The notes under the pieces are model-generated. The model did not search any database, was not told the origin of the DNA, and saw only the letters and a list, made by a program, of their open reading frames with translations. This document shows positions 1 to 64,000 of a DNA stretch of 64,000 nucleotides, one piece after another; the first letter of the stretch is position 1; each line of letters starts with the position of its first letter. Where the stretch lies: the NCBI GenBank assembly GCA_004298115.1, contig SCRJ01000140.1, forward strand, positions 1-64,000. Direction: 5' to 3'. Source of the stretch: Acidobacteriota bacterium. Its GTDB lineage: Bacteria; Acidobacteriota; Thermoanaerobaculia; Thermoanaerobaculales; Thermoanaerobaculaceae. The position numbers and the translations under genes are program-made.

Positions 1-2
1 AG

Positions 3-245
3 GGCGCCGAGCCGATCGTCCTCACCCTGACCCGCGACCAGCTCGTGCTCGTCGGCGACCAGCCGGTGCACCCGAAGCTCCTCGCCGCCAAACTGGGTCC
101 GATGCTCGCCGGCGGCCCGCGCCCCGTCTACCTCAAGGGCGACCAACGCCTCCCCTACGGCTTCGTGGTCGACGTCCTGGCCACGTTGAACCGGATGGGG
201 GTGGAGGAGATCGGGATGGTCACCGTCCCCCCCGATCGGCGATGA
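3..245 (+). CDS. tolR: ExbD/TolR family protein, C-terminal part (5' end outside window)
   Basis: Frame open from window start; C-terminal ...VYLKGDQRLPYGFVVDVLATLNRMGVEEIGMVT is ExbD/TolR-like; stop overlaps next start (ATGA) and is followed by TolA/TolB/Pal. Confidence 0.85.
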   Translation, partial: GAEPIVLTLTRDQLVLVGDQPVHPKLLAAKLGPMLAGGPRPVYLKGDQRLPYGFVVDVLATLNRMGVEEIGMVTVPPDRR

Positions 246-976
246 TCGACCCGGTCTCCAACGAGCTCGCGCAACGCGCCCACCTCGACCTGCCGTGGCG
301 CTGGGCGGTTGCCGGCGCCCTCGGCGTCCACCTCGCCGTGGCCGGGGTTCTGCTCCTGTCTCCCGGGCACCGCCCGCGCGCGCTCACGCTCCCCAGCGTC
401 CAGGTCCGCATCGTGGCGGCGCCCGCCCAACGCCGGGCCGAGGCCGGCGGGCCGCCGCCCGCCCACCCTGCGGCCGCGGCGCGACCGCGAAGCCCGGCAA
501 ACCCGCCGAAGCCCAAACCCGCCCGGCCGCACGAGCCCCCACCCCGGCATGTGGTACCGGGTTCGAACGCGGCCGCCCCGCAGCCGGTTGCCGCCGCGGA
601 GCCCGCGCCGGCTGCGCCCGGCGGCGCGGCGGGCGCGGCGCACGGCGGCGTTGCCTCGGCGTCCGGCGGCATCGTGCTCGGCGCCGGCGGCGCCGGCGAG
701 GAGCCGTTCCCGTTCGCCTACTACCTCAACCGCGTGCTGGCCCTGATCGAGGGGAACTGGTTCCGGCCCCCCGCCCCGGCCGGCACCGTGTGCCGGGTCC
801 GCTGCGTGATCGAGCGGTCCGGCCGCCTCGCCGAGGCGGGCCTGGAATCCCCGAGCGCCTCGCCGTCGTTTGATCGAGCGGCGCTGCGGGCGGTGTATGC
901 TGCGGCACCGTTCCCGCCGCTGCCGCAAGGGTTCGGCGGGAGCACACTGACGATGCACCTGGAGTTCGGGCCTTGA
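242..976 (+). CDS. tolA: TonB/TolA C-terminal domain protein (TolA-like), Ala/Pro-rich linker
   Basis: N-terminal TM, Pro/Ala-rich linker, C-terminal TonB-like region (YLNRVLALIEGNWFRPP...CVIERSGRL); located between tolR and tolB. Confidence 0.8.
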   Translation: MIDPVSNELAQRAHLDLPWRWAVAGALGVHLAVAGVLLLSPGHRPRALTLPSVQVRIVAAPAQRRAEAGGPPPAHPAAAARPRSPANPPKPKPARPHEPPPRHVVPGSNAAAPQPVAAAEPAPAAPGGAAGAAHGGVASASGGIVLGAGGAGEEPFPFAYYLNRVLALIEGNWFRPPAPAGTVCRVRCVIERSGRLAEAGLESPSASPSFDRAALRAVYAAAPFPPLPQGFGGSTLTMHLEFGP

Positions 977-2295
977 TGACGATGATGATGATGAAGAAGA
1001 TGAGGACGAGGACTCTCGTCGTGGTCGCGTTCGCACTCGCGATGGCGGTGGGCCGTTTGGCCCCCGCTCAGGACGAGGTGTACCTCAAGGTCACGAACCC
1101 GGGCCTGTCCAGGGTGGTCATCGCGGTCCCCGACCCCGGCTCGCGGCCGGGAACCGACCCGGCGGCGGCCGCGCTCTTCGTCGCGACCCTGCGCAAGGAC
1201 CTGGGTGAAACCGCGGTGGTCGGCCTCGTCCCGGAGGAGAACGCCAAACTCGTCGTCGTCGACCCCGCCAACCCGACGCTGACCCACCAGCGCTGGCGCG
1301 CGGTGGGCGCCCAGTTCCTCCTCGACGGCAACTTCGCCGGCGCCGGCAACCAGCTCGTGTTCGAGACCCGGCTCTGGGACCTCACGTCGGGCGAGGTCGC
1401 CTTCTCGCGGCGCATTCAAGGCACCGTGAGCCTGGCGGCGACGATGGCGCACACCCTGGCGAACGAGCTGGTCCACCTGTTCACCGGCCGGCCGGGCCCG
1501 TTCCTCTCCCGCATCGCCTTCGTGTCCGACCGCACCGGCGCCAAGGAGCTGTGGGTCATGCGCTGGGACGGGGCCGACGCACAGCAGCTCACGACGTATC
1601 GGTCGATTGCGCTCTCGCCCGCGTGGTCGCCCGACGGCGAGTGGCTGGCCTTCACGAGCTTTTTGCGCGGACCTTCCCAGCTCTTCATCCTCCGCCCGAC
1701 GCAGGGGTACCTCAAGACCCTCTCGACGCTCCCCGGGGTCAACTCGTCGCCCAGCTTTTCGCCCGATGGGAAGACGGTCGCGTTCGCGGCCGGCCCCGAC
1801 GGCGTGACGGACATCTACACGGTGCCGGTCCAGGGCGGCACGCCCGCTCGCCTGACCCACACGCTCGGGATCAGCACGCAGCCCGCGTGGTCGCCGAGCG
1901 GCCGCCAGATCGCCTACACGTCGAACGCGGGCGGCTCCCCGCAGCTCTACGTCATGGACGCCGAGGGCACGAACGTCCGCCGGCTCACCTTCGAAGACAC
2001 CTACGCCGACGAGGTCGCCTGGGCGCCCGACGGCGTCAAGGTCGCCTACACGACGCTCGTCGGCGATCGCTTCCAGATCGCCACCCTCGACTTGCGGACC
2101 AACGAGCGCACCATCATCCCCGGCCCGGGCAACAACGAGTCGCCGTGCTGGTCCCCCGACGGCACCATCCTCGCGTTCGTCTCGAACCGCACCGGCACGC
2201 GCCAGATCTTCATCACCGACCCGAGCGGCAGGCCGCGGCAGATCACGGACAAGGGAAACAACATCCAGCCGGCATGGGTTGCACAGGTTCAGTGA
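973..2295 (+). CDS. tolB: Tol-Pal system beta-propeller protein TolB
   Basis: Signal peptide, repeated beta-propeller blades (SPAWSPDGEWLAFTS, SPSFSPDGKTVAF, QPAWSPSGRQIAYTS, SPCWSPDGTILAF). Confidence 0.93.
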   Translation: MMTMMMMKKMRTRTLVVVAFALAMAVGRLAPAQDEVYLKVTNPGLSRVVIAVPDPGSRPGTDPAAAALFVATLRKDLGETAVVGLVPEENAKLVVVDPANPTLTHQRWRAVGAQFLLDGNFAGAGNQLVFETRLWDLTSGEVAFSRRIQGTVSLAATMAHTLANELVHLFTGRPGPFLSRIAFVSDRTGAKELWVMRWDGADAQQLTTYRSIALSPAWSPDGEWLAFTSFLRGPSQLFILRPTQGYLKTLSTLPGVNSSPSFSPDGKTVAFAAGPDGVTDIYTVPVQGGTPARLTHTLGISTQPAWSPSGRQIAYTSNAGGSPQLYVMDAEGTNVRRLTFEDTYADEVAWAPDGVKVAYTTLVGDRFQIATLDLRTNERTIIPGPGNNESPCWSPDGTILAFVSNRTGTRQIFITDPSGRPRQITDKGNNIQPAWVAQVQ

Positions 2296-2353
2296 GACGG
2301 GTTGGCAACTCCACGGCGCTTGGTGTACAGTCCGCCCGTCGAAAGGAGGCGTT

Positions 2354-2956
2354 GTGTCTAGTCTCTGGAGCAGCAAGACCTTAGCCGCCGTTCTATTCGG
2401 CGCTGTCCTGACCGTCTCGGCGTGTGCCCACCGCCAGGCCGTGGTCGCGCCGGAACCCCAGAGCGCGCCGGCTGGGGTGACGACGTCGCCCGCCCCGGAA
2501 GCCCCCGGGGGCGGCACCACGACCGTCGCGCCCGAGCCCCGCATCAGCCCCGCCGAGAACCCCGAGGGCGGGATCAGCACGAGCGAGCTCCCGGCCGACC
2601 TCGAGCAGATCAACAAGGCCGGATACCTGAAGGACGCGTTCTTCGACACCAACAAGTCCGAGCTGCGCCCCGACGCTCGCGATGTCCTCGCCGGCGACGC
2701 CGCGTGGCTCAAGGGACATCCCACGGTCAAGGTCTCCGTCGAGGGCCACTGTGACGAACGCAACACGGAGGAGTACAATCTCGCGCTCGGCTGGCGCCGC
2801 GCCAACGCCGTCAAGGACTATCTGGTGTCGCTGGGGGTCGGCGCGGGTCAGCTCACGACGATCAGCTACGGGGAGGAGAAGCCGTTCGCAACATGTCACG
2901 ACGAGAGCTGCTGGTCGCAGAACCGGCGCGTGCACTTCGTGGTAACGGCGCGATGA
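2354..2956 (+). CDS. pal: Peptidoglycan-associated lipoprotein Pal (OmpA-like domain)
   Basis: GTG start after AAAGGAGG; lipobox VSAC; OmpA-like VEGHCDERNTEEYNLALGWRRANAVKDYL. Confidence 0.92.
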   Translation: MSSLWSSKTLAAVLFGAVLTVSACAHRQAVVAPEPQSAPAGVTTSPAPEAPGGGTTTVAPEPRISPAENPEGGISTSELPADLEQINKAGYLKDAFFDTNKSELRPDARDVLAGDAAWLKGHPTVKVSVEGHCDERNTEEYNLALGWRRANAVKDYLVSLGVGAGQLTTISYGEEKPFATCHDESCWSQNRRVHFVVTAR

Positions 2957-2967
2957 GGAGGTGGCGT

Positions 2968-3786
2968 ATGCGATGGCTGATCGTTCCGGGACTCGCCGTG
3001 GTTGCGGCGGGGTGCGTCTCGAGTGGCGACATCACGCTCCTGCACCGCGAGATCACGGATGTCTCCCGCCAGGTGGAGAACCTGGGCAAGGAGTCTTCCG
3101 GGAAGCAGGACCTGCAGGCGATGAGCGCGAAGCTCGCGGACCAGAACGCCGAGGTTCTCAAGTCCAACGCCGACATCCAGCTCGAGCTGCGGCAGCTGCG
3201 CGATCAGATCCAGGCCCTGCAGTCGAACCTCGACGCGACCAACCAGCGTCTCGGCTCCCTCTCCGCCGAGCTGGCCGCGACGCGCGACAAGCTGGCCGCA
3301 GCCGCGCCAGCGCCCGCGCCCGCCTCGTCCGTGCCGCCGGCCCCACCCGCCGGTTCACCGGTCGCCGGCCAGGCGCCGCCCAAGCCGGCCGCCGGGGTCC
3401 TCGAGCCGGGCCAGCTCTACAACGCCGCGTACGAGGACTACCTGCGCGGCAACTTCGACCTCGCGATCCAGGGCTTCTCCGAGTACGCCAAGCGCTACCC
3501 GACGACCGACCTCGCCGACAACGCGCTCTACTGGATCGGTGAGTGCTACTACTCCAAGAAGCAGTTCAAGGAGGCGATCGACGCCTTCACCCAGCTGATC
3601 AACACCTACAAGACGTCCGACAAGGCGGCCGCCGCGCTGCTCAAGAAGGGCCTCGCCTACCTCGAGCTCGGCGACCGATCGCAAGCGGTGATCAACCTGC
3701 AGTACGTGCTCTACGAACACCCCGGCACCAGGGAGGCGGAGCTCGCACGCAGCCGCCTGGCTGCTCTCGGGGTCAAGGTGAAGTGA
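2968..3786 (+). CDS. cpoB: Tol-Pal system protein YbgF/CpoB (lipoprotein-type signal, coiled coil, TPR)
   Basis: GAGGAGG RBS, VVAAGC lipobox, coiled coil then TPR repeats (YNAAYEDYLRGNFDLAIQGFSEYAKRYPTTDLADNALYWIGECYY); syntenic with pal. Confidence 0.88.
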   Translation: MRWLIVPGLAVVAAGCVSSGDITLLHREITDVSRQVENLGKESSGKQDLQAMSAKLADQNAEVLKSNADIQLELRQLRDQIQALQSNLDATNQRLGSLSAELAATRDKLAAAAPAPAPASSVPPAPPAGSPVAGQAPPKPAAGVLEPGQLYNAAYEDYLRGNFDLAIQGFSEYAKRYPTTDLADNALYWIGECYYSKKQFKEAIDAFTQLINTYKTSDKAAAALLKKGLAYLELGDRSQAVINLQYVLYEHPGTREAELARSRLAALGVKVK

Positions 3787-3811
3787 GTCGAAGGGATTCA
3801 AGGGAGATTGC

Positions 3812-4093
3812 ATGGCAAAGAGGATCAAGTCAGGGCTGAAGCGCCGTCGTCAGAACGAGGTTCGCCGCAACCGCAACCGCGCCGTGCGCACCCGTGTTCG
3901 CAACGCGATCAAGGTGCTGCGGGCCGCCATCACGTCCGGCGACGCCGGTCAGGTCAAGGAGCTGCTGCCGCGCACGGTGTCCGTCATCGAAGGCGGCGTC
4001 CGCAAGGGCGTCTTCCAGCGCAACACCGCGTCGAGGTACAAGTCCCGTTTGACGGTGCAGGCCAACGCGGTGCTGCAGCCCAAGCAGAGCTAG
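3812..4093 (+). CDS. rpsT: 30S ribosomal protein S20
   Basis: MAKRIKSGLKRRRQNEVRRNRNRAVRTRVRNAIK... is S20-like. Confidence 0.93.
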   Translation: MAKRIKSGLKRRRQNEVRRNRNRAVRTRVRNAIKVLRAAITSGDAGQVKELLPRTVSVIEGGVRKGVFQRNTASRYKSRLTVQANAVLQPKQS

Positions 4094-4097
4094 TCCG

Positions 4098-5003
4098 GTG
4101 GCGACGCCCGCGCCGTTCCCCTCCGCCCCGCTCTTCCCCGGGCGGCTGCTCCGGCGCGGCAAGGTGCGCGACGTCTACCAGGCGGACGGCGAGCGGTTGG
4201 TCATCGTCGCGAGCGACCGCATCAGCGCGTTCGATTCCGTGCTCGATCCCGGCGTCCCGGGCAAGGGCATCGTCCTGACGCAGCTTTCGAACTTCTGGTT
4301 CGAGACCCTGGCGGGCGTCGTCCCCAACCACGTCGTGGCGACCCGCCTCGGGGACTTTCCCGCGCCGTTCTCAGGGGAGCCCCTGCTCGAGGGCCGCGCC
4401 TGCCTGGCGCGGGCGGTCCGCATCGCTCCCGTCGAGTGCGTCGTCCGCGGGTTCATCGTCGGGTCGGGGTGGCAGCAGTACCAGGCGCACGGCAGCGTGT
4501 GCGGCGTCCCGCTGCCGGCCGGCCTGCAGCAGGCCGACCGCCTCCCGGCCCCGGTCTTCACACCGTCCACCAAGGCCGAGGTCGGCCACGACCAGAACAT
4601 CCCGTTCGACGAGGTCGTGCGCCTCGTCGGCGGCGGCGTCGCCGAACGGCTCCGGGCCGTCTCGCTCGAGCTGTACCGCAAGGCGGCGGCGCTCGCCGAG
4701 GCGCGGGGCATCATCATCGCCGACACGAAGTTCGAATTCGGGCTCGACGACGAGGGCAAACTGGTCTGGGCCGACGAGGCGCTGACGCCCGATTCGTCGC
4801 GCTTCTGGCCCGCCGACCTCTACCGGCCCGGGAGCAACCCGCCGTCGTTCGACAAGCAGTTCCTGCGCGACTGGCTCGAGGCGTCCGGTTGGGACAAGCA
4901 GCCCCCGGCCCCGACGCTCCCGACCGAGATCGTGGCCCGGACCCGCGCCCTCTACCTCGAAGCCTACCGCCGTCTCACCGGACGCGAGCTCTCGCTCGCG
5001 TGA
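4098..5003 (+). CDS. purC: Phosphoribosylaminoimidazole-succinocarboxamide synthase
   Basis: RGKVRDVYQADGERLVIVASDRISAFDSVL...VECVVRGFIVGSGW; GTG start. Confidence 0.95.
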   Translation: MATPAPFPSAPLFPGRLLRRGKVRDVYQADGERLVIVASDRISAFDSVLDPGVPGKGIVLTQLSNFWFETLAGVVPNHVVATRLGDFPAPFSGEPLLEGRACLARAVRIAPVECVVRGFIVGSGWQQYQAHGSVCGVPLPAGLQQADRLPAPVFTPSTKAEVGHDQNIPFDEVVRLVGGGVAERLRAVSLELYRKAAALAEARGIIIADTKFEFGLDDEGKLVWADEALTPDSSRFWPADLYRPGSNPPSFDKQFLRDWLEASGWDKQPPAPTLPTEIVARTRALYLEAYRRLTGRELSLA

Positions 5004-5085
5004 GACGAACCGGACCGGTCTCCTCTTTACCCGTCTCCTGCGCGTGTTGCGCCCCAAGGCTAGAGTCCTGAGTTCCTGTCGTTGC

Positions 5086-5113
5086 TGACCACGGACCACC
5101 GACCACGGACCAC
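5086..5113 (+). repeat. Heptanucleotide tandem repeat (GGACCAC type), site 1
   Basis: TGACCAC GGACCAC CGACCAC GGACCAC; 21-nt core identical to 49346-49366. Confidence 0.85.
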
Positions 5114-5224
5114 GTCCTGCGCTGGGCAGCCCACGAACCCCGAGTTCTTGCCTTTCGGCGCTTCCGTTTCCGCCGCTTGCTGGATATACTTCCCGGACTC
5201 CGTGCGACGGGAGGTCGCCTGTCC

Positions 5225-7318
5225 ATGCCAGCAAACCCAGTCCCCAGTGAGAGCATCCGAAACGTGGCGGTCGTCGGTCACTCCTCGACCGGGAAGACCA
5301 GCCTGATCTCCGCCATCCTGTACGACGCCAAGGCGGTCAACCGGCTCGGCAAGGTGGACAAGGGCACCGCGGTGACCGACTTCGACGACGAGGCGGTGGA
5401 GCGGAAGATCACGATCGGCGACGCGCTCGCGTACGCCCACCACCGCGACTGCAAGCTCAACCTGATCGACACTCCCGGGTACGCCATCTTCACGACCGAG
5501 GCCGTTCAGGGCGTCAAGGTCGCAGAGGCGGCGCTCATGCTGGTTTCCGCCGTGGCCGGTCCGGAAGTCCAGACCGAGAAGATCTGGAAGGTCTGCGCCG
5601 CGACCTCCAAGCCCGTGATCTTCGCCGCGAACAGCATGGACCGCGAGCGCGCATCGGCGTCGCGCACCCTGCAGCAGCTGCAGAAGCGGTTCGGGCGCGA
5701 GGTGCTGCCCATCCAGCTTCCGATCGGCGAGGAGGCCCACTTCTCCGGCGTCGTCGACCTCGTCCGCGGCAAGGCGTACACCTTCGCCGCCGACGAGAGC
5801 GGCGCGATGCAGGAGGTGGCGGTTCCTGCCGAGCTGAAGGACGAGGCCGCCGCGGCCCGCAACGCGATCATCGAGATGGTGGCCGAGCAGGACGAAGCGC
5901 TGCTGGAGAAGTTCTTCGCCGAGGGGACGCTCGCGGACGACCTCCTCGTCGCGGGCCTCAAGCGAGCGGTGGCGTCGCGCAAGCTCTTCCCGCTCGTCTT
6001 CTGCTCGGCCGGGCGCAACCAGGGGGTGCAACCCCTCATGGACGCGCTCGTCGAGCTGGTCCCCAGCCCGATGGCGTCGCCGATCGCGGCAAAGAACGTC
6101 GCCGGCGAGGAGGTCGTGCTCGCGCCCGGCGGCGACACGCCGGTCGCCTACGTGTTCAAGACGATCGCCGACCCCTATGCGGGGCGCATCACGCTGCTGC
6201 GCGTCTTCGCCGGCACGCTCGCGTCCGACGGCACCTACCACAACCGCCAGCGTGACGCCGCGGAGCGCTTCGGCCCGGTCAACTGGATGCAGGGCAAGGA
6301 TCTCGTGGTGGTCGACAAGCTCGTCGCCGGCGACATCGGAGCGGTTGCCAAGCTCAAGGAGACGCGCACCGGCGAGACGCTGACGGGCAGGGACGGCGCA
6401 ATTCTCGTGCCCCCGGTTGCGATCCCGGAGGCCGCGATCTCGTTCGCCATTGCGGCGAAGGCCAAGGGGGACGAGGACAAGATCGCCCAGGGGCTCGCCA
6501 AGCTCCAGGACGAGGATCCCACCCTCCACATCGGCCGCGACCCGCAGACCAAGGAGCAGCTCGTCGCCGGCGCCGGCCAGCTCCACGTGGAGATCGCGGT
6601 GGCCCGGCTGCGCAAGCGGTACAAGGTCGACGTCACCCTGCAGGCGCCCAAGGTCCCCTACCGCGAGACGATCACGAGGACGGTCGAGATCACGGCCCGT
6701 CACAAGAAGCAAACCGGCGGCCACGGTCAGTTCGCCGAGGCCAAGGTCCGGTTGGAACCCCGGCCCCGCGGCGGCGGCTACGAGTTCGTGGACAAGATCT
6801 ACGGCGGCTCGATCCCGAACAACTACCGCCCCTCGATCGACAAGGGCATCGTCGATGCGGCCGAGCGCGGCGCGATCTCCGGCAACCCGATGGTGGACTT
6901 CTCCGTCACCCTCCTGGACGGCAAGTTCCACCCGGTGGACTCCTCGGACATGGCGTTCCGCACGTGCGGCCGCAAGGCGTTCCGCGAGGGCGTCAAGCAG
7001 GCCGGGCCGACCATCCTCGAGCCGGTCATGCACGTGGAGATCACGACCCCGGACGAGTTCCTCGGCGACATCATGGGCGACATGAACGCCCGTCGCGGGC
7101 GCGTCCAGGGCATGGAGCCCGGCGACGGCCAGACGGTGGTGAAGGCGCAGGTCCCGCTCGCCGAGATGCTCACCTACTCCCAGACCCTGCGCTCGATCAC
7201 GGGCGGCCGCGGCGACTTCCACATGGAGTACTCGCACTACGACGAGGTGCCGCGCCAGATCCAGGAGAAGATCATCGCCGCGGCGGCCGGCGGCGAGACC
7301 GAGGACGAGGAGGAGTAG
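5225..7318 (+). CDS. Elongation factor G-like translational GTPase (EF-G paralogue)
   Basis: P-loop GHSSTGKTS, DTPGY, EF-G domain IV (QTGGHGQFAEAKVRLEP), PMVDFSVTLLDGKFHPVDSSDMAF; resembles EF-G-2/FusA2 type rather than canonical FusA. Confidence 0.88.
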   Translation: MPANPVPSESIRNVAVVGHSSTGKTSLISAILYDAKAVNRLGKVDKGTAVTDFDDEAVERKITIGDALAYAHHRDCKLNLIDTPGYAIFTTEAVQGVKVAEAALMLVSAVAGPEVQTEKIWKVCAATSKPVIFAANSMDRERASASRTLQQLQKRFGREVLPIQLPIGEEAHFSGVVDLVRGKAYTFAADESGAMQEVAVPAELKDEAAAARNAIIEMVAEQDEALLEKFFAEGTLADDLLVAGLKRAVASRKLFPLVFCSAGRNQGVQPLMDALVELVPSPMASPIAAKNVAGEEVVLAPGGDTPVAYVFKTIADPYAGRITLLRVFAGTLASDGTYHNRQRDAAERFGPVNWMQGKDLVVVDKLVAGDIGAVAKLKETRTGETLTGRDGAILVPPVAIPEAAISFAIAAKAKGDEDKIAQGLAKLQDEDPTLHIGRDPQTKEQLVAGAGQLHVEIAVARLRKRYKVDVTLQAPKVPYRETITRTVEITARHKKQTGGHGQFAEAKVRLEPRPRGGGYEFVDKIYGGSIPNNYRPSIDKGIVDAAERGAISGNPMVDFSVTLLDGKFHPVDSSDMAFRTCGRKAFREGVKQAGPTILEPVMHVEITTPDEFLGDIMGDMNARRGRVQGMEPGDGQTVVKAQVPLAEMLTYSQTLRSITGGRGDFHMEYSHYDEVPRQIQEKIIAAAAGGETEDEEE

Positions 7319-7340
7319 CCGGGGGCGCTCCGCGGGGGCC

Positions 7341-7376
7341 TTGACAAACGCCGTTTCGTGTGGCAACGTAGATACG
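7341..7376 (+). promoter_or_regulatory. Possible sigma70-type promoter upstream of cold-shock gene
   Basis: Perfect TTGACA at 7341-7346; -10 is weak (CAACGT at 17 nt spacing). Confidence 0.35.
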
Positions 7377-7423
7377 TGAGTTTTTTCGGCTGTTGCGGAG
7401 CAACGCAGAGTTGAGGTAAACCC

Positions 7424-7454
7424 GCCGCAAGGGGCAGCGTCCTTGCGGCTTTTT
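7424..7454 (+). terminator. Intrinsic terminator-like hairpin inside the 5' leader of the cold-shock gene (candidate attenuator)
   Basis: GCCGCAAGG (7424-7432) / CCTTGCGGC (7441-7449) followed by TTTTT. Confidence 0.6.
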
Positions 7455-7527
7455 GGCGTACGCCGGGACGCTCCCGGCACAGGGAAGGGCGGCATCAGAA
7501 GGCCGCCAGCAACAAGGAGAAAGCAGC

Positions 7528-7728
7528 ATGGCGCAGGGAACTGTCAAGTGGTTCAACGATACCAAGGGCTTTGGCTTCATCACCCAGGAGGGCGGCGAGG
7601 ACGTGTTCGTCCACTACACCGCCATCGCCGGCGAAGGCTTCCGCACTCTCAAGGAGGGTGCGAGGGTCGAGTTTGACGTCGTGCGTGGCCCCAAGGGCCT
7701 GCAGGCGGCCAACGTCCGCGCGATCTGA
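7528..7728 (+). CDS. Cold-shock domain protein (CspA family)
   Basis: [43 protein letters not shown]. Confidence 0.96.
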
Positions 7729-7751
7729 CGATCGGCTCAGGCGACAAGCCA

Positions 7752-7784
7752 GGGGCGGCGCTTCGGCGCCGCCCCACGTTTTTT
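7752..7784 (+). terminator. Rho-independent terminator of the cold-shock gene
   Basis: Perfect 10-bp stem GGGGCGGCGC-TTCG-GCGCCGCCCC followed by TTTTTT. Confidence 0.9.
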
Positions 7785-7854
7785 CGGCCGCGATCCGCCC
7801 AACCCGATCTCGACGCCGGCGGCCGCCCGCGGGCCGAACCTGCACCGGCGAACG

Positions 7855-8448
7855 TCACCCCGGCGGTCGCGACGCCTTGACCGGGATCGGCAGCTCGATC
7901 CTGCTCCGCGGCGCTCCGAAGTACGGCCGGTAGCCGAGGTCGAGCCGGTCGTAGGGTCCATTCTGGAGCAGCTCGTCGAGCCCGACGACGGCCTCGGCCC
8001 GCCCCGCGAACGCCATCTCGTGCGTCCGCGACATCACGATCGCCTCCTTGGGGCAGGCGTCGACGCAGAAGCCGCAGTAGACGCAGCGCAAGAGGTCGAT
8101 CGTGAAGACCTTCGGGCGCTTCTCGTACTCGACCGTGGGGCTCGCCGGGTCTTCTTCCGCCTCGATGTGGATGCACGCCGCCGGGCACGCCTCCTCGCAC
8201 ATGTAGCAGGCGACGCAGCGCGGCGACCCGTCCGGCCTTGCGAGCAGGATGTGGCGTCCCCGCAGGCGCTCGGAGTACTCGCGCTTGACCTCCGGCCACT
8301 CGACGGTCACGGTGTACTGTCGCGCAAAGAGGTTGCCGAGGAAGTGGCGCAGGGTCACGGCCAGGCCCTTCGCGACCTCGACGAGGTAGAAGCGCTGCAG
8401 CGTGCCCAGCGGCTTCGCGTCGCACACGACCACGTCGCGGGTCATCAT
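7855..8448 (-). CDS. nuoI: NADH-quinone oxidoreductase subunit I (2x[4Fe-4S])
   Basis: CVACYMCEEACPAACIHIEAEED...CVYCGFCVDACPKEAIVMSRTHE. Confidence 0.93.
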   Translation of the reverse strand: MMTRDVVVCDAKPLGTLQRFYLVEVAKGLAVTLRHFLGNLFARQYTVTVEWPEVKREYSERLRGRHILLARPDGSPRCVACYMCEEACPAACIHIEAEEDPASPTVEYEKRPKVFTIDLLRCVYCGFCVDACPKEAIVMSRTHEMAFAGRAEAVVGLDELLQNGPYDRLDLGYRPYFGAPRSRIELPIPVKASRPPG

Positions 8449-10142
8449 CGGTCGAGCTCCCCGGCGATCACGTTGAAGCTGCCCAGCATGGCCACGGCGT
8501 CGGACACGGTGGCTCCCTCGAGCATGTGCGGGTACGCCTGGAAGATCGCGAAACACGGCGGCCGGACCTTGATGCGGTACGGCTTGCCTCCCCCATCCGA
8601 CACGATGTAGTAGCCCAGTTCCCCGTTCGCCCCTTCGCTGAAGCCGTACGCCTCCCCGGCGGGCACCTTCATGCCCTCCATGATGAGCTTGAAGTGCCAG
8701 ATCAGGGACTCCATCTCGGTGTAGACCTTCTCCTTCGGAGGCAGCGCGACGTTGTGGTCGTCGACGATGATCGGCCCCGGGGCGAGCCGCCCCAGCGCCT
8801 GCTCCACGAGCGCGAGCGACTGTTTGATCTCTTCGACCCGCACGAGGTACCGCGCGTACGTGTCGCCGCCGTGCGAGACCGGCACCTTGAAGTCGTACGT
8901 CTCGTAGCCCAGGTACGGGTAGGCCTTGCGGACGTCGTAGGCGACGCCGCAGGCGCGCAGGCACGGCCCGGTCCATCCCCAGTCCACCGCGTCCTCGGCC
9001 GAGAGCCTGCCGATCCCCTCGGTGCGGTCGCGGAAGATCCGGTTCTCGGTGATCAGCGTCTCCATGTCGGCGATGAGCGTCGGGATGCGCTTGAGAAGGT
9101 ACCGCACCGATTCGGCAAAGTCGTGTGGCACGTCGTGCGAGAGCCCCCCGATGCGCACGTACGACATCGTCAGACGGCTGCCGCAGCAGGCCTCGAGCAG
9201 GGAGTAGATCTCCTCCCGCGCCTCGTACATGTACAAGAACGGCGTCATGGCGCCGAGGTCGTTGAGGTTCGCCCCGATGTCCACGATGTGGTCCATGATC
9301 CGCGAGAGCTCCGAGAGGATGAGACGGATCGTCTGCGCCCGCGGCGGCGCGGGGACCCCGAGCATCTTCTCGACGGCGAGCGCGTAGCCGACGCCGTTCA
9401 TCATCGCCGAGCAGTAGTTGAGGCGGTCGGTGTACGGGATCACCTGGTTCCAGGTGTGGCTCTCCGCCATCTTCTCGAAGCACCGGTGCAGGTAGCCGAT
9501 CTCGACCTCGGCCTTGGTGATGATCTCGCCGTCCAGCCTGACGACCGTGCGCAGGGTGCCGTGCGTGGCGGGATGCGAGGGACCGAGGTTGAGCACCTGG
9601 GTTTCGAAGTGGTCGGCGTCCTCCGGGCGTTCCTTCGCCCACGCCGGCATGTCGTCCTGCTCCGTCTCGCGGAGCAGCCAGCGCTGGCCGGGGTCGTAGT
9701 CCTTGCGCAGGGCGTGGCCCTGGAACGCCTGGTGGCACAGGATGCGCTTGAGGTTGGGGTGGCCCTCGAAGCGGATGCCGAACATGTCGAACGCCTCGCG
9801 CTCGAACCAATCGGCCGCCCGCCACACGCCGAACAGGGACGGAACGACGGGATCGCCTTCCGGCACCGGCACCTTGAGGCGGATGCGCTGCCCGCGTTCG
9901 AGCGACGCTGCGTGGTACACGACCTCGAACCGCTCGTCGCGCCCGGGGTAGTCGACGCCGCAGACGTCGAGGAGGAGCTTGAAATCCAACGCCGGATCGT
10001 TCTTGAGGTGGCGGGCGAGCGCCGGCAGCGCGCCGCGGTCGACGCGAAACGCCGGCATCTCCCCGCCGGGGATCTCTGCGACGCCCTCACCCTCGGGGAA
10101 GACGCTGCGGATCGCGGCCACAGTCTGTTCGCGGTTGTCCAT
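8445..10142 (-). CDS. nuoCD: NADH-quinone oxidoreductase subunits C/D fusion
   Basis: NuoC region (WFEREAFDMFGIRFEGHPNLKRIL) continuous with NuoD region (NLGPSHPATHGTLRTVVRLDGEIITKAEVEIGYLHRCFEKMAE), 566 codons. Confidence 0.93.
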   Translation of the reverse strand: MDNREQTVAAIRSVFPEGEGVAEIPGGEMPAFRVDRGALPALARHLKNDPALDFKLLLDVCGVDYPGRDERFEVVYHAASLERGQRIRLKVPVPEGDPVVPSLFGVWRAADWFEREAFDMFGIRFEGHPNLKRILCHQAFQGHALRKDYDPGQRWLLRETEQDDMPAWAKERPEDADHFETQVLNLGPSHPATHGTLRTVVRLDGEIITKAEVEIGYLHRCFEKMAESHTWNQVIPYTDRLNYCSAMMNGVGYALAVEKMLGVPAPPRAQTIRLILSELSRIMDHIVDIGANLNDLGAMTPFLYMYEAREEIYSLLEACCGSRLTMSYVRIGGLSHDVPHDFAESVRYLLKRIPTLIADMETLITENRIFRDRTEGIGRLSAEDAVDWGWTGPCLRACGVAYDVRKAYPYLGYETYDFKVPVSHGGDTYARYLVRVEEIKQSLALVEQALGRLAPGPIIVDDHNVALPPKEKVYTEMESLIWHFKLIMEGMKVPAGEAYGFSEGANGELGYYIVSDGGGKPYRIKVRPPCFAIFQAYPHMLEGATVSDAVAMLGSFNVIAGELDR

Positions 10143-10159
10143 TCGCCCCCCCGGTCCGC

Positions 10160-10732
10160 TCACGCGCCCGCCGCCTTCGCCGCCGCCAGCGCACGCTGGT
10201 AGCGGGTCTCGCCCCTGGCGATCATCTCCTGCAGCTTCACCACCCCCTGCAGCAGCGCCTCGGGGGTCGGAGGGCACCCGGGCACGTACACGTCCACCGG
10301 GATGAACTCGTCGATCCCCTGGACCACGTGGTAGGCCCGGTAGAAGCCGCCGGTGCACGCGCACACGCCCATCGAGATCACGTACTTGGGCTCGGCCATC
10401 TGCTCGTAGATCCGCACCATCACCGGGGCCATCTTGTCCGTCACGGTCCCGGCGACGATCAACAGGTCCGACTGCCGAGGCGAGAAGCGCACGACCTCGG
10501 CCCCGAAGCGGGAGATGTCGTAGTGCGACATCATGAACGACATGAACTCGATCGCGCAGCACGCGGTGCCGAACGGAAACGGCCACAGGCTGTTCTTGCG
10601 CGCCGCGTCGATCCACGCCTCCACCCTGGTGGTGAGAAACGCGGGGTCGCCGTCCTTCTCGTGGAGGCCGCCCCCGCCACGCCCGGCGCGACCGGCTACG
10701 GGCAATGACAGCTTCGGTTCAGGCTCGCGCAT
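10160..10732 (-). CDS. nuoB: NADH-quinone oxidoreductase subunit B
   Basis: [10 protein letters not shown]...[40 protein letters not shown]. Confidence 0.94.
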
Positions 10733-10821
10733 CGATCCTCCCGCCCATCATCACCAACCGCACGTGTCGGCGCCGTGTTCCGCACCGGCTGAAGCACGTG
10801 CATTATACGTGCAATCACAAC

Positions 10822-11598
10822 TCATCCGGAACCCGGCCCCGAGCGCTCGGGACAGTACCTCGCCAACACCCGGCGGAGGAAATCCCGCGTCTCCCGGTAG
10901 GGGGGCACGCCGCCGCCCTTGACGACGGTCGCCACGCCGGCGTTGTACGCCGCCAGCGCCAGCGTCAGCTCTCCGAAGCGGTCGAGCAGCCCCCTGAGGT
11001 GGCGGCACCCGGCCTTGAGGTTGGCGCCCGGCTCGTACGGGGTGGCGAGTCCCTGCCCCAGCCAGACCGACGGCATGAGCTGCATCAGGCCTGCGGCCCC
11101 TACGCGCGAGACCGCCCACGGTTTGAACCCCGACTCGGCCGCGACCACGGCGGCGACGAGGCGGGGGGAGAGGTTGGCGCCCCTGCTGGCGCTTTCGATC
11201 TGCTCGGCGAAGGGCGTACCCGGAGGCAGGGCCTGGCCCGCGTAGTCGAAGCGGCACGACGGCACCGGGATCGGCGCCGGTTTCGCCTCCACCTCGTCCG
11301 CGATGACCCGGTCGAGGCGCGACAACGGGACCTCGATCGCGCCGCCGCCCGGAAGCTCGAGCCGGATCTCGGTGGCGCCGACGACTCGCGCCGCGGCGAC
11401 CTTGAGCAGGCGGCCGTCCACGAACACCGCCAGGTATTGCGCCCTGGCCACGCCCTGGGCCCCGACCAGGCCCAGCACCGTGGCCGCCATCGCCACCGCT
11501 GTCCTCGCCCACCCCGAGCCGGGACCGCGTTCCCGGCACCGGGGCGCGGCGCCCCCCCGCGGCGGGTCGTGAAGCGGCGGTGGGGTCGCAGGCCTCAT
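10822..11598 (-). CDS. Lytic transglycosylase (SLT) domain protein
   Basis: SPRLVAAVVAAESGFKPWAVSRVGAAGLMQLMPSVW...LALAAYNAG; ATGA overlap with upstream xerD. Confidence 0.88.
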   Translation of the reverse strand: MRPATPPPLHDPPRGGAAPRCRERGPGSGWARTAVAMAATVLGLVGAQGVARAQYLAVFVDGRLLKVAAARVVGATEIRLELPGGGAIEVPLSRLDRVIADEVEAKPAPIPVPSCRFDYAGQALPPGTPFAEQIESASRGANLSPRLVAAVVAAESGFKPWAVSRVGAAGLMQLMPSVWLGQGLATPYEPGANLKAGCRHLRGLLDRFGELTLALAAYNAGVATVVKGGGVPPYRETRDFLRRVLARYCPERSGPGSG

Positions 11599-12506
11599 GC
11601 GCGGGGGTGTTTGCTGTCGTACAGCGTCCGCAGGCGTTCGCGGGTCACGTGCGTGTAGATCTCCGTGGTCGAGATGTCGGAATGCCCGAGCATCGCCTGC
11701 ACCGCCCGCAGGTCGGCCCCGTGTTCGAGCAAGTGCGTCGCGAACGAGTGCCGCAGGACGTGCGGCGAAAGGTGCGTCGCGATCGCCGCCCGGCGGCCGT
11801 GCGCCTTGATGAGTTGCCAGAAACACTGGCGCGTCATCCCCTCGCCCCGCACCGTGAGGAAGAGATCGTCGCACCGTTTGCGATCCAGTCCGGGCCGCAC
11901 CTCCTCGATGTACCTGGCCAACCAGGCGCGCGCCGCCGCACCCACCGGCACGATGCGCTCCTTCCCGCCCTTCCCCCAGACGCGCACGTAACCGGGGTCG
12001 AGGCGGAGCTGGCCGAGCGTGAGCCCGACGAGCTCGGACACCCTGACGCCCGTCGCGTACAGCGTCTCGATCATGGCACGGTCGCGAAGACCGAGCCGGC
12101 GCGAGACGTCGGGCGCCGCGAGCAGCGCATCGACCTCCTCGGCGGTGAGGAAGTGCGGCAGCGCCGGCATCAGCTTCGGCGACTCGAGGTCGAGCGTCGG
12201 GTCGTGGGCGCAGATGCCGCGCTCGACCATGTACCGGTACAGCCCGCGGAGCGCCGCCAGCGCCCTCGCCGCGGACCGCGCCGCCAGGCCCCTGCCGCGC
12301 AGGACGGTGAGGTAGCGCCGCAACTCCGAGCGCTGGCACGCCGCCGCATCGAGGCCGCGCTCGGCCAGCCACCTCCCGAAGCTCTCCAGGTCCCGCCGGT
12401 ACGAGGCCACCGAGTTCGCGGCGAGGCCTCGCTCCACCAGCAGGACCGCCAGGTAGTCCGGCAGCACCAGCTGAAAGAACCGCGTCGCGGGAACGGTCGC
12501 GCCCAT
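11595..12506 (-). CDS. xerD: Site-specific tyrosine recombinase XerD
   Basis: Catalytic motifs ATGVRVSELVGL, HVLRHSFATHLLEHGADLRAVQAMLGHSDISTTEIYTHV. Confidence 0.9.
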   Translation of the reverse strand: MGATVPATRFFQLVLPDYLAVLLVERGLAANSVASYRRDLESFGRWLAERGLDAAACQRSELRRYLTVLRGRGLAARSAARALAALRGLYRYMVERGICAHDPTLDLESPKLMPALPHFLTAEEVDALLAAPDVSRRLGLRDRAMIETLYATGVRVSELVGLTLGQLRLDPGYVRVWGKGGKERIVPVGAAARAWLARYIEEVRPGLDRKRCDDLFLTVRGEGMTRQCFWQLIKAHGRRAAIATHLSPHVLRHSFATHLLEHGADLRAVQAMLGHSDISTTEIYTHVTRERLRTLYDSKHPRA

Positions 12507-12543
12507 GCGGTCCGATTCTAGACCCGGGAGTCGCCGCTCCGGC

Positions 12544-13017
12544 TCAGCGGACCCGGACCCGCCGCACCCGGGGAACGTGCCGGAAGCGCGCCAGCTCGAG
12601 CGCGCCGTCGAGCCGGAACTCCACGCCTTCCTGCTCGAGGAGTCTCCGCTGCAGTCCCGGAGGCATGTCCCCCAACCGATCCGTCGAGCAGCGGCCGAGA
12701 GCGTTCACGACCCGGTGCCACGGCACGTCGTCCGGGCAGACGTGCATCGCCCAGCCGATCGCCCTCGGCGACAGCCTGCTTCCGAGCAGAGCCGCGATCT
12801 GGCCGTACGTCATCACCCGCCCGGCCGGGATCGCCCGCACGACGGCGTAGACGTCGTTCCACGCTCCACCCTCCGGCGCCGCCGCGACGTCGCCATGCAC
12901 CCGGGCGTTCTGCGCCCGGCGCCGGACCCCGTGGGGGCGGTCCGGTTCCGCCGGCGGGGCCGCACGCTCGCGGCCCTGCTTGCGGCGTCCGCGGGGCGGC
13001 GGCACGGCGGCCCTCAC
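12544..13017 (-). CDS. Alkyltransferase-like (ATL) protein, MGMT-type DNA-binding fold without catalytic Cys
   Basis: DVYAVVRAIPAGRVMTYGQIAALLG...VPWHRVVNALG: W where MGMT has the catalytic Cys (PCHRV). Confidence 0.82.
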   Translation of the reverse strand: MRAAVPPPRGRRKQGRERAAPPAEPDRPHGVRRRAQNARVHGDVAAAPEGGAWNDVYAVVRAIPAGRVMTYGQIAALLGSRLSPRAIGWAMHVCPDDVPWHRVVNALGRCSTDRLGDMPPGLQRRLLEQEGVEFRLDGALELARFRHVPRVRRVRVR

Positions 13018-13712
13018 CGTGGGGGCCGCGGCGCGACCGGGCCGGCGGCCCTCCCCCGCGGGAACCCAGGGTCGTCCTTCACCGCCTGCGCCTGTCGCAA
13101 GTGGCGGCGCTCGTGCGCCGCGAGCACCAGGAAGAGCTCGTACAGGCTGGGCCTGAACACCCGCGCTCCGAACGCGGTCACCTTGGGTCGCGTGATGTCG
13201 AGCCCGCTCGCCGCCTTGGCCCGCATGCCGAGCTGGCGGTTGAGATCGAGCAGCGCGGGAAGAACGAGGTCGATCGCCTGATCACCCGCCGCCACATGGT
13301 CAGGGCGGGCCCGCCGCTTGCGCCGGGCCGGGGGCTCGGCCGCCGCGATCAGTCGCCGGCCGACGAACCCCACCCGGAGCGGGCCCTTCCGGTACCACGC
13401 GTGCCCGCGCGCCTGGCCGATGGCGCCGTCGATCCGCGGGAGAAGCTCTGAACCGACGATGTTGAGGTGCCCGAAGCACTCGGCGATCGACCAGCGGCCG
13501 GAACTCGAGCGCCAGTTGAACTGCCGATCCGAGAGCCCGCTGGCGATTCGCTCCGCCTCGCGGCCGACGTCCTCGTACTGGCGGACGAGGCCGTTGAGGT
13601 CCGCCGACAACCCTCCCGGGTCCGCCTTCGGGGCGCCCGCGGCCGCCGCCGACCGGCGGCCAGGCCCCACGAAAAGCTCGTCGAGATCCCCTGCGCCTGA
13701 CCCTTTCGCCAT
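13014..13712 (-). CDS. DinB-superfamily protein
   Basis: YEDVGREAERIASGLSDRQFNWRSSSGRWSIAECFGHL...LAAHERRHLRQAQ; ORF open to 13784, start ambiguous. Confidence 0.75.
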   Translation of the reverse strand: MAKGSGAGDLDELFVGPGRRSAAAAGAPKADPGGLSADLNGLVRQYEDVGREAERIASGLSDRQFNWRSSSGRWSIAECFGHLNIVGSELLPRIDGAIGQARGHAWYRKGPLRVGFVGRRLIAAAEPPARRKRRARPDHVAAGDQAIDLVLPALLDLNRQLGMRAKAASGLDITRPKVTAFGARVFRPSLYELFLVLAAHERRHLRQAQAVKDDPGFPRGRAAGPVAPRPPR

Positions 13713-13756
13713 CCCGGCCCCTTTCATCGCCTGGGAACACCCGCTCCCCCGGCGGC

Positions 13757-14227
13757 CTACGGCGTCCTGAACCCCCGTCTGCACGCGAGCTCGATCAGCG
13801 CGTTGCGGTGGCGCTCGTCGGCGGCGTGCAGGTTGCCCAGCGCGCGGGCGACGTCCGGGTTCGCTTTCGCGATCGCCGGCCGGGTGTGGAGTTCCGCCAC
13901 TCCGCCTTCGAACTGGATCGCGAGCACCAGCGCCTCGCGCAGCGAGAGCCGGCGAGCCGCCTCGCGCACCGTCTCGAGTTCCTCGACCTCGCGCACGAGA
14001 ACGCCCAGATCGATCTCGACGTCGCCGAAGTGCGCCGCGTTCTGCCGCGCCAGCCGCCGCAGGAACTGCACCTGGCTGAGATGCGATCCTTCCTCGAACG
14101 CCAGCTTCGAGAACAGGGCCGCAGCCTCGGCGTCCTGGGCAAGCGCGTCCGCGAGCTCGTTGTAGATCTCCTGCATCAAACGCTCGAACTGCTCCAGCGG
14201 CCGGAGCACGCTCTGGATATCCGCCAA
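13757..14227 (-). CDS. Ferritin-like/rubrerythrin-like domain protein
   Basis: Helical protein with E..H repeats (FEEGSHLSQVQFLRRL, HAADERHRNALIELA); TTG start preceded by GGAGGG. Confidence 0.6.
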   Translation of the reverse strand: MADIQSVLRPLEQFERLMQEIYNELADALAQDAEAAALFSKLAFEEGSHLSQVQFLRRLARQNAAHFGDVEIDLGVLVREVEELETVREAARRLSLREALVLAIQFEGGVAELHTRPAIAKANPDVARALGNLHAADERHRNALIELACRRGFRTP

Positions 14228-14332
14228 GTACCCTCCCTCGTGTCGAACCGTCGCGATTCTAGCGCGGCGGCGCGCCCGCTGCCACGAACTTCGGTGCCGG
14301 CCGCCCCGCCGGCGGCGCGTAGAATAGCCGCG

Positions 14333-16744
14333 GTGGCAGTCCGCATCGACCTCGACACCCGGCAGGTGACATGCTCGGTCCACGACCTGCTCCCCGAGAC
14401 GCTGCGGCCCGGTCTCGGGGGCCTCGGGGAGGGGCTCGCCCGCCTTTCCGTGGGGGCCGAGCTGCACCGGACCGTCCAGGCCCAGCGCTTCGCGGCCGAC
14501 GCCCGGTACGCCAGCGAGGTCGCGGTCGACGCCGTGTTCGCGGTGGACGGCTGGACGATGCGGATCCTGGGGCGCGCCGACGGCCTCACCCGCGGGGACG
14601 ACGGCAGGCCCGTCGTCGAAGAGATCAAGACGCTGCACTTCCGCACCGAGCTCCACCACCCCCTGGCGCACGAGCGGCTCGAGCGCTTTCGCTGGCAGGC
14701 GCGGCTGTACGGTTGGTGTCTGTTTCCCGACGGAGGCGCGACCGTCCGTCTCCTCCTCGTCGACCTCGGCGACGACGACCACCGCGTCGAAGAGGTCCCG
14801 TGGTCGGCGCGGGAGGTCGAAGCCTACCTCCGCACGCGCTTGCACGTGCTGGTCGCCGCCGAACAGGCGCGGGAGCGGACGCGTGCGACCTGGCGCGCCG
14901 CGGCCGCCGAGCTCCCGTTCCCGTTTGCTCTGGTTCGCCCGGTCCAGGCCGAGGCGATGGCCGCGGTCGAGGAAGCGCTCGGCGCGGGCCGTCACCTCTT
15001 GCTCGCCGCGCCCACGGGCGTCGGCAAGACCGCGTCCGCCCTCCACCCGGCGCTGAAACTCGCCCTCGCCACCGGCCGCCGCGTCGCGTTCCTCACTGCC
15101 AAGACGCTGCAGCAGCAGCTCGCGGTCGCGACGCTGCAAGCGATGCAGACCGGCGGCTGGCGCTCGATTCAGATCCGAGCCAAGGCGAAGATGTGTGCCA
15201 ACCGGGAAGTGGTGTGCCACGAGGACTTCTGCCTCCACGCCCGTGATTACGGCGCCAAGCTGGCGCAGCGCGGGGTACTGTCGGCCCTGCTCGCGGGCCC
15301 CCCTCACCTCGAACCCGACCGCATCTTCGCGGTCGCCCACGCGGCCGAGGTCTGCCCGTTCGAGGTTTCCCTCGCGCTCGGAAACGAAGCCAGCGCCGTC
15401 GTGTGCGACTACAACTACGTGTTCGACCCCGGTATCGCGCTCTTCGGCCTCGCGGCCGAGGGTGCGCTCGAGGACACGATCCTGGTGGTGGACGAAGCCC
15501 ACAACCTCGTCGACCGCGCGCGGGAGTACTTCTCCCCGCGCCTCGGGCGCAGCACCGTCCGGGAGGCCCGGCGCATCGTGGAGGGCCATCGCCAGAAGGT
15601 CTGCCGCGACCTCGACGAGCTCCTGGGGGGCCTCGACGATCTCATCGCGCAGGAGGTGGCCGGCGCGGTCGGCAACCGCGAAGGCAGCCGGCGCATCGAT
15701 CTCGATCCCGCTCCGCTCGCCGAGCTCCGCCTCGGTCTCGACGCCCTCGTCGCCCCGTACTTCACGTTCAAGCGCAACGCCGAGCTCTGGCTCGCCAAGG
15801 ACCCCGTGGTCGACGTCCTGCTCTCCCTGGCGCGGGTCACGGACCTGCTGCAGGACGGCGGCCGCGAGCTCGTCCCGCTGGTCGAGCGGTCCGCCGGCGC
15901 CGATCCCGACGAGCGGCTGCGTGTCTTCTGCCTGGACGCCGCCCGCTTCACCGGCGCGACGATCGCGCGCTCGGCCGGCTGCGTCGCGATGTCGGCGACG
16001 CTCGAGCCGTTCGAGTTCTACCGCGACCTGCTCGGTTTCGACCCGGACCGCACCGACGCGGTCAGCCTGCCTTCGCCGTTCCCGCCGGAGAACCGCCTGA
16101 TCGTGGCGGTCGACGAGGTGGACACGACGTACCGCGCCCGCCCCCGCTGGTACGGGCGCATCGCGGAGCTCGTCGCCGAGCTGGCGCCGCCCGACCGGAA
16201 TGGGCTGGTGCTCTTCCCCTCCTACGCGTTCCTCCAGGAGGTCGCCGACCGCCTCGTCGCCCCGGGCCACAGCGTCGAGGTGCAGCGCGGCGGCGATTCC
16301 GACCAGGCGCGCCGCGACGTCCTGGCGCGCCTCCGCGGCGGCAAACCCGTCCTCCTCCTGGCGGTGCTGGGAGGGGTTTTCGCCGAGGGGGTGGACTACC
16401 CGGGTGAGATGCTCTCGGAGGTGATCGTGGTCTCCCCGGCCCTGCCGCAGGTCGGCCCCGAGCGCGAGCTGCTCAAGGTGTACTTCGACGATCGCTACGA
16501 GCGGGGCTTCGAGTACGCCTACCTCGTCCCGGGGATGACCCGGGTGGTGCAGGCGGCCGGGCGACTGATCCGCTCGGCTGAGGATCGCGGAGTCATCGCG
16601 TTGGTCTGCAAACGCTTCCTCGCCGATCCCTACCGCTCGCTCCTGCCCGAGGAGTGGACCGGGGGCGACCCGGCCTCGCTGCGCCGCGACGACCCGGCGG
16701 CCGCGGTGCGGGCGTTCTTCCTCACCCTCGCCGAACGCCCGTGA
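14333..16744 (+). CDS. PD-(D/E)XK-like domain fused to Rad3/XPD/DinG-type superfamily 2 helicase
   Basis: Walker A APTGVGKTASALHPALK, DEAH (VVDEAHNLVDRARE), Cys cluster CANREVVCHEDFC...CPFE, N-terminal GRADGL...VVEEIKTLHF nuclease-like motif, GRLIRS motif VI. Confidence 0.85.
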   Translation: MAVRIDLDTRQVTCSVHDLLPETLRPGLGGLGEGLARLSVGAELHRTVQAQRFAADARYASEVAVDAVFAVDGWTMRILGRADGLTRGDDGRPVVEEIKTLHFRTELHHPLAHERLERFRWQARLYGWCLFPDGGATVRLLLVDLGDDDHRVEEVPWSAREVEAYLRTRLHVLVAAEQARERTRATWRAAAAELPFPFALVRPVQAEAMAAVEEALGAGRHLLLAAPTGVGKTASALHPALKLALATGRRVAFLTAKTLQQQLAVATLQAMQTGGWRSIQIRAKAKMCANREVVCHEDFCLHARDYGAKLAQRGVLSALLAGPPHLEPDRIFAVAHAAEVCPFEVSLALGNEASAVVCDYNYVFDPGIALFGLAAEGALEDTILVVDEAHNLVDRAREYFSPRLGRSTVREARRIVEGHRQKVCRDLDELLGGLDDLIAQEVAGAVGNREGSRRIDLDPAPLAELRLGLDALVAPYFTFKRNAELWLAKDPVVDVLLSLARVTDLLQDGGRELVPLVERSAGADPDERLRVFCLDAARFTGATIARSAGCVAMSATLEPFEFYRDLLGFDPDRTDAVSLPSPFPPENRLIVAVDEVDTTYRARPRWYGRIAELVAELAPPDRNGLVLFPSYAFLQEVADRLVAPGHSVEVQRGGDSDQARRDVLARLRGGKPVLLLAVLGGVFAEGVDYPGEMLSEVIVVSPALPQVGPERELLKVYFDDRYERGFEYAYLVPGMTRVVQAAGRLIRSAEDRGVIALVCKRFLADPYRSLLPEEWTGGDPASLRRDDPAAAVRAFFLTLAERP

Positions 16745-16779
16745 TATCGTTGCCGGGAACCGACCCAGCGGGGGGGACC

Positions 16780-17220
16780 ATGGAAACCGTCGGCAACATC
16801 CTCGGCGACAAGGGCACGCAGGTCTTCAAGGTCGACGCCGAAACCACCGTCCTGCACGCCGTCCAGCAGATGTGCGCCCGGCGCGTCGGCGCCGTCCTCG
16901 TTTGCGACGGGACCGGGTGCTCCGGGATCTTCAGCGAGCGCGACCTGATGACCCGGGTCATCCTGAACGGACTCGACCCCACGACGACGCGGGTGGCCGA
17001 GGTCATGACGGCGGACGTCGCCTGCATCCAGCCCTCGACACCGGCGAGCGAGGCGATGGCGATCATGACCGAGCGGCGTTGCCGGCATCTGCCGGTCGTC
17101 GCGGACGGCGAGATCGTCGGGGTCATCTCGATCGGCGACCTGGTGCGCTGGGACAGTCGCAACCAGGCGTTCGAGCTGCGGATGCTCACCGACTACATCC
17201 ACGGGAAGTACCCGGGCTGA
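16780..17220 (+). CDS. CBS-domain pair protein
   Basis: Two CBS repeats (MCARRVGAVLVCDGTGCSGIFSERDLMTRVI; MTERRCRHLPVVADGEIVGVISIGDLVRW). Confidence 0.9.
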   Translation: METVGNILGDKGTQVFKVDAETTVLHAVQQMCARRVGAVLVCDGTGCSGIFSERDLMTRVILNGLDPTTTRVAEVMTADVACIQPSTPASEAMAIMTERRCRHLPVVADGEIVGVISIGDLVRWDSRNQAFELRMLTDYIHGKYPG

Positions 17221-17225
17221 AGCCG

Positions 17226-17720
17226 GTGCCCGGTCTCAGGGTGTTCGACGACGCCGCGCTCGAGCGCACGCTCGCCGCCGCCGCCGGCTCGCCCCGACGC
17301 CGCGCGAACCTCAACGTCCACCCCGCGCTCGACGATCCGATCCAACGGATGCTCAACGTCTTCCAGCCGGGCACGTACGTCCGCCCGCACCGCCACGCGG
17401 GCGCGCGCTTCGAGCTCTTCCTCGCCCTGGCGGGCCGGGCCGCCGTGTTCACCTTCGACGACGCCGGCGCCGTCGCCGAAACCGCCGCCATCGCGCCGGG
17501 CGGGGCGTGGGCGGTCGAGCTCCCCGGGGCGCTCTGGCACACGGTGGTCTCGCTCGCGCCCGATACCGCCCTGTTCGAGGTCAAGCCCGGCCCGTTCCGG
17601 CCCCTCGCCGGGGACGACTTCGCCGCCTGGGCGCCCCGCGAAGGCTCGGCCGAGGCTGCCGCTCTGGTGCGGCGGTGGGAGGAAATCGCGGGCGCCTCCT
17701 CTACCGCGCCCAGATGTTGA
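17226..17720 (+). CDS. WbuC-like cupin protein
   Basis: [43 protein letters not shown] start. Confidence 0.72.
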
Positions 17721-18420
17721 ACTTGAGGATGCACCAGATCGCGTCGAAGCCGTCGGCCCAGCCGATCTTCTTCCCCTCGGCGTACGTCCGCCCGTTGTAC
17801 GAGATCGGGACCTCGTAGACCTTGACCCCCATCCTGGCGACCCGGGCCGTGAACTCCGGCTCGAACCCGAAGCGCTCCGAGGTCAGGCGCAGGCCGTCCT
17901 TCACCGTGCGGGTGAACACCTTGTAACACGTCTCCATGTCGGACATGTTGAGTCCAGTGAACATGTTCGACAGCAGTGTGAGGAACCGGTTGCCGACCAG
18001 GTGCCAGAAGAAGAGGACCCGGTGCGGCCCCCCCAGGAAGCGGCTTCCGAGCACGACGTCGGCCTTCCCCGCGAGGATCGGCGCGAACAACGCCGGGTAG
18101 TCGGCCGGGTCGTACTCGAGGTCGGCGTCCTGGACGACGATGACCTCGCCGGTGGCCTGCGCGAACCCCGTCCGCAGGGCGGCGCCCTTGCCGCGGTTGA
18201 CCTCGTGGCGGAGGCAGGAGAAGCGGCACGGCCGGGTCGCGGCCGCCGGCACCCGGTAGGCGGCGAGCCGGGCGGCCGTCGCGTCGCGCGAGCAGTCGTC
18301 CACCGCGACGATCTCGACCTCGGAGACCTCGCCCGGGTACGGCGCGGTCGCCACCCGGTCCAACACCTCGGTGATGGTGGCCTCTTCGTTGTAGGCCGGT
18401 ACGACGATCGAGACCCTCAC
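17701..18420 (-). CDS. Glycosyltransferase family 2 (dolichol-phosphate mannosyltransferase-like)
   Basis: [21 protein letters not shown]...VDDCSRDAT...[15 protein letters not shown]. Confidence 0.9.
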
Positions 18421-18488
18421 GGCGTTCCTCCGCCTTCTGCCCGCCCCCCCCGCTTGCACGCCCGCCGCGGCGACGATACCGTACGGGC

Positions 18489-18770
18489 ATGGAGGGGTTG
18501 CTGTCCGTTCCGGCGCTGATCGCGCTCGGTTGGGTGATGGCCGGCCTGGTGTGGTGGCACCTCCGGCGGGGCGCAGGGATCAGGGCGATGGTGCCATGGA
18601 CGATGGCCGGGATGGCGCTGGTGGCGATCGCGATGGGGCTCTTGCTCGTCGCCGTTCCGGCGCCGACGGCCGGGCAGCTGGTGCGCGCCCTCCTGCTCGC
18701 CGAGGGGGTGCTCGGGTTCTGGCTGCTGGCCCGCCACACCTCCGCCGGACCCGGCCATGGACGGCACTGA
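18489..18770 (+). CDS. Small membrane protein, unknown function
   Basis: 93 codons with three hydrophobic segments; overlaps next start. Confidence 0.5.
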
Positions 18771-19065
18771 CCCGCCCGTCGCGCTGCCCGTCGAGGACAC
18801 GCTCGACCTGCACGCCTTCTCGCCGCGCGACGTGGCGTCGCTGGTGGTCGAGTACCTGCTCTCGGCGCGCGCCGCCGGCCTCACGGAAGTCCGGCTGATC
18901 CACGGTCGCGGCCGCGGCGTGCAACGGGCGAGCGTGCACGCGGTGCTCGCTTCGTTGCCGTTCGTGGTCGCGGCGCGCGAGGCACCGCCTGAACTCGGCG
19001 GCTGGGGGGCCACCGTGGTCGTCCTCGATCGCGCAGACCCGGCCGGCACCGTCGGTTCCGGCTAG
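18757..19065 (+). CDS. Smr-domain protein
   Basis: TLDLHAFSPRDVASLVVEYLLSARAAGLTEVRLIHGRGRGVQRASVHAVLA. Confidence 0.85.
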   Translation: MDGTDPPVALPVEDTLDLHAFSPRDVASLVVEYLLSARAAGLTEVRLIHGRGRGVQRASVHAVLASLPFVVAAREAPPELGGWGATVVVLDRADPAGTVGSG

Positions 19066-19355
19066 TCGAGGTCCACGTCGCGAACGGGCTTGGTCACCGG
19101 CTCGCTCTTGGCCACCTCGAGGAGCTTCTTGAACTTCTCCTCGCGAACGGCGGCGCCGGCCTTCTCGGCGCGCATCGCCTCGTCCATCTTCGCCCGAGCC
19201 GCCGCGCGCTCGTCGGAGAGCGCCTGCAGCCGCCCCTCGAGCGACGCCTGGGCGTGCGACGCCTCGTGCGGCTGCGAGCCGACGATCACCTGCCGGTCGC
19301 CGTCGACCTCGAGCAACGCGCGGCAGTGCGGGCAGGTCAGGGAAAAGCTCGCCAT
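19062..19355 (-). CDS. Small protein with N-terminal CxxC zinc-ribbon-like motif and coiled coil
   Basis: LTCPHCRALLEVDGDRQVIVGSQ... then Ala/Glu-rich helix. Confidence 0.6.
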   Translation of the reverse strand: MASFSLTCPHCRALLEVDGDRQVIVGSQPHEASHAQASLEGRLQALSDERAAARAKMDEAMRAEKAGAAVREEKFKKLLEVAKSEPVTKPVRDVDLD

Positions 19356-19419
19356 CGTCGACCCTCCGCAACGATTGTACCCGTATCGCGCCGCCGGGGC
19401 TTCGCCGCCGGAGCCCCGG

Positions 19420-20535
19420 TCAGGCGCCCGCGCGAGCGGGGAGGAGCTCGCCCAGCGCGGCGAGGAAGCGGTCGTTCTCGGCGCGCGTTCCCACCGAAAC
19501 GCGCCCGCAGTTGACGAGGCCGGGGCCGCCGACGGGCCGGATGATCACGCCGCGCTTCTGGAACTCGAGGAAGAGCTCGCCGATATCGGAGGAGAACTCC
19601 ACGAGCACGAAGTTCGTCACCGACGGCGTGAAGGCGACCCCTCGCCGCTCGAGCTCCCCCTGCAGGTACGCCAGCTCCCCGAGGTTGTGCTCGCGGGAGC
19701 TCCGGACCCACTCCCCGTCCTCGAGGGCGGCGAGCGCGGCGACCTGAGCCAGCGACGAGGTGTTGAACGGGGAGCGCACCCGGTTGACCGTGGCCACGAC
19801 GTCGGGCGCGGCGATCCCGTAGCCGATGCGCAAGCCGGCCAGTCCGTAGACCTTCGAAAACGTCCGCAGAACCATGACGTGGCGTCCGGCCTTGACGTCC
19901 TCGATCGCGTCGGGATAGTCGGGCCTCGTGACGTAGTCGTGGTACGCCTCGTCCGTGACCACCAGCGCGCGGTCGCCGACCTCGGCGAGGAACCGGTCCA
20001 GCTCCGGGCGCGGGAAGTACGTGCCGGTGGGGTTGCAGGGGTTGGCGAGGAAGACGAGCTTCGTGCGGTCGCCGACCGCGCGCGCGATGGCCGGCAGGTC
20101 GTGGCCCCGCCCGGGGGTCGCCGGTACGGTCACCGCCCGGCCGTTCACCTGGTGAACGGCGAGCTGATAGGACACGAACGACTGCTGCGAGAAGACGGCC
20201 TCGTCGGCGTCCGCCATGAACGCGCGCGCCAGCATCTCGATGATCTCGACCGACCCGGCGCCGAGGATCACCTGCTCGATGTCAACGCCGTGGCGAGCGG
20301 CGAGCGCCTTGCGGAGGGCGTGCCCGCTTCCGTCCGGGTACCGGTGCAGGGTGGGCAGCGCCGCCTTGACGGCGGCCACCGCCTTCGGGGACGGGCCGAG
20401 GGGGTTTTCGTTCGACGCGAGCTTGACGATGTCGCTCACCCCCAGCTCCCGCTCCACCTCCTCGATCGGTTTTCCCGGCACGTAGACGGCCAGCTTGCGG
20501 ATGTACTCCGGCACCTTTGGTCCGCGCATCCTCAC
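19420..20535 (-). CDS. hisC: Histidinol-phosphate aminotransferase
   Basis: VKLASNENPLGPSPKAVAAVKAAL...TFSKVYGLAGLRIGYGIA. Confidence 0.93.
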   Translation of the reverse strand: MRMRGPKVPEYIRKLAVYVPGKPIEEVERELGVSDIVKLASNENPLGPSPKAVAAVKAALPTLHRYPDGSGHALRKALAARHGVDIEQVILGAGSVEIIEMLARAFMADADEAVFSQQSFVSYQLAVHQVNGRAVTVPATPGRGHDLPAIARAVGDRTKLVFLANPCNPTGTYFPRPELDRFLAEVGDRALVVTDEAYHDYVTRPDYPDAIEDVKAGRHVMVLRTFSKVYGLAGLRIGYGIAAPDVVATVNRVRSPFNTSSLAQVAALAALEDGEWVRSSREHNLGELAYLQGELERRGVAFTPSVTNFVLVEFSSDIGELFLEFQKRGVIIRPVGGPGLVNCGRVSVGTRAENDRFLAALGELLPARAGA

Positions 20536-21280
20536 CTCTCTCGACCGGCCGGCCCCCGCGGCGCAGGCCCTCGATCTCCTCGGCCGTCAACTCCCGCCAC
20601 ACCCCGGCCTTGAGCGACGGGTCGCGAACCGGTCCGATGGCCACCCGCAGCAAGCGCTGGACGGGGTGCCCGATGTGCCTGAACATCTCTCGGACCTCGT
20701 GGGTCTTCCCCTCACCGACCACCACCCGCCACCACGAGTTCATCCCGGAAGCGGTCGGGCGGACGAGCGCGAGGTCGTGGGGCACCACACGCTGGCCCTC
20801 GATGAACGTACCGCGCGCGAGCCTGGATCGATCCGCCTCGTCGGGAACGCCCTTCACCTTGGCGAGGTACTCCCGCAGCACCCCGTACCGCGGGTGGGCG
20901 ACGCGCAGCGCGAACTCGCCGTCGTTGGTGAGGATCACCAGCCCCTCCGAGCCGTAGTCGAGGCGGCCGACCGGGAAGACGCGCTCGCCGACCCTGCCCC
21001 CGAGAGCATCGAGCACCGTCGGGCGGCCTTCGGGGTCTTCGTTGGTCGTGACCATGCCCGGTGGCTTGTACAGCAGGATGTAGCGCAGCGGCTGCGCCGC
21101 CCTGAGGCGCTTGCCGTCGACCTTGATCGAGTCGCTGGCGAGGTCGGCCTGGTCGCCGAGCTCGGCACAACGGCCGTTGACGGTCACCCGGCCTTCCCGG
21201 ATCCAATCCTCGGCGTCGCGGCGGGAACACACGCCGGCGCGGGCGATCAGCTTCTGGATCCGCTCAAGGCTCACGGCCAC
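20282..21280 (-). CDS. rluB: RsuA/RluB-type pseudouridine synthase (ORF 3' end overlaps hisC by 254 bp)
   Basis: S4 domain (LERIQKLIARAGVCSRRDAEDWIREGRVTVNG), catalytic GRLDYGSEGLVILTNDG; basic C-terminal tail runs into hisC. Confidence 0.85.
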   Translation of the reverse strand: MAVSLERIQKLIARAGVCSRRDAEDWIREGRVTVNGRCAELGDQADLASDSIKVDGKRLRAAQPLRYILLYKPPGMVTTNEDPEGRPTVLDALGGRVGERVFPVGRLDYGSEGLVILTNDGEFALRVAHPRYGVLREYLAKVKGVPDEADRSRLARGTFIEGQRVVPHDLALVRPTASGMNSWWRVVVGEGKTHEVREMFRHIGHPVQRLLRVAIGPVRDPSLKAGVWRELTAEEIEGLRRGGRPVERGEDARTKGAGVHPQAGRLRAGKTDRGGGAGAGGERHRQARVERKPPRPVPEGGGRRQGGAAHPAPVPGRKRARPPQGARRSPRR

Positions 21281-21818
21281 CTTCCCCGGAGACCTGCTCC
21301 GCCTCCTCCGGAGTCGGGAGGGCGGAAAGGTCGGACAGGCCGAAGTGTACCAGGAACTCCCTGCTCGTCCGGTACAGGAGCGGGGTCCCCACCACCTGCT
21401 TGCGCCCCGCCACTGCGATCAGTTTGCGCTCAACCAGCGTCCTGACCACTCCGGCCGAGGCGACCCCGCGCAGGAAGTTGATCTCGGGAAGCGTGATCGG
21501 CTGCCGGTACGCGACGATCGCCAGCGTCTCCAGCGCGGCCTGCGAGAGCCGCGACCGCGACCGGAACCCCAGATACTCGCGCAGCGCCCCCTCGTGCTCC
21601 GGTCGCGTCGCCAGGCGCCAGCCCCCGGCGACATGTTCGACCTGGATCCCGCTCCCCTCCTGCTCGTGCCGGTGCATGACGAACTCGACCGCGGCCTCGA
21701 CCAGGGACCGCTCGACCCCCTCCCCGGCCACCGCGAGCAACGCCTCGATCGTGACCGGCTCAGCCGCCACGGCCAGCACGGCCTCGACCACCGCCGCGAG
21801 TTCCTTGACCTCAGCCAT
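21264..21818 (-). CDS. scpB: SMC-Scp complex subunit ScpB
   Basis: LSQAALETLAIVAYRQPITLPEINFLRGVASAGVVRTLVERKLIAVAGRK. Confidence 0.93.
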   Translation of the reverse strand: MAEVKELAAVVEAVLAVAAEPVTIEALLAVAGEGVERSLVEAAVEFVMHRHEQEGSGIQVEHVAGGWRLATRPEHEGALREYLGFRSRSRLSQAALETLAIVAYRQPITLPEINFLRGVASAGVVRTLVERKLIAVAGRKQVVGTPLLYRTSREFLVHFGLSDLSALPTPEEAEQVSGEGGREP

Positions 21819-22581
21819 CGCTGAGCGCCTCCATCGACAGCGGGACGCCGGTCGGGGTCAGGTAGATCTCGGCAAACGGCTGGCGCTGGTGCGCCGTGGC
21901 GATGCCGAGCCGCACCAGTTCCAGCGCCGCCAGCAGCAACGTCACGCCCTCGAGCCGATCGGGCCGCGTCAGCAGGTGGGACAGCAGCGGAAAGCTCCGT
22001 TGCCGGCTCACGAGCTCGAACAGCTCGACGATCTTCTCCCGAACCGAGAACCGGATCGGCGCCAACTGCATCGCCGCCGGGTGGTCGCGCAGGTGCCGTT
22101 CCATCACCTCCCGCAGCGCCCTGGCGAGGGCCAGCACATCGACGTCCTCGAGGTCGAGCTCGACCTCGGCCGGGGCGTCCGGCGCGCCGCAGCGCACGGG
22201 TTCGACGCCGCGCCGCACCTCGGCCAGACCCGCAAGCTCGGCCGCCGCGGCCTTCACCTTCTCGTACTCCACCAGGCGCTCGACCAGCTCCTGTCGCGGG
22301 TCCTTCTCCTCCCCCTCGTGGCGCGGCAGCAGCATCCGGGACTTGATCAGCAGGAGCCAGGCGGCGTACACGAGGTACTCCCCCGCCACCTCGAGGTCGA
22401 GCCGCTCCATGCGGTGCAGCGCCTCGTGGTACTGGTCGCAGATCTTGGCGATCGGGATCTCCCAGATCGACACCTTCTCCTCGCGCACCAGGTGCAGGAG
22501 CAGATCGAGCGGGCCCTCGAACGCCGGCAGGACGACGGACACCCCGACGGGCGGCTCGCCGCCTACGAGAGCAGGATCCAT
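21811..22581 (-). CDS. scpA: Segregation and condensation protein ScpA
   Basis: FEGPLDLLLHLVREEKVSIWEIPIAKICDQY...GEYLVYAAWLLLIKSRMLLP. Confidence 0.92.
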   Translation of the reverse strand: MDPALVGGEPPVGVSVVLPAFEGPLDLLLHLVREEKVSIWEIPIAKICDQYHEALHRMERLDLEVAGEYLVYAAWLLLIKSRMLLPRHEGEEKDPRQELVERLVEYEKVKAAAAELAGLAEVRRGVEPVRCGAPDAPAEVELDLEDVDVLALARALREVMERHLRDHPAAMQLAPIRFSVREKIVELFELVSRQRSFPLLSHLLTRPDRLEGVTLLLAALELVRLGIATAHQRQPFAEIYLTPTGVPLSMEALSDG

Positions 22582-23252
22582 AGCAACCCCGTCACGAACG
22601 GCCGCAGGATGACGCTCAAGAACCCCGTCCACAGCAACGCGATCAGGAGGAGGAAGCCGTAGCGCTCGAACTGCGCCCACCGCCAGTGCAGCGCCGGCGG
22701 CAGCAGCGCGCCCACGACGTGGCTGCCGTCGAGCGGGGGGATCGGGATCAGGTTGAAGACCGCGAGCACGATGTTGATCATTGCGAGCGAGAACAGCAGG
22801 TAGATGAGCGGCGCCGCGACCCCGCCGGCGCCCTGGGAGCCGTTCTGCAGCATCGCCATCAACACGGTCCGGAACGACGGCATGCCGGCCTTGACGACCA
22901 GAAGCACGGCCGTCACGACCGCGGCCACCGCCAGGTTCGAGGCCGGTCCGGCCAGCCCCACGAGCGCCGGGTCGCGCCGCGGGTTGCGCAGGTTCCGGCT
23001 CACGAAGGGAACCGGCTTGGCCCAGCCGATGATCGGGGCCCCGACGGCCGCGAGCATCAGCGGGAACAGCACCGTTCCGATCGGGTCGATGTGCTTGAGG
23101 GGGTTGAGGGTGATGCGGCCCAACCAACGCGCCGTCGGGTCGCCGAGGCGTTCCGCAACCCAGCCGTGCGCCGACTCGTGGACCGAGATCGCCACCGCGA
23201 ACGCCAGCAACTGGATGACGATCTCGGGCAGCCGGGCGACGAGACTATCCAT
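22563..23252 (-). CDS. Site-2 protease family (M50) membrane metalloprotease
   Basis: ISVHESAHGWVAERLGDPTARWLGRITLNPLKHIDPIGT. Confidence 0.92.
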   Translation of the reverse strand: MDSLVARLPEIVIQLLAFAVAISVHESAHGWVAERLGDPTARWLGRITLNPLKHIDPIGTVLFPLMLAAVGAPIIGWAKPVPFVSRNLRNPRRDPALVGLAGPASNLAVAAVVTAVLLVVKAGMPSFRTVLMAMLQNGSQGAGGVAAPLIYLLFSLAMINIVLAVFNLIPIPPLDGSHVVGALLPPALHWRWAQFERYGFLLLIALLWTGFLSVILRPFVTGLLWILLS

Positions 23253-23317
23253 GGCGCGGCATGGTAGCAGACGCCGTCCCGGCCCACGGCCCCGCCCGTC
23301 TGCCATAATCCGAAAGG

Positions 23318-24988
23318 GTGCAGCCGCGCGGCGCGGACCCTCGGCCGCCTCCCCGCGGGAGGCTGATCGTGCCGCACCGACTGGCGTCGAAGCTCATCCT
23401 GGCGCTCGCTCTCATCGTCCTGATCGTCAAGACCCTCGCGATGTACGTCAACGTGACGAGCCAGGAGGCGCGGCTGCTGGAGAGCATGACCCTGGGCGCC
23501 GACCAGCTCTCTCGCAGCATCACCTCGGCGACCTGGCAGATGATGCTCGCCGACCGTCGCGACGCCGCGTACTCGGTGATGCACACGATCGCCCTCAAGC
23601 AGGGGATCGACCGGATCCGCATGTTCAACAAGGACGGCGAGCTGATGTTCTCCACCGTCCCCAAGGAGCGGGTCCTGGTGGACAAGCGTGCCGAGGTGTG
23701 CAACCCCTGCCATTCGTCCTCGCAGCCGCTGGTCAAGGTGGACGTCCCCAACCGGGCCCGGACGTTTCGGGAGCCCGACGGCCGCAGGAAGCTGGCCATG
23801 ATCACGCCGATCTACAACGAGCCGGCGTGCAGCAACGCCCCGTGTCACGCCCACCCGGCGAGCGTGAGCGTCCTCGGGGTCCTCGACCTGGGGATCAACC
23901 TGTCGCGGGTGGACCAGGAGATCGCCTCGATCCGCGCCCGGACGCTGGGGCTCGGCCTCCTCGAGGTCGTCCTCATCGGCAGCTTCATCGTCTTCTTCAC
24001 CCGCCACTTCGTGGAGACGCCGGTCCACCGGTTGATCGCCGGCACCAGGGCGATCTCCGAGATGAAGCTCGACGAGCCCGTCACGATCCATTCGAGCGTC
24101 GAGTTCGAGGAGCTGTCGCGCTCGCTCAACGTCATGCGTGAACGTCTGCGGGCGGCGATGGCGGAGAAGGCGCAGTTCACCCAGCAGCTGGAGGGCAAGG
24201 TCGAGGAGCGCACCTCCCAGCTGCGGGCCGCGCAGCAGAAGCTGATTCAGGCCGACCGCCTCGCCTCTCTGGGGCAGCTCGCGGCGAGCGTGGCGCACGA
24301 GATCAACAACCCCGTTTCGGGCGTCCTCAACCTCGCGATGCTCATGCAGCGCATCCTCAAGGACGACGGGATCCCGCCCGACCGGATCGAGGAGTTCCGC
24401 CGTTACCTGGGCCAGGTCGCCAGCGAGACCTCGCGGGTCGGACGCATCGTCTCCGACCTCCTCTCGTTTTCGCGGCAATCCAAGCCGCAGAGCGCCGAGG
24501 CCGACCTCAACGCGATCGTCACCACGACGACCTCCCTGGCCTCCCACAAGCTCGAGCTCGCGGGCGTGGCGGTCGAGCTCGACCTGACGCAAGGGCTCCC
24601 GAGAATCCGCTGCGACGCCTCGCAGATCCAGCAGGTGGTGATGAACCTGCTCCTCAACGGGGCGGAGGCCAGCAAGGACGGGGGCCGCGTCACGGTGACG
24701 ACGCGAAGCGCGGCGAAGGGCTCGTCGGTGGTGCTCGAGGTCGCGGACACGGGGTCCGGGATTCCCCCGGAATTGGTGAGCAAGATCTTCGACCCGTTCT
24801 TCACGACCAAGGAGGAGGGCAAGGGCGTCGGGCTCGGCCTCGCCGTCGTGTACGGCATCGTCAACGCTCACGGCGGCGAGATCGAGGTCGCGACTCGCGT
24901 CGGCGTCGGCAGCACGTTTCGAGTGACGTTGCCGCTCAACCCGCCGGAACCGCAGAGTCCCTCTGCCGACGCCGGCGCAGGGGTCTGA
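23318..24988 (+). CDS. Membrane sensor histidine kinase with two c-type heme-like motifs in the extracytoplasmic domain
   Basis: Two TM segments, CNPCH and CSNAPCH between them, HAMP-like, HisKA ([17 protein letters not shown]), HATPase ([53 protein letters not shown]). Confidence 0.92.
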
Positions 24989-24991
24989 GAC

Positions 24992-25336
24992 GTGGTCGCC
25001 CCGGCCGCCGCCGGCGGCATCGACCGCGAGGTCCCGGCCTCCGCCGCGGCCGAGATGGAGTTCACGCCGGGCGGCGACGTCCGGCGCAGCGGGCGCCCTC
25101 CCGATCGGCCGCCGCGCCCGGGACCGGTCCGCAAACGGGCGCCGCACCAGGTCGGGCACCTCGGCGGATCGACCCACTGCGACGCGCCGCCGTGCGCACT
25201 CATGCGTTCCACCGCTGTCCGGCGGCTCGATGCCAGGGGTGGCGCTCCTTGCGCGAGCTGTGCCATGCTCATGCGCGACGCCGCTACGGCCGCACGACGA
25301 AGCACGCGGTTCGACCGCTCTGGGGGCGTGACGTGA
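24992..25336 (+). CDS. Hypothetical small Cys-containing protein between HK and RR
   Basis: GTG-start ORF of 114 aa beginning 4 nt after the HK stop and overlapping the RR start (GTGA); no recognisable family. Confidence 0.3.
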   Translation: MVAPAAAGGIDREVPASAAAEMEFTPGGDVRRSGRPPDRPPRPGPVRKRAPHQVGHLGGSTHCDAPPCALMRSTAVRRLDARGGAPCASCAMLMRDAATAARRSTRFDRSGGVT

Positions 25337-26691
25337 AGAAACACTGGGCCATCCTGGTCGTCGATGACGAAGCCGTGATGCGCGAGTCGCTCGCGGCATG
25401 GCTCGCCGAGGACGGGTACACGGTGGAGACGGCGGCGTCGGGCCGCGACGCGGTCGCGCTCGCGGCCGCGAAGGACTACGCCATCTACTTCGTCGACCTC
25501 AAGATGCCGGCGGGGATCGACGGCCTCGAGACGATGATGGAGATTCGCAGGCTGCGTCCCGAGGCCTCCGTCATCATCATGACCGCCTACGCAACCGTCG
25601 ACACCGCGATCACGGCGATGAAGGAAGGGGCGCAGGAGTACATCGTCAAGCCGTGCAACCCCGAGGAGATCTCGCTCCTCGTCGCACGGATCATCAAGGT
25701 CAAGACGCTGCAGCGTGAGAATTCTCTCCTGCGGCAACGCCTGGCCAAGCAGTACAACTTCCACGACATCCTCTCGAAAAACCCGAAGATGCGCGAGATC
25801 TTCGACCTCATCCGGGAGGTGTCGAGCCTCAGGAGCACCGTCCTGATCCAGGGCGACAGCGGCACGGGCAAGGAGTTGGTCGCGCGCGCGATCCACTATT
25901 CGGGCGACCGCGCGGCGAAGCCGTTCCTCGCCGTCTCGTGCGCCGCCCTTGCGGAGAACCTGCTCGAATCCGAGCTCTTCGGGCACGAAAAGGGCTCGTT
26001 CACCGGCGCCACCGAACGCCGGCGCGGCAAGTTCGAGCAGGCCGAGGGCGGAACCCTCTTCCTCGACGAGATCGGCGACATCTCGGCGAAGGTGCAGGTA
26101 GACCTGCTCCGCGTCCTGCAGGAGCGGCGATTCTTTCGCGTGGGCGGCAACGAGGAGGTGCGCGTGGACGTGCGCGTCATCGCGGCCACGAGGGTCAACC
26201 TCCAGGAGGAGGTGGCCGCCGGCAGGTTCCGTGACGACCTCTTCTACCGCCTCAACGTCATCAACATCCGCATCCCGCCCCTGTGCGAGCGGCGCGAGGA
26301 CGTTCCTCTGCTCGCCCATGCCTTCGTCGAGCGGCTTTCACAGGAGATCGGCAAGGAGATCGGCGAGCTGTCCGAGGGCGCGCTCAGGCTGCTGATGGAC
26401 TACGAGTGGCCGGGCAACGTCCGCGAGCTGGAAAACGCCGTCGAGCGGGCCATCGTGACCGCCAGGGGGCACGTTCTCACCGAGGAGGACTTCGCATTCC
26501 TGCGGGGTGCTCCCGCCCCCACCGGAGGTTGGATCGCTCCGGACTCCCTATCCCTGGGCGAAGTCGAGAAGCAGGTGATCCTGGCGACGTTGCGGCGGAC
26601 CGGCGGGAACGTCAAGGAGGCGGCTGCGATCCTCGGTATCGACCGTTCCACGCTCTACGAGCGGCTCAAGAAGTACGGCGTGAGCCGGTAG
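25333..26691 (+). CDS. Sigma54-dependent response regulator (NtrC family)
   Basis: Receiver (ILVVDDEAVMRESL), AAA+ GESGTGKE-like GDSGTGKELVARAIH, GAFTGA-type ...EKGSFTGATERRRGKFEQAEGGTLFLDEIGD, Fis HTH (NVKEAAAILGIDRSTLYERLKKYG). Confidence 0.96.
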   Translation: MKKHWAILVVDDEAVMRESLAAWLAEDGYTVETAASGRDAVALAAAKDYAIYFVDLKMPAGIDGLETMMEIRRLRPEASVIIMTAYATVDTAITAMKEGAQEYIVKPCNPEEISLLVARIIKVKTLQRENSLLRQRLAKQYNFHDILSKNPKMREIFDLIREVSSLRSTVLIQGDSGTGKELVARAIHYSGDRAAKPFLAVSCAALAENLLESELFGHEKGSFTGATERRRGKFEQAEGGTLFLDEIGDISAKVQVDLLRVLQERRFFRVGGNEEVRVDVRVIAATRVNLQEEVAAGRFRDDLFYRLNVINIRIPPLCERREDVPLLAHAFVERLSQEIGKEIGELSEGALRLLMDYEWPGNVRELENAVERAIVTARGHVLTEEDFAFLRGAPAPTGGWIAPDSLSLGEVEKQVILATLRRTGGNVKEAAAILGIDRSTLYERLKKYGVSR

Positions 26692-26751
26692 GCGGCCGCC
26701 CCGGCGGGATCTTCCCACCCCGCCCGGCCGCGACCGGGAACTCCCCGCCGC

Positions 26752-27726
26752 TCAAGATGGGCGGCGCGATGCCGGATGCGGCGAAAAGAACTCGTTGAAC
26801 AGGGCGATCAGCAGGTCGCGCTCGAGGCGCGCCGCCAAACCCGGCGCGACCCGGCCGCCCTCGGCCATCACGCGGGCCCCGTCCGCGGGCGGCTCGATCC
26901 GCTGCTGGACGAACGCCCGCAGCCGGCCTCCCTCCGCGACGAACCAGCGCGCCGCGTTCTCGCCTGCGATCAGCCCCGCGCTCGCGGCGGCGCCGGGCGG
27001 CGCACCGTTCGTCGTCGGGTCGACGCCCGCAAAGAGCCAACCGGCGCCGTACGGGTCGGCCGTGAGCCTGGAGGGGTCGGCGCGCAGGCAGGTATTGGCG
27101 GTCACGTCCTCCAGTTCGTGCGGGAAGACCAGGTGCATCTCCACGCCGTTCACGGTAAACACCGCGATCGGCTGGGCCGCTCCTCGGCCGGACCTGACGA
27201 AGCTGATCGCGTCGACGCGGCCCACGACCTCGGCGAGAAACGCATCGATCCCCACGTGGCAACGGCCGTCTCCGGCGCGGTCGAGCCACATGTGGTTGGG
27301 GGCGTACGACAGGTACGCCGGAACCGGGATCCCGCCCACGACGACCGTGCGGCGGCCGGACCGCGAAGACCCGGGGAAGACCACGCTCCCGGTCCGGTGC
27401 ACGCCCCCGGGATCGGCGGTGGCGAGATAGAGGTCGCAGTAGAGATGACCGGCCGACGTGCAGCGCGAGGGCAACGAGTGGTTGACCGGCACGTACGTTG
27501 CGACCGGCGCCGCAGCGCAGAACTCGACGTCCGCATCGTCAAGGAACGGGCAGCGATCCGCGATCGGCCTCCCGCCGACCTTTGCCGCCGCCGCGGGGCA
27601 GTCGCGGTATGCGGCCGAGGAACAGCGCTCGTGCCCCGCGTCGCGCGCGCTTTCCGGAATCATCTTGCGGAACGCGGACGCTACGCAGTACTTCACGTTC
27701 TCCTCGCGGAGGAACGGGCAGCTCAT
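26752..27726 (-). CDS. Cys-rich (duplicated four-Cys module) protein with GcvH-like domain lacking the lipoyl lysine
   Basis: SCPFLREENVKYC...RCSSAAYRDC and RCPFLDDADVEFC...RCTSAGHLYC; then YLSYAPNHMWLDRAGDGRCHVGIDAFLAEVVGRVDAI...LTADPYGAGWLFAGVDP resembling GcvH. ORF open to 27795. Confidence 0.75.
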   Translation of the reverse strand: MSCPFLREENVKYCVASAFRKMIPESARDAGHERCSSAAYRDCPAAAAKVGGRPIADRCPFLDDADVEFCAAAPVATYVPVNHSLPSRCTSAGHLYCDLYLATADPGGVHRTGSVVFPGSSRSGRRTVVVGGIPVPAYLSYAPNHMWLDRAGDGRCHVGIDAFLAEVVGRVDAISFVRSGRGAAQPIAVFTVNGVEMHLVFPHELEDVTANTCLRADPSRLTADPYGAGWLFAGVDPTTNGAPPGAAASAGLIAGENAARWFVAEGGRLRAFVQQRIEPPADGARVMAEGGRVAPGLAARLERDLLIALFNEFFSPHPASRRPS

Positions 27727-27781
27727 CGCCGCCTGGTGTCCGGGTGGGCGCGGCCCCGTCACCGGAGCGGGCCGCCGGCAG

Positions 27782-28027
27782 TCACCGCCTCTCATCGGTC
27801 TTGACCGGCGGACGGCAACCGGCCGTCGTCACGCGGAGGCCGGGCGTCGCGAAGGCGCGGTCATCGGGTTCGAGGTCGAGCCCCCAGCGCCGCCGCAGGC
27901 CGGCGAGGGCCGCCGTGGCCGCTCCCCACGCGACGACGACGACGCAGACGACGGTCACGGCGCCGAGCGCGATGTTGGTGATCGTCAGCCACAGTATCTT
28001 GGGATCGCTCACGTCGATTTCGAACAC
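27782..28027 (-). CDS. Small single-TM protein
   Basis: GTG start after GGAGG; VFEIDVSDPKILWLTITNIALGAVTVVCVVVVAWGAATAAL hydrophobic helix; immediately upstream of the GcvH-like gene. Confidence 0.6.
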   Translation of the reverse strand: MFEIDVSDPKILWLTITNIALGAVTVVCVVVVAWGAATAALAGLRRRWGLDLEPDDRAFATPGLRVTTAGCRPPVKTDERR

Positions 28028-28089
28028 GGTGCGCCTCCATCCTCGCCGAACCCGGCCCCCCGGTGCGGCGGTCCGCCCGCCCAAGGTGG

Positions 28090-28105
28090 AGCAAACGCCG
28101 TGCCG
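28090..28105 (-). promoter_or_regulatory. Sigma54 (-24/-12) promoter
   Basis: Reverse strand CGGCACG-GCGT-TTGCT vs consensus TGGCACG-N4-TTGCW; GG-N10-GC spacing exact; about 60 bp upstream of the 28027 start. Confidence 0.78.
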
Positions 28106-28181
28106 GCCGACACGTCATGGGCAACCGGCTTGAACGAAACGACTTGACCTCACTACCCCTGGCGTCACGAGGGGCGGACGC

Positions 28182-28217
28182 GTTGGGAATTCCGACACCG
28201 TGTTGGAAAGTCCGACA
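28182..28217. promoter_or_regulatory. Two tandem 16-bp UAS-like sites for an NtrC-family activator
   Basis: GTTGGGAATTCCGACA (28182-28197) and GTTGGAAAGTCCGACA (28202-28217), 14/16 identical, offset 20 bp, about 110 and 130 bp upstream of the predicted TSS. Confidence 0.7.
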
Positions 28218-28297
28218 GCCCGCCAACGCCGCGCCCGGCGCTCCCGCCGTCGCGACCGACGCCGGTTTTCTTGTTACTCTGGCTGGCGGGAGGCGCG

Positions 28298-28669
28298 ATG
28301 CGGGACGCGGTCTTCGTGCAGGGGCTCGAGCTGTACTGCGTCATCGGCCTGCAGCCCTGGGAACGGCAGGTGATGCAGAAGGTCCGCATCGACCTCGCCA
28401 TGGAAGCCGACTGCTGCCCGGCCGGCGTCGCCGACGACCCGACGCTGGCCCTCGACTACAAGGCGGTCTCCAAACGGGTCCAGCAGCTCGTCGAGGGGTC
28501 CGCGTTCCAGCTCGTGGAGGCCCTGGCGGAAGCGATCGCCGCCGGCATCCTCGCCGATTTCGCCGGCGCCGCCGCGGTGCGCGTCCGTGTCGCCAAACCG
28601 GGCGCCGTCCGCTTCGCCGAAGCGGTCGGGGTCGAGATCGAGCGTCGTCGCGGGGAGCCGCGCGCCTGA
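28298..28669 (+). CDS. folB: Dihydroneopterin aldolase
   Basis: MRDAVFVQGLELYCVIGLQPWERQVMQKVRIDLAME...LVEALAEAIAAGIL. Confidence 0.9.
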   Translation: MRDAVFVQGLELYCVIGLQPWERQVMQKVRIDLAMEADCCPAGVADDPTLALDYKAVSKRVQQLVEGSAFQLVEALAEAIAAGILADFAGAAAVRVRVAKPGAVRFAEAVGVEIERRRGEPRA

Positions 28670-29169
28670 TGCGCATGTTCCTCTCCATCGGCTCCAACGT
28701 CGAGCCGAGGAAGAACCTCGGGCTCGCCCTGGAGGAGCTCAGGCGGCGCTTCGACGTGGTCGCCGTTTCCCCCGTCTACCGCACCGCGCCGGTCGGCGAC
28801 GCCGACCAGCCCGACTTCTGGAACCTCGCCGCCGAGCTGGCGACCGACGAGCCTCCCGGGCAGGTGCACCGGGCGCTGCGCGCCATCGAGGACGCCCTCG
28901 GACGGCGGCGTGAACCGGCCCGCCCGTTCGGCCCGCGCACGATCGACCTCGATCTCGTCCTCGCCGACGGCCTCGCCGGGCGCTTCGGGGACCTCGATCT
29001 CCCCTCGGTCCTCGTGCAGCGCGAGGCGTTCGTCGCCGTTCCCCTTGCCGACCTCGCGCCCGAATTTCCGCATCCCCTGCTGGGGGCCACGATCGGCGAA
29101 CTCGCCCGCGCGGCGTCGGCGGCGGCGTCCCATCCGCCGGAGCCGCTCGATGTGGAGCTCCTCCGGTGA
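28669..29169 (+). CDS. folK: 2-amino-4-hydroxy-6-hydroxymethyldihydropteridine pyrophosphokinase
   Basis: MFLSIGSNVEPRKNLGLALEELRRRFDVVAVSPVYRTAPVGDADQPDFWNLAAEL...FGPRTIDLDLVLADG. Confidence 0.93.
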   Translation: MRMFLSIGSNVEPRKNLGLALEELRRRFDVVAVSPVYRTAPVGDADQPDFWNLAAELATDEPPGQVHRALRAIEDALGRRREPARPFGPRTIDLDLVLADGLAGRFGDLDLPSVLVQREAFVAVPLADLAPEFPHPLLGATIGELARAASAAASHPPEPLDVELLR

Positions 29170-29900
29170 CCGCGCCGGCCAAGGCCGTCCTCGTGACCGG
29201 CGGCGCGGTCCGCCTCGGGCGCGCGATCGTGGCCGAGTTCGCCCGCGCAGGCTGGAGGCCGGCGTTCACCTACCGCTCCTCGGCCGCGCCCGCGGCGGCG
29301 TTCGCGGCCCAGCTGCGCGCCGGCGGTACCCCGGCGCTGGCGATCGCCGCCGACCTCGACGACCAGCGGGCTCGGGTGCTCGTCGCCGAACGCGTCCAGG
29401 AGGAGTTCGGCGGCCTCGACGCCCTGGTCAACAGCGCGGGCGTCTTCCCGCGCACCCCGTTCGCCGACCTCACCCCCACCCTCCTCGCCGATGCGCTGCG
29501 GACCAACCTCGAGGCGCCGCTGTTCCTGACCCAGGCGTGCGCCCCCGCCCTTCGCGCCCGGCGCGGCGCGGTCGTGAACATCGCGGACGTCTACGGGATG
29601 TTTCCCCTGCGCCACCACCTGGCGTACTCGGTCTCCAAGGCGGCGCTCATCGCCGCGACCCGCGCCCTGGCGGTCGAGATGGCGCCCGAGGTGCGCGTCA
29701 ACGCCGTCGCTCCCGGAATCGCCGTCTTCCCCGAGGGGTACGACGCGGCGGCCCGCGAGCGGCTCTTGGGGAGGACCCTGCTGCACCGCGAGGGCGGGGC
29801 CGCGGAGATCGCCCGCACGGTACGCTTCCTCGTGGAGGGGGTGGACACCGTCACGGGTCAGGTGGTGACGGTGGACGGTGGACGGAGCGTGGCGCTGTAA
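29166..29900 (+). CDS. SDR-family oxidoreductase, pteridine-reductase (PTR1/FolM)-like
   Basis: TGGAVRLGRAIVAEFARAGW, NSAGVFPRTPF, NIADVYGMFPLRHHLAYSVSKAAL; ATGA overlap with folK. Confidence 0.78.
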   Translation: MTAPAKAVLVTGGAVRLGRAIVAEFARAGWRPAFTYRSSAAPAAAFAAQLRAGGTPALAIAADLDDQRARVLVAERVQEEFGGLDALVNSAGVFPRTPFADLTPTLLADALRTNLEAPLFLTQACAPALRARRGAVVNIADVYGMFPLRHHLAYSVSKAALIAATRALAVEMAPEVRVNAVAPGIAVFPEGYDAAARERLLGRTLLHREGGAAEIARTVRFLVEGVDTVTGQVVTVDGGRSVAL

Positions 29901-29959
29901 GAGCGCGCAAAGGCGGAGGCGGCCGTCGGCGAGGGTGCCGGCGGGGCTTGCGCCGCCGC

Positions 29960-31132
29960 TCAACCGACGAGCGGTGATGCGACCGGCCGCAGCGGCGGCG
30001 CGGCCAGCCAGTACGGCGCCAGTGCCGGTAGCGCGGCCAGCGCCCGGGCCGGCGACACGCTGCCCGCGACCATCCCGGCGAAGACGGCCATGACGGCGCG
30101 GTTCCGCACCCCGAACCGAAACGCGTGGCGGGGCGAGGCGTAGAACAGCCGCGCCGCCATCCGGGCGGCCGCCAGCTCGAACCGCATCCCGGCCATCATC
30201 CGGTCGTACGCGGCCAGCGGCCGGTGCGAGCCGAGGTAGCGGAGGATCGCCTCGGCGGCCGTGTTGCCGCTCTTCACCGCGTAATAGATCCCTTCCCCGA
30301 ACAGCGCGTCGGAGAGACCGGCCGCGTCGCCCACCAGCACGACGTTGTCGCGCGCGAGCGTGGGAGCCGCGGGCGCCACCGGGATGAGCAGGGCCTTGAC
30401 CTGGATCCGCTCGTGCCGCCGCAGGATCCGGTAGCGGGCGATGAACGCGTCGAGCAGCGCCCTCATGTCGCGGTTGCCGGGCCGTCTCGCGAACCGGTAG
30501 AGCCCGACGTTGAGGTGGTCGCCTTTGGGAAACACCCAACCGTAGCCAGCCGGAATCACCCCAAGGTCGAAGACGCAGGTGCCGCCCATCATTTCCAGCG
30601 TTCCGGGCGCCGGCCACAGCAGCGCTTCGATCGCCGGCGCCATGCGCGGCTTCGCCCCCGGGAAGAGCCGCGCGCGGACGCGGCTGTACACGCCGTCGGC
30701 CCCGACCAGCACCCTCGCCGTGACCGTTCCGCTCCCGGTCGTGACGCGCACGCCAACGGCGTCGGGTTCGAAGCCCTCGAACGTCTCGCGCTCGCGCAAG
30801 GACGCGCCCGCCGCGACCGCCTGCACCGTCATGAACGCGTCGAGCGCCGCCCTCTGCGCCATCCCGCCGGTGCGCGGCAGTGCGCACACGACGGGGTTCG
30901 CACCGGCGTACGCGATCAGCGCGCTCCCGATCTCGCGCTCGATCACGGGCGCGAGCGAGAACGGCGCCTCGCGCAGCGTCTTCGCCGACAGGCCGCCGCC
31001 GCAGACCTTGTGCCGCGGCAGCGCCTCCTTCTCGAGCAGGAGGACGCGCGCGCCGGCCGCCGCCAGCCGGTACGCGACGGTGTTGCCCGCGGGCCCGCAC
31101 CCGACCACCACGACGTCGAACTCGGCCGCCAC
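29960..31132 (-). CDS. Geranylgeranyl reductase family FAD-dependent oxidoreductase
   Basis: FDVVVVGCGPAGNTVAYRLAAAGARVLLLEKEALPRHKVCGGGLSAKTL; VLVGDAAGLSDALFGEGIYYAVKSG. Confidence 0.88.
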   Translation of the reverse strand: MAAEFDVVVVGCGPAGNTVAYRLAAAGARVLLLEKEALPRHKVCGGGLSAKTLREAPFSLAPVIEREIGSALIAYAGANPVVCALPRTGGMAQRAALDAFMTVQAVAAGASLRERETFEGFEPDAVGVRVTTGSGTVTARVLVGADGVYSRVRARLFPGAKPRMAPAIEALLWPAPGTLEMMGGTCVFDLGVIPAGYGWVFPKGDHLNVGLYRFARRPGNRDMRALLDAFIARYRILRRHERIQVKALLIPVAPAAPTLARDNVVLVGDAAGLSDALFGEGIYYAVKSGNTAAEAILRYLGSHRPLAAYDRMMAGMRFELAAARMAARLFYASPRHAFRFGVRNRAVMAVFAGMVAGSVSPARALAALPALAPYWLAAPPLRPVASPLVG

Positions 31133-31207
31133 CTCCTCATCATAGCCGCCGCGAGCCGGACTCGCTCGCAGGTCGTGCGCGCGCCGGGGTCCCGTATACT
31201 CCGCCCG

Positions 31208-32089
31208 ATGATCACGATCGTGAATCCGGCGGCCGCGGGCGGCCGCCTCGGCAAACAGTGGCCGCGTGTGCACCGGCGCCTCGGGCGCGCCGGCTTCGCC
31301 TCGCCCGTAGCGTTCACGCAGGCGCCGGGCCACGCGACCGGCATTGCCGCCGATGCCGTGCGCCGGGGCGAGACTCTCGTCGTCGCCGCCGGCGGCGACG
31401 GCACGATCTGCGAGGTCGTGCAGGGGCTCCACGACGCCGGCGGGGCCACGCTCGGCATCCTCCCCCTCGGGACCGGCAACGACGCCGCCAGGACGCTCGG
31501 ACTGCCCCTGGGCCTCGAGGCGGCCGCGCGGACGATCCTGGATGGTCACACGCGGGCGGTGGACCTCATCCTCGCCGGCGACCGCGTCGTCCTCAACGCG
31601 ATCGGCATCGGCCTGCTCGGCGCGATCAACGTCAACGCCGCCTCGATCAAGCTCGTGCGCGGCATCGTGGCCTACCTCGGGGCCGCGGCGGGCACGCTGT
31701 TCCGCTACCGCTGTCCCGAAATCCGGCTCACCGACGGGACTTTTTCCTACCGGGGCGCCATGACGATCCTCGCGATCCACAACGGCGTCACCACCGGCGG
31801 CGGCTTCCCCCTCACGCCCGCCGCCGTCCCCGACGACGGCGCGCTCGACGCGTGCCTGGTCGAAGGCACCGCGGTTCCCGCTCGCCTCGGCCGCCTGGTC
31901 GCCGCCGTACGCGGCACGCTGGCGCAGCGCCCCGGCTCCCACGAGCTGCGCTTCACCCGCCTCGAGCTGGAAACCGCCGTGCCCATCCCCTGCCACCTCG
32001 ACGGCAACCCTTCGTCGATCGAGCCGCCCGGAATGACGTTCTCCGTCCTGCCCCACGCTCAGATCGTGATCATCCCGTCCGGAAGGTGA
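31208..32089 (+). CDS. Diacylglycerol/lipid kinase family protein (YegS-like)
   Basis: MITIVNPAAAGGRLGKQWPRV...VVAAGGDGTICEVVQGLHDAGGATLGILPLGTGNDAARTLGLP. Confidence 0.92.
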   Translation: MITIVNPAAAGGRLGKQWPRVHRRLGRAGFASPVAFTQAPGHATGIAADAVRRGETLVVAAGGDGTICEVVQGLHDAGGATLGILPLGTGNDAARTLGLPLGLEAAARTILDGHTRAVDLILAGDRVVLNAIGIGLLGAINVNAASIKLVRGIVAYLGAAAGTLFRYRCPEIRLTDGTFSYRGAMTILAIHNGVTTGGGFPLTPAAVPDDGALDACLVEGTAVPARLGRLVAAVRGTLAQRPGSHELRFTRLELETAVPIPCHLDGNPSSIEPPGMTFSVLPHAQIVIIPSGR

Positions 32090-32127
32090 CGGGCCCCCCG
32101 GTTGAAGCGTCGCGCGAAGGCGGCGGG

Positions 32128-32616
32128 TTACGTGCGCTCCAGGAGCTTGACGTACCGGAGCGTCTCCGGTTCGTACCCGAGGTGCTCGTAGACGGCGCGC
32201 GCCCTCCGGTTGCCGGCGAAGACCGTCAACGTCAGCCTGTCGAAGGCCATCTCCCGCGCCCAGCGCTCCGCTGCGCGCATCAGGACGCCGGCGACGCCGC
32301 GCCCTTCGGCGTGCGCCGCGACCGCGATGATGCCGACGTGGCCGTGCTCCGCCTCGGTGAAGTAATCGCGGACCCGTTCCAAGAGGACGAAGCCGAGCGG
32401 CGCCCCCTCCCCGTCCGTCGCCACGAGCACGGTGGTGCCGGCCGGCGGCGCCGCGAAGTAGCCGCTCACCGCCCGCGCCTCGCCCCCGACCAGTTCCGCC
32501 GCCGAGCGCCACGACGGCGGCCCGAACTCGGAAAGCCTCTCCACCGCCCGCAGGATGAAGGCACGATCCTCGGCCCGTGCCGGCCGAACGACGATGTCAG
32601 GCAATGCCTCGACCAT
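32128..32616 (-). CDS. GNAT family N-acetyltransferase
   Basis: GHVGIIAVAAHAEGRGVAGVLMRAAERWAREMAFDRLTLTVFAGNRRARAVYEHLGY. Confidence 0.9.
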   Translation of the reverse strand: MVEALPDIVVRPARAEDRAFILRAVERLSEFGPPSWRSAAELVGGEARAVSGYFAAPPAGTTVLVATDGEGAPLGFVLLERVRDYFTEAEHGHVGIIAVAAHAEGRGVAGVLMRAAERWAREMAFDRLTLTVFAGNRRARAVYEHLGYEPETLRYVKLLERT

Positions 32617-32821
32617 GCCGCACCGTATCAGGAACCGCGAGCCCCCGCCACACCGCCGCGGCCCGGGCCACGGCCGAGATCGACGCGACGCACGCAACGG
32701 GATGGATGCGACAGGCGCCTCCTGAGACTGGCCAGGGCAGACATTGGCGGCGTTGAGGTACCGTCCGCCCCCGAGCACGTCGCGGAGACCAACGTTCATG
32801 GGTGCGGCGGCAACACCCCGA

Positions 32822-34300
32822 TCAGGCCGTCACCGGCTCGGCCGGCAGCGTCACCACGAAGCACGTCCCCTGCCCCGGCGCGCTGCGGACCTCGACCCGT
32901 CCACCGTGCTGCTCCGCCGCCGCCTTGACGATCGCGAGCCCGAGCCCGGTTCCTTCGCTGCTGTGGCTGCGCGCGTTGGAGGACCGGTAGAACTCCTCGA
33001 AGACGCGCCCGAGGTCCGCCGCCGGGATGCCGATTCCGGTGTCTTCCACCTCGAGCTCGATCGCCCCGCCGCGCCGTTCCAGGCGGACCTCCACGTTGCC
33101 CCCGCGCGGCGTATAGCGGATCGCGTTGCCGACCAGGTTGCCGGCCAGCTCACGCAGGGCGGCGGCGTCGCCGACGATGGTGGCAGTCTCGCCGGTGATG
33201 CGGACGTTCAACGTGACCCCGGCGCGATCGGCGGCCGGGCGCGCATCCTCGGCCGCCTCGCGGACCATCGCCGCCAGGTCGACCGGCGCCAGCTCGACGG
33301 CCAGCCTTCCCTCGCGTGCACGCGCGAGCGTCAGCAGGTCGGCGGTAACCTGCGCGAGGTCGCCGGTCCGCGCCTCGATCCGCCGGATCAGCCCGACGGC
33401 CGGCCGGGGAAGCTCGCCCGCCACACCGGCGAGCAGCGCGCTCATCGTCGTGCGCATGGTCCCCAAGGGCCCGCGCAGCTCGTGCGCAACCTTGCGCAGG
33501 TACTGCGACTTGGCCCGCTCCGCCTGGCTCACGCGCTCGAGCGCCGCGGCCAGGGTTTCCGCCTTGCGCGAGACCTCGAGCGAGAGCACGACGACCTCGC
33601 CTTCGCGCCGCCGCAGCCGGTCGGCGATCGTGCTGCCGATGTACGCCGAGAGGTAAAGGGTCGTCGCGAAGACGAGCAACTGCGCCGAGACCACGGCCGG
33701 ATCGCGGTACGCCGTCGGTGTCCAGGCGCCGCCGAGCGGCCAGTGACGGACGAGGCCGAGCCCCTCGGAAGTCGCCACCGCGGCGATCAGCGCCACGCTC
33801 CAGCTCGCGTGCACGAACGTCGCCGGGCGCGAGAACAGGATCGAGGCGATGATCACGTGGAAGATGAAGAAGTAGAGGAACGGGTTCTCGACCCCTCCGG
33901 AGAAGTGAAGCAGCACCGCCAGCAGCATCAGGTCGATCGCGACCTGGAGGTTCGCGAAGAGAACGGCCGGTCCGGCCGACCCGACATCGCCCGCCCCGCC
34001 CGGTGACGACGGGAGCAGGAAGCGGACGAGCGGCCGGGTCCACGGCCACTCGCGGTGCGCCTTGCCGGCGTGCAGCCTCCGCAGCCAGAGCCAGTAGAGC
34101 CCGTTGCTGAGCGCCAGCGCGGCGAACGTGAGGTACAGACGCCACATCGGGAGGTGGACCGGGAAGACCCTGCGGGCCACCTCCACGAAGAGCGCCACGC
34201 CCGCCACGGCGAGCCAGCGCAGGCGGATCAGCCACCCCAACCGCTCGCCCAGCTCGGCGGAAACCGGCAACGAGCTCGAGATCGATGCGGTCGCGTCCAT
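32822..34300 (-). CDS. Multi-TM sensor histidine kinase
   Basis: Several N-terminal TM segments; HisKA (LRKVAHELRGPLGTMRTTMSALL); HATPase (LAGNLVGNAIRYTPRGGNVEV, VEDTGIGIPAADLGRVFEEFYRS). Confidence 0.92.
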   Translation of the reverse strand: MDATASISSSLPVSAELGERLGWLIRLRWLAVAGVALFVEVARRVFPVHLPMWRLYLTFAALALSNGLYWLWLRRLHAGKAHREWPWTRPLVRFLLPSSPGGAGDVGSAGPAVLFANLQVAIDLMLLAVLLHFSGGVENPFLYFFIFHVIIASILFSRPATFVHASWSVALIAAVATSEGLGLVRHWPLGGAWTPTAYRDPAVVSAQLLVFATTLYLSAYIGSTIADRLRRREGEVVVLSLEVSRKAETLAAALERVSQAERAKSQYLRKVAHELRGPLGTMRTTMSALLAGVAGELPRPAVGLIRRIEARTGDLAQVTADLLTLARAREGRLAVELAPVDLAAMVREAAEDARPAADRAGVTLNVRITGETATIVGDAAALRELAGNLVGNAIRYTPRGGNVEVRLERRGGAIELEVEDTGIGIPAADLGRVFEEFYRSSNARSHSSEGTGLGLAIVKAAAEQHGGRVEVRSAPGQGTCFVVTLPAEPVTA

Positions 34301-34348
34301 CCCCCGTCACCCTCCCACGGTGGGTTCCCGGTCGGTCCTCGGCGGTCC

Positions 34349-34777
34349 TCAGCCCTTGCGGGCCAGTTCGAGCGCTCTGGAGACGACGCGCACCAGATCG
34401 GCCGGTGCCACCGGCTTGTCCAGGAACTCCTGCACCGGAAGGTACTCGCCGGGACGATAGCTGCCGTCGCCGCTCTCGGGGTAGAAGCGGAGATCGGTCT
34501 TCGAGTGGATCGCGGAGACGATGACGATCGGCACCTCGCGGAAGTACGACCCGGGCATCTGCCTCAGCTTCCAGACGAAGTGAAACCCCTCGGTGGCGTC
34601 CGGCATCATCACGTCGAGCAGGATGAGGTCCGGCCTCTCGGCCTCCACCGTGGCGATACCCTCGGCGGGGCCGGCGGCGTCCACGACCCGATAGCCCTCC
34701 TTCTGCAGCAAAAGCCGCATCACGGCGACCAAGTCGCGGTCGTCGTCGACGATCAGGAGCTTGGCCTTCTCGCTCAT
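34349..34777 (-). CDS. Stand-alone receiver-domain response regulator
   Basis: LLIVDDDRDLVAVMRLLLQKEGY...DLILLDVMMPD...FLDKPVAPADLVRVV; no output domain; ATGA overlap with hyfI-like gene. Confidence 0.9.
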   Translation of the reverse strand: MSEKAKLLIVDDDRDLVAVMRLLLQKEGYRVVDAAGPAEGIATVEAERPDLILLDVMMPDATEGFHFVWKLRQMPGSYFREVPIVIVSAIHSKTDLRFYPESGDGSYRPGEYLPVQEFLDKPVAPADLVRVVSRALELARKG

Positions 34778-35286
34778 CCGTGCGCCTCTTTCTGCAGTAT
34801 CCCACCCTGGGCAAGCTGGTCAAGCGACTCCTGCCTGAGGTGCTCCTCGGCCACCTGCTTCGGCACGAGGCCGAGCGCCAGCGCCACCCCGTAGAGGATC
34901 GCCTCGGGCCGGGGCGGGCAGCCGGGCACGTAGAAGTCGACCGGGATCACCTTGTCCGCGCCGCCGAGGACGTTGTAGGAGTCGAACCACGCGCCCCCGC
35001 CGCAGGCGCAGGAGCCGATCGCGAACACCAGCCGCGGGCGCGGCACCGCATCGAGGAGCCGCCCCAGCGCCGGCGCCACCTGTCGGGTGACCGGCCCGCT
35101 CACGACGACCGCGTCGGCGTGGCGCGGGGACCCGACGAGCTTGATGCCGAAGCGCTCCGCGTCGTAGTACGGGGTGAGGACGTTGATCACCTCGATGTCG
35201 CAGCCGTTGCAGGCACCGGCGTTGGCGTGGTAGACCCAGAGGGCCTTGCCGAACGCCTTCTTGCACGCCTTCTCGAGAAGCGCCAT
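34774..35286 (-). CDS. Group 4 [NiFe] hydrogenase small subunit (HycG/HyfI, NuoB-like)
   Basis: NAGACNGCDIEVINVLTPYYDAERFGIKLVGSPRHADAVVVSGPVTRQ...GSCACGGGAW...VPGCPPRPEAIL. Confidence 0.92.
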   Translation of the reverse strand: MALLEKACKKAFGKALWVYHANAGACNGCDIEVINVLTPYYDAERFGIKLVGSPRHADAVVVSGPVTRQVAPALGRLLDAVPRPRLVFAIGSCACGGGAWFDSYNVLGGADKVIPVDFYVPGCPPRPEAILYGVALALGLVPKQVAEEHLRQESLDQLAQGGILQKEAHG

Positions 35287-35288
35287 CC

Positions 35289-36803
35289 TCACCTCCCCAG
35301 CGTGGCCAGCACGTTCGCGGCACGGTCGAGCAACGGGAACGTCAGCCGCGGAAACACCCCGAGAACTACGCATGCAACCGCCAGCGCCACCATCGGCCCC
35401 CACATCGTCGCGGGGACCTCGCGGGCCGCGGCCGCGGTAGCGGGGGCGTGCCCCCAGAACACCGTCCGCGCGGCGCGCAGCAGCACCACCATGGTGAGGA
35501 AGCCTGCGGCGATCGCGATCGCCAACGCCCACCACATGCCGGCCTTCGCCAGCGCGAGGTAGACGGTGAGCTTGCTCAGGAACCCGTTGAACGGCGGCAG
35601 CCCGGCGATCGCGAGCGCGCCGATCACGAAGCACGCGCTGGTGATCGGCATCCGGTCGCGCATCCCGGCCAGCTCGCTGATCCGCCGGGTGCCGGTGGCG
35701 TAGATCAACGCCCCGACGCACATGAACAGCAACGCCTTGATCAGCGCGTGGTTGAGCAGGTGGAACAACCCCCCATAGCAGCCCAGGTAGGTGCCCACCC
35801 CGATGCCGGCCACGACGTAGCCGATCTGGCTGACCGAGGAGTAGGCGAGCAGCCGCTTGAGGTCGTCCTGCGCCAGCGCCATGACGATCCCCAGCACCAT
35901 CGTGAACACCCCGAGCGCGACCACGAACACCGCGAGCGTCGGCCAGCGCGGGTAAAAGATGCTCACCGTCCGCGCCAGCGCGTACACCGCCATCTTGATC
36001 ATCACGCCCGACAGCAACACCGAGATCGGCGTCGGCGCCTCGGCGTGCGCGTCCGGCAGCCAGGGGTGGAACGGCGCGATCCCCGCCTTGGTTCCGAACC
36101 CCACGACCAGGAAAGCGACCGCGATCAGCGCCGTCGCGGGCGGGATCAGGTGCGCGACGCCGCGCACCTCGCTGATCAGCAGCGCCTGGCCGCCGGTGAG
36201 CCGGTTGGTCGCCGCCGCCGCCGCGTAGACAAGGACGCACCCGAAGAGCGCGAAGGTGATGCCGATCGTGAGGAGCATGAGGTACTTGTAGCCAGCCTCC
36301 AGGCCCCGCTTGTCCCAGTGGAAAGCGACCAAAAGGCCCGAGGTCAGCGTGGTCGCTTCGACTGCGACGTAGAGCATCACGATGTTGTTGGTGACGCACC
36401 CCCACACCATCGTCGCGATGAACCAGAGGAAGAGCCCGTAGAAGGTGGGCAGGCGCTGCGCCGCCGCCGCTCCGACCCGCGTCGGCAGGCCCGGCTGCTT
36501 GACGTAGCGCAGCGAGTACAACGCCGTCAGCGTGCCGACGATGCCGATGGCCAGAACCAGCAGGACCGAGAGCCCGTCGACGCGCAGCTCGTTGCCCCAG
36601 CCCGTGAGCACCGCACCGTCCACGACGCGTCGCGCCATCTCGAGGCCCAACAGCGTCACGCCGAGCGGCGCCGCGACGGCCAGGAATTGAGTGAGCCGGG
36701 CACCCAGCCACCGGCCGAAGAAGGCGAGCGCGCCGGCGGCGAGCGGCACCAGGAACGCCCACGCCGGCATGCTCGAAGCGATGGTCGCCGCCTGCTCGCT
36801 CAT
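35289..36803 (-). CDS. Proton-conducting antiporter-like membrane subunit (HyfF/MrpD/NuoN-like)
   Basis: FHPWLPDAHAEAPTPISVLLSGVMIKMAVYALAR, DDLKRLLAYSSVSQIGYVVAGIG. Confidence 0.92.
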   Translation of the reverse strand: MSEQAATIASSMPAWAFLVPLAAGALAFFGRWLGARLTQFLAVAAPLGVTLLGLEMARRVVDGAVLTGWGNELRVDGLSVLLVLAIGIVGTLTALYSLRYVKQPGLPTRVGAAAAQRLPTFYGLFLWFIATMVWGCVTNNIVMLYVAVEATTLTSGLLVAFHWDKRGLEAGYKYLMLLTIGITFALFGCVLVYAAAAATNRLTGGQALLISEVRGVAHLIPPATALIAVAFLVVGFGTKAGIAPFHPWLPDAHAEAPTPISVLLSGVMIKMAVYALARTVSIFYPRWPTLAVFVVALGVFTMVLGIVMALAQDDLKRLLAYSSVSQIGYVVAGIGVGTYLGCYGGLFHLLNHALIKALLFMCVGALIYATGTRRISELAGMRDRMPITSACFVIGALAIAGLPPFNGFLSKLTVYLALAKAGMWWALAIAIAAGFLTMVVLLRAARTVFWGHAPATAAAAREVPATMWGPMVALAVACVVLGVFPRLTFPLLDRAANVLATLGR

Positions 36804-36855
36804 GTTGCGCTCCCCACTCCTCCCAGCTCCGTCATGCGCCCTCGCCGAACCCGCC

Positions 36856-37530
36856 CTAGCGCTGCAGCTCGCGCAGAGCGAACGTGTCGGTCGTGCCGAA
36901 CTCCTTGCGCACCCCGGCGATCACGTACAGCAACAGGAAGACCGTCACGACGACCTCGGTGGCGACACCGAACAGCGTGGTCTCGGGCAGCTCGGGCGCC
37001 AGGCTCACCAGGCTCAGGTGCACGCCGTTCTCGAGCAGGCACAGGCCGATCACCGTCTTGGTCGCGTCGCGGCGCGTCAGCACGCAGTAAAGGCCGAGCG
37101 CGAAGACCGTCGAGGTCACCGCCAGGTTGGTGCGGAACACCCCTCCCTGTGCCAGCGTCGTCGGGGCGAACAGCGCGACGTGACCGTGGGTGAAGCGGTA
37201 GAAGCCGGTCATCAGCAGCGCCGCCACCACCACCGAGGGGCCGAAGCCGATCAGCGGCTTGATCTCGCGGTCCTCGCCATGGCCGATGAAGCGGAACAGG
37301 AACCACGGCGTCAGCACCGCCTTGGTGATCAGCGCCACCGCCGCCCACCAGTAGAGCGACGGGTTGACCGCCGCGAAGCTGGCGACCAGCCCGACGATCA
37401 GCAGCGCCTGCGCCGAGTACGCCATCGCCGCGAAGCGCAGGCGCCGCACCTCGACCGCGACGACCGAGGTGATCACCACCACCATCGAGAGCGTCTGGAT
37501 CAGCTCGCCGTTGAGCCCCGCGGTGCTCAC
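36856..37530 (-). CDS. Hydrogenase-4 component E (HyfE)-like membrane subunit
   Basis: TM-rich protein with NuoK-like C-terminal part (VFALGLYCVLTRRDATKTVIGLCLLENGVHLSLV); position in operon. Confidence 0.85.
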   Translation of the reverse strand: MSTAGLNGELIQTLSMVVVITSVVAVEVRRLRFAAMAYSAQALLIVGLVASFAAVNPSLYWWAAVALITKAVLTPWFLFRFIGHGEDREIKPLIGFGPSVVVAALLMTGFYRFTHGHVALFAPTTLAQGGVFRTNLAVTSTVFALGLYCVLTRRDATKTVIGLCLLENGVHLSLVSLAPELPETTLFGVATEVVVTVFLLLYVIAGVRKEFGTTDTFALRELQR

Positions 37531-37976
37531 GATCTGCCTCCGCTACCGGTGCGAAACCCCGTCCTGTCCATGCGGTCGAGCGGCGTCGGCGGCACGTAGC
37601 AGCGGCCGCAGCGCTGGCACGGGCCCATGAACACCTCGAGCCGCATCACCATGTCGTCGCCGCGGTCGGTCGCGGTCTCGAACTGCTGGCTCATCGTGAT
37701 CGCCTGCTCCGGGCACACCTCCTCGCAGCGGCCGCAGTACGTGCACCGCCGCCACTGGAACTCGAGCACGCGGAGGAGCTGGCCCGCATCGCGCACCTGG
37801 ATGACGCCGGCCGGACACACGTTGGCGCAGCCGCCGCAGCCGAAGCAGCGGTCGGGATCCAGCGTGATCTTGCCGCGGAAGCCCGGAGCCGGATCGTGGG
37901 GTGCGAACGGATACGGCAGCGTCACCCGCCCCGCCTTGAAGCAGATCAGCGCCTCCCGCAGCTTGGCTGTCAGCAC
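37527..37976 (-). CDS. 4Fe-4S ferredoxin-like hydrogenase subunit (HycF/HyfH)
   Basis: CFGCGGCANVCPAG, CTYCGRCEEVCPEQ; additional C-terminal CQRCGRC. Confidence 0.88.
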   Translation of the reverse strand: MLTAKLREALICFKAGRVTLPYPFAPHDPAPGFRGKITLDPDRCFGCGGCANVCPAGVIQVRDAGQLLRVLEFQWRRCTYCGRCEEVCPEQAITMSQQFETATDRGDDMVMRLEVFMGPCQRCGRCYVPPTPLDRMDRTGFRTGSGGRS

Positions 37977-37987
37977 GATTTCGCCTC

Positions 37988-38905
37988 CTACATCCCGATC
38001 ACCGCGAAGGCGAGGGCCGCCAGCGCAGAGAGCGCCACCCGCATGTAGTAGCCCATCGCCTGCTCGATCCGCAACCGCGGGTTGACCGCGTCGACCACCC
38101 CCACGAGGACGAGCACGGCCAGCGCCTTGACCAGCGTCAGCACGGCGTCGAGCGGCACGACGCCGAGGTGCGGCCACGGCACGAACACCTGCACGAGCAG
38201 CAGAGCGAAGATCAACTGCTTGGCCCACATCGCCCAGCGGAAGACGGCCAACCGCGGGCCGCTCTGCTCGATCAGCGGTCCGCCCATGATCTCCTGGTCC
38301 GCCTCGGGGATGTCGAACGGCAGCTTGCCGGCCTGCGCCTGCAGCGCGAGGAACAGGGCGACGGCGGCGATCGCCATGCTGATGGTCGGGCCGTGCTCGG
38401 CGTTCCACGCGAGGATGCCGCCGACCGAAAGCGTCCCCGCCTTGACCGCGCCGACCACCAGCGCCACCGCCAGGACCGGCTCGACCGAGAGCAGCATCAT
38501 CATCTCGCGCGAGCCGCCGACCGCCGCGTACGGACTGCCGCTGGCGAAGGCGGTGAGAATCAGAGCCACGGCGCTGGTCGCCGCCACGTAGATCAGCACG
38601 ATGAGGTCCCCGGCGAACCCCAACGGCGGCGCGGCGCCGAGCGGCACCAGCGTCGCCAGCAGCAGCACCGAGCCCAACGTGAGGGCCGGTGCGAGCGCGT
38701 ACGGCAACCCGCCGGTGGTGCGCAGGTCCTCCTTGCCGAGGAGCTTGAGCAGGTCGAGGTAGGGCTGGGTGAGCGGCGGCCCCTGACGCGAGTGGACGAT
38801 CGCCTTGAGCTTGCGCATGACACCCTCGACCAGCGGCGAAAGCAGCAGCGCCACCGCCACGTTGAGCAGGGCGAGTGCGAGCGCGAGCAGCGGTGCGGTC
38901 GTCAT
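37988..38905 (-). CDS. NuoH-like membrane subunit (HycD/HyfC)
   Basis: MRKLKAIVHSRQGPPLTQPYLDLLKLLGKEDLRTTGG...PFDIPEADQEIMGGPLIEQSGPRLAVFRW. Confidence 0.93.
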   Translation of the reverse strand: MTTAPLLALALALLNVAVALLLSPLVEGVMRKLKAIVHSRQGPPLTQPYLDLLKLLGKEDLRTTGGLPYALAPALTLGSVLLLATLVPLGAAPPLGFAGDLIVLIYVAATSAVALILTAFASGSPYAAVGGSREMMMLLSVEPVLAVALVVGAVKAGTLSVGGILAWNAEHGPTISMAIAAVALFLALQAQAGKLPFDIPEADQEIMGGPLIEQSGPRLAVFRWAMWAKQLIFALLLVQVFVPWPHLGVVPLDAVLTLVKALAVLVLVGVVDAVNPRLRIEQAMGYYMRVALSALAALAFAVIGM

Positions 38906-40602
38906 CGCCGTCCTCCCCGGAGCGTCAGTTCGCGCGACATCGCGAGCAGCTCCTGGCGTGAGTAGACCCGGCGCGAGTGCGTGCTCACGTCGATCGCCTC
39001 GACCCGCTCGGTGCAGGAGAAGCAGGGGTCCAGGCTGCCGAGCGTGATCGGCACGTCGGCGATCGCGGCGTGGTCGATCATCGCCGGCATCGCCTGCAGG
39101 TTCGGGTAGGTCGGCGCGCGCACCCGCCAGCGGTACGGGCGGTTGTCGCCGCCGGTCATGACGAAGTGCACGGCCTCGCCGCGCGGCGCCTCGACCACCG
39201 AGATGCCGATCCGGTCGCGCGGGATCTCGTCCTTGACCTCCGCCAGCACCTCGCCGGCGGGGAGCCTGGCCAGGCCCTCGCGCACCTGGCGGATCGAGTC
39301 GAGCAGCTCCTCGACGCGGACCAGCACGCGCGCCCAGGTGTCGCCCGCCTGCTGCGTGCACAGTCGCGGCGGCACCTCATCGTAGGCGGCGTACGGGTGG
39401 TCGAGGCGCGCGTCGATCGGCACGCCGGAGCCGCGCGCCGGCGGCCCCACCACGCACACCTGTCGCGCCCAATCGCCCGTCAACACCCCGACGTTCTTGG
39501 TCCGCGCCAGCAGCGTGGTGTCGCCGACGATCGCGTCGCGCACCGCCACCGACTCGCGCTCGACCTCGTCGACCACCTTGAGGACCTTCGCGACGACAGT
39601 CGCCGGCAGGTCCCGGCGCAGGCCGCCGATCGTGTTCATGCCGTATGTCTTGCGGTTGCCGCTGATCTCCTCCGCGAGCCACATCACCGGCTCGCGCATC
39701 CGCCAGGTCTGCATCAGCACCGTGTCGAAGCCGAGGATGTGGCCCGCGATCCCCAGCCACAGCAGGTGCGAGTGGACGCGCTCGAGCTCGAGCATGATCG
39801 AACGGATGTAGCGGGCGCGCCGCGGCACCTCGATGCCGGCGGCCTTCTCCACCGCCTGGCAATAGGCGGTCGAGTGGATGAACCCACAGATGCCGCAGAT
39901 GCGCTCGGCAAGGTACGGGATCTCGTTGTAGGTGAGCGTGCTCTCGCCGAGCTTTTCGATGCCGCGGTGGTTGTAGAAGCCGCGATAGTCGCAGCCGACG
40001 ACCGTTTCGCCCTCGACGAACAGCCGCCAGTACGAGGGCTCCTCGAGCACTGGGAAGAAGGGCCCGATGGGCAGCACGCTCGCGCCCTCAGGCGGCTGTT
40101 TCGGCACCGGCGCCACGCCCTCGGCCGCGGGCGGGCGGTAGTCGTAGGGGAAGTCGCGGCGCAGCGGGAAGAGGCCTTCGGGCCAGTCGTCGGCGAGCAA
40201 CAGGCGGCGCGGGTCGGGGTGCCCGTCCGGCGTCACCCCGACCGCGTCGCGGCACTCCCGCTCCGCCCAGTTGGCGCCCGGGACCAGCGCCGCGATCGAG
40301 TCGACGTGCGGGTCATCGGGACTCACCGCGCACTCGAGCACTACGAACAGGTGCTCGCCGTCGAGCGAGAAGAGGTAGAGGACGCGATAGTCCGCCGACA
40401 GCGGTCGGGCGTCGATCCCCACCGTGATCAGGAAGCGCGCCCGCAGCCGCAGCAGCTCCTCGGTCGCGCTGCGGAGTTCCTCGGGGGCTACCACGAGACG
40501 GAGGGTGTCGGGTGGCCCCTGTGACGCGGCCCGCAGGCCCGCGCCGATCTTCCGGGCCACCGCCTCGTTCACCTGCGCCGCGACGCCCAAAACGCTCGCC
40601 AT
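38902..40602 (-). CDS. Group 4 [NiFe] hydrogenase large subunit with NuoC-like N-terminus (HycE/HyfG)
   Basis: L1 RICGICGFIHS and L2 DPCFSCTERVE both intact; NuoC-like GANWAERECRDAVGV. Confidence 0.94.
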   Translation of the reverse strand: MASVLGVAAQVNEAVARKIGAGLRAASQGPPDTLRLVVAPEELRSATEELLRLRARFLITVGIDARPLSADYRVLYLFSLDGEHLFVVLECAVSPDDPHVDSIAALVPGANWAERECRDAVGVTPDGHPDPRRLLLADDWPEGLFPLRRDFPYDYRPPAAEGVAPVPKQPPEGASVLPIGPFFPVLEEPSYWRLFVEGETVVGCDYRGFYNHRGIEKLGESTLTYNEIPYLAERICGICGFIHSTAYCQAVEKAAGIEVPRRARYIRSIMLELERVHSHLLWLGIAGHILGFDTVLMQTWRMREPVMWLAEEISGNRKTYGMNTIGGLRRDLPATVVAKVLKVVDEVERESVAVRDAIVGDTTLLARTKNVGVLTGDWARQVCVVGPPARGSGVPIDARLDHPYAAYDEVPPRLCTQQAGDTWARVLVRVEELLDSIRQVREGLARLPAGEVLAEVKDEIPRDRIGISVVEAPRGEAVHFVMTGGDNRPYRWRVRAPTYPNLQAMPAMIDHAAIADVPITLGSLDPCFSCTERVEAIDVSTHSRRVYSRQELLAMSRELTLRGGRR

Positions 40603-40612
40603 CGTCCGCTCC

Positions 40613-42619
40613 TCACCCGACCAGCCCGAGCACGATCGCCACCACGGCGACCGCGCCGACGACGATCCAAAGGAGGTACACCTGCGGCACGCCGACGTGG
40701 CTGCGGCTCACCGCGCCCGCCGCCCGCTCGACCAGCCGGGCGGCCGGCCGGTAGGCCCACGCGTCGACGTCGAAGGCACGCCGCAACCCGCCGGGGAACG
40801 CCGGCACCCGCCAGCGGATGCGCGGGTAGATCCCTGCGAAGGCGTGTTTGAACGGCAGGTAGAAGCTCGACGCCGCGTAGCGCACGGTGGCCGCGGCGTG
40901 CTCCTCGCCCCCGGTCCACACCGCGACCTCGCGCCGCCCGGCGCCGCCGGCGCGCTGCAGGCCGTAGGCGACGAACGCGAGCACGACCATCCCGCCCGCC
41001 ACCACCAGCGGCGACCACAGCGCGAGCGCGGCCCCGCCGCCCGTGACCGCCAGGCCCCACGGTCCGCCGAGAAGCTCGGAGGCGCTCGGCACCGCGATCG
41101 GGACGCTGGCCGCCGCCGCATCGCGGATGAAACGCAGCGGCCAGAACGGAAGCACGCCGAGCAGCACGCAGAGCGCGGCCAGGACGACCTGCGCCGCCGC
41201 CATGGTGGCCGGCACCTCGCTCACCCGGCGCTCCGGGTTCGGCTGCCCGAGGAAGACGGCTCCGAGAACCTTCAGGAACGACGCCAGGGTCGCGAGCGAG
41301 ATGAACATCGCCACCAGGCCGAGGATCAGGAAGAGCGGCTGCGCCATCCCCGCCAGCAGACAGGCGGCGACGATCAGCCACTTGCTGGCGAACCCGTTGA
41401 GGGGCGGCACGCCGGCGATCGCCAGCGACGCCACCGTTGACGACCCCGCCGTCAGCGGCATGGCGGCGGCCAGCCCGCCGAGCCGGTTCATGTCGCGCTC
41501 GCCGGTGCGGTACAGCACGGCGCCGGCGCCGAGGAACAGGCACGCCTTGAAGCAGGCGTGGTTGGCGGCGTGGAACAGCGCGCCCACGATCGCGAGCGCG
41601 CCCAGGGTCGGCGCCGTCCGCAAGCAGGCGATGCCGACCCCGAGACCGAGGCAGATGTAGCCGATCTGGCCGATGGTGTGGAACGCCATCAGCCGCTTGC
41701 TGTCGGTCTGGCGCAACGCCGTCAGCGTGCCGACGAACAGGGATGCCGTACCCGCCAGCGCGATCGCGATCCCCCACCCGACCGCCGCGGCCGAGGCCGG
41801 CAGGAGCGCGCCGAAGAAACGCACCAGTCCGTAGATCCCCAGCTTGACCAGGGCGCCCGAGAGCGCCGCGCTCATTCCCGACGGCGCCACCGGATGGGCG
41901 TCGGGCAGCCAGTCGCCCATCGGCAGCACCCCGGCCTTGGTGGCGAAGCCGATGAAGAGGAGGCCGAGCACGGTGTGCGCCAGCAACGGCCGCGTGGCGA
42001 GCAGCTGCGCGAGCGCCGCCAGCAGATCGCCGAAGTGGAACGAGCCGCACTGGCGCCAGAGCACGAGCGCCGCCACGACCATGCACAGCGTCGCCGCGTG
42101 GGTGATCACGAAGTACTTCCACCCGGCGCGTTGGCTGGCGGCGTTCTCCCGCTCGAAGGTGACCAGGAAGAACGAGGTCAGCGTCATGAGCTCCCAGCAC
42201 ACCAGGAAGAAGAGGAAGTCGGAGACGACCAGCACGCCGACGATCGCCGCGAAGAACACCAGCAGGATCGGATAGAACTTCGCCAGCGTGTTGCCCGCGA
42301 AGTGCGTCATGTAGTCGACCGAGTAGAGCGTGGCGACCACGGCGATCGTCGCGACGATCGCCAGGAAGAACGCCGACAGCGGGTCGACCACGACCGACAG
42401 CCGCGCCCCCAGGTCCGGCAGCGCGAGCACGGTCGCCTCGCCCTCGGCCCGCGATGAGAACGCCCGCACCACGACGACCCAGATGGCCGCTGCCGCCGCC
42501 GCCACGAACGCCGTGCTCACCCACCCAGCGAGCCTGGCCCGGCGCGCCAGCGCCAGGCTCGCGGCGGCGCCCGCCAGCAGGACCGCGATCGCGACGGCGA
42601 GCAGTTCGGGGGTGGTCAT
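40613..42619 (-). CDS. Proton-conducting antiporter-like membrane subunit (HyfB/NuoL-like)
   Basis: LGLLFIGFATKAGVLPMGDWLPDAHPVAPSGMSAALSGALVKLGIYGLVRF. Confidence 0.92.
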   Translation of the reverse strand: MTTPELLAVAIAVLLAGAAASLALARRARLAGWVSTAFVAAAAAAIWVVVVRAFSSRAEGEATVLALPDLGARLSVVVDPLSAFFLAIVATIAVVATLYSVDYMTHFAGNTLAKFYPILLVFFAAIVGVLVVSDFLFFLVCWELMTLTSFFLVTFERENAASQRAGWKYFVITHAATLCMVVAALVLWRQCGSFHFGDLLAALAQLLATRPLLAHTVLGLLFIGFATKAGVLPMGDWLPDAHPVAPSGMSAALSGALVKLGIYGLVRFFGALLPASAAAVGWGIAIALAGTASLFVGTLTALRQTDSKRLMAFHTIGQIGYICLGLGVGIACLRTAPTLGALAIVGALFHAANHACFKACLFLGAGAVLYRTGERDMNRLGGLAAAMPLTAGSSTVASLAIAGVPPLNGFASKWLIVAACLLAGMAQPLFLILGLVAMFISLATLASFLKVLGAVFLGQPNPERRVSEVPATMAAAQVVLAALCVLLGVLPFWPLRFIRDAAAASVPIAVPSASELLGGPWGLAVTGGGAALALWSPLVVAGGMVVLAFVAYGLQRAGGAGRREVAVWTGGEEHAAATVRYAASSFYLPFKHAFAGIYPRIRWRVPAFPGGLRRAFDVDAWAYRPAARLVERAAGAVSRSHVGVPQVYLLWIVVGAVAVVAIVLGLVG

Positions 42620-42623
42620 GGCC

Positions 42624-44087
42624 TCACCTTCCGATCCACTGCACGAGCGGGATGCCGAACGCCGGAGCGACCAGGCAGCCGAGCATCAGCACGACGAGCG
42701 CGGCCGACATCGCCGGCGGCGGGTCGGAGTTGACGCACGCCACCGGCGTCGTCTCGCCGAGGAACACCTTCTGCGCCACGTGCAGCAGCCAGGCGAACGA
42801 GATCAGGCTCTCGAAGAGCACCAGCGTCACCACGACCGGCCCGATCGCGCCGGCGAGCCGCATCGCGCCCGCGACGATCATGAACTTGCTCCAGAAGCTG
42901 CCGAACGGGGGCACGCCGGCGACCGCCAGCACGCCGACGAAGAACGCCGTGGCCGTGAGCGGCATCGTGCGCGCCACACCGGCGAGGGCGGAGATGCTGC
43001 GCGAGCCGGTGACGTACGCCACCGCCCCGACGCAGAGGAACAGCGCCGCCTTGCCGAAACCGTGGCAGAGGATGTGCAGCGCGGCGCCGCGCAGGGCGGT
43101 AACCGATCCGAGCGCCCCGAGCGCGACGCCGAGCATCACGTACCCGAGGTTGGCGATCGTCGAGTACGCGAGCAGGCGCTTGAGGTCGTCCTGGATGAAG
43201 TAGTAGGAAAGCGCGACGAATATCGTCACGAGCGCCATCGCCCCGGCGAGCATCGCCACCGCGGGCGGCACCTCCGGGTTCGCGACGACGACGCGCGCCA
43301 TCAGGTAGACGCCCGCCTTGACCATGGCCGCGGCGTGCAGGTACGCGGAGATCGGCGTCGGCGCTGCCATCGCGTCGGGCAGCCAGGTGTGGAACGGCAC
43401 CTGGGCGGCTTTCGCCCAGGCGGCGATCAGCAGCATCACGAGCACCGCGGCGCGCCAGTCGCCGGGGAGCTGCCCCAGCGCCGCGAACTCGAACGAACCG
43501 GTCTTGACGAACAGCACGCAGATGGCGCCGAGGAAGAACAGACCGCCGGCGCCGGTCATCACCAGCGCCTTGAACCCGGCGGCGAGGCTCCTCGGGGTTC
43601 CGTAGTAGGAGATCAGCGCCCACGAGCAAACCGTCGTCATCTCCCAGAAGATGAACAGCTGGAGGAAGTTCGGCGAGATCGCCACGCCCACCATGCTGGC
43701 CAGGAAGAGGAGCAGCCAGAAGTAGTAGCGGCCCTGCCCCGCAGGGCCCTCCGGGTGTTCCCGATTGGCGGCGGAGAGGTACCGGGTCGAGTACAACACG
43801 GTGAGGAAGCCGATCACCGTCACCACCAGCAGCAGGATGCAACCGAGAGGGTCAAGCAGGACGCCGGGCACCGGTGCGGACGCAGTCCCGGCGAGGAACG
43901 GCAAGTCGCCGAGCGTGACCCGATAGCTCACACCGTACCCGGCGAGACAGCACCACACCGCGAGAACCGCCACCACTGCCGCCGCCGTTGCCGCAACCCA
44001 GCGGGCGAACGCTCCCTTCACCACCGCTGCGACCGCCGCCGCCAGCGCCGGCAGGAGGACCATCAGCACGAGCATCCAGCTCAGCAT
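42624..44087 (-). CDS. Proton-conducting antiporter-like membrane subunit (MrpD/NuoM-like)
   Basis: AWAKAAQVPFHTWLPDAMAAPTPISAYLHAAAMVKAGVYLMARV. Confidence 0.92.
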   Translation of the reverse strand: MLSWMLVLMVLLPALAAAVAAVVKGAFARWVAATAAAVVAVLAVWCCLAGYGVSYRVTLGDLPFLAGTASAPVPGVLLDPLGCILLLVVTVIGFLTVLYSTRYLSAANREHPEGPAGQGRYYFWLLLFLASMVGVAISPNFLQLFIFWEMTTVCSWALISYYGTPRSLAAGFKALVMTGAGGLFFLGAICVLFVKTGSFEFAALGQLPGDWRAAVLVMLLIAAWAKAAQVPFHTWLPDAMAAPTPISAYLHAAAMVKAGVYLMARVVVANPEVPPAVAMLAGAMALVTIFVALSYYFIQDDLKRLLAYSTIANLGYVMLGVALGALGSVTALRGAALHILCHGFGKAALFLCVGAVAYVTGSRSISALAGVARTMPLTATAFFVGVLAVAGVPPFGSFWSKFMIVAGAMRLAGAIGPVVVTLVLFESLISFAWLLHVAQKVFLGETTPVACVNSDPPPAMSAALVVLMLGCLVAPAFGIPLVQWIGR

Positions 44088-44599
44088 GACGCCGACCTCT
44101 CCGCCCCCGAAGGGCCACAGGGCGCGACGCGCCCCGACGGCAGCACGTCGATCAGCAGCTCGGCCAGGCTCGCCGCGCTCGCGGCGACCTCTGGGCTCGG
44201 CGGCATCGCGAGCTCGGTGTGCCCGGGTTGCACCGCCAGCACCGCGACGCGCGCGCCGGTCTCCCGCCGCACGATCTCCATCAGCATGGACAGCGGCATG
44301 CGATGGGTCGACGCCATGTACGACGACAGCTCGCGGGCGGAAAGCAGCGCCGCGGTGCCCGGCGCCTCGCCGAGGTCGATCGCGTCGAAGAACAGCACGG
44401 CGTCCGGCGAGGCCGTGATGGCGGCGAGGACGAAATTCTCCGGCACGTCCTCGGCGTCGATGACGAGCGCGCGCACCCGTCCGGCGAGGAGGCGGGCCAG
44501 CAGCGAGCCGAAGGCGTCGTCGCCGCGCACCGGGTTCCCGATGCCGACGATCGTGACGGCGCCAGAGAGAAGCTCCGCGAGCTCCGCGCGCAGGCTCAC
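44081..44599 (-). CDS. Hydrogenase maturation protease (HycI/HyaD family)
   Basis: VTIVGIGNPVRGDDAFGSLLARLL...AVLFFDAIDLGEAPGTA...STHRMPLSML; GTGA overlap with upstream gene. Confidence 0.9.
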   Translation of the reverse strand: MSLRAELAELLSGAVTIVGIGNPVRGDDAFGSLLARLLAGRVRALVIDAEDVPENFVLAAITASPDAVLFFDAIDLGEAPGTAALLSARELSSYMASTHRMPLSMLMEIVRRETGARVAVLAVQPGHTELAMPPSPEVAASAASLAELLIDVLPSGRVAPCGPSGAERSASC

Positions 44600-45417
44600 T
44601 CCGTCATCTCCCGGATCTGCCGGTAGGTGAAGACCGGACCGTCGCGGCAGACGTAGCGGTGGCCGATGCAGCAGTGGTTGCACTTGCCGACCCCGCACTG
44701 CATCATCCGCTCCAGCGTCGAGATCACCGAGTCGGGGCTGAACCCCCGCATCAGCAGCTCCTGGACGACGAACTTGATCATGATCGGCGGCCCGCAGACG
44801 TACGCCAGCGTGGTGGCCGGCTTGAGCTCGGTCCTGTCGAAGAGGACCGGCACCATGCCGACGTTGCCGGTCCAGCCGGTTTCGCCGCGATCGACGGTGA
44901 CGTGGATCTCGACGTCCCCCCGCCTCGCCCACTCCTCGAGCTCGTCCTTGTAGACCAGGTCGGTGGGCGTGCGGGCGCCGTAGAGGATCGTCACCTTACC
45001 GAAGCGGTCGCGCTCGTCGAGCACGTTCCAGATCAGCCCGCGCAGCGGCGGCAGGCCGATGCCGCCGCCGATGAACAGCAGGTCCTTCGCCGTGGCCGCG
45101 GCCACGTCGAAACCGTTGCCGCACGGCCCTCGCACGCCGACCTCGTCGCCGGCCGCCAGGGTGTGCATCGCGTCCGTCAGCACGCCCGTGCGGCGCACCG
45201 TGGTCTGGATGCACTCCGTCCGTGTCGGGCTCGAGGCGAAGCAGAACGGGGCCTCGCCGACGCCGAACACCGACAGCTCCATGAACTGCCCCGGTGAGAA
45301 CGTGAAGTCGCGCGGCTCGCCGCCCTGGCGGAGAACGAGGTCGAACGTCTTTGTGTCCGGCGTCTCGTCGCGGACCGCGGCGATCCGCGCCACCCGCGGC
45401 AGGAACAGGTTATCCAT
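44596..45417 (-). CDS. FAD/NAD(P)-binding, [2Fe-2S] electron-transfer subunit (HydG/AsrB-like)
   Basis: FSPGQFMELSVFGVGEAPFCFASSP, DLLFIGGGIGLPPLRGLI, CGPPIMIKFV, C-terminal CGVGKCNHCCIGHRYVCRDGPVF. Confidence 0.9.
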   Translation of the reverse strand: MDNLFLPRVARIAAVRDETPDTKTFDLVLRQGGEPRDFTFSPGQFMELSVFGVGEAPFCFASSPTRTECIQTTVRRTGVLTDAMHTLAAGDEVGVRGPCGNGFDVAAATAKDLLFIGGGIGLPPLRGLIWNVLDERDRFGKVTILYGARTPTDLVYKDELEEWARRGDVEIHVTVDRGETGWTGNVGMVPVLFDRTELKPATTLAYVCGPPIMIKFVVQELLMRGFSPDSVISTLERMMQCGVGKCNHCCIGHRYVCRDGPVFTYRQIREMTE

Positions 45418-46462
45418 GCCACTCTCCCTTGCGGATCGCGGCCACGACGGCCGGCATGTCGCTGGTCCCCAGGCAGACCTTCACGCAGCGCCCGCAGCCG
45501 ACGCAGCCCACCGCGCCGTCCCGGCGGAAGTACTGGGCGCTCACCTTGTGGAAGAAGCGCCGCTTCACCCGCTCCCGGTGCGCCTCGCGGGGGTTGTGGC
45601 CGGACGCCTCGAGCGTGAAGGCGCGGAACTGGCAGGAGTCCCAGGTGCGGCAGCGGACCCAGCGCCCGTCGCGCGCCTGGTCCTTCACCGAGAAGCAGTA
45701 GCAGGTGGGGCAGACGAAGTTGCAGGCGCCGCACTCGAGGCACGTGTCCGCGATCTCGTCCCACAGCTCCGCGCTCACCCGGCCGACCGACACGCGCCGC
45801 ATCGCCGAGGCGAAGTGGCACGTTTCCGGGCCGAACGCCCGCTTCGCCGCCTCCTCCAGCTCGTGCCGCAGCGCCACCTCGTCGGCCCGCCCCGTCCGGA
45901 ACAGGTCGGCCGACGGCTCGAGGAGACGGCCGCCCTTCTCGCTGCCCACCTCGGCGAGGAAACGGTCGCCGAGATCGGTGAGCTGGACGTCGAACGAATC
46001 GGCCAGGAACGGCCCGGCGTCGCAGCAGATGCAGAAGCCGAACGCACAGGGCGCGACGCACGCCACGCTGACCGAGGTCACCGCGGCGGCGCGCCGAAGG
46101 TACGCCGCGTCGGCGAGGTCGTACTCGTGCACCCGCGTGAGGAACTCGATCCCCTTGACGTCGCAACTGCGCAACCCGAAGAGCACCCGCGGCGTCTCGT
46201 CGTAGACCGGCTCGACCACGAAGCCGCCGGGACCCCTCCCGATCGAGACGAGAGGGTCCGTCTGCGGCAGCACCGCCTGCTTCGGCGGGAGCAGCGGGAT
46301 GTCCCCGCCCCACTGCACCTCGAGGGGAGAGGAGATCCTGCGTAAGATGATGTCGCCGGCCCGGGCAGACGTCGGCGCGAGGACCTCGGCCCTCTCCATG
46401 AGGCGGCCGATCCACTCGCGCATCCTCTCCTTGCCGATCGTGCGAGCCGCGTTTGAGTGCAT
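45410..46462 (-). CDS. 4Fe-4S dicluster electron-transfer subunit (HydB/AsrA-like)
   Basis: CLECGACNFVCPTCYCFSVKDQ, CVGCGRCVKVCLGTSDMP. Confidence 0.9.
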   Translation of the reverse strand: MHSNAARTIGKERMREWIGRLMERAEVLAPTSARAGDIILRRISSPLEVQWGGDIPLLPPKQAVLPQTDPLVSIGRGPGGFVVEPVYDETPRVLFGLRSCDVKGIEFLTRVHEYDLADAAYLRRAAAVTSVSVACVAPCAFGFCICCDAGPFLADSFDVQLTDLGDRFLAEVGSEKGGRLLEPSADLFRTGRADEVALRHELEEAAKRAFGPETCHFASAMRRVSVGRVSAELWDEIADTCLECGACNFVCPTCYCFSVKDQARDGRWVRCRTWDSCQFRAFTLEASGHNPREAHRERVKRRFFHKVSAQYFRRDGAVGCVGCGRCVKVCLGTSDMPAVVAAIRKGEWHG

Positions 46463-46481
46463 TCGCGCTCCCGAAGGTCCT

Positions 46482-48392
46482 TCAGGCCCGTTCGACGGCC
46501 ACGCTGGCCACGCTGCGCCCGCCCATCGCCGGCGCGAGCCCGTCGCGGAGCGCGAACGGCACCACGACGACGCCCGCCGCCAGATCGGCGCGCATCAGCG
46601 CCGGCGCCACCGCCTCCCCGCCCGCCGACTTGAGCCGCACCGGCCAGCCCTGGCGCACTCCGAGCCGCTCCATCGCCTCCTTGGACAGCTCCACGAACCC
46701 ACCCGGGAACAGCTTGCGCTGCGCGACGGATTCGCGGCACAGGGTCGGGGAGTAGCGCACGAGCGGATCACGTCCCCAGTCGAACACGCCGTTCCACAAC
46801 GCCACGAACGGCGCAGGTTCGACCGGCTCGCACGGCGTCAGCGGACCCAGCGAACGGCGCCGGAGGCCATTGCGCTCTCCTTTCGGCGCCACCCCGACCT
46901 GGTCGAGCTCCCGCCAGCGCGGGGCGGCGTCGGGAGGCACCGCCCGGGCGATCTCCCGCCGCACCCCTTCGGCGCTTTCGTACTCCGCGGCCGGCCCGAG
47001 GCGCCCGAGCATCGCCCCGAGCACGGCCCACCCGGGCCGCGCCATCCCGGGCGGGCCGACGGCCGCGCGGACCCGCCGCAAGCGCCCGTCCAGCCCGGTG
47101 ACGGTGCCGTCGTTCTCGGCGAAGCTGGCGATCGGCAGCACCACGGTGGCGAGCTCGAGCGCCCCCGTCGCGAACGCGTCCAGCAGGACCACGCACTCCA
47201 TCCGCCCGAGCGCCTCGCGCGCGAGCGCTCCGGCCGGCAACACCACGCTCGGGTCCTCCGCCACGATCACCGCGCCCCGCGCCGCGGACAGCATCGCGGT
47301 CGCGTCCAGCCCCGTCTCACGTGCGGGCGGCACGCCCCAGACGCCCTCGAGACGGCTGGCGGCCTTCTCGTCGGACAACGGCGCGAACCCCGGCAGGAAG
47401 GCCGACGACGCGCCGACCTCGCAGGCGCCCCGCAGGTTGCCGCGCGCCGGCAGCATCAGCAAGGGGCTCCCGTCCCGATCCAGGTGGCCGGTCGCCGCCG
47501 CCAACGTGGCAACGTCGCCGGCGAGCCGCCGCAGGTCGGTCGCGTCCCCCACCAGCGGGGCGACCACGATGCCGGCCCGCTGCGCCTGTGCGTACCACCC
47601 CGCGGCGCGCGCCACCGCCTTGCTCACCTCGACCCCGGCAAGGCTGCGGCGCAGCTCGTCGAAGGTTTCGCCGGCGGCGACGATCGTCGCGGTGTCGAGC
47701 CGCCCGGTGGCGAGCGCCGCCGCCGCAAGCTCGAACGTCACCGCGCGCTCGCGCCCGGGTGGGGCGGCGATCGCCAACGTCGCAAGCCTCGTCATCTGTG
47801 AGGCGACGGCGCCGATCGTCACCAGCCGGCACCCCGCCTTCCGGGCGCGGACGATCGCGCCCGCGACCTGCGGGTGGGTCACGGCCACGTCGCCCTCGAC
47901 CAGGACGATCACGTCGCACCCCTCGAGGTCGGCCACCCCGCCGCTCCCCGCATGCCGCTCGGTGACGTCGTGGAGGCCGTCGAGCAGCGGCTGATAGGCC
48001 GGCGACAGGCACGTGCCGACGTGCGGGGTCTGCAGCGCTCCTCGCGCCATCCGCACCGCGAGGTAGTTCTCCTCGTTGGTGGCGCGCGCGGATCCCAGCA
48101 CGCCGATCGTCCGTCCGGCGCGCCGCATTGCGGCGAGGCTCCCGGCGGCCGCGTCGAGCGCCGTCTCCCAGGAGACGGGACGCATCCGTCCGTCGTGGCG
48201 CAGCAACGGCTCGGTGAGGCGTTCGCCCCACGCCGGCGCTTCGTGGCTCGCCCAACCGCGGGCGCACAGCCTCCCCCGCGACACCGGGTCGCTCGCGCTG
48301 GGGATGACGCCTTCCGTCCTTCCCTCTCTGGCAAGCAAGTAGAAACCGCAACCGCAGGGGCAAAACGGGCAGGTGGTGAGGACAGGGTCCAC
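46482..48392 (-). CDS. Molybdopterin oxidoreductase/FdhF-NuoG-like subunit with non-canonical active site
   Basis: N-terminal [4Fe-4S] CPFCPCGCGFYL...GRLCARGW; FdhF-like GSARATNEENYLAVRMARGALQTPHVGTCLSPAYQPLLDGL. GTG start after GGGAGGGGAAGG; ORF open to 48452. Confidence 0.85.
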   Translation of the reverse strand: MDPVLTTCPFCPCGCGFYLLAREGRTEGVIPSASDPVSRGRLCARGWASHEAPAWGERLTEPLLRHDGRMRPVSWETALDAAAGSLAAMRRAGRTIGVLGSARATNEENYLAVRMARGALQTPHVGTCLSPAYQPLLDGLHDVTERHAGSGGVADLEGCDVIVLVEGDVAVTHPQVAGAIVRARKAGCRLVTIGAVASQMTRLATLAIAAPPGRERAVTFELAAAALATGRLDTATIVAAGETFDELRRSLAGVEVSKAVARAAGWYAQAQRAGIVVAPLVGDATDLRRLAGDVATLAAATGHLDRDGSPLLMLPARGNLRGACEVGASSAFLPGFAPLSDEKAASRLEGVWGVPPARETGLDATAMLSAARGAVIVAEDPSVVLPAGALAREALGRMECVVLLDAFATGALELATVVLPIASFAENDGTVTGLDGRLRRVRAAVGPPGMARPGWAVLGAMLGRLGPAAEYESAEGVRREIARAVPPDAAPRWRELDQVGVAPKGERNGLRRRSLGPLTPCEPVEPAPFVALWNGVFDWGRDPLVRYSPTLCRESVAQRKLFPGGFVELSKEAMERLGVRQGWPVRLKSAGGEAVAPALMRADLAAGVVVVPFALRDGLAPAMGGRSVASVAVERA

Positions 48393-48606
48393 TGCCTTCC
48401 CCTCCCGGCCGGTCACCCGCCGGCGGCCGCGGATCGCGTGCGCCCGGCGCACGCCCGCTCCCGGCGTTCCCGTGACCTCGTTCCTTGCGACAAGGCCCGG
48501 AGGCTACAGCCGGCGCGAGTCAGGGGTCCGCGGGCGCCCCAAACGGCCGGGGACCGTCATTCGCGGGCTTCGCGCCGCCTGCCTCTCATGTGAAAGTCCT
48601 AACAAT

Positions 48607-48635
48607 AACGTAACCGCATCCCCCGCCACTGTCAA
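48607..48635 (-). promoter_or_regulatory. Sigma70-type promoter of the hydrogenase operon
   Basis: Reverse strand TTGACA-N17-TACGTT in a locally AT-richer gap upstream of the operon. Confidence 0.65.
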
Positions 48636-48717
48636 GTCCACGGGACCGCGATCCGATCGGCCTCGGAGCCCGGAATGAATCGACCGGGCAAGGGCCGGTC
48701 GCCGGGATCCCGGCGCT

Positions 48718-49251
48718 TCATCCGCGCGGCGGCACGCCGTACTTCTCGCTTAGGATGGCGACGTGGTGCTCCACGTGGCCGGCCATCACGAACGCGATCG
48801 CCCGCACCGAGATCTCCTTCCCGCTCGCGACCCCCCTTCGCTGCCAGGCCGCCGCGGGCAGGTGCCGCAGCAAGTGCAGGGTGGCCGCGCGGACGGCCGC
48901 GAACTCGTCGAGGAGTTCGGCCAGGGCGACGCCGTCGTGACCCGCGAGGCGGGCGAACTCGTTCTCGTCGAACGGGGGCAGCGCCGCCTTCTCGCCGCGT
49001 GCGAACGAGAGCGCGCGGTAGCCGAACACCCGCTCGGCGTCGGCGCAGTGTCCGACCACCTCGCGAACGCTCCACTTCCCGGCCGCGTAGCGGAAACCGG
49101 CGCCCGCCTCCGACAGACCGCGCAGCATCCGGCCCGCCGTCGTCGCCTGCTCCTCCAGCGCCGCAACCGGGTCCTCCCCGGGCACCAGCGCGACGTAGCG
49201 CTCGAAGTAAAGCGCGTACTCTCCGGCCTCGGGCCTCCCCACTGTTGGCAT
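48718..49251 (-). CDS. DinB-superfamily protein
   Basis: GAGFRYAAGKWSVREVVGHCADAERVFGYRALSFARG...AGHVEHHVAILSEKY. Confidence 0.85.
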   Translation of the reverse strand: MPTVGRPEAGEYALYFERYVALVPGEDPVAALEEQATTAGRMLRGLSEAGAGFRYAAGKWSVREVVGHCADAERVFGYRALSFARGEKAALPPFDENEFARLAGHDGVALAELLDEFAAVRAATLHLLRHLPAAAWQRRGVASGKEISVRAIAFVMAGHVEHHVAILSEKYGVPPRG

Positions 49252-49315
49252 GGCGCACCTCCTCCCGTCCCAGCGTACCAGTGCAGCCGCCGCCGGGCCG
49301 TCGGCCCATCATGAG

Positions 49316-49345
49316 AAAAGGGGCGGAGAGAACCTCCGCCCCTTC
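49316..49345 (-). terminator. Rho-independent terminator downstream of the cyclic-2,3-DPG-synthetase-like gene
   Basis: GGGGCGGAG/CTCCGCCCC stem (49320-49328/49334-49342), T-run TTTTC on the minus strand. Confidence 0.8.
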
Positions 49346-49373
49346 GGACCACCGACCACGGACCACTGACGAC
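49346..49373 (+). repeat. Heptanucleotide tandem repeat, site 2
   Basis: GGACCAC CGACCAC GGACCAC TGACGAC. Confidence 0.85.
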
Positions 49374-49379
49374 GGCTCT

Positions 49380-50696
49380 CTACTTCACCACCTTGCGGAC
49401 CATCCCCTCGATGACGTCCGGCTCGATCTCCTCGAGCTCGTACGTGACCTCGGCGATCGGCTTGTTGGTCTTGAGGATGCGGGTGAGGTCGATCGGCGTG
49501 CCCTCGACCACGACATCGCAGGGAGTCGCGTTGATCGTCGCCTCGAGGTCCGCGATCTGCCCGTCGGAGTACCCCATCGCCGGCAGGATGGCTCCGGAGT
49601 TCGGATACTTCTTGTAGGTCGCGGCGATCGTGCCGACGGCGTACGGCTTGGCGTCCACGATCTCGGAGGCGCCCGCGCTCTTGGCCGCGAACCACCCCGC
49701 GCCGTAGGTCATCCCGCCGTGCGTGAGCGTCGGGCCGTCCTCGACCACCAGCGCGCGCTTGCCCTTGATCAGCTCGGGCTTGTCCACGGTGATCTTCGAG
49801 GCGCACTTGATCGTGCGCGCGCCGGGGTTGAACTTCTTGCAGTTCTCCAGCACCTCTTCGACCTTGACGGGGTCGGCCGTCTGCACCTTGTTGATGATCA
49901 GCAGGTCGGCCATCAGGAAGTTGGACTCGCCCGGGTAGTACGTCAGCTCGTGCCCGGGACGGTGCGGGTCCACGAGCGTGACCATGAGGTCCGGCTTGTA
50001 GAACGGCGTGTCGTTGTTGCCGCCGTCCCAGAGGATCACGTCGGCTTCCTTCTCCGCCTCGCGCAGGATCATCTCGTAGTCGACGCCGGCGTAGACGATG
50101 AAGCCGTTGTCGATGTGCGGCTCGTACTCCTCGCGCTCCTCGATCGTGCACTCGTGCTTGTCGAGGTCGGCGTACGTCTCGAACCTCTGGCACGCCTGCT
50201 TCGCCAGGTCCCCGTACGGCATCGGGTGGCGGATCGCGACCACCTTCTTCCCCATCGCCTTGAGGATGTGCGACACGTAGCGGGTGGTCTGCGACTTGCC
50301 GACGCCGGTGCGCACGGCACAGATCGCGATCACGGGCTTGGTCGATGCGATCATCGTCCGCTGCACCGAACAGACGCCGAAGTTCGCGCCCCAGGCGATG
50401 ACGTGGCTGCCCTTGTCCATCACGTACTGGTGCGGCACGTCGGAATAGGAGAACCACACGTCGTCGATCGCGTTCTCCTTGACCAGCTTCTCGAGATCGC
50501 TCTCCGGAAAGATCGGAATCCCCTTCGGGTACAGCTTGCCCGCAAGCGACGGCGGGTACACCCGACCCTCGATGTCGGGGATTTGGGTGGCGGTGAACGC
50601 CACCACTTCCACCTCCGGGTTGTTCCGGAAGAGGCAGTTGAAGTTGTGGAAGTCCCGTCCCGCGGCTCCCATGATCACGACCTTACGCTTCGCCAT
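49380..50696 (-). CDS. Cyclic 2,3-diphosphoglycerate synthetase-like GTPase/ATPase
   Basis: MAKRKVVIMGAAGRDFHNFNCLFRNNPEVEVVAFTATQIPDIEGRVYPPSLAGKLYPKGIPI; CAVRTGVGKSQTTRYVSHILKAMGKKVVAIRHPMPYGDL. Confidence 0.85.
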   Translation of the reverse strand: MAKRKVVIMGAAGRDFHNFNCLFRNNPEVEVVAFTATQIPDIEGRVYPPSLAGKLYPKGIPIFPESDLEKLVKENAIDDVWFSYSDVPHQYVMDKGSHVIAWGANFGVCSVQRTMIASTKPVIAICAVRTGVGKSQTTRYVSHILKAMGKKVVAIRHPMPYGDLAKQACQRFETYADLDKHECTIEEREEYEPHIDNGFIVYAGVDYEMILREAEKEADVILWDGGNNDTPFYKPDLMVTLVDPHRPGHELTYYPGESNFLMADLLIINKVQTADPVKVEEVLENCKKFNPGARTIKCASKITVDKPELIKGKRALVVEDGPTLTHGGMTYGAGWFAAKSAGASEIVDAKPYAVGTIAATYKKYPNSGAILPAMGYSDGQIADLEATINATPCDVVVEGTPIDLTRILKTNKPIAEVTYELEEIEPDVIEGMVRKVVK

Positions 50697-50804
50697 ATCC
50701 ACCTCCTGTAGGTGCCGGCGTCTCCAGAACGCCGGGGCTCGGCATGGCGTACCGAGCTGCTCCGCCGGGTAAGGCTGAACCGGCGGCTTAACTCCGTTAT
50801 CCTT

Positions 50805-50825
50805 GGTCAGTGGTCCGTGGTCCGA
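50805..50825 (-). repeat. Heptanucleotide tandem repeat, site 3 (inverted relative to site 2)
   Basis: GGTCAGT GGTCCGT GGTCCGA. Confidence 0.8.
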
Positions 50826-50875
50826 CACCGACGACCCGCCCGCGGGAGACACTCCCCGCTCGTTGAGCGGACAAC

Positions 50876-50896
50876 GGTCCACGGTCCACGGTCCAC
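50876..50896 (-). repeat. Heptanucleotide tandem repeat, site 4
   Basis: (GGTCCAC)x3 immediately 3' of guaA. Confidence 0.8.
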
Positions 50897-50903
50897 GACT
50901 GCA

Positions 50904-52436
<1,533 letters not shown>

Positions 52437-52594
52437 AGGCGGGCTGCAGCACAGCCCGCGGCATGCTACCAGTCCGACCCGAGCGCGGCAACCACACCCG
52501 TCGGCGCCGGCCGCGCCGTCGTTTGCCTCCCGGCCGGTCCGGCCTTACCATATCGTCAGTGACCGTCGCGCGAATCTCAAGATGGAGGTGGATC

Positions 52595-53365
52595 GTGGCC
52601 GTTCGTCCCCGTCCGGCGAAGTCCGTCGCCGCCACCCAACGTTGCGTCTGGGCGCTCCTCCTCGGCGCCGCCGCGGCCGCCGCCGTTCCCGCGCGCGCCG
52701 CCGATGACGCGAACCCGTTCTATTTCACGGTGTACGTGCAGGACGCCTGGCCGAAGCAGAGCGTCACCAACGCCCAGATCCAGCAGATCAACGCGATGTT
52801 CGGCACGCGCTTCGACGACTGGAGCGACGTCGCCAACCTCAGTGTGGGCGCGCAGCTGTTCAAGCGGGTCTCGCCCCGCTGGAAGCTCGGCCTGCAGGTG
52901 GACTACAGCCAGGGGTCCATCAAGGGGAGCGCCACGGTCGCGACCGAGGCGGGCCCGGCGCGCCTGGCGTTCGAGCAGCGGTACAGCGCGTACGCGGACC
53001 TCTACCTCGTCGCTCACTACCTCCCCTGTCCGGCGTGCACGCGCGTGGTCCCGTTCCTGTACGGCGGCGGCGGCGTCGGCTACGAGAAGGACCGGACCAC
53101 CCTGAGGCTCGCCAACGACTACGTCGACCAGGACCTGCTCGTCGACAACGACGGCTGGTTCCCGACGTTCTCCGCCGGTCTCGGGGCCGACGTGCCGCTC
53201 TCCCGCACGGGCCCGTGGTACGTCGAGGTCGGCGCGGCGTACGTCTGGGCGAGGATGACGCACACCGTCCCCGCCAGCGGCGCGCTCGCTCCGGCGCCGC
53301 GGGTGACCGCCGACGCCGACTTCACCGGGCCAAACGTCTGGATCGGCCTGGGGACGAGGTTTTGA
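52595..53365 (+). CDS. Outer-membrane beta-barrel protein
   Basis: Signal peptide (ALLLGAAAAAAVPARA), alternating beta pattern, terminal aromatic F (IGLGTRF); GTG start after GGAGGTG. Confidence 0.75.
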   Translation: MAVRPRPAKSVAATQRCVWALLLGAAAAAAVPARAADDANPFYFTVYVQDAWPKQSVTNAQIQQINAMFGTRFDDWSDVANLSVGAQLFKRVSPRWKLGLQVDYSQGSIKGSATVATEAGPARLAFEQRYSAYADLYLVAHYLPCPACTRVVPFLYGGGGVGYEKDRTTLRLANDYVDQDLLVDNDGWFPTFSAGLGADVPLSRTGPWYVEVGAAYVWARMTHTVPASGALAPAPRVTADADFTGPNVWIGLGTRF

Positions 53366-53383
53366 AGGCCCGCCTCGCGCCGC

Positions 53384-54553
53384 CTACAGGTCCCGCAACG
53401 CCGACGCGACGGGCCGGCGCACCGCGCGAATGGCGGGCGGGACGCCGCCGACGAGGCCCATGACGAGGGCGAACACGATCCCGTCGGCGAGCAGCGCCGG
53501 CGTGACCCGGAATGCGAAAGCCAGGTGCGAGAACGTCTGCCAGTTCATCGTGCCGGTCGTGAGCCCGTTGACCGGGAGCACCGCGATGCACCCGACCACT
53601 CCGCCCACGAGCGCGATGAACAGCGACTCGAAGAGGAACGAGAGCACCACCGCCGCGCGGCCGAAGCCGAGGGCGCGCATCGTCGCGATCTCGCGGGAGC
53701 GCTCAGCCACCGCCGAGTACATCGTGTTGAGCGCGCCGAACACGGCGCCGACCCCCATCACGAAGGCCACCAGGAAGCCCAGCACCCGGATGAGCCGCGT
53801 CAGGGCCCGGGACTGGCGCTCGTAGTACGAGGTCTCGCGTTCGACCTGCACCGACAGCCGCGGGTCGGCCGTGAGCGCGTCCTTGAACGCCGCAAACGCC
53901 GCCGGCGAGGTCAGGCGCGCCGTCGCCGACTGGAACACGTTGCCGGGCCGCTTGTACACCTGGTTGAGGACATTGGCGTCGCACCAGACCTCGGAGTCGA
54001 AGGCGCTGCCGCCGGCGTCGAAGGCCCCGACGACGGTCCACGTCCCGCCGCCGAATCGGACCGTCGAGCCGAGGTCGAAGCCGGCGTAGGTGTCGATCGC
54101 GTTGCGCCCGACCACGAGTTCGGCGAGGCCGGGCTCGAAGAACCTGCCCCGGACGATCTTGACGTTGTCGCGGACCTGCAGCGCCCTCGCCGAGACGCCC
54201 CGCACCTGCGCGTTGGCGACGGTCCCGCTCGACTTGAGCCGGAAGCCGGCGATGACGACGACCTCCCCGGACACGAGCGGCCCGCGCGCGTCGCGGGCCA
54301 CGCCCGGCGCGTCCTCGACGACGCGGAGCTCATCGAGCGTGACCGCGCTGACCATCTCCGAATCGGCGCCCGCCCGCCGCACGATCGCGTTGCGCGGCGA
54401 GCCCGAGGCGACCAGGGTGGCCTGAAAGCCGTGCGCCATCGCCAGCATCGCCACGAACACGCCGACCGTGCCGGCGATGCCGAGCACCGCCACCACCGCC
54501 GACGTCCAGCGCTGCAAGACGCTGCGGACGTTGTAGGCGAAAGGGATCGCCAT
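53384..54553 (-). CDS. ABC transporter permease (FtsX/MacB-type)
   Basis: MacB-like periplasmic region and GALNTMYSAVAERSREIATMRALGFGRAAVVLSFLFESLFIALVGG. Confidence 0.9.
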   Translation of the reverse strand: MAIPFAYNVRSVLQRWTSAVVAVLGIAGTVGVFVAMLAMAHGFQATLVASGSPRNAIVRRAGADSEMVSAVTLDELRVVEDAPGVARDARGPLVSGEVVVIAGFRLKSSGTVANAQVRGVSARALQVRDNVKIVRGRFFEPGLAELVVGRNAIDTYAGFDLGSTVRFGGGTWTVVGAFDAGGSAFDSEVWCDANVLNQVYKRPGNVFQSATARLTSPAAFAAFKDALTADPRLSVQVERETSYYERQSRALTRLIRVLGFLVAFVMGVGAVFGALNTMYSAVAERSREIATMRALGFGRAAVVLSFLFESLFIALVGGVVGCIAVLPVNGLTTGTMNWQTFSHLAFAFRVTPALLADGIVFALVMGLVGGVPPAIRAVRRPVASALRDL

Positions 54554-54556
54554 CGC

Positions 54557-55696
54557 TCATACCCTCCGCAGCGCGTCCACGACCCCGAGCCGCATCGCCG
54601 AGATCGCCGGCAGCGCGCCTGCGGCGGCGCCGACGAGGAGGGCCAGGCCGAACCCGAGCCCGATCGAGCTCCACGGCAGGTAGAACGAGGCGAGCATGCC
54701 GCGGGTCGGGTCGCCGCCGAGGGTGAACAGCTTGGCGAGCGCCAGACCCAGCGCCCCACCCTGTCCGGCGATGAGGACCGACTCGCCGAGAACCAGACCG
54801 AGGACGCCCAGGTCCGAAAACCCCACGGTCTTGAGCACCGCGAGCTCACCGGTCCGCTCGCGAACGGCGATCGCCATCGTGTTCCCGGTGACCAGCAGGA
54901 GCGTGAAGAACACCACCGCGCCGATCGTCATGACGAGAAGCCCGATGTTCCCCATCTGCTTCGCGAACGACGCCGCGAACGCCTTCTCGGTCTGCGTCAA
55001 CGTCTCGTACGGAGAGTTTGCGAAACCGTCGTCGATCGCCGCCGCCACCCGCACCGCGTCGTCGGGGTTCGCGAGCTTGACGACGTACCAGCCGACCGTG
55101 CCCTTGCCGAACTGGCGCTGCTCCTCGAGGTAGTCGTAGCGAAACAGCATCTGGGACGTGTCCACGTCCGGCCGTTTGCCATCGTAGATGCCGTCGAGGT
55201 TGAACTCCCACGCCCCCGTGAAGATCGCGCCGCGCAACGGGATGCGGTCCCCGACTTTCCACCCGAAGCGCTTCGCCAGGGAGCGCCCAACGAGGCACCC
55301 CTGCCGGTCGCGCAGGAACTCCGCGAGCCGCTCCTTCGGAACCACGTACTCCGAGTACACGTCGAACCACGTGTCCTTGTCCACCGCGAACTGCGGGAAG
55401 AAGTTGCGCTCGTCCTGGTAGACGCCGCCGAACCAGGTCGCGAACGTCACCGCGGCCACGCCCGGCACCCCCAGGAGCCGGTCGCGGTACGAGAACGGCA
55501 GCGGCATGATCAGCGACGTCTTGTTGATCACCGTGAGCCGGTCGGCCCCGGCGACGTCCGTCCCGCCGGAAAACGCGCCGCGGATCGGGACGAGGACGCC
55601 GAAGAGGAAGAGCGCCACCGCGAACGACCCCACCGTCAGCGTCGTGCGCAGCTTCTTCCGCGCCAGGTTCGCCCACACCAGCCCGACGAACCTCAT
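54557..55696 (-). CDS. ABC transporter permease (FtsX/MacB-type)
   Basis: GNTMAIAVRERTGELAVLKTVGFSDLGVLGLVLGESVLIAGQGG. Confidence 0.9.
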   Translation of the reverse strand: MRFVGLVWANLARKKLRTTLTVGSFAVALFLFGVLVPIRGAFSGGTDVAGADRLTVINKTSLIMPLPFSYRDRLLGVPGVAAVTFATWFGGVYQDERNFFPQFAVDKDTWFDVYSEYVVPKERLAEFLRDRQGCLVGRSLAKRFGWKVGDRIPLRGAIFTGAWEFNLDGIYDGKRPDVDTSQMLFRYDYLEEQRQFGKGTVGWYVVKLANPDDAVRVAAAIDDGFANSPYETLTQTEKAFAASFAKQMGNIGLLVMTIGAVVFFTLLLVTGNTMAIAVRERTGELAVLKTVGFSDLGVLGLVLGESVLIAGQGGALGLALAKLFTLGGDPTRGMLASFYLPWSSIGLGFGLALLVGAAAGALPAISAMRLGVVDALRRV

Positions 55697-56421
55697 GCCG
55701 GGATCCCCGCGGCGGCGGAGCCTTCCACCAGGGCGCCCTTGTCGAGGTGGAGCACAACCCCGGCGCGCTCCGCGGCGCGGGGGTCGTGCGTGACCATCAG
55801 GATGGTCTTGCCGTGTTCGCGCACGAGGCGGCCGAGCAGCTCCATGATCTCGTCGGCGCTCTTGCGGTCAAGGTCTCCGGTCGGCTCGTCGGCGAGCAGG
55901 AACGTCGCGTCGGCGACGATCGCCCGGGCGATCGCGACGCGTTGCTCCTGGCCGCCGGAGAGCTGGCGCGGGTAATGGTCCATCCGGTCGAGCAGGCCGA
56001 CGACGCCCAGAGCGACCTCGACGTGCCGCCGCCGCTGGGCCTTGGAGAGTCTCGTGAGCAGCAGCGGCAGCTCGACGTTGGCGAACGCCGTGAGCACCGG
56101 GATCAGGTTGTACATCTGGAATACGAAGCCGACGTGGCGGGCTCGCCATGCGGTGAGCTTGGCGGCGGACATGTGCGTGATCTCGTCGCCCGCCACGGTG
56201 ATGCTCCCCGACGTCGGCAGGTCGAGCCCTCCCAGCAGGTTCAGGAGGGTGGTCTTACCCGACCCCGACGGACCCATGAAGGCGACGAACTCGCCCTGCT
56301 CGACGTCGAGGTTGAGGCCCTGCAGGACGTCGATCTCCTCGCTGCCGCGCCGGTACTTCTTGTCCAGGTGGCGTACCCGGATGAGACCGCCGCCGTTCCC
56401 CTCGCCGTCCACTCTGACCAT
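55693..56421 (-). CDS. ABC transporter ATP-binding protein (MacB/LolD-type)
   Basis: Walker A GPSGSGKTTLLNLLGGL, signature LSGGQEQRVAIARAI, Walker B LLADEPTGDLD. Confidence 0.95.
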   Translation of the reverse strand: MVRVDGEGNGGGLIRVRHLDKKYRRGSEEIDVLQGLNLDVEQGEFVAFMGPSGSGKTTLLNLLGGLDLPTSGSITVAGDEITHMSAAKLTAWRARHVGFVFQMYNLIPVLTAFANVELPLLLTRLSKAQRRRHVEVALGVVGLLDRMDHYPRQLSGGQEQRVAIARAIVADATFLLADEPTGDLDRKSADEIMELLGRLVREHGKTILMVTHDPRAAERAGVVLHLDKGALVEGSAAAGIPA

Positions 56422-56478
56422 ACCGACCTCCGTCCGGGCGGACCGTGCGCCGCCGCACCCCCGCTGCGAACCTCCCGT

Positions 56479-57705
56479 CTATCGCACCTTCACCCGTTCC
56501 CCGTCCCTCAGGCTCGCGGGCGGGCTGACGACGACCTCGTCGCCGGCCGCGACGCCCGCCGTCACCTCGACGTTCGAGCCCGCCGCCGCTCCGACGCTCA
56601 CCGCGCGCCGCTCCACGACGCCATCGCGAACCACGAACACGACGTTCCGGCCGTCGGCCTGACGCACCGCGGCGTTCGGGACCAGCACGGCGGTGGACGC
56701 CTTGGCGCCGCGGGCCTCGTCGGCAAGGAACGAAACCTTCACCCCCATGTCGGGCAGAATCCTGGGGTCGAGCTTGTCGAGCGAGATCCGCACCTTCACC
56801 GTGGCCTTTTGCCGGTCGGCGGTCGGGATGACCGTCCGCACCTTCGCCGGGATGTGCCACTCCGGGTAGGCGTCGAGCACGGCGTCCACGCGTTGCCCGG
56901 GGACCACCCGCGCGATGTACGACTCGTTCACGTCGACCTCGATCTCGAGCGAGGCCATGTCCACGATCGTGGCGATCCCCGTGCGCGTGAACCCGCCGCC
57001 GGCGGAGACCGGCGACACCATCTCGCCGCGCTGCGCGTCCTTGGACACGACCATGCCGGCGAACGGCGCCCGCACCGTGCAGTTGTCCACGTCCTGAACC
57101 GCCACCCCCACTTGCGCATCGGCGGCCCGCACCTGCTCGCGCACGGCGTCGATCTGCGCGCGCAGGCTCTCGGCGCTCGTGCGCGCCTGGTCGAGCGCCT
57201 GCACCGTCGCGACGCCGTCGCGCTCGAGGTCGCGCTGGCGCTGCAGCTCGCGCTCGGCGTTGGCCAGGTTCACTTCGAGGCTCGCGACCTGGGCCGCGGT
57301 CGCGTCGCGCGACGTCCGCGCCGCAACCAGGCGGCGCTGCGCGTCGGCGTCGTCGAGACGGGCGAGGATCTGGCCCTCGCCCACCGGCATCCCTTCGTCG
57401 ACGTACACGTCCACGACCCGCGCCGTGATCTTGGCGGCAACGGTGGCGCGCCGGCGCGGCGTGATGTAGCCGCTGGCGTTCAGCAGCGCGACCGCGCCGC
57501 CGGGGCCGGCAGGCCTGGCGGCGGCGGTCTCCACGACCGGCGTCCCGCGGAAGAGCCCCAGCGCCGCCGCGGCCACCGCGGCGAGCGCGACGACCGCGGC
57601 CGCGGCGAGGAGCCACCTCGCCCCGCCGCCCTTCGGCGTGCGGTCGCGATCGTCGATCCTCAGCGCGGAAAGGTCCGCCCCCCCGGTACCCCTGCTCTCG
57701 GCCAT
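56479..57705 (-). CDS. Periplasmic adaptor (HlyD/RND MFP family)
   Basis: Lipoyl-like hairpin halves (VDVYVDEGMPVGEGQILARLDDADAQ; NCTVRAPFAGMVV), N-terminal TM; operon with ABC genes. Confidence 0.9.
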   Translation of the reverse strand: MAESRGTGGADLSALRIDDRDRTPKGGGARWLLAAAAVVALAAVAAAALGLFRGTPVVETAAARPAGPGGAVALLNASGYITPRRRATVAAKITARVVDVYVDEGMPVGEGQILARLDDADAQRRLVAARTSRDATAAQVASLEVNLANAERELQRQRDLERDGVATVQALDQARTSAESLRAQIDAVREQVRAADAQVGVAVQDVDNCTVRAPFAGMVVSKDAQRGEMVSPVSAGGGFTRTGIATIVDMASLEIEVDVNESYIARVVPGQRVDAVLDAYPEWHIPAKVRTVIPTADRQKATVKVRISLDKLDPRILPDMGVKVSFLADEARGAKASTAVLVPNAAVRQADGRNVVFVVRDGVVERRAVSVGAAAGSNVEVTAGVAAGDEVVVSPPASLRDGERVKVR

Positions 57706-57722
57706 CCTGACGCTCCTCCCGC

Positions 57723-58649
57723 TCACGGCCGCGGCCGCCGGTCGCCCCCACGGCTCCCGCCGGCCGCCGCCTCGTCCGGCCATGATACGCACGCTCGGCC
57801 CGGTCGGTCCCGCGTCAGGAACTCGAGGAGCGCCGGGGCCGCGCGCCGCCAGTCCGCCCAGCGGTGTCGGGCGCCGGGGATCGAGGCCGCGTCCACGGCG
57901 ATGCCGCGCGCCCGCAGCGCGGCGATCAGATCCTCGGCGCCCGGCTCCCACTTGTCGGCCGAGCCGGTCCTGACGTACAGCGGCGGCACCCGGCCGGGAT
58001 CGGCGGCCGCGACGATGCGGAACAGGTCGTTGGCCTCGAAGCGGCTCTCCGCGCGGCTCCGGCCGAAGACGGGCTCGAGCAGGCGCCTGCGCCACCAGGT
58101 GCGGTCCTTCTCGTAGCGATCCCAGGCGAGCGGCTGCACCCACGGCGCCAGCGCGGCCGCGCGGCCGAAGACCTCGGGGTGGCGGAGCGCCATCTTGAGC
58201 GCCCCGTAGCCGCCCATCGAGATCCCCCACACCGAGCGCCGCGCCCGGCTGCCTCCGGCGCCCGGATAGCGCCGTTCCAGCTCCGGCACCAGGTCGTCGG
58301 CGACGAAGCTCTCCATCTCGGCGCGCGGGCTGTCGACGATGAACGTCCCCCGGTGGCGCGGGCTGGCGATGACCACCGCAGGGATCGCCCCGCCCTCCAT
58401 CATCCCGGCCGCGAGGTCGGCGAGACCGTGCCGCCGGAAGGAGGTCTCGCTCCCCCAGCCGTCGTGCAGGAAGACCATCAGCAGGGCCGGCTCGCCGGGT
58501 CTCCACCCGGCCGGGAGGAGCACCTCCGTCGGCACGCCCGCGCCGGCGTGTGCCCCGTGCAGCACGACCCGCACGGCGCGCATCCCCGCGCCCGCCGCCG
58601 GCTGGCAGGCCAACAGCGCCGCCGCACCCGTGAGAAACCACCGCCCCAT
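57723..58649 (-). CDS. Esterase-type alpha/beta hydrolase
   Basis: WGISMGGYGALKMALRHPEVFG (GxSxGG), signal peptide. Confidence 0.85.
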   Translation of the reverse strand: MGRWFLTGAAALLACQPAAGAGMRAVRVVLHGAHAGAGVPTEVLLPAGWRPGEPALLMVFLHDGWGSETSFRRHGLADLAAGMMEGGAIPAVVIASPRHRGTFIVDSPRAEMESFVADDLVPELERRYPGAGGSRARRSVWGISMGGYGALKMALRHPEVFGRAAALAPWVQPLAWDRYEKDRTWWRRRLLEPVFGRSRAESRFEANDLFRIVAAADPGRVPPLYVRTGSADKWEPGAEDLIAALRARGIAVDAASIPGARHRWADWRRAAPALLEFLTRDRPGRACVSWPDEAAAGGSRGGDRRPRP

Positions 58650-58758
58650 TACAGACGGCAAGCGGCGGCCGGGGCGCGACATTCCGCCACCGGGACGCGT
58701 CCGGCCGCGGTCACGGGCTAGAATGCAGGGGCTGAGGGCCGTGTCCGCGGGAGGGTGC

Positions 58759-59715
58759 ATGTCGCTCGAACTGGCGCGCGAGGTTCTGACGACTGAGGCC
58801 GAGGCGATCCTGCGCGTGCGGGACCGCTTGGACGCAGCGTTCCTGCAGGCGGTCGACGTGCTCGTCGCCTGCCAGGGCCGGGTCGTATGGACCGGTATGG
58901 GCAAGTCCGGGATCATCTGTCGTAAGCTCGCGGCCACCATGGCGTCGACCGGGACGCCGGCGTTGTTCCTCCACCCGGCCGAGGCGATCCACGGCGACAT
59001 CGGAATGGTCGCCGCCGGCGACGTCGTCGTCGCGGTCTCGAACTCCGGCGAGACCGACGAGCTCGTCCGCCTCGTGGAGTACCTCAAGCGCCTCGACAAC
59101 CGCCTGATCGCGATCACCTCCAACCCCGCCTCGACGCTCGCGGGCCATGCCGACGTCCACCTCAACCTGGGCGTGGATCGCGAGGCGTGCCCCCTGAACC
59201 TCGCCCCGACGGCCTCGACGACCGCCTCGCTGGCCCTGGGCGACGCCCTCGCGATGGCGGTATCCGTTCGCAAGGGCTTCAACCCGCAGGACTTCGCACA
59301 GCTCCACCCGGGCGGCAAGCTGGGGAAGAAGCTGCTGACCGCCGGGGACCTGATGCACGGCGGCGACCAGGTCCCGCGCGTGGCGGCGGACACCCCGATG
59401 AAGGACGTGATCTACGAGATGTCGCGCAAGGGGCTCGGGATCACCACGGTGCAGGACGGCGACGGCCGCCTCCTCGGCGTGATCACCGACGGCGATCTCC
59501 GGCGCCTGATGGAGGCCGATGCCGACCCTCTCGCCCGCAGCGCCGCCGAGGTGATGCACCCCGGAGGAGTGACGATCGCTCCCGGAACCCTGGCGACCGG
59601 CGCTCTGCGCCTGCTCGAGACCCGGCGGATCACGTCGCTGATCGTCGCCGGCCCGGACGGCCGCGTGGCCGGAATGCTGCACATCCACGACCTTTGGGGC
59701 GTCGGGTTGTTCTGA
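58759..59715 (+). CDS. kdsD: D-arabinose-5-phosphate isomerase (KpsF/GutQ family, SIS + 2 CBS)
   Basis: VVWTGMGKSGIICRKLAATMASTGTPALFLHPAEAIHGDIGMVAAGDVVVAVSNSGETDEL; C-terminal CBS. Confidence 0.93.
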   Translation: MSLELAREVLTTEAEAILRVRDRLDAAFLQAVDVLVACQGRVVWTGMGKSGIICRKLAATMASTGTPALFLHPAEAIHGDIGMVAAGDVVVAVSNSGETDELVRLVEYLKRLDNRLIAITSNPASTLAGHADVHLNLGVDREACPLNLAPTASTTASLALGDALAMAVSVRKGFNPQDFAQLHPGGKLGKKLLTAGDLMHGGDQVPRVAADTPMKDVIYEMSRKGLGITTVQDGDGRLLGVITDGDLRRLMEADADPLARSAAEVMHPGGVTIAPGTLATGALRLLETRRITSLIVAGPDGRVAGMLHIHDLWGVGLF

Positions 59716-59875
59716 CGGCCCGGCCCGGGTACGGTCGCGGCGCGGCCGGCGGGAGCGCCGGACCCGGCCCCTTGTCAGCCGGCCGCAATCGAGGCACAAT
59801 GAACGGGCGTTCAGTCGCGGCGGTTTGGGGGGATGAAGATCCGCTGGCCGGCCGGGACGGGCAAAGGAGATATCC

Positions 59876-62293
59876 ATGCGCAGGGAGATCCGCAAAGTCG
59901 GGGTGCTTGGTGCTGGCGTGATGGGCTCCGGGATCGCCGCACACCTCGCAAACGCCAACGTGCCGGTGCTGCTGCTCGACATCGTCCCGCCTCAGCTCAC
60001 ACCGGAGGACGAGAAGGCCGGCCTCACCCGCAGCGACCGGCGATTCCGCAACAAGCTGGCGCTCGCCGGCATCGAGAACATCAGGACGTCGCGGCCGTCC
60101 CTCCTCTACTCCAAGCGCTTCCTCCCCCTCATTTCCGCCGGCAACTTCGAGGACGACTGGGACAAGCTGGCCGACTGCGACTGGATCGTCGAGGTCGTGG
60201 TCGAGCGCCTCGACATCAAGAAGCAGGTGTTCGAACGCCTGGAAAAGGTGCGCCGCCCGGGCGCGATCGTCTCGTCGAACACCTCGGGACTGCCGATCAA
60301 GCAGATGGTCGAGGGTCGCTCCGACGACTTCCGCAAGAACTTCCTCGTCACTCACTTCTTCAACCCCGTCCGTTACATGCGCCTGCTCGAGGTGATCGCC
60401 GGCGAGGAGACCGACCCGGAGATCGTCGCGTTCATGAGCGACTACGGCCAGTTCCTCCTCGGCAAGGGAGTCGTGTTCGGCAAGGACACGCCGAACTTCG
60501 TCGCCAACCGCATCGGCGTGTACGGACTGATGGCGACGGTGCACGCGATGGTCGAGATGGGCTACCAGGTGGACGAGGTGGACGCGATCACCGGGCCGGC
60601 GCTGGCGCGCCCGAAGAGCGCCTCGTTCGGCACCGTCGACCTCGTCGGGCTCGACACCATGGTGCACGTGGTCCGCACGCTGCGCGAGGAGTGTCCCGAC
60701 GACGAGGGGCAGCCGGCGTTCGCCGTGCCCGAGTTCGTCACCAAGATGGTCGAGAACAAGCAGCTCGGCCGCAAGACGAAGGCCGGCTTCTTCAAGCGCG
60801 AGAAGGGCCCCAAGGGCGAGAACGTGGACTTCACCCTCGACTGGCAGACCGGCCAGTACCGCCCCAAGGCCAAGCTCGACGCCCCGTCGCTCAAGCAGGC
60901 CAAGGGGATCCACGACGCCGGCGCGCGCATCAAGGCGGTGGTCAACGCCGACGACCGCGCCGGCGCGTTCGCCTGGCGCGTGACGCGCGATGCCCTCGCC
61001 TACTCCTCCCGCCGCCTCGGCGAGATCTCCGACACGATCGTCGACATCGACCACGGGCTCACCTGGGGCTTCAACTGGGACCTCGGCCCGTTCGAGACCT
61101 GGGATGCGCTCGGCGTGGCCGACACGGTCAAGCGGATGAAGGCCGAGGGCGTCGAGCCGGCGGCGTGGGTCCCCGAGATGCTGGAGTCCGGCGCCGGAAG
61201 CTTCTACCGCGACGGCCTCGACGGCCGTGAGTACTACGACCCGCGCAGCAAGGGCTACCGGCTGGTGCCGCGGCCCGCGAGCTTCCTCGTCCTGCGCGAG
61301 ATCAAGCGCCGCACGCCGGCGGTGTTCGAGAACGCCGGCGCGTCCGTCGTCGACCTCGGCGACGGGGTGGCGTGCGTCGAATTCCACTCGGCGCTGCAGC
61401 CGAAGATGAACCCGATCGACGACGACATCATGGACGTGGTCCACCGGGCGATCGGCATCGCGGAGAAGGATTTCCGCGGACTGGTGATCCACCACCAGGG
61501 GGAGCAGTTCTGCGCCGGCGCCAACCTGCTGATGATGCTCGAGGGGGCGATGAGTCAGCAGTGGAAGGCGATCGACACCATGATCCGGAAGTTTCAGGGG
61601 ATGACGATGGGCCTGCGCTACGCCCGCGTGCCCGTGGTCACCGCGCCGTTCGGCTACACCTTCGGCGGCGGCGCCGAGATCACGATGGCGGGCGACCGCG
61701 TCTGCGCTCTCGCCGAGACCTACATGGGCCTGATCGAGGTCGGCGTCGGCCTCCTGCCCGCGGGCGGCGGCCACGTTTTCATGCTCCAGCGCGTCCTCGA
61801 CGGCCTCGACGAGCCGATCCTGTCGAACCTCCCGTTCATCCGCAAGGCGTTCGAGGACATCGCCATGGCGAAGGTCGGGACCTCCGCGGAGGAAGCCCGC
61901 GAGCTCAAGTACCTGCGGCCGATCGATCACGTCGAGATGAACAAAGATCAGCAACTGTGGACCGCGAAGCGGATGGCGATCGCCATGGCCGAGGAAGGGT
62001 ACCGGCCGCCTCTGCCGCGCACCTTCTTCCTGCCCGGACGCGAGGGGCTGGCCACGATCCAAACACTGCTCCACAACATGAAGATCACCCACTGGATCTC
62101 CTCGCACGACGAGAAGATCGCGACCCACGTCGGCAACATCCTGTGCGGCGGCGACACGACCATCAACAACGCCGTGACCGAGGAGGCGATCCTCGACCTC
62201 GAGCGCGAGGCGTTCCTCTCGCTGCTCGGCGAGCCCAAGTCGATCGAGCGGATCCAGTACATGCTGATCAACAACAAGCCGTTGCGGAACTGA
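59876..62293 (+). CDS. fadN: 3-hydroxyacyl-CoA dehydrogenase / enoyl-CoA hydratase (FadN-type domain order)
   Basis: N-terminal [22 protein letters not shown]-terminal crotonase ([31 protein letters not shown]). Confidence 0.9.
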
Positions 62294-62307
62294 AGGGAGC
62301 CTTGCCA

Positions 62308-63471
62308 ATGCCCAAAGCCGTGATCGTTTCCTACGCCCGCACCCCAATCGGCCGCGCCAAGAAGGGCAGCCTCAAGGACACTCGGCCGGAGGAGTTCGCC
62401 GCGCCGATGCTCCAGGCGCTCGTCAAGCGCACGCCCGGGCTCGAGCCCGCGATGGTGGACGACGTCATGCTCGGTTGCGCGATGCCCGAAGCCGAGCAGG
62501 GCATGAACGTCGCCCGCATGATCTCGCTCTTGGCCGGCTTCCCAGTCGAGGTTCCGGCCACCACGATCAACCGCTTCTGCTCCTCCGGATCGCAATCGAT
62601 CGCCTGGGCCGCCGACGTCATCCGCTCCGGCAACGCCGACATCATCGTCGCCGGCGGTGTCGAGTCGATGTCGATGGTGGCGATGGGCGGCAACAAGATC
62701 ATCGCCGACCCGGCGCTCGTCGACGCGATTCCCAACGCCTACACCTCGATGGGCACCACCGCCGAGGTCGTCGCCCGCCAGTTCGGGATCGGCCGCGAGG
62801 AGCAGGACGCGTTCGCCCTACGCTCCCACCAACGCGCCGCCGCCGCGATCGCGGCCGGCAAGTTCAGGGACGAGATCGTGCCGCTGCACGTCCGCACCAT
62901 GGACAACGGCGCGTGGCGCGAGTTCGACTTCGACACCGACGAGGGGCCGCGCGCCGACACCTCGCTCGCGGCGCTCGCGAAGCTCAAGCCGGCGTTCGAC
63001 CCGCGCGGCACCGTCACCGCCGGCAACTCCTCGCAGATCAACGACGGCGCCGGCGCCGTCGTGATCATGTCGGACACCAAAGCGGCCGAGCTCGGCCTCG
63101 AGCCGGTGGCGTTCGTTCAGAGCTGGGCCGTCGCGGGCGTCCCGCCCGACGTCATGGGCATCGGCCCGGCCAAGGCGGTGCCGAAGCTGCTGGCCAAGAC
63201 CGGCCTCTCGCTCGCCGACATCGACCTCATCGAGATCAACGAGGCGTTCGCCAGCCAGTCGGTCTACTGCACCCGCGAGCTCGGCCTCGACCCCGAGAGG
63301 ACCAACGTCAACGGCGGCGCGATCGCCACCGGCCACCCGCTCGGCGCGACCGGCGCGGTGCTGACCTGCAAGATCCTCGGCGAGATGAAGCGCCGCAACG
63401 CCAAGCGCGGCATCGTCACCATGTGCATCGGCGGCGGCATGGGTTTCGCCTACCTGCTCGAGCGCCCGTAG
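62308..63471 (+). CDS. fadA: Acetyl-CoA acyltransferase (thiolase)
   Basis: [49 protein letters not shown]. Confidence 0.95.
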
Positions 63472-63496
63472 CGAGAGCGGCCGGCGCGCGAGGCGA

Positions 63497-63528
63497 AGGG
63501 GCCCGCAGTCGCGGGCCCCTGTTCTTTC
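63497..63528 (+). terminator. Rho-independent terminator after fadNA
   Basis: Perfect 10-bp stem AGGGGCCCGC-AGTC-GCGGGCCCCT followed by GTTCTTTC. Confidence 0.8.
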
Positions 63529-63549
63529 GGCGCCGGAAGCGGCGGCGAG

Positions 63550-64000
63550 TCACCGCTTCGGGTTGTACGGTTCGTAGCACTTGCCCTGGAGGTCGTAGAC
63601 GATTCGGAAGACGTTGTTCGATTCGCCGTTGGGGGGCGTCTCCGCCACGTCGTTGTCGTTGTCGAGCCAAAGGCTCAGGGTGTGCTTCCCGATCGGCAGG
63701 TACGCCTGGGTGTTGATCTGCCTCGTTTCGTTCGCCGCCAGGCTCAGCATGCTCTGGATCGAGACGACCTTCGCGTCCGCCCTGACCCGGTTGAGGAACT
63801 TGGCCGGCCCCGTCGGGACGCCCGTGAGGTTCACCATGTCGTACGACAGGTTGAAGGCGCACTCCGAGTTGGGGGAGCCGTGCATCGCGTCGGCCTCGGT
63901 GAGGACGACGCTCCCGCCCCACGGCACGAACTTGCCGCCCGCGCCGCCGATCGCGCCGCCGATCGTGATCCCCTTCTGGCTCGTGATGTCCGGCATCGGC
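63550..64000 (-). CDS. CARDB-like adhesion/extracellular domain protein, C-terminal portion (may start beyond window)
   Basis: PDITSQKGITIGGAIGG...LPIGKHTLSLWLDNDNDVAETPPNGESNNVF. Confidence 0.5.
   Translation of the reverse strand, partial: PMPDITSQKGITIGGAIGGAGGKFVPWGGSVVLTEADAMHGSPNSECAFNLSYDMVNLTGVPTGPAKFLNRVRADAKVVSIQSMLSLAANETRQINTQAYLPIGKHTLSLWLDNDNDVAETPPNGESNNVFRIVYDLQGKCYEPYNPKR

Follow-up and report, generated by a model that had tools for sequence, protein, structure and literature searches.

A formate dehydrogenase (FDH)-like protein without its active site probably serves as a working scaffold and relay subunit of an energy-converting group 4 [NiFe]-hydrogenase of the formate hydrogenlyase (FHL) type, as judged from sequence comparisons. 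The protein, termed pseudo-FDH in the following, is FdhF/FdhA-like, has the molybdopterin fold and one [4Fe-4S] motif, and is encoded at positions 46482–48392 on the minus strand of the window, i.e., the whole stretch of 64,000 nucleotides that was analysed. Profiles and alignments reveal that the Sec/Cys, His and Arg residues of FDHs have been lost from it, while its gene heads a run of genes for a diaphorase and a hydrogenase.

Family assignment and predicted fold

The reading frame is open from a GTG start codon at 48392 to position 46482 and encodes 636 amino acids. It is recognized by the Pfam models Molybdopterin (104 bits), Molybdop_Fe4S4 (45 bits) and Molydop_binding (28 bits), and the best-scoring curated family is Fdh-alpha (TIGR01591) with 270 bits, below the cut-off of 666. 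The NuoG model (TIGR01973) gives 109 bits at a cut-off of 470, and neither the N-terminal 2Fe-2S nor the NADH-G Fe-S domain of NuoG was found with domain profiles. As the protein is nearer to FDHs than to NuoG by these scores, we consider it an analogue and not an orthologue of NuoG; descent from a NuoG orthologue is not favoured by the profile scores, although clade A, to which the protein belongs, is placed beside NuoG-like proteins in the tree described below.

The hallmarks of FDHs, an N-terminal [4Fe-4S] motif and the fold of molybdopterin-dependent oxidoreductases, are present. In an AlphaFold2 model calculated from a 14-member alignment (mean pLDDT 84, pTM 0.89), the FDH fold is preserved, with TM-scores of 0.85–0.88 to FDHs (by query length), ahead of 0.69–0.71 to NuoG. 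The model is weakest in the N-terminal cluster region (pLDDT 57–68, residues 1–60).

Loss of the catalytic residues

The first-pass annotation had aligned the protein to E. coli FdhF by eye and had read Ala in place of Sec/Cys and Tyr in place of the neighboring His. This alignment is correct, because phmmer searches against the PDB pair the stretch PHVGTCLSPAYQPLLDGL gaplessly both with NNVDHCARLCHAPTVAGL of FdhF from the HDCR complex (7qv7) and with VDCCARV(U140)(H141)GPSVAGL of E. coli FdhF (1aa6). Sec140 and His141 of FdhF thus correspond to Ala132 and Tyr133, which are encoded on the coding strand by GCC (47997–47999) and TAT within positions 47994–47999 (minus strand). Selenocysteine can be dismissed at this position, since the codon is GCC and there are zero in-frame stop codons in the reading frame. 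The N-terminal cluster motif, reported as kept, is indeed complete: Cys8, Cys11, Cys15 and Cys43 are invariant in the 14-member alignment and among the pseudo-FDH relatives compared, as are Arg45, Gly46, Trp47 and His50 beside them (14 sequences).

The alignment also reveals replacements that had not been noted before. Arg333 of FdhF corresponds to Pro315 and Lys44 to Arg45, while Arg110 is retained as Arg103. We take Lys44, Arg110, His141 and Arg333 of FdhF to be catalytic or cofactor-contacting residues. For a broader comparison, 90 reference columns were defined that are conserved across 19 FDH relatives with Cys/Sec-His, E. coli FdhF and HDCR FdhF. The equivalents lost in the seven proteins of the window type (clade A, see below) include K44 (Arg), U140, H141, N159, N176 (Asp), D202, R204, T300, R333 (Pro), Q335 and D478, several of which presumably contact the guanine dinucleotides of the cofactor; those kept comprise the four cluster cysteines, R61, S108, E115, R125, H181-P182 and E450. 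A structural alignment with another Cys, Sec, Ser or Asp as Mo ligand, together with the conserved His/Arg of FDHs, had been named as the observation that would contradict the first-pass reading; at the sequence level, none of these four residues is conserved as a substitute at the ligand position in the alignment of the seven window-type proteins. Formate oxidation by the known mechanism, which had been doubted from the outset, is unlikely: All seven window-type orthologues are devoid of Sec/Cys, His and Arg333, and the 12 proteins of clade B are devoid of Cys/Sec and Arg333, so that the loss of this chemistry is well supported.

Relatives and selection

We compared 19 relatives, seven of the window type (clade A) and 12 of a second clade (clade B). 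The hosts of the window type are the organism of the window itself, three members of the same genus, one of the same family, one of the same order, and a member of the Gemmatimonadota (chromosome CP070815). It had been proposed to look for the same substitution in orthologues, and indeed Cys/Sec is missing from the ligand column in all 19 relatives, as are the equivalents of Arg333 and Lys44; the His has gone in 7/7 window-type proteins. Their ligand position is occupied by Ala, Thr, Thr, Thr, Gly, Glu and Thr, and their His position by Tyr, Tyr, Tyr, Tyr, Leu, Phe and Tyr. The clade B proteins stem from other families of the Acidobacteriota, mostly carry Gly at the ligand position, lack Arg333, retain the His in several cases, and keep, among other residues lost in clade A, the R204 and R460 equivalents. 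In some of them (L037, L039, L040, L042, L043, and L046), an SDxG motif is present, with its Asp two residues ahead of the lost ligand. An assembly error is excluded, since an 84% identical orthologue from the independent metagenome-assembled genome palsa_272 and five further orthologues likewise lack Cys/Sec at the ligand column. With respect to this nearest orthologue, dN/dS is 0.32, and this purifying selection speaks for a protein in use and against a decaying pseudogene.

Judged from the alignments, the loss of the active site appears to be ancestral and common to the pseudo-FDH relatives. Scores with the Fdh-alpha profile are graded (565 bits for L068, 352–407 for clade B and 260–302 for the window type, at the curated cut-off of 666), in a pattern that resembles the step-by-step decay of an FDH. 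In a tree of 58 sequences, clades A and B are each fully supported, and clade A lies beside NuoG-like proteins of other gene clusters with support values of 90/99 (midpoint root, long branches). Joining both clades in one group is not rejected by the AU test (p = 0.378), and given this value and the long-branched tree, one loss of the active site and several losses are both compatible with the data.

Other ligand-less members of the family were also encountered. A longer FDH-type protein (L012, G043:C119:2243–4150, minus strand) reads NNVDCCVRVGHAPSEVAL, with Gly for Cys/Sec and the His kept, and hydrogenase genes are absent nearby. NuoG-like proteins in which Gly occupies the Sec/Cys position and Ala or Val the His position are encoded at G000:C185 (L080:11408–12853, minus strand) and at L078:5328–12271. 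In L078, one of them lies next to a GltD-like/CCG protein and a NuoE/F fusion, a setting resembling transhydrogenase modules of the Stn type.

The hydrogenase operon

The pseudo-FDH gene is the first in a run of 12 genes on the minus strand. It is followed by a gene for a HydB/ShyB/AsrA-like iron–sulfur protein with two C-x2-C-x2-C-x3-C motifs (45410–46462; nearest solved relative Pyrococcus sulfhydrogenase I beta, 9nez_B) and one for a HydG/ShyC/AsrB-like FAD/NAD(P)-binding flavoprotein with a [2Fe-2S] domain (44596–45417; nearest solved relative sulfhydrogenase I gamma, 9nez_C). For both, the top families and solved relatives are of the sulfhydrogenase type and Fe-S and NAD/FAD domains are present, with scores below the equivalog cut-offs. 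The next genes encode, according to profiles, a maturation protease of the HycI type (44081–44566), antiporter-type membrane subunits similar to HyfD (42624–44087; 496 bits with the model for hydrogenase 4 subunit D, over the cut-off) and HyfB (40613–42619), a HyfG/HycE-like [NiFe]-hydrogenase large subunit in which the 30k and 49k parts are fused (38902–40602; nearest solved relative E. coli FHL subunit 5, 7z0s_E), and a HyfC/NuoH-like membrane subunit (37988–38905). Both Ni-Fe ligand motifs are present in the large subunit (ERICGICGFIH and DPCFSC), which is extended C-terminally beyond the second. The run is completed by a HyfH/NuoI-like protein with two [4Fe-4S] motifs (37527–37982, start codon approximate), a HyfE/NuoK-like membrane subunit (36856–37530), a HyfF-like antiporter-type membrane subunit (35289–36803) and a HyfI/NuoB-like small subunit identified by the motifs CNGCD, GSC and GCPPRP (34774–35286). 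The features of a group 4 hydrogenase of the Hyf/FHL type are therefore present: HyfB/C/D/E/F/H/I, HycI, and both Ni-Fe motifs. The latter also rule out an Ehr-type complex, i.e., a hydrogenase-related complex without NiFe. A response regulator gene (34349–34777, minus strand) overlaps the end of hyfI by 4 bp and is followed by a histidine kinase gene (32822–34300, minus strand).

The unit of pseudo-FDH, hydB and hydG occurs in 16 of 16 loci examined, from Acidobacteriota and one member of the Gemmatimonadota, and within the DNA retrieved the large subunit of an FHL-type group 4 [NiFe]-hydrogenase is encoded in 14 of them. Of the two loci without it, L067 consists of a contig of 4.8 kb, which terminates past the HycI gene; in L074 (positions 3900–5515, genome G295) the run stops inside hyfB, which is joined in frame to a histidine kinase-like fragment, a break due to rearrangement or misassembly. 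Both Ni-Fe motifs are intact in all 14 large subunits, and the cluster cysteines are kept in HydB, in HyfH and, where covered, in HyfI. HypD is encoded in 13 of 15 carrier genomes. Neighboring hydB, hydG or hydrogenase genes were found for none of nine intact (Cys/Sec-His) FDH relatives and none of three other family members from the same phylum.

In genomes G006 and G010, a second hydB–hydG pair (L063:1925–5590 and L064:1208–4444) and a distant match to a hydrogenase large subunit, possibly from a group 3b sulfhydrogenase, adjoin the pseudo-FDH operon; such a pair is a plausible source of the operon's own diaphorase genes. In L065, L066, L069–L072, L075, and L076, too, the hydrogenase genes are followed by a response regulator match, and together with the histidine kinase this suggests a common regulation of these loci.

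FdhD and molybdenum cofactor genes in the carrier genomes

FdhD matures FDHs and is needed for their sulfuration. A profile search detected FdhD in none of the 15 carrier genomes and in 15 of 17 control genomes from the same phylum with intact Cys/Sec-His FDHs. The protein is not a strict marker, since the controls G163 and G196 are without a match despite their intact FDHs, and the carrier G282 is without one though it bears TGA-containing FDH-type genes.

MoaC, the C-terminal domain of MoaA, and MoeA are jointly unmatched in the same seven of 15 carriers, one of which is the organism of the window (genome 96% complete), and MoaA, MoaC and MoeA are jointly present in the other eight. Many near-complete relatives are likewise without MoaC. 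Nevertheless, Mo-hydroxylases of the xanthine dehydrogenase type (PF02738) are encoded by all of the seven Moa/Moe-negative carriers but one, G303, which has none. The window's genome (G000) thus encodes four such Mo-hydroxylases, yet gives zero matches for the MoaA C-terminal domain, MoaC, MoeA and MoaE, and the same conflict is apparent in G003, G004, G006, G033, and G192. MoaE (PF02391) is uninformative, as it was missed even in MoaC-bearing genomes. Because of the Mo-hydroxylases, the gaps are only a hint that these organisms are devoid of molybdenum cofactor. The window's genome also encodes a 966-amino-acid molybdopterin-family protein (G000:C166, L081:2434 onward) that starts like a twin-arginine lipoprotein, has additional Fe-S motifs, and resembles ActB of alternative complex III by eye.

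Proposed role and alternative explanations

As the active site is lost in all relatives and the gene is part of a hydrogenase/diaphorase operon, pseudo-FDH is probably a structural or electron-passing link. A structural or electron-wire subunit analogous to NuoG had been suggested in the first-pass annotation, and this suggestion is supported by the persistence of the [4Fe-4S] motif, by the predicted fold and by an operon that combines a diaphorase with a complex-I-like hydrogenase. We infer the assembly of the complex, the absence of a Mo cofactor from it, and the passage of electrons through pseudo-FDH with their path and direction as follows. Pseudo-FDH would no longer handle formate, would probably carry no molybdenum cofactor, and would dock an NAD(P)H diaphorase, made up of HydG (FAD, [2Fe-2S]) and HydB (two [4Fe-4S]), onto HyfH, HyfI and HyfG. 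Electrons would move in either direction from NAD(P)H via HydG, HydB, the [4Fe-4S] cluster of pseudo-FDH, HyfH and HyfI to the NiFe site and H2/H+, coupled to ion translocation via HyfB/D/F/C/E. The assembly would thus be a membrane-bound NAD(P)H:H2 oxidoreductase, the use of NAD(P) by HydG being predicted: In one direction, H2 uptake would build up an ion gradient and reduce NAD(P)+; in the other, an ion gradient would drive H2 evolution. The more far-reaching picture, that of an FHL whose FDH was emptied of Mo and turned, independently of NuoG, into a wire from a diaphorase to an ion-pumping [NiFe]-hydrogenase for membrane-energised NAD(P)H:H2 interconversion, is one that we put forward tentatively and with somewhat less than even confidence.

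The main rival to a relay subunit is an enzyme that has remained Mo- or W-dependent and has changed its substrate. Pseudo-FDH would then still bind a Mo- or W-bis-MGD cofactor with non-protein (oxo, hydroxo or sulfido) ligands to the metal and act on some unknown substrate in a different type of reaction. The preserved fold and Arg110 equivalent would suit such an enzyme, as would the R204 and R460 equivalents and the frequent His of clade B, the presence of MoaA, MoaC and MoeA in eight of 15 carriers, and the Mo-hydroxylases in the window's own genome. We nevertheless regard it as rather unlikely, given that many columns invariant in intact FDHs have disappeared from all window-type proteins, that the ligand position is free to vary (Ala/Thr/Gly/Glu) in a manner unlike that of an active site, and that Moa/Moe proteins are unmatched in seven of 15 carriers. 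That formate is still oxidized by a non-canonical, cysteine-free mechanism, the complex being a formate hydrogenlyase after all, is highly improbable: The hydrogenase core is nearest to E. coli FHL and Fdh-alpha is the top family profile, but clade A has other residues in place of Sec/Cys, His and Arg333, FdhD is unmatched in 15 of 15 carriers, and the electron partner supplied by the operon is a diaphorase of the NAD(P)H type.

Pseudo-FDH might also be a purely structural spacer, with electrons flowing directly from HydB to HyfH while the [4Fe-4S] cluster of pseudo-FDH lies off the path or has a stabilizing effect only. Faster evolution of pseudo-FDH than of its partners would be in line with such a role (45–50% identity to the less closely related window-type orthologues vs. 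75–79% for HydG and 68–74% for the large subunit), but the invariance of the four cluster cysteines and of Arg45, Gly46, Trp47 and His50 in 14 sequences with a variable active site suggests that the cluster itself is under selection, and a mere spacer is therefore unlikely in our view. A decaying pseudogene or an assembly artefact, for which the lost residues alone could be cited, has a negligible probability in the face of full-length genes in at least seven genomes from two phyla, a dN/dS of 0.32, and conserved cysteines and operon position.

Comparison with known systems

A literature search retrieved no published report of the dead active site of this pseudo-FDH and no precedent closer than a gene cluster for a group 4 [NiFe]-hydrogenase that was described in 2019 as enigmatic in Saganbacteria RX5A and has relatives in Zixibacteria and Omnitrophica (PMC6349859). 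As described there, the cluster combines hydrogenase and Mrp-type subunits with asrA and asrB, an oxidoreductase module was proposed, and the molybdopterin-family protein is an FDH by HMMs and not by phylogeny. Going by this description, the parts are of the same type as here (asrA/asrB corresponding to HydB/HydG), whereas the phyla differ, cooF is mentioned for RX5A, and a loss of catalytic residues is not remarked upon in the main-text passages considered.

With E. coli FHL (FdhF-HycBCDEFG; 7z0s/7z0t), the complex encoded here would share an FdhF-like subunit, the HycI protease, and a large subunit whose best match is HycE (421 bits); it differs in that the FdhF active site is lost, HydB–HydG is added and extra antiporter-type subunits are present as in Hyf. 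NuoG of complex I likewise combines the FDH fold with [4Fe-4S], lacks an FDH active site, and is situated between a diaphorase and the complex-I-like arm, and residue loss and operon layout of pseudo-FDH would fit such a subunit; unlike NuoG, pseudo-FDH lacks the N-terminal 2Fe-2S/NADH-G domains, and its complex keeps a NiFe site. An inactive FdhF-like domain in an electron-transferring subunit is also known from StnC of the Stn transhydrogenase (PMC10482914; 8oh5), but StnC belongs to a soluble bifurcating complex, and this domain is fused to others that are GltD-like or correspond to the N-terminal part of NuoG. Sulfhydrogenase I of Pyrococcus (HydBGDA; 9nez), finally, contains the closest solved relatives of the diaphorase pair, its hydrogenase being a soluble group 3b enzyme without an FDH-like subunit.

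Implications

Since the pseudo-FDHs match formate dehydrogenase models, formate oxidation or FHL activity may be ascribed to carriers in error, and annotators should be aware that proteins retrieved with such models include dead representatives. Dead FDH folds are already known as parts of electron paths (NuoG, StnC); in the present case, such a fold is part of a complex that retains the NiFe site, and its neighbor is another kind of diaphorase. Provided that it functions in the proposed way, this complex would link NAD(P)H and H2 to an ion gradient, unlike FHL or soluble sulfhydrogenase, and would offer a testable parallel to the gain of NuoG by complex I. An assembly that looks like complex I and is still able to form or consume H2 would then match, in its composition and in living organisms, the transition from hydrogenase to complex I that has been postulated.
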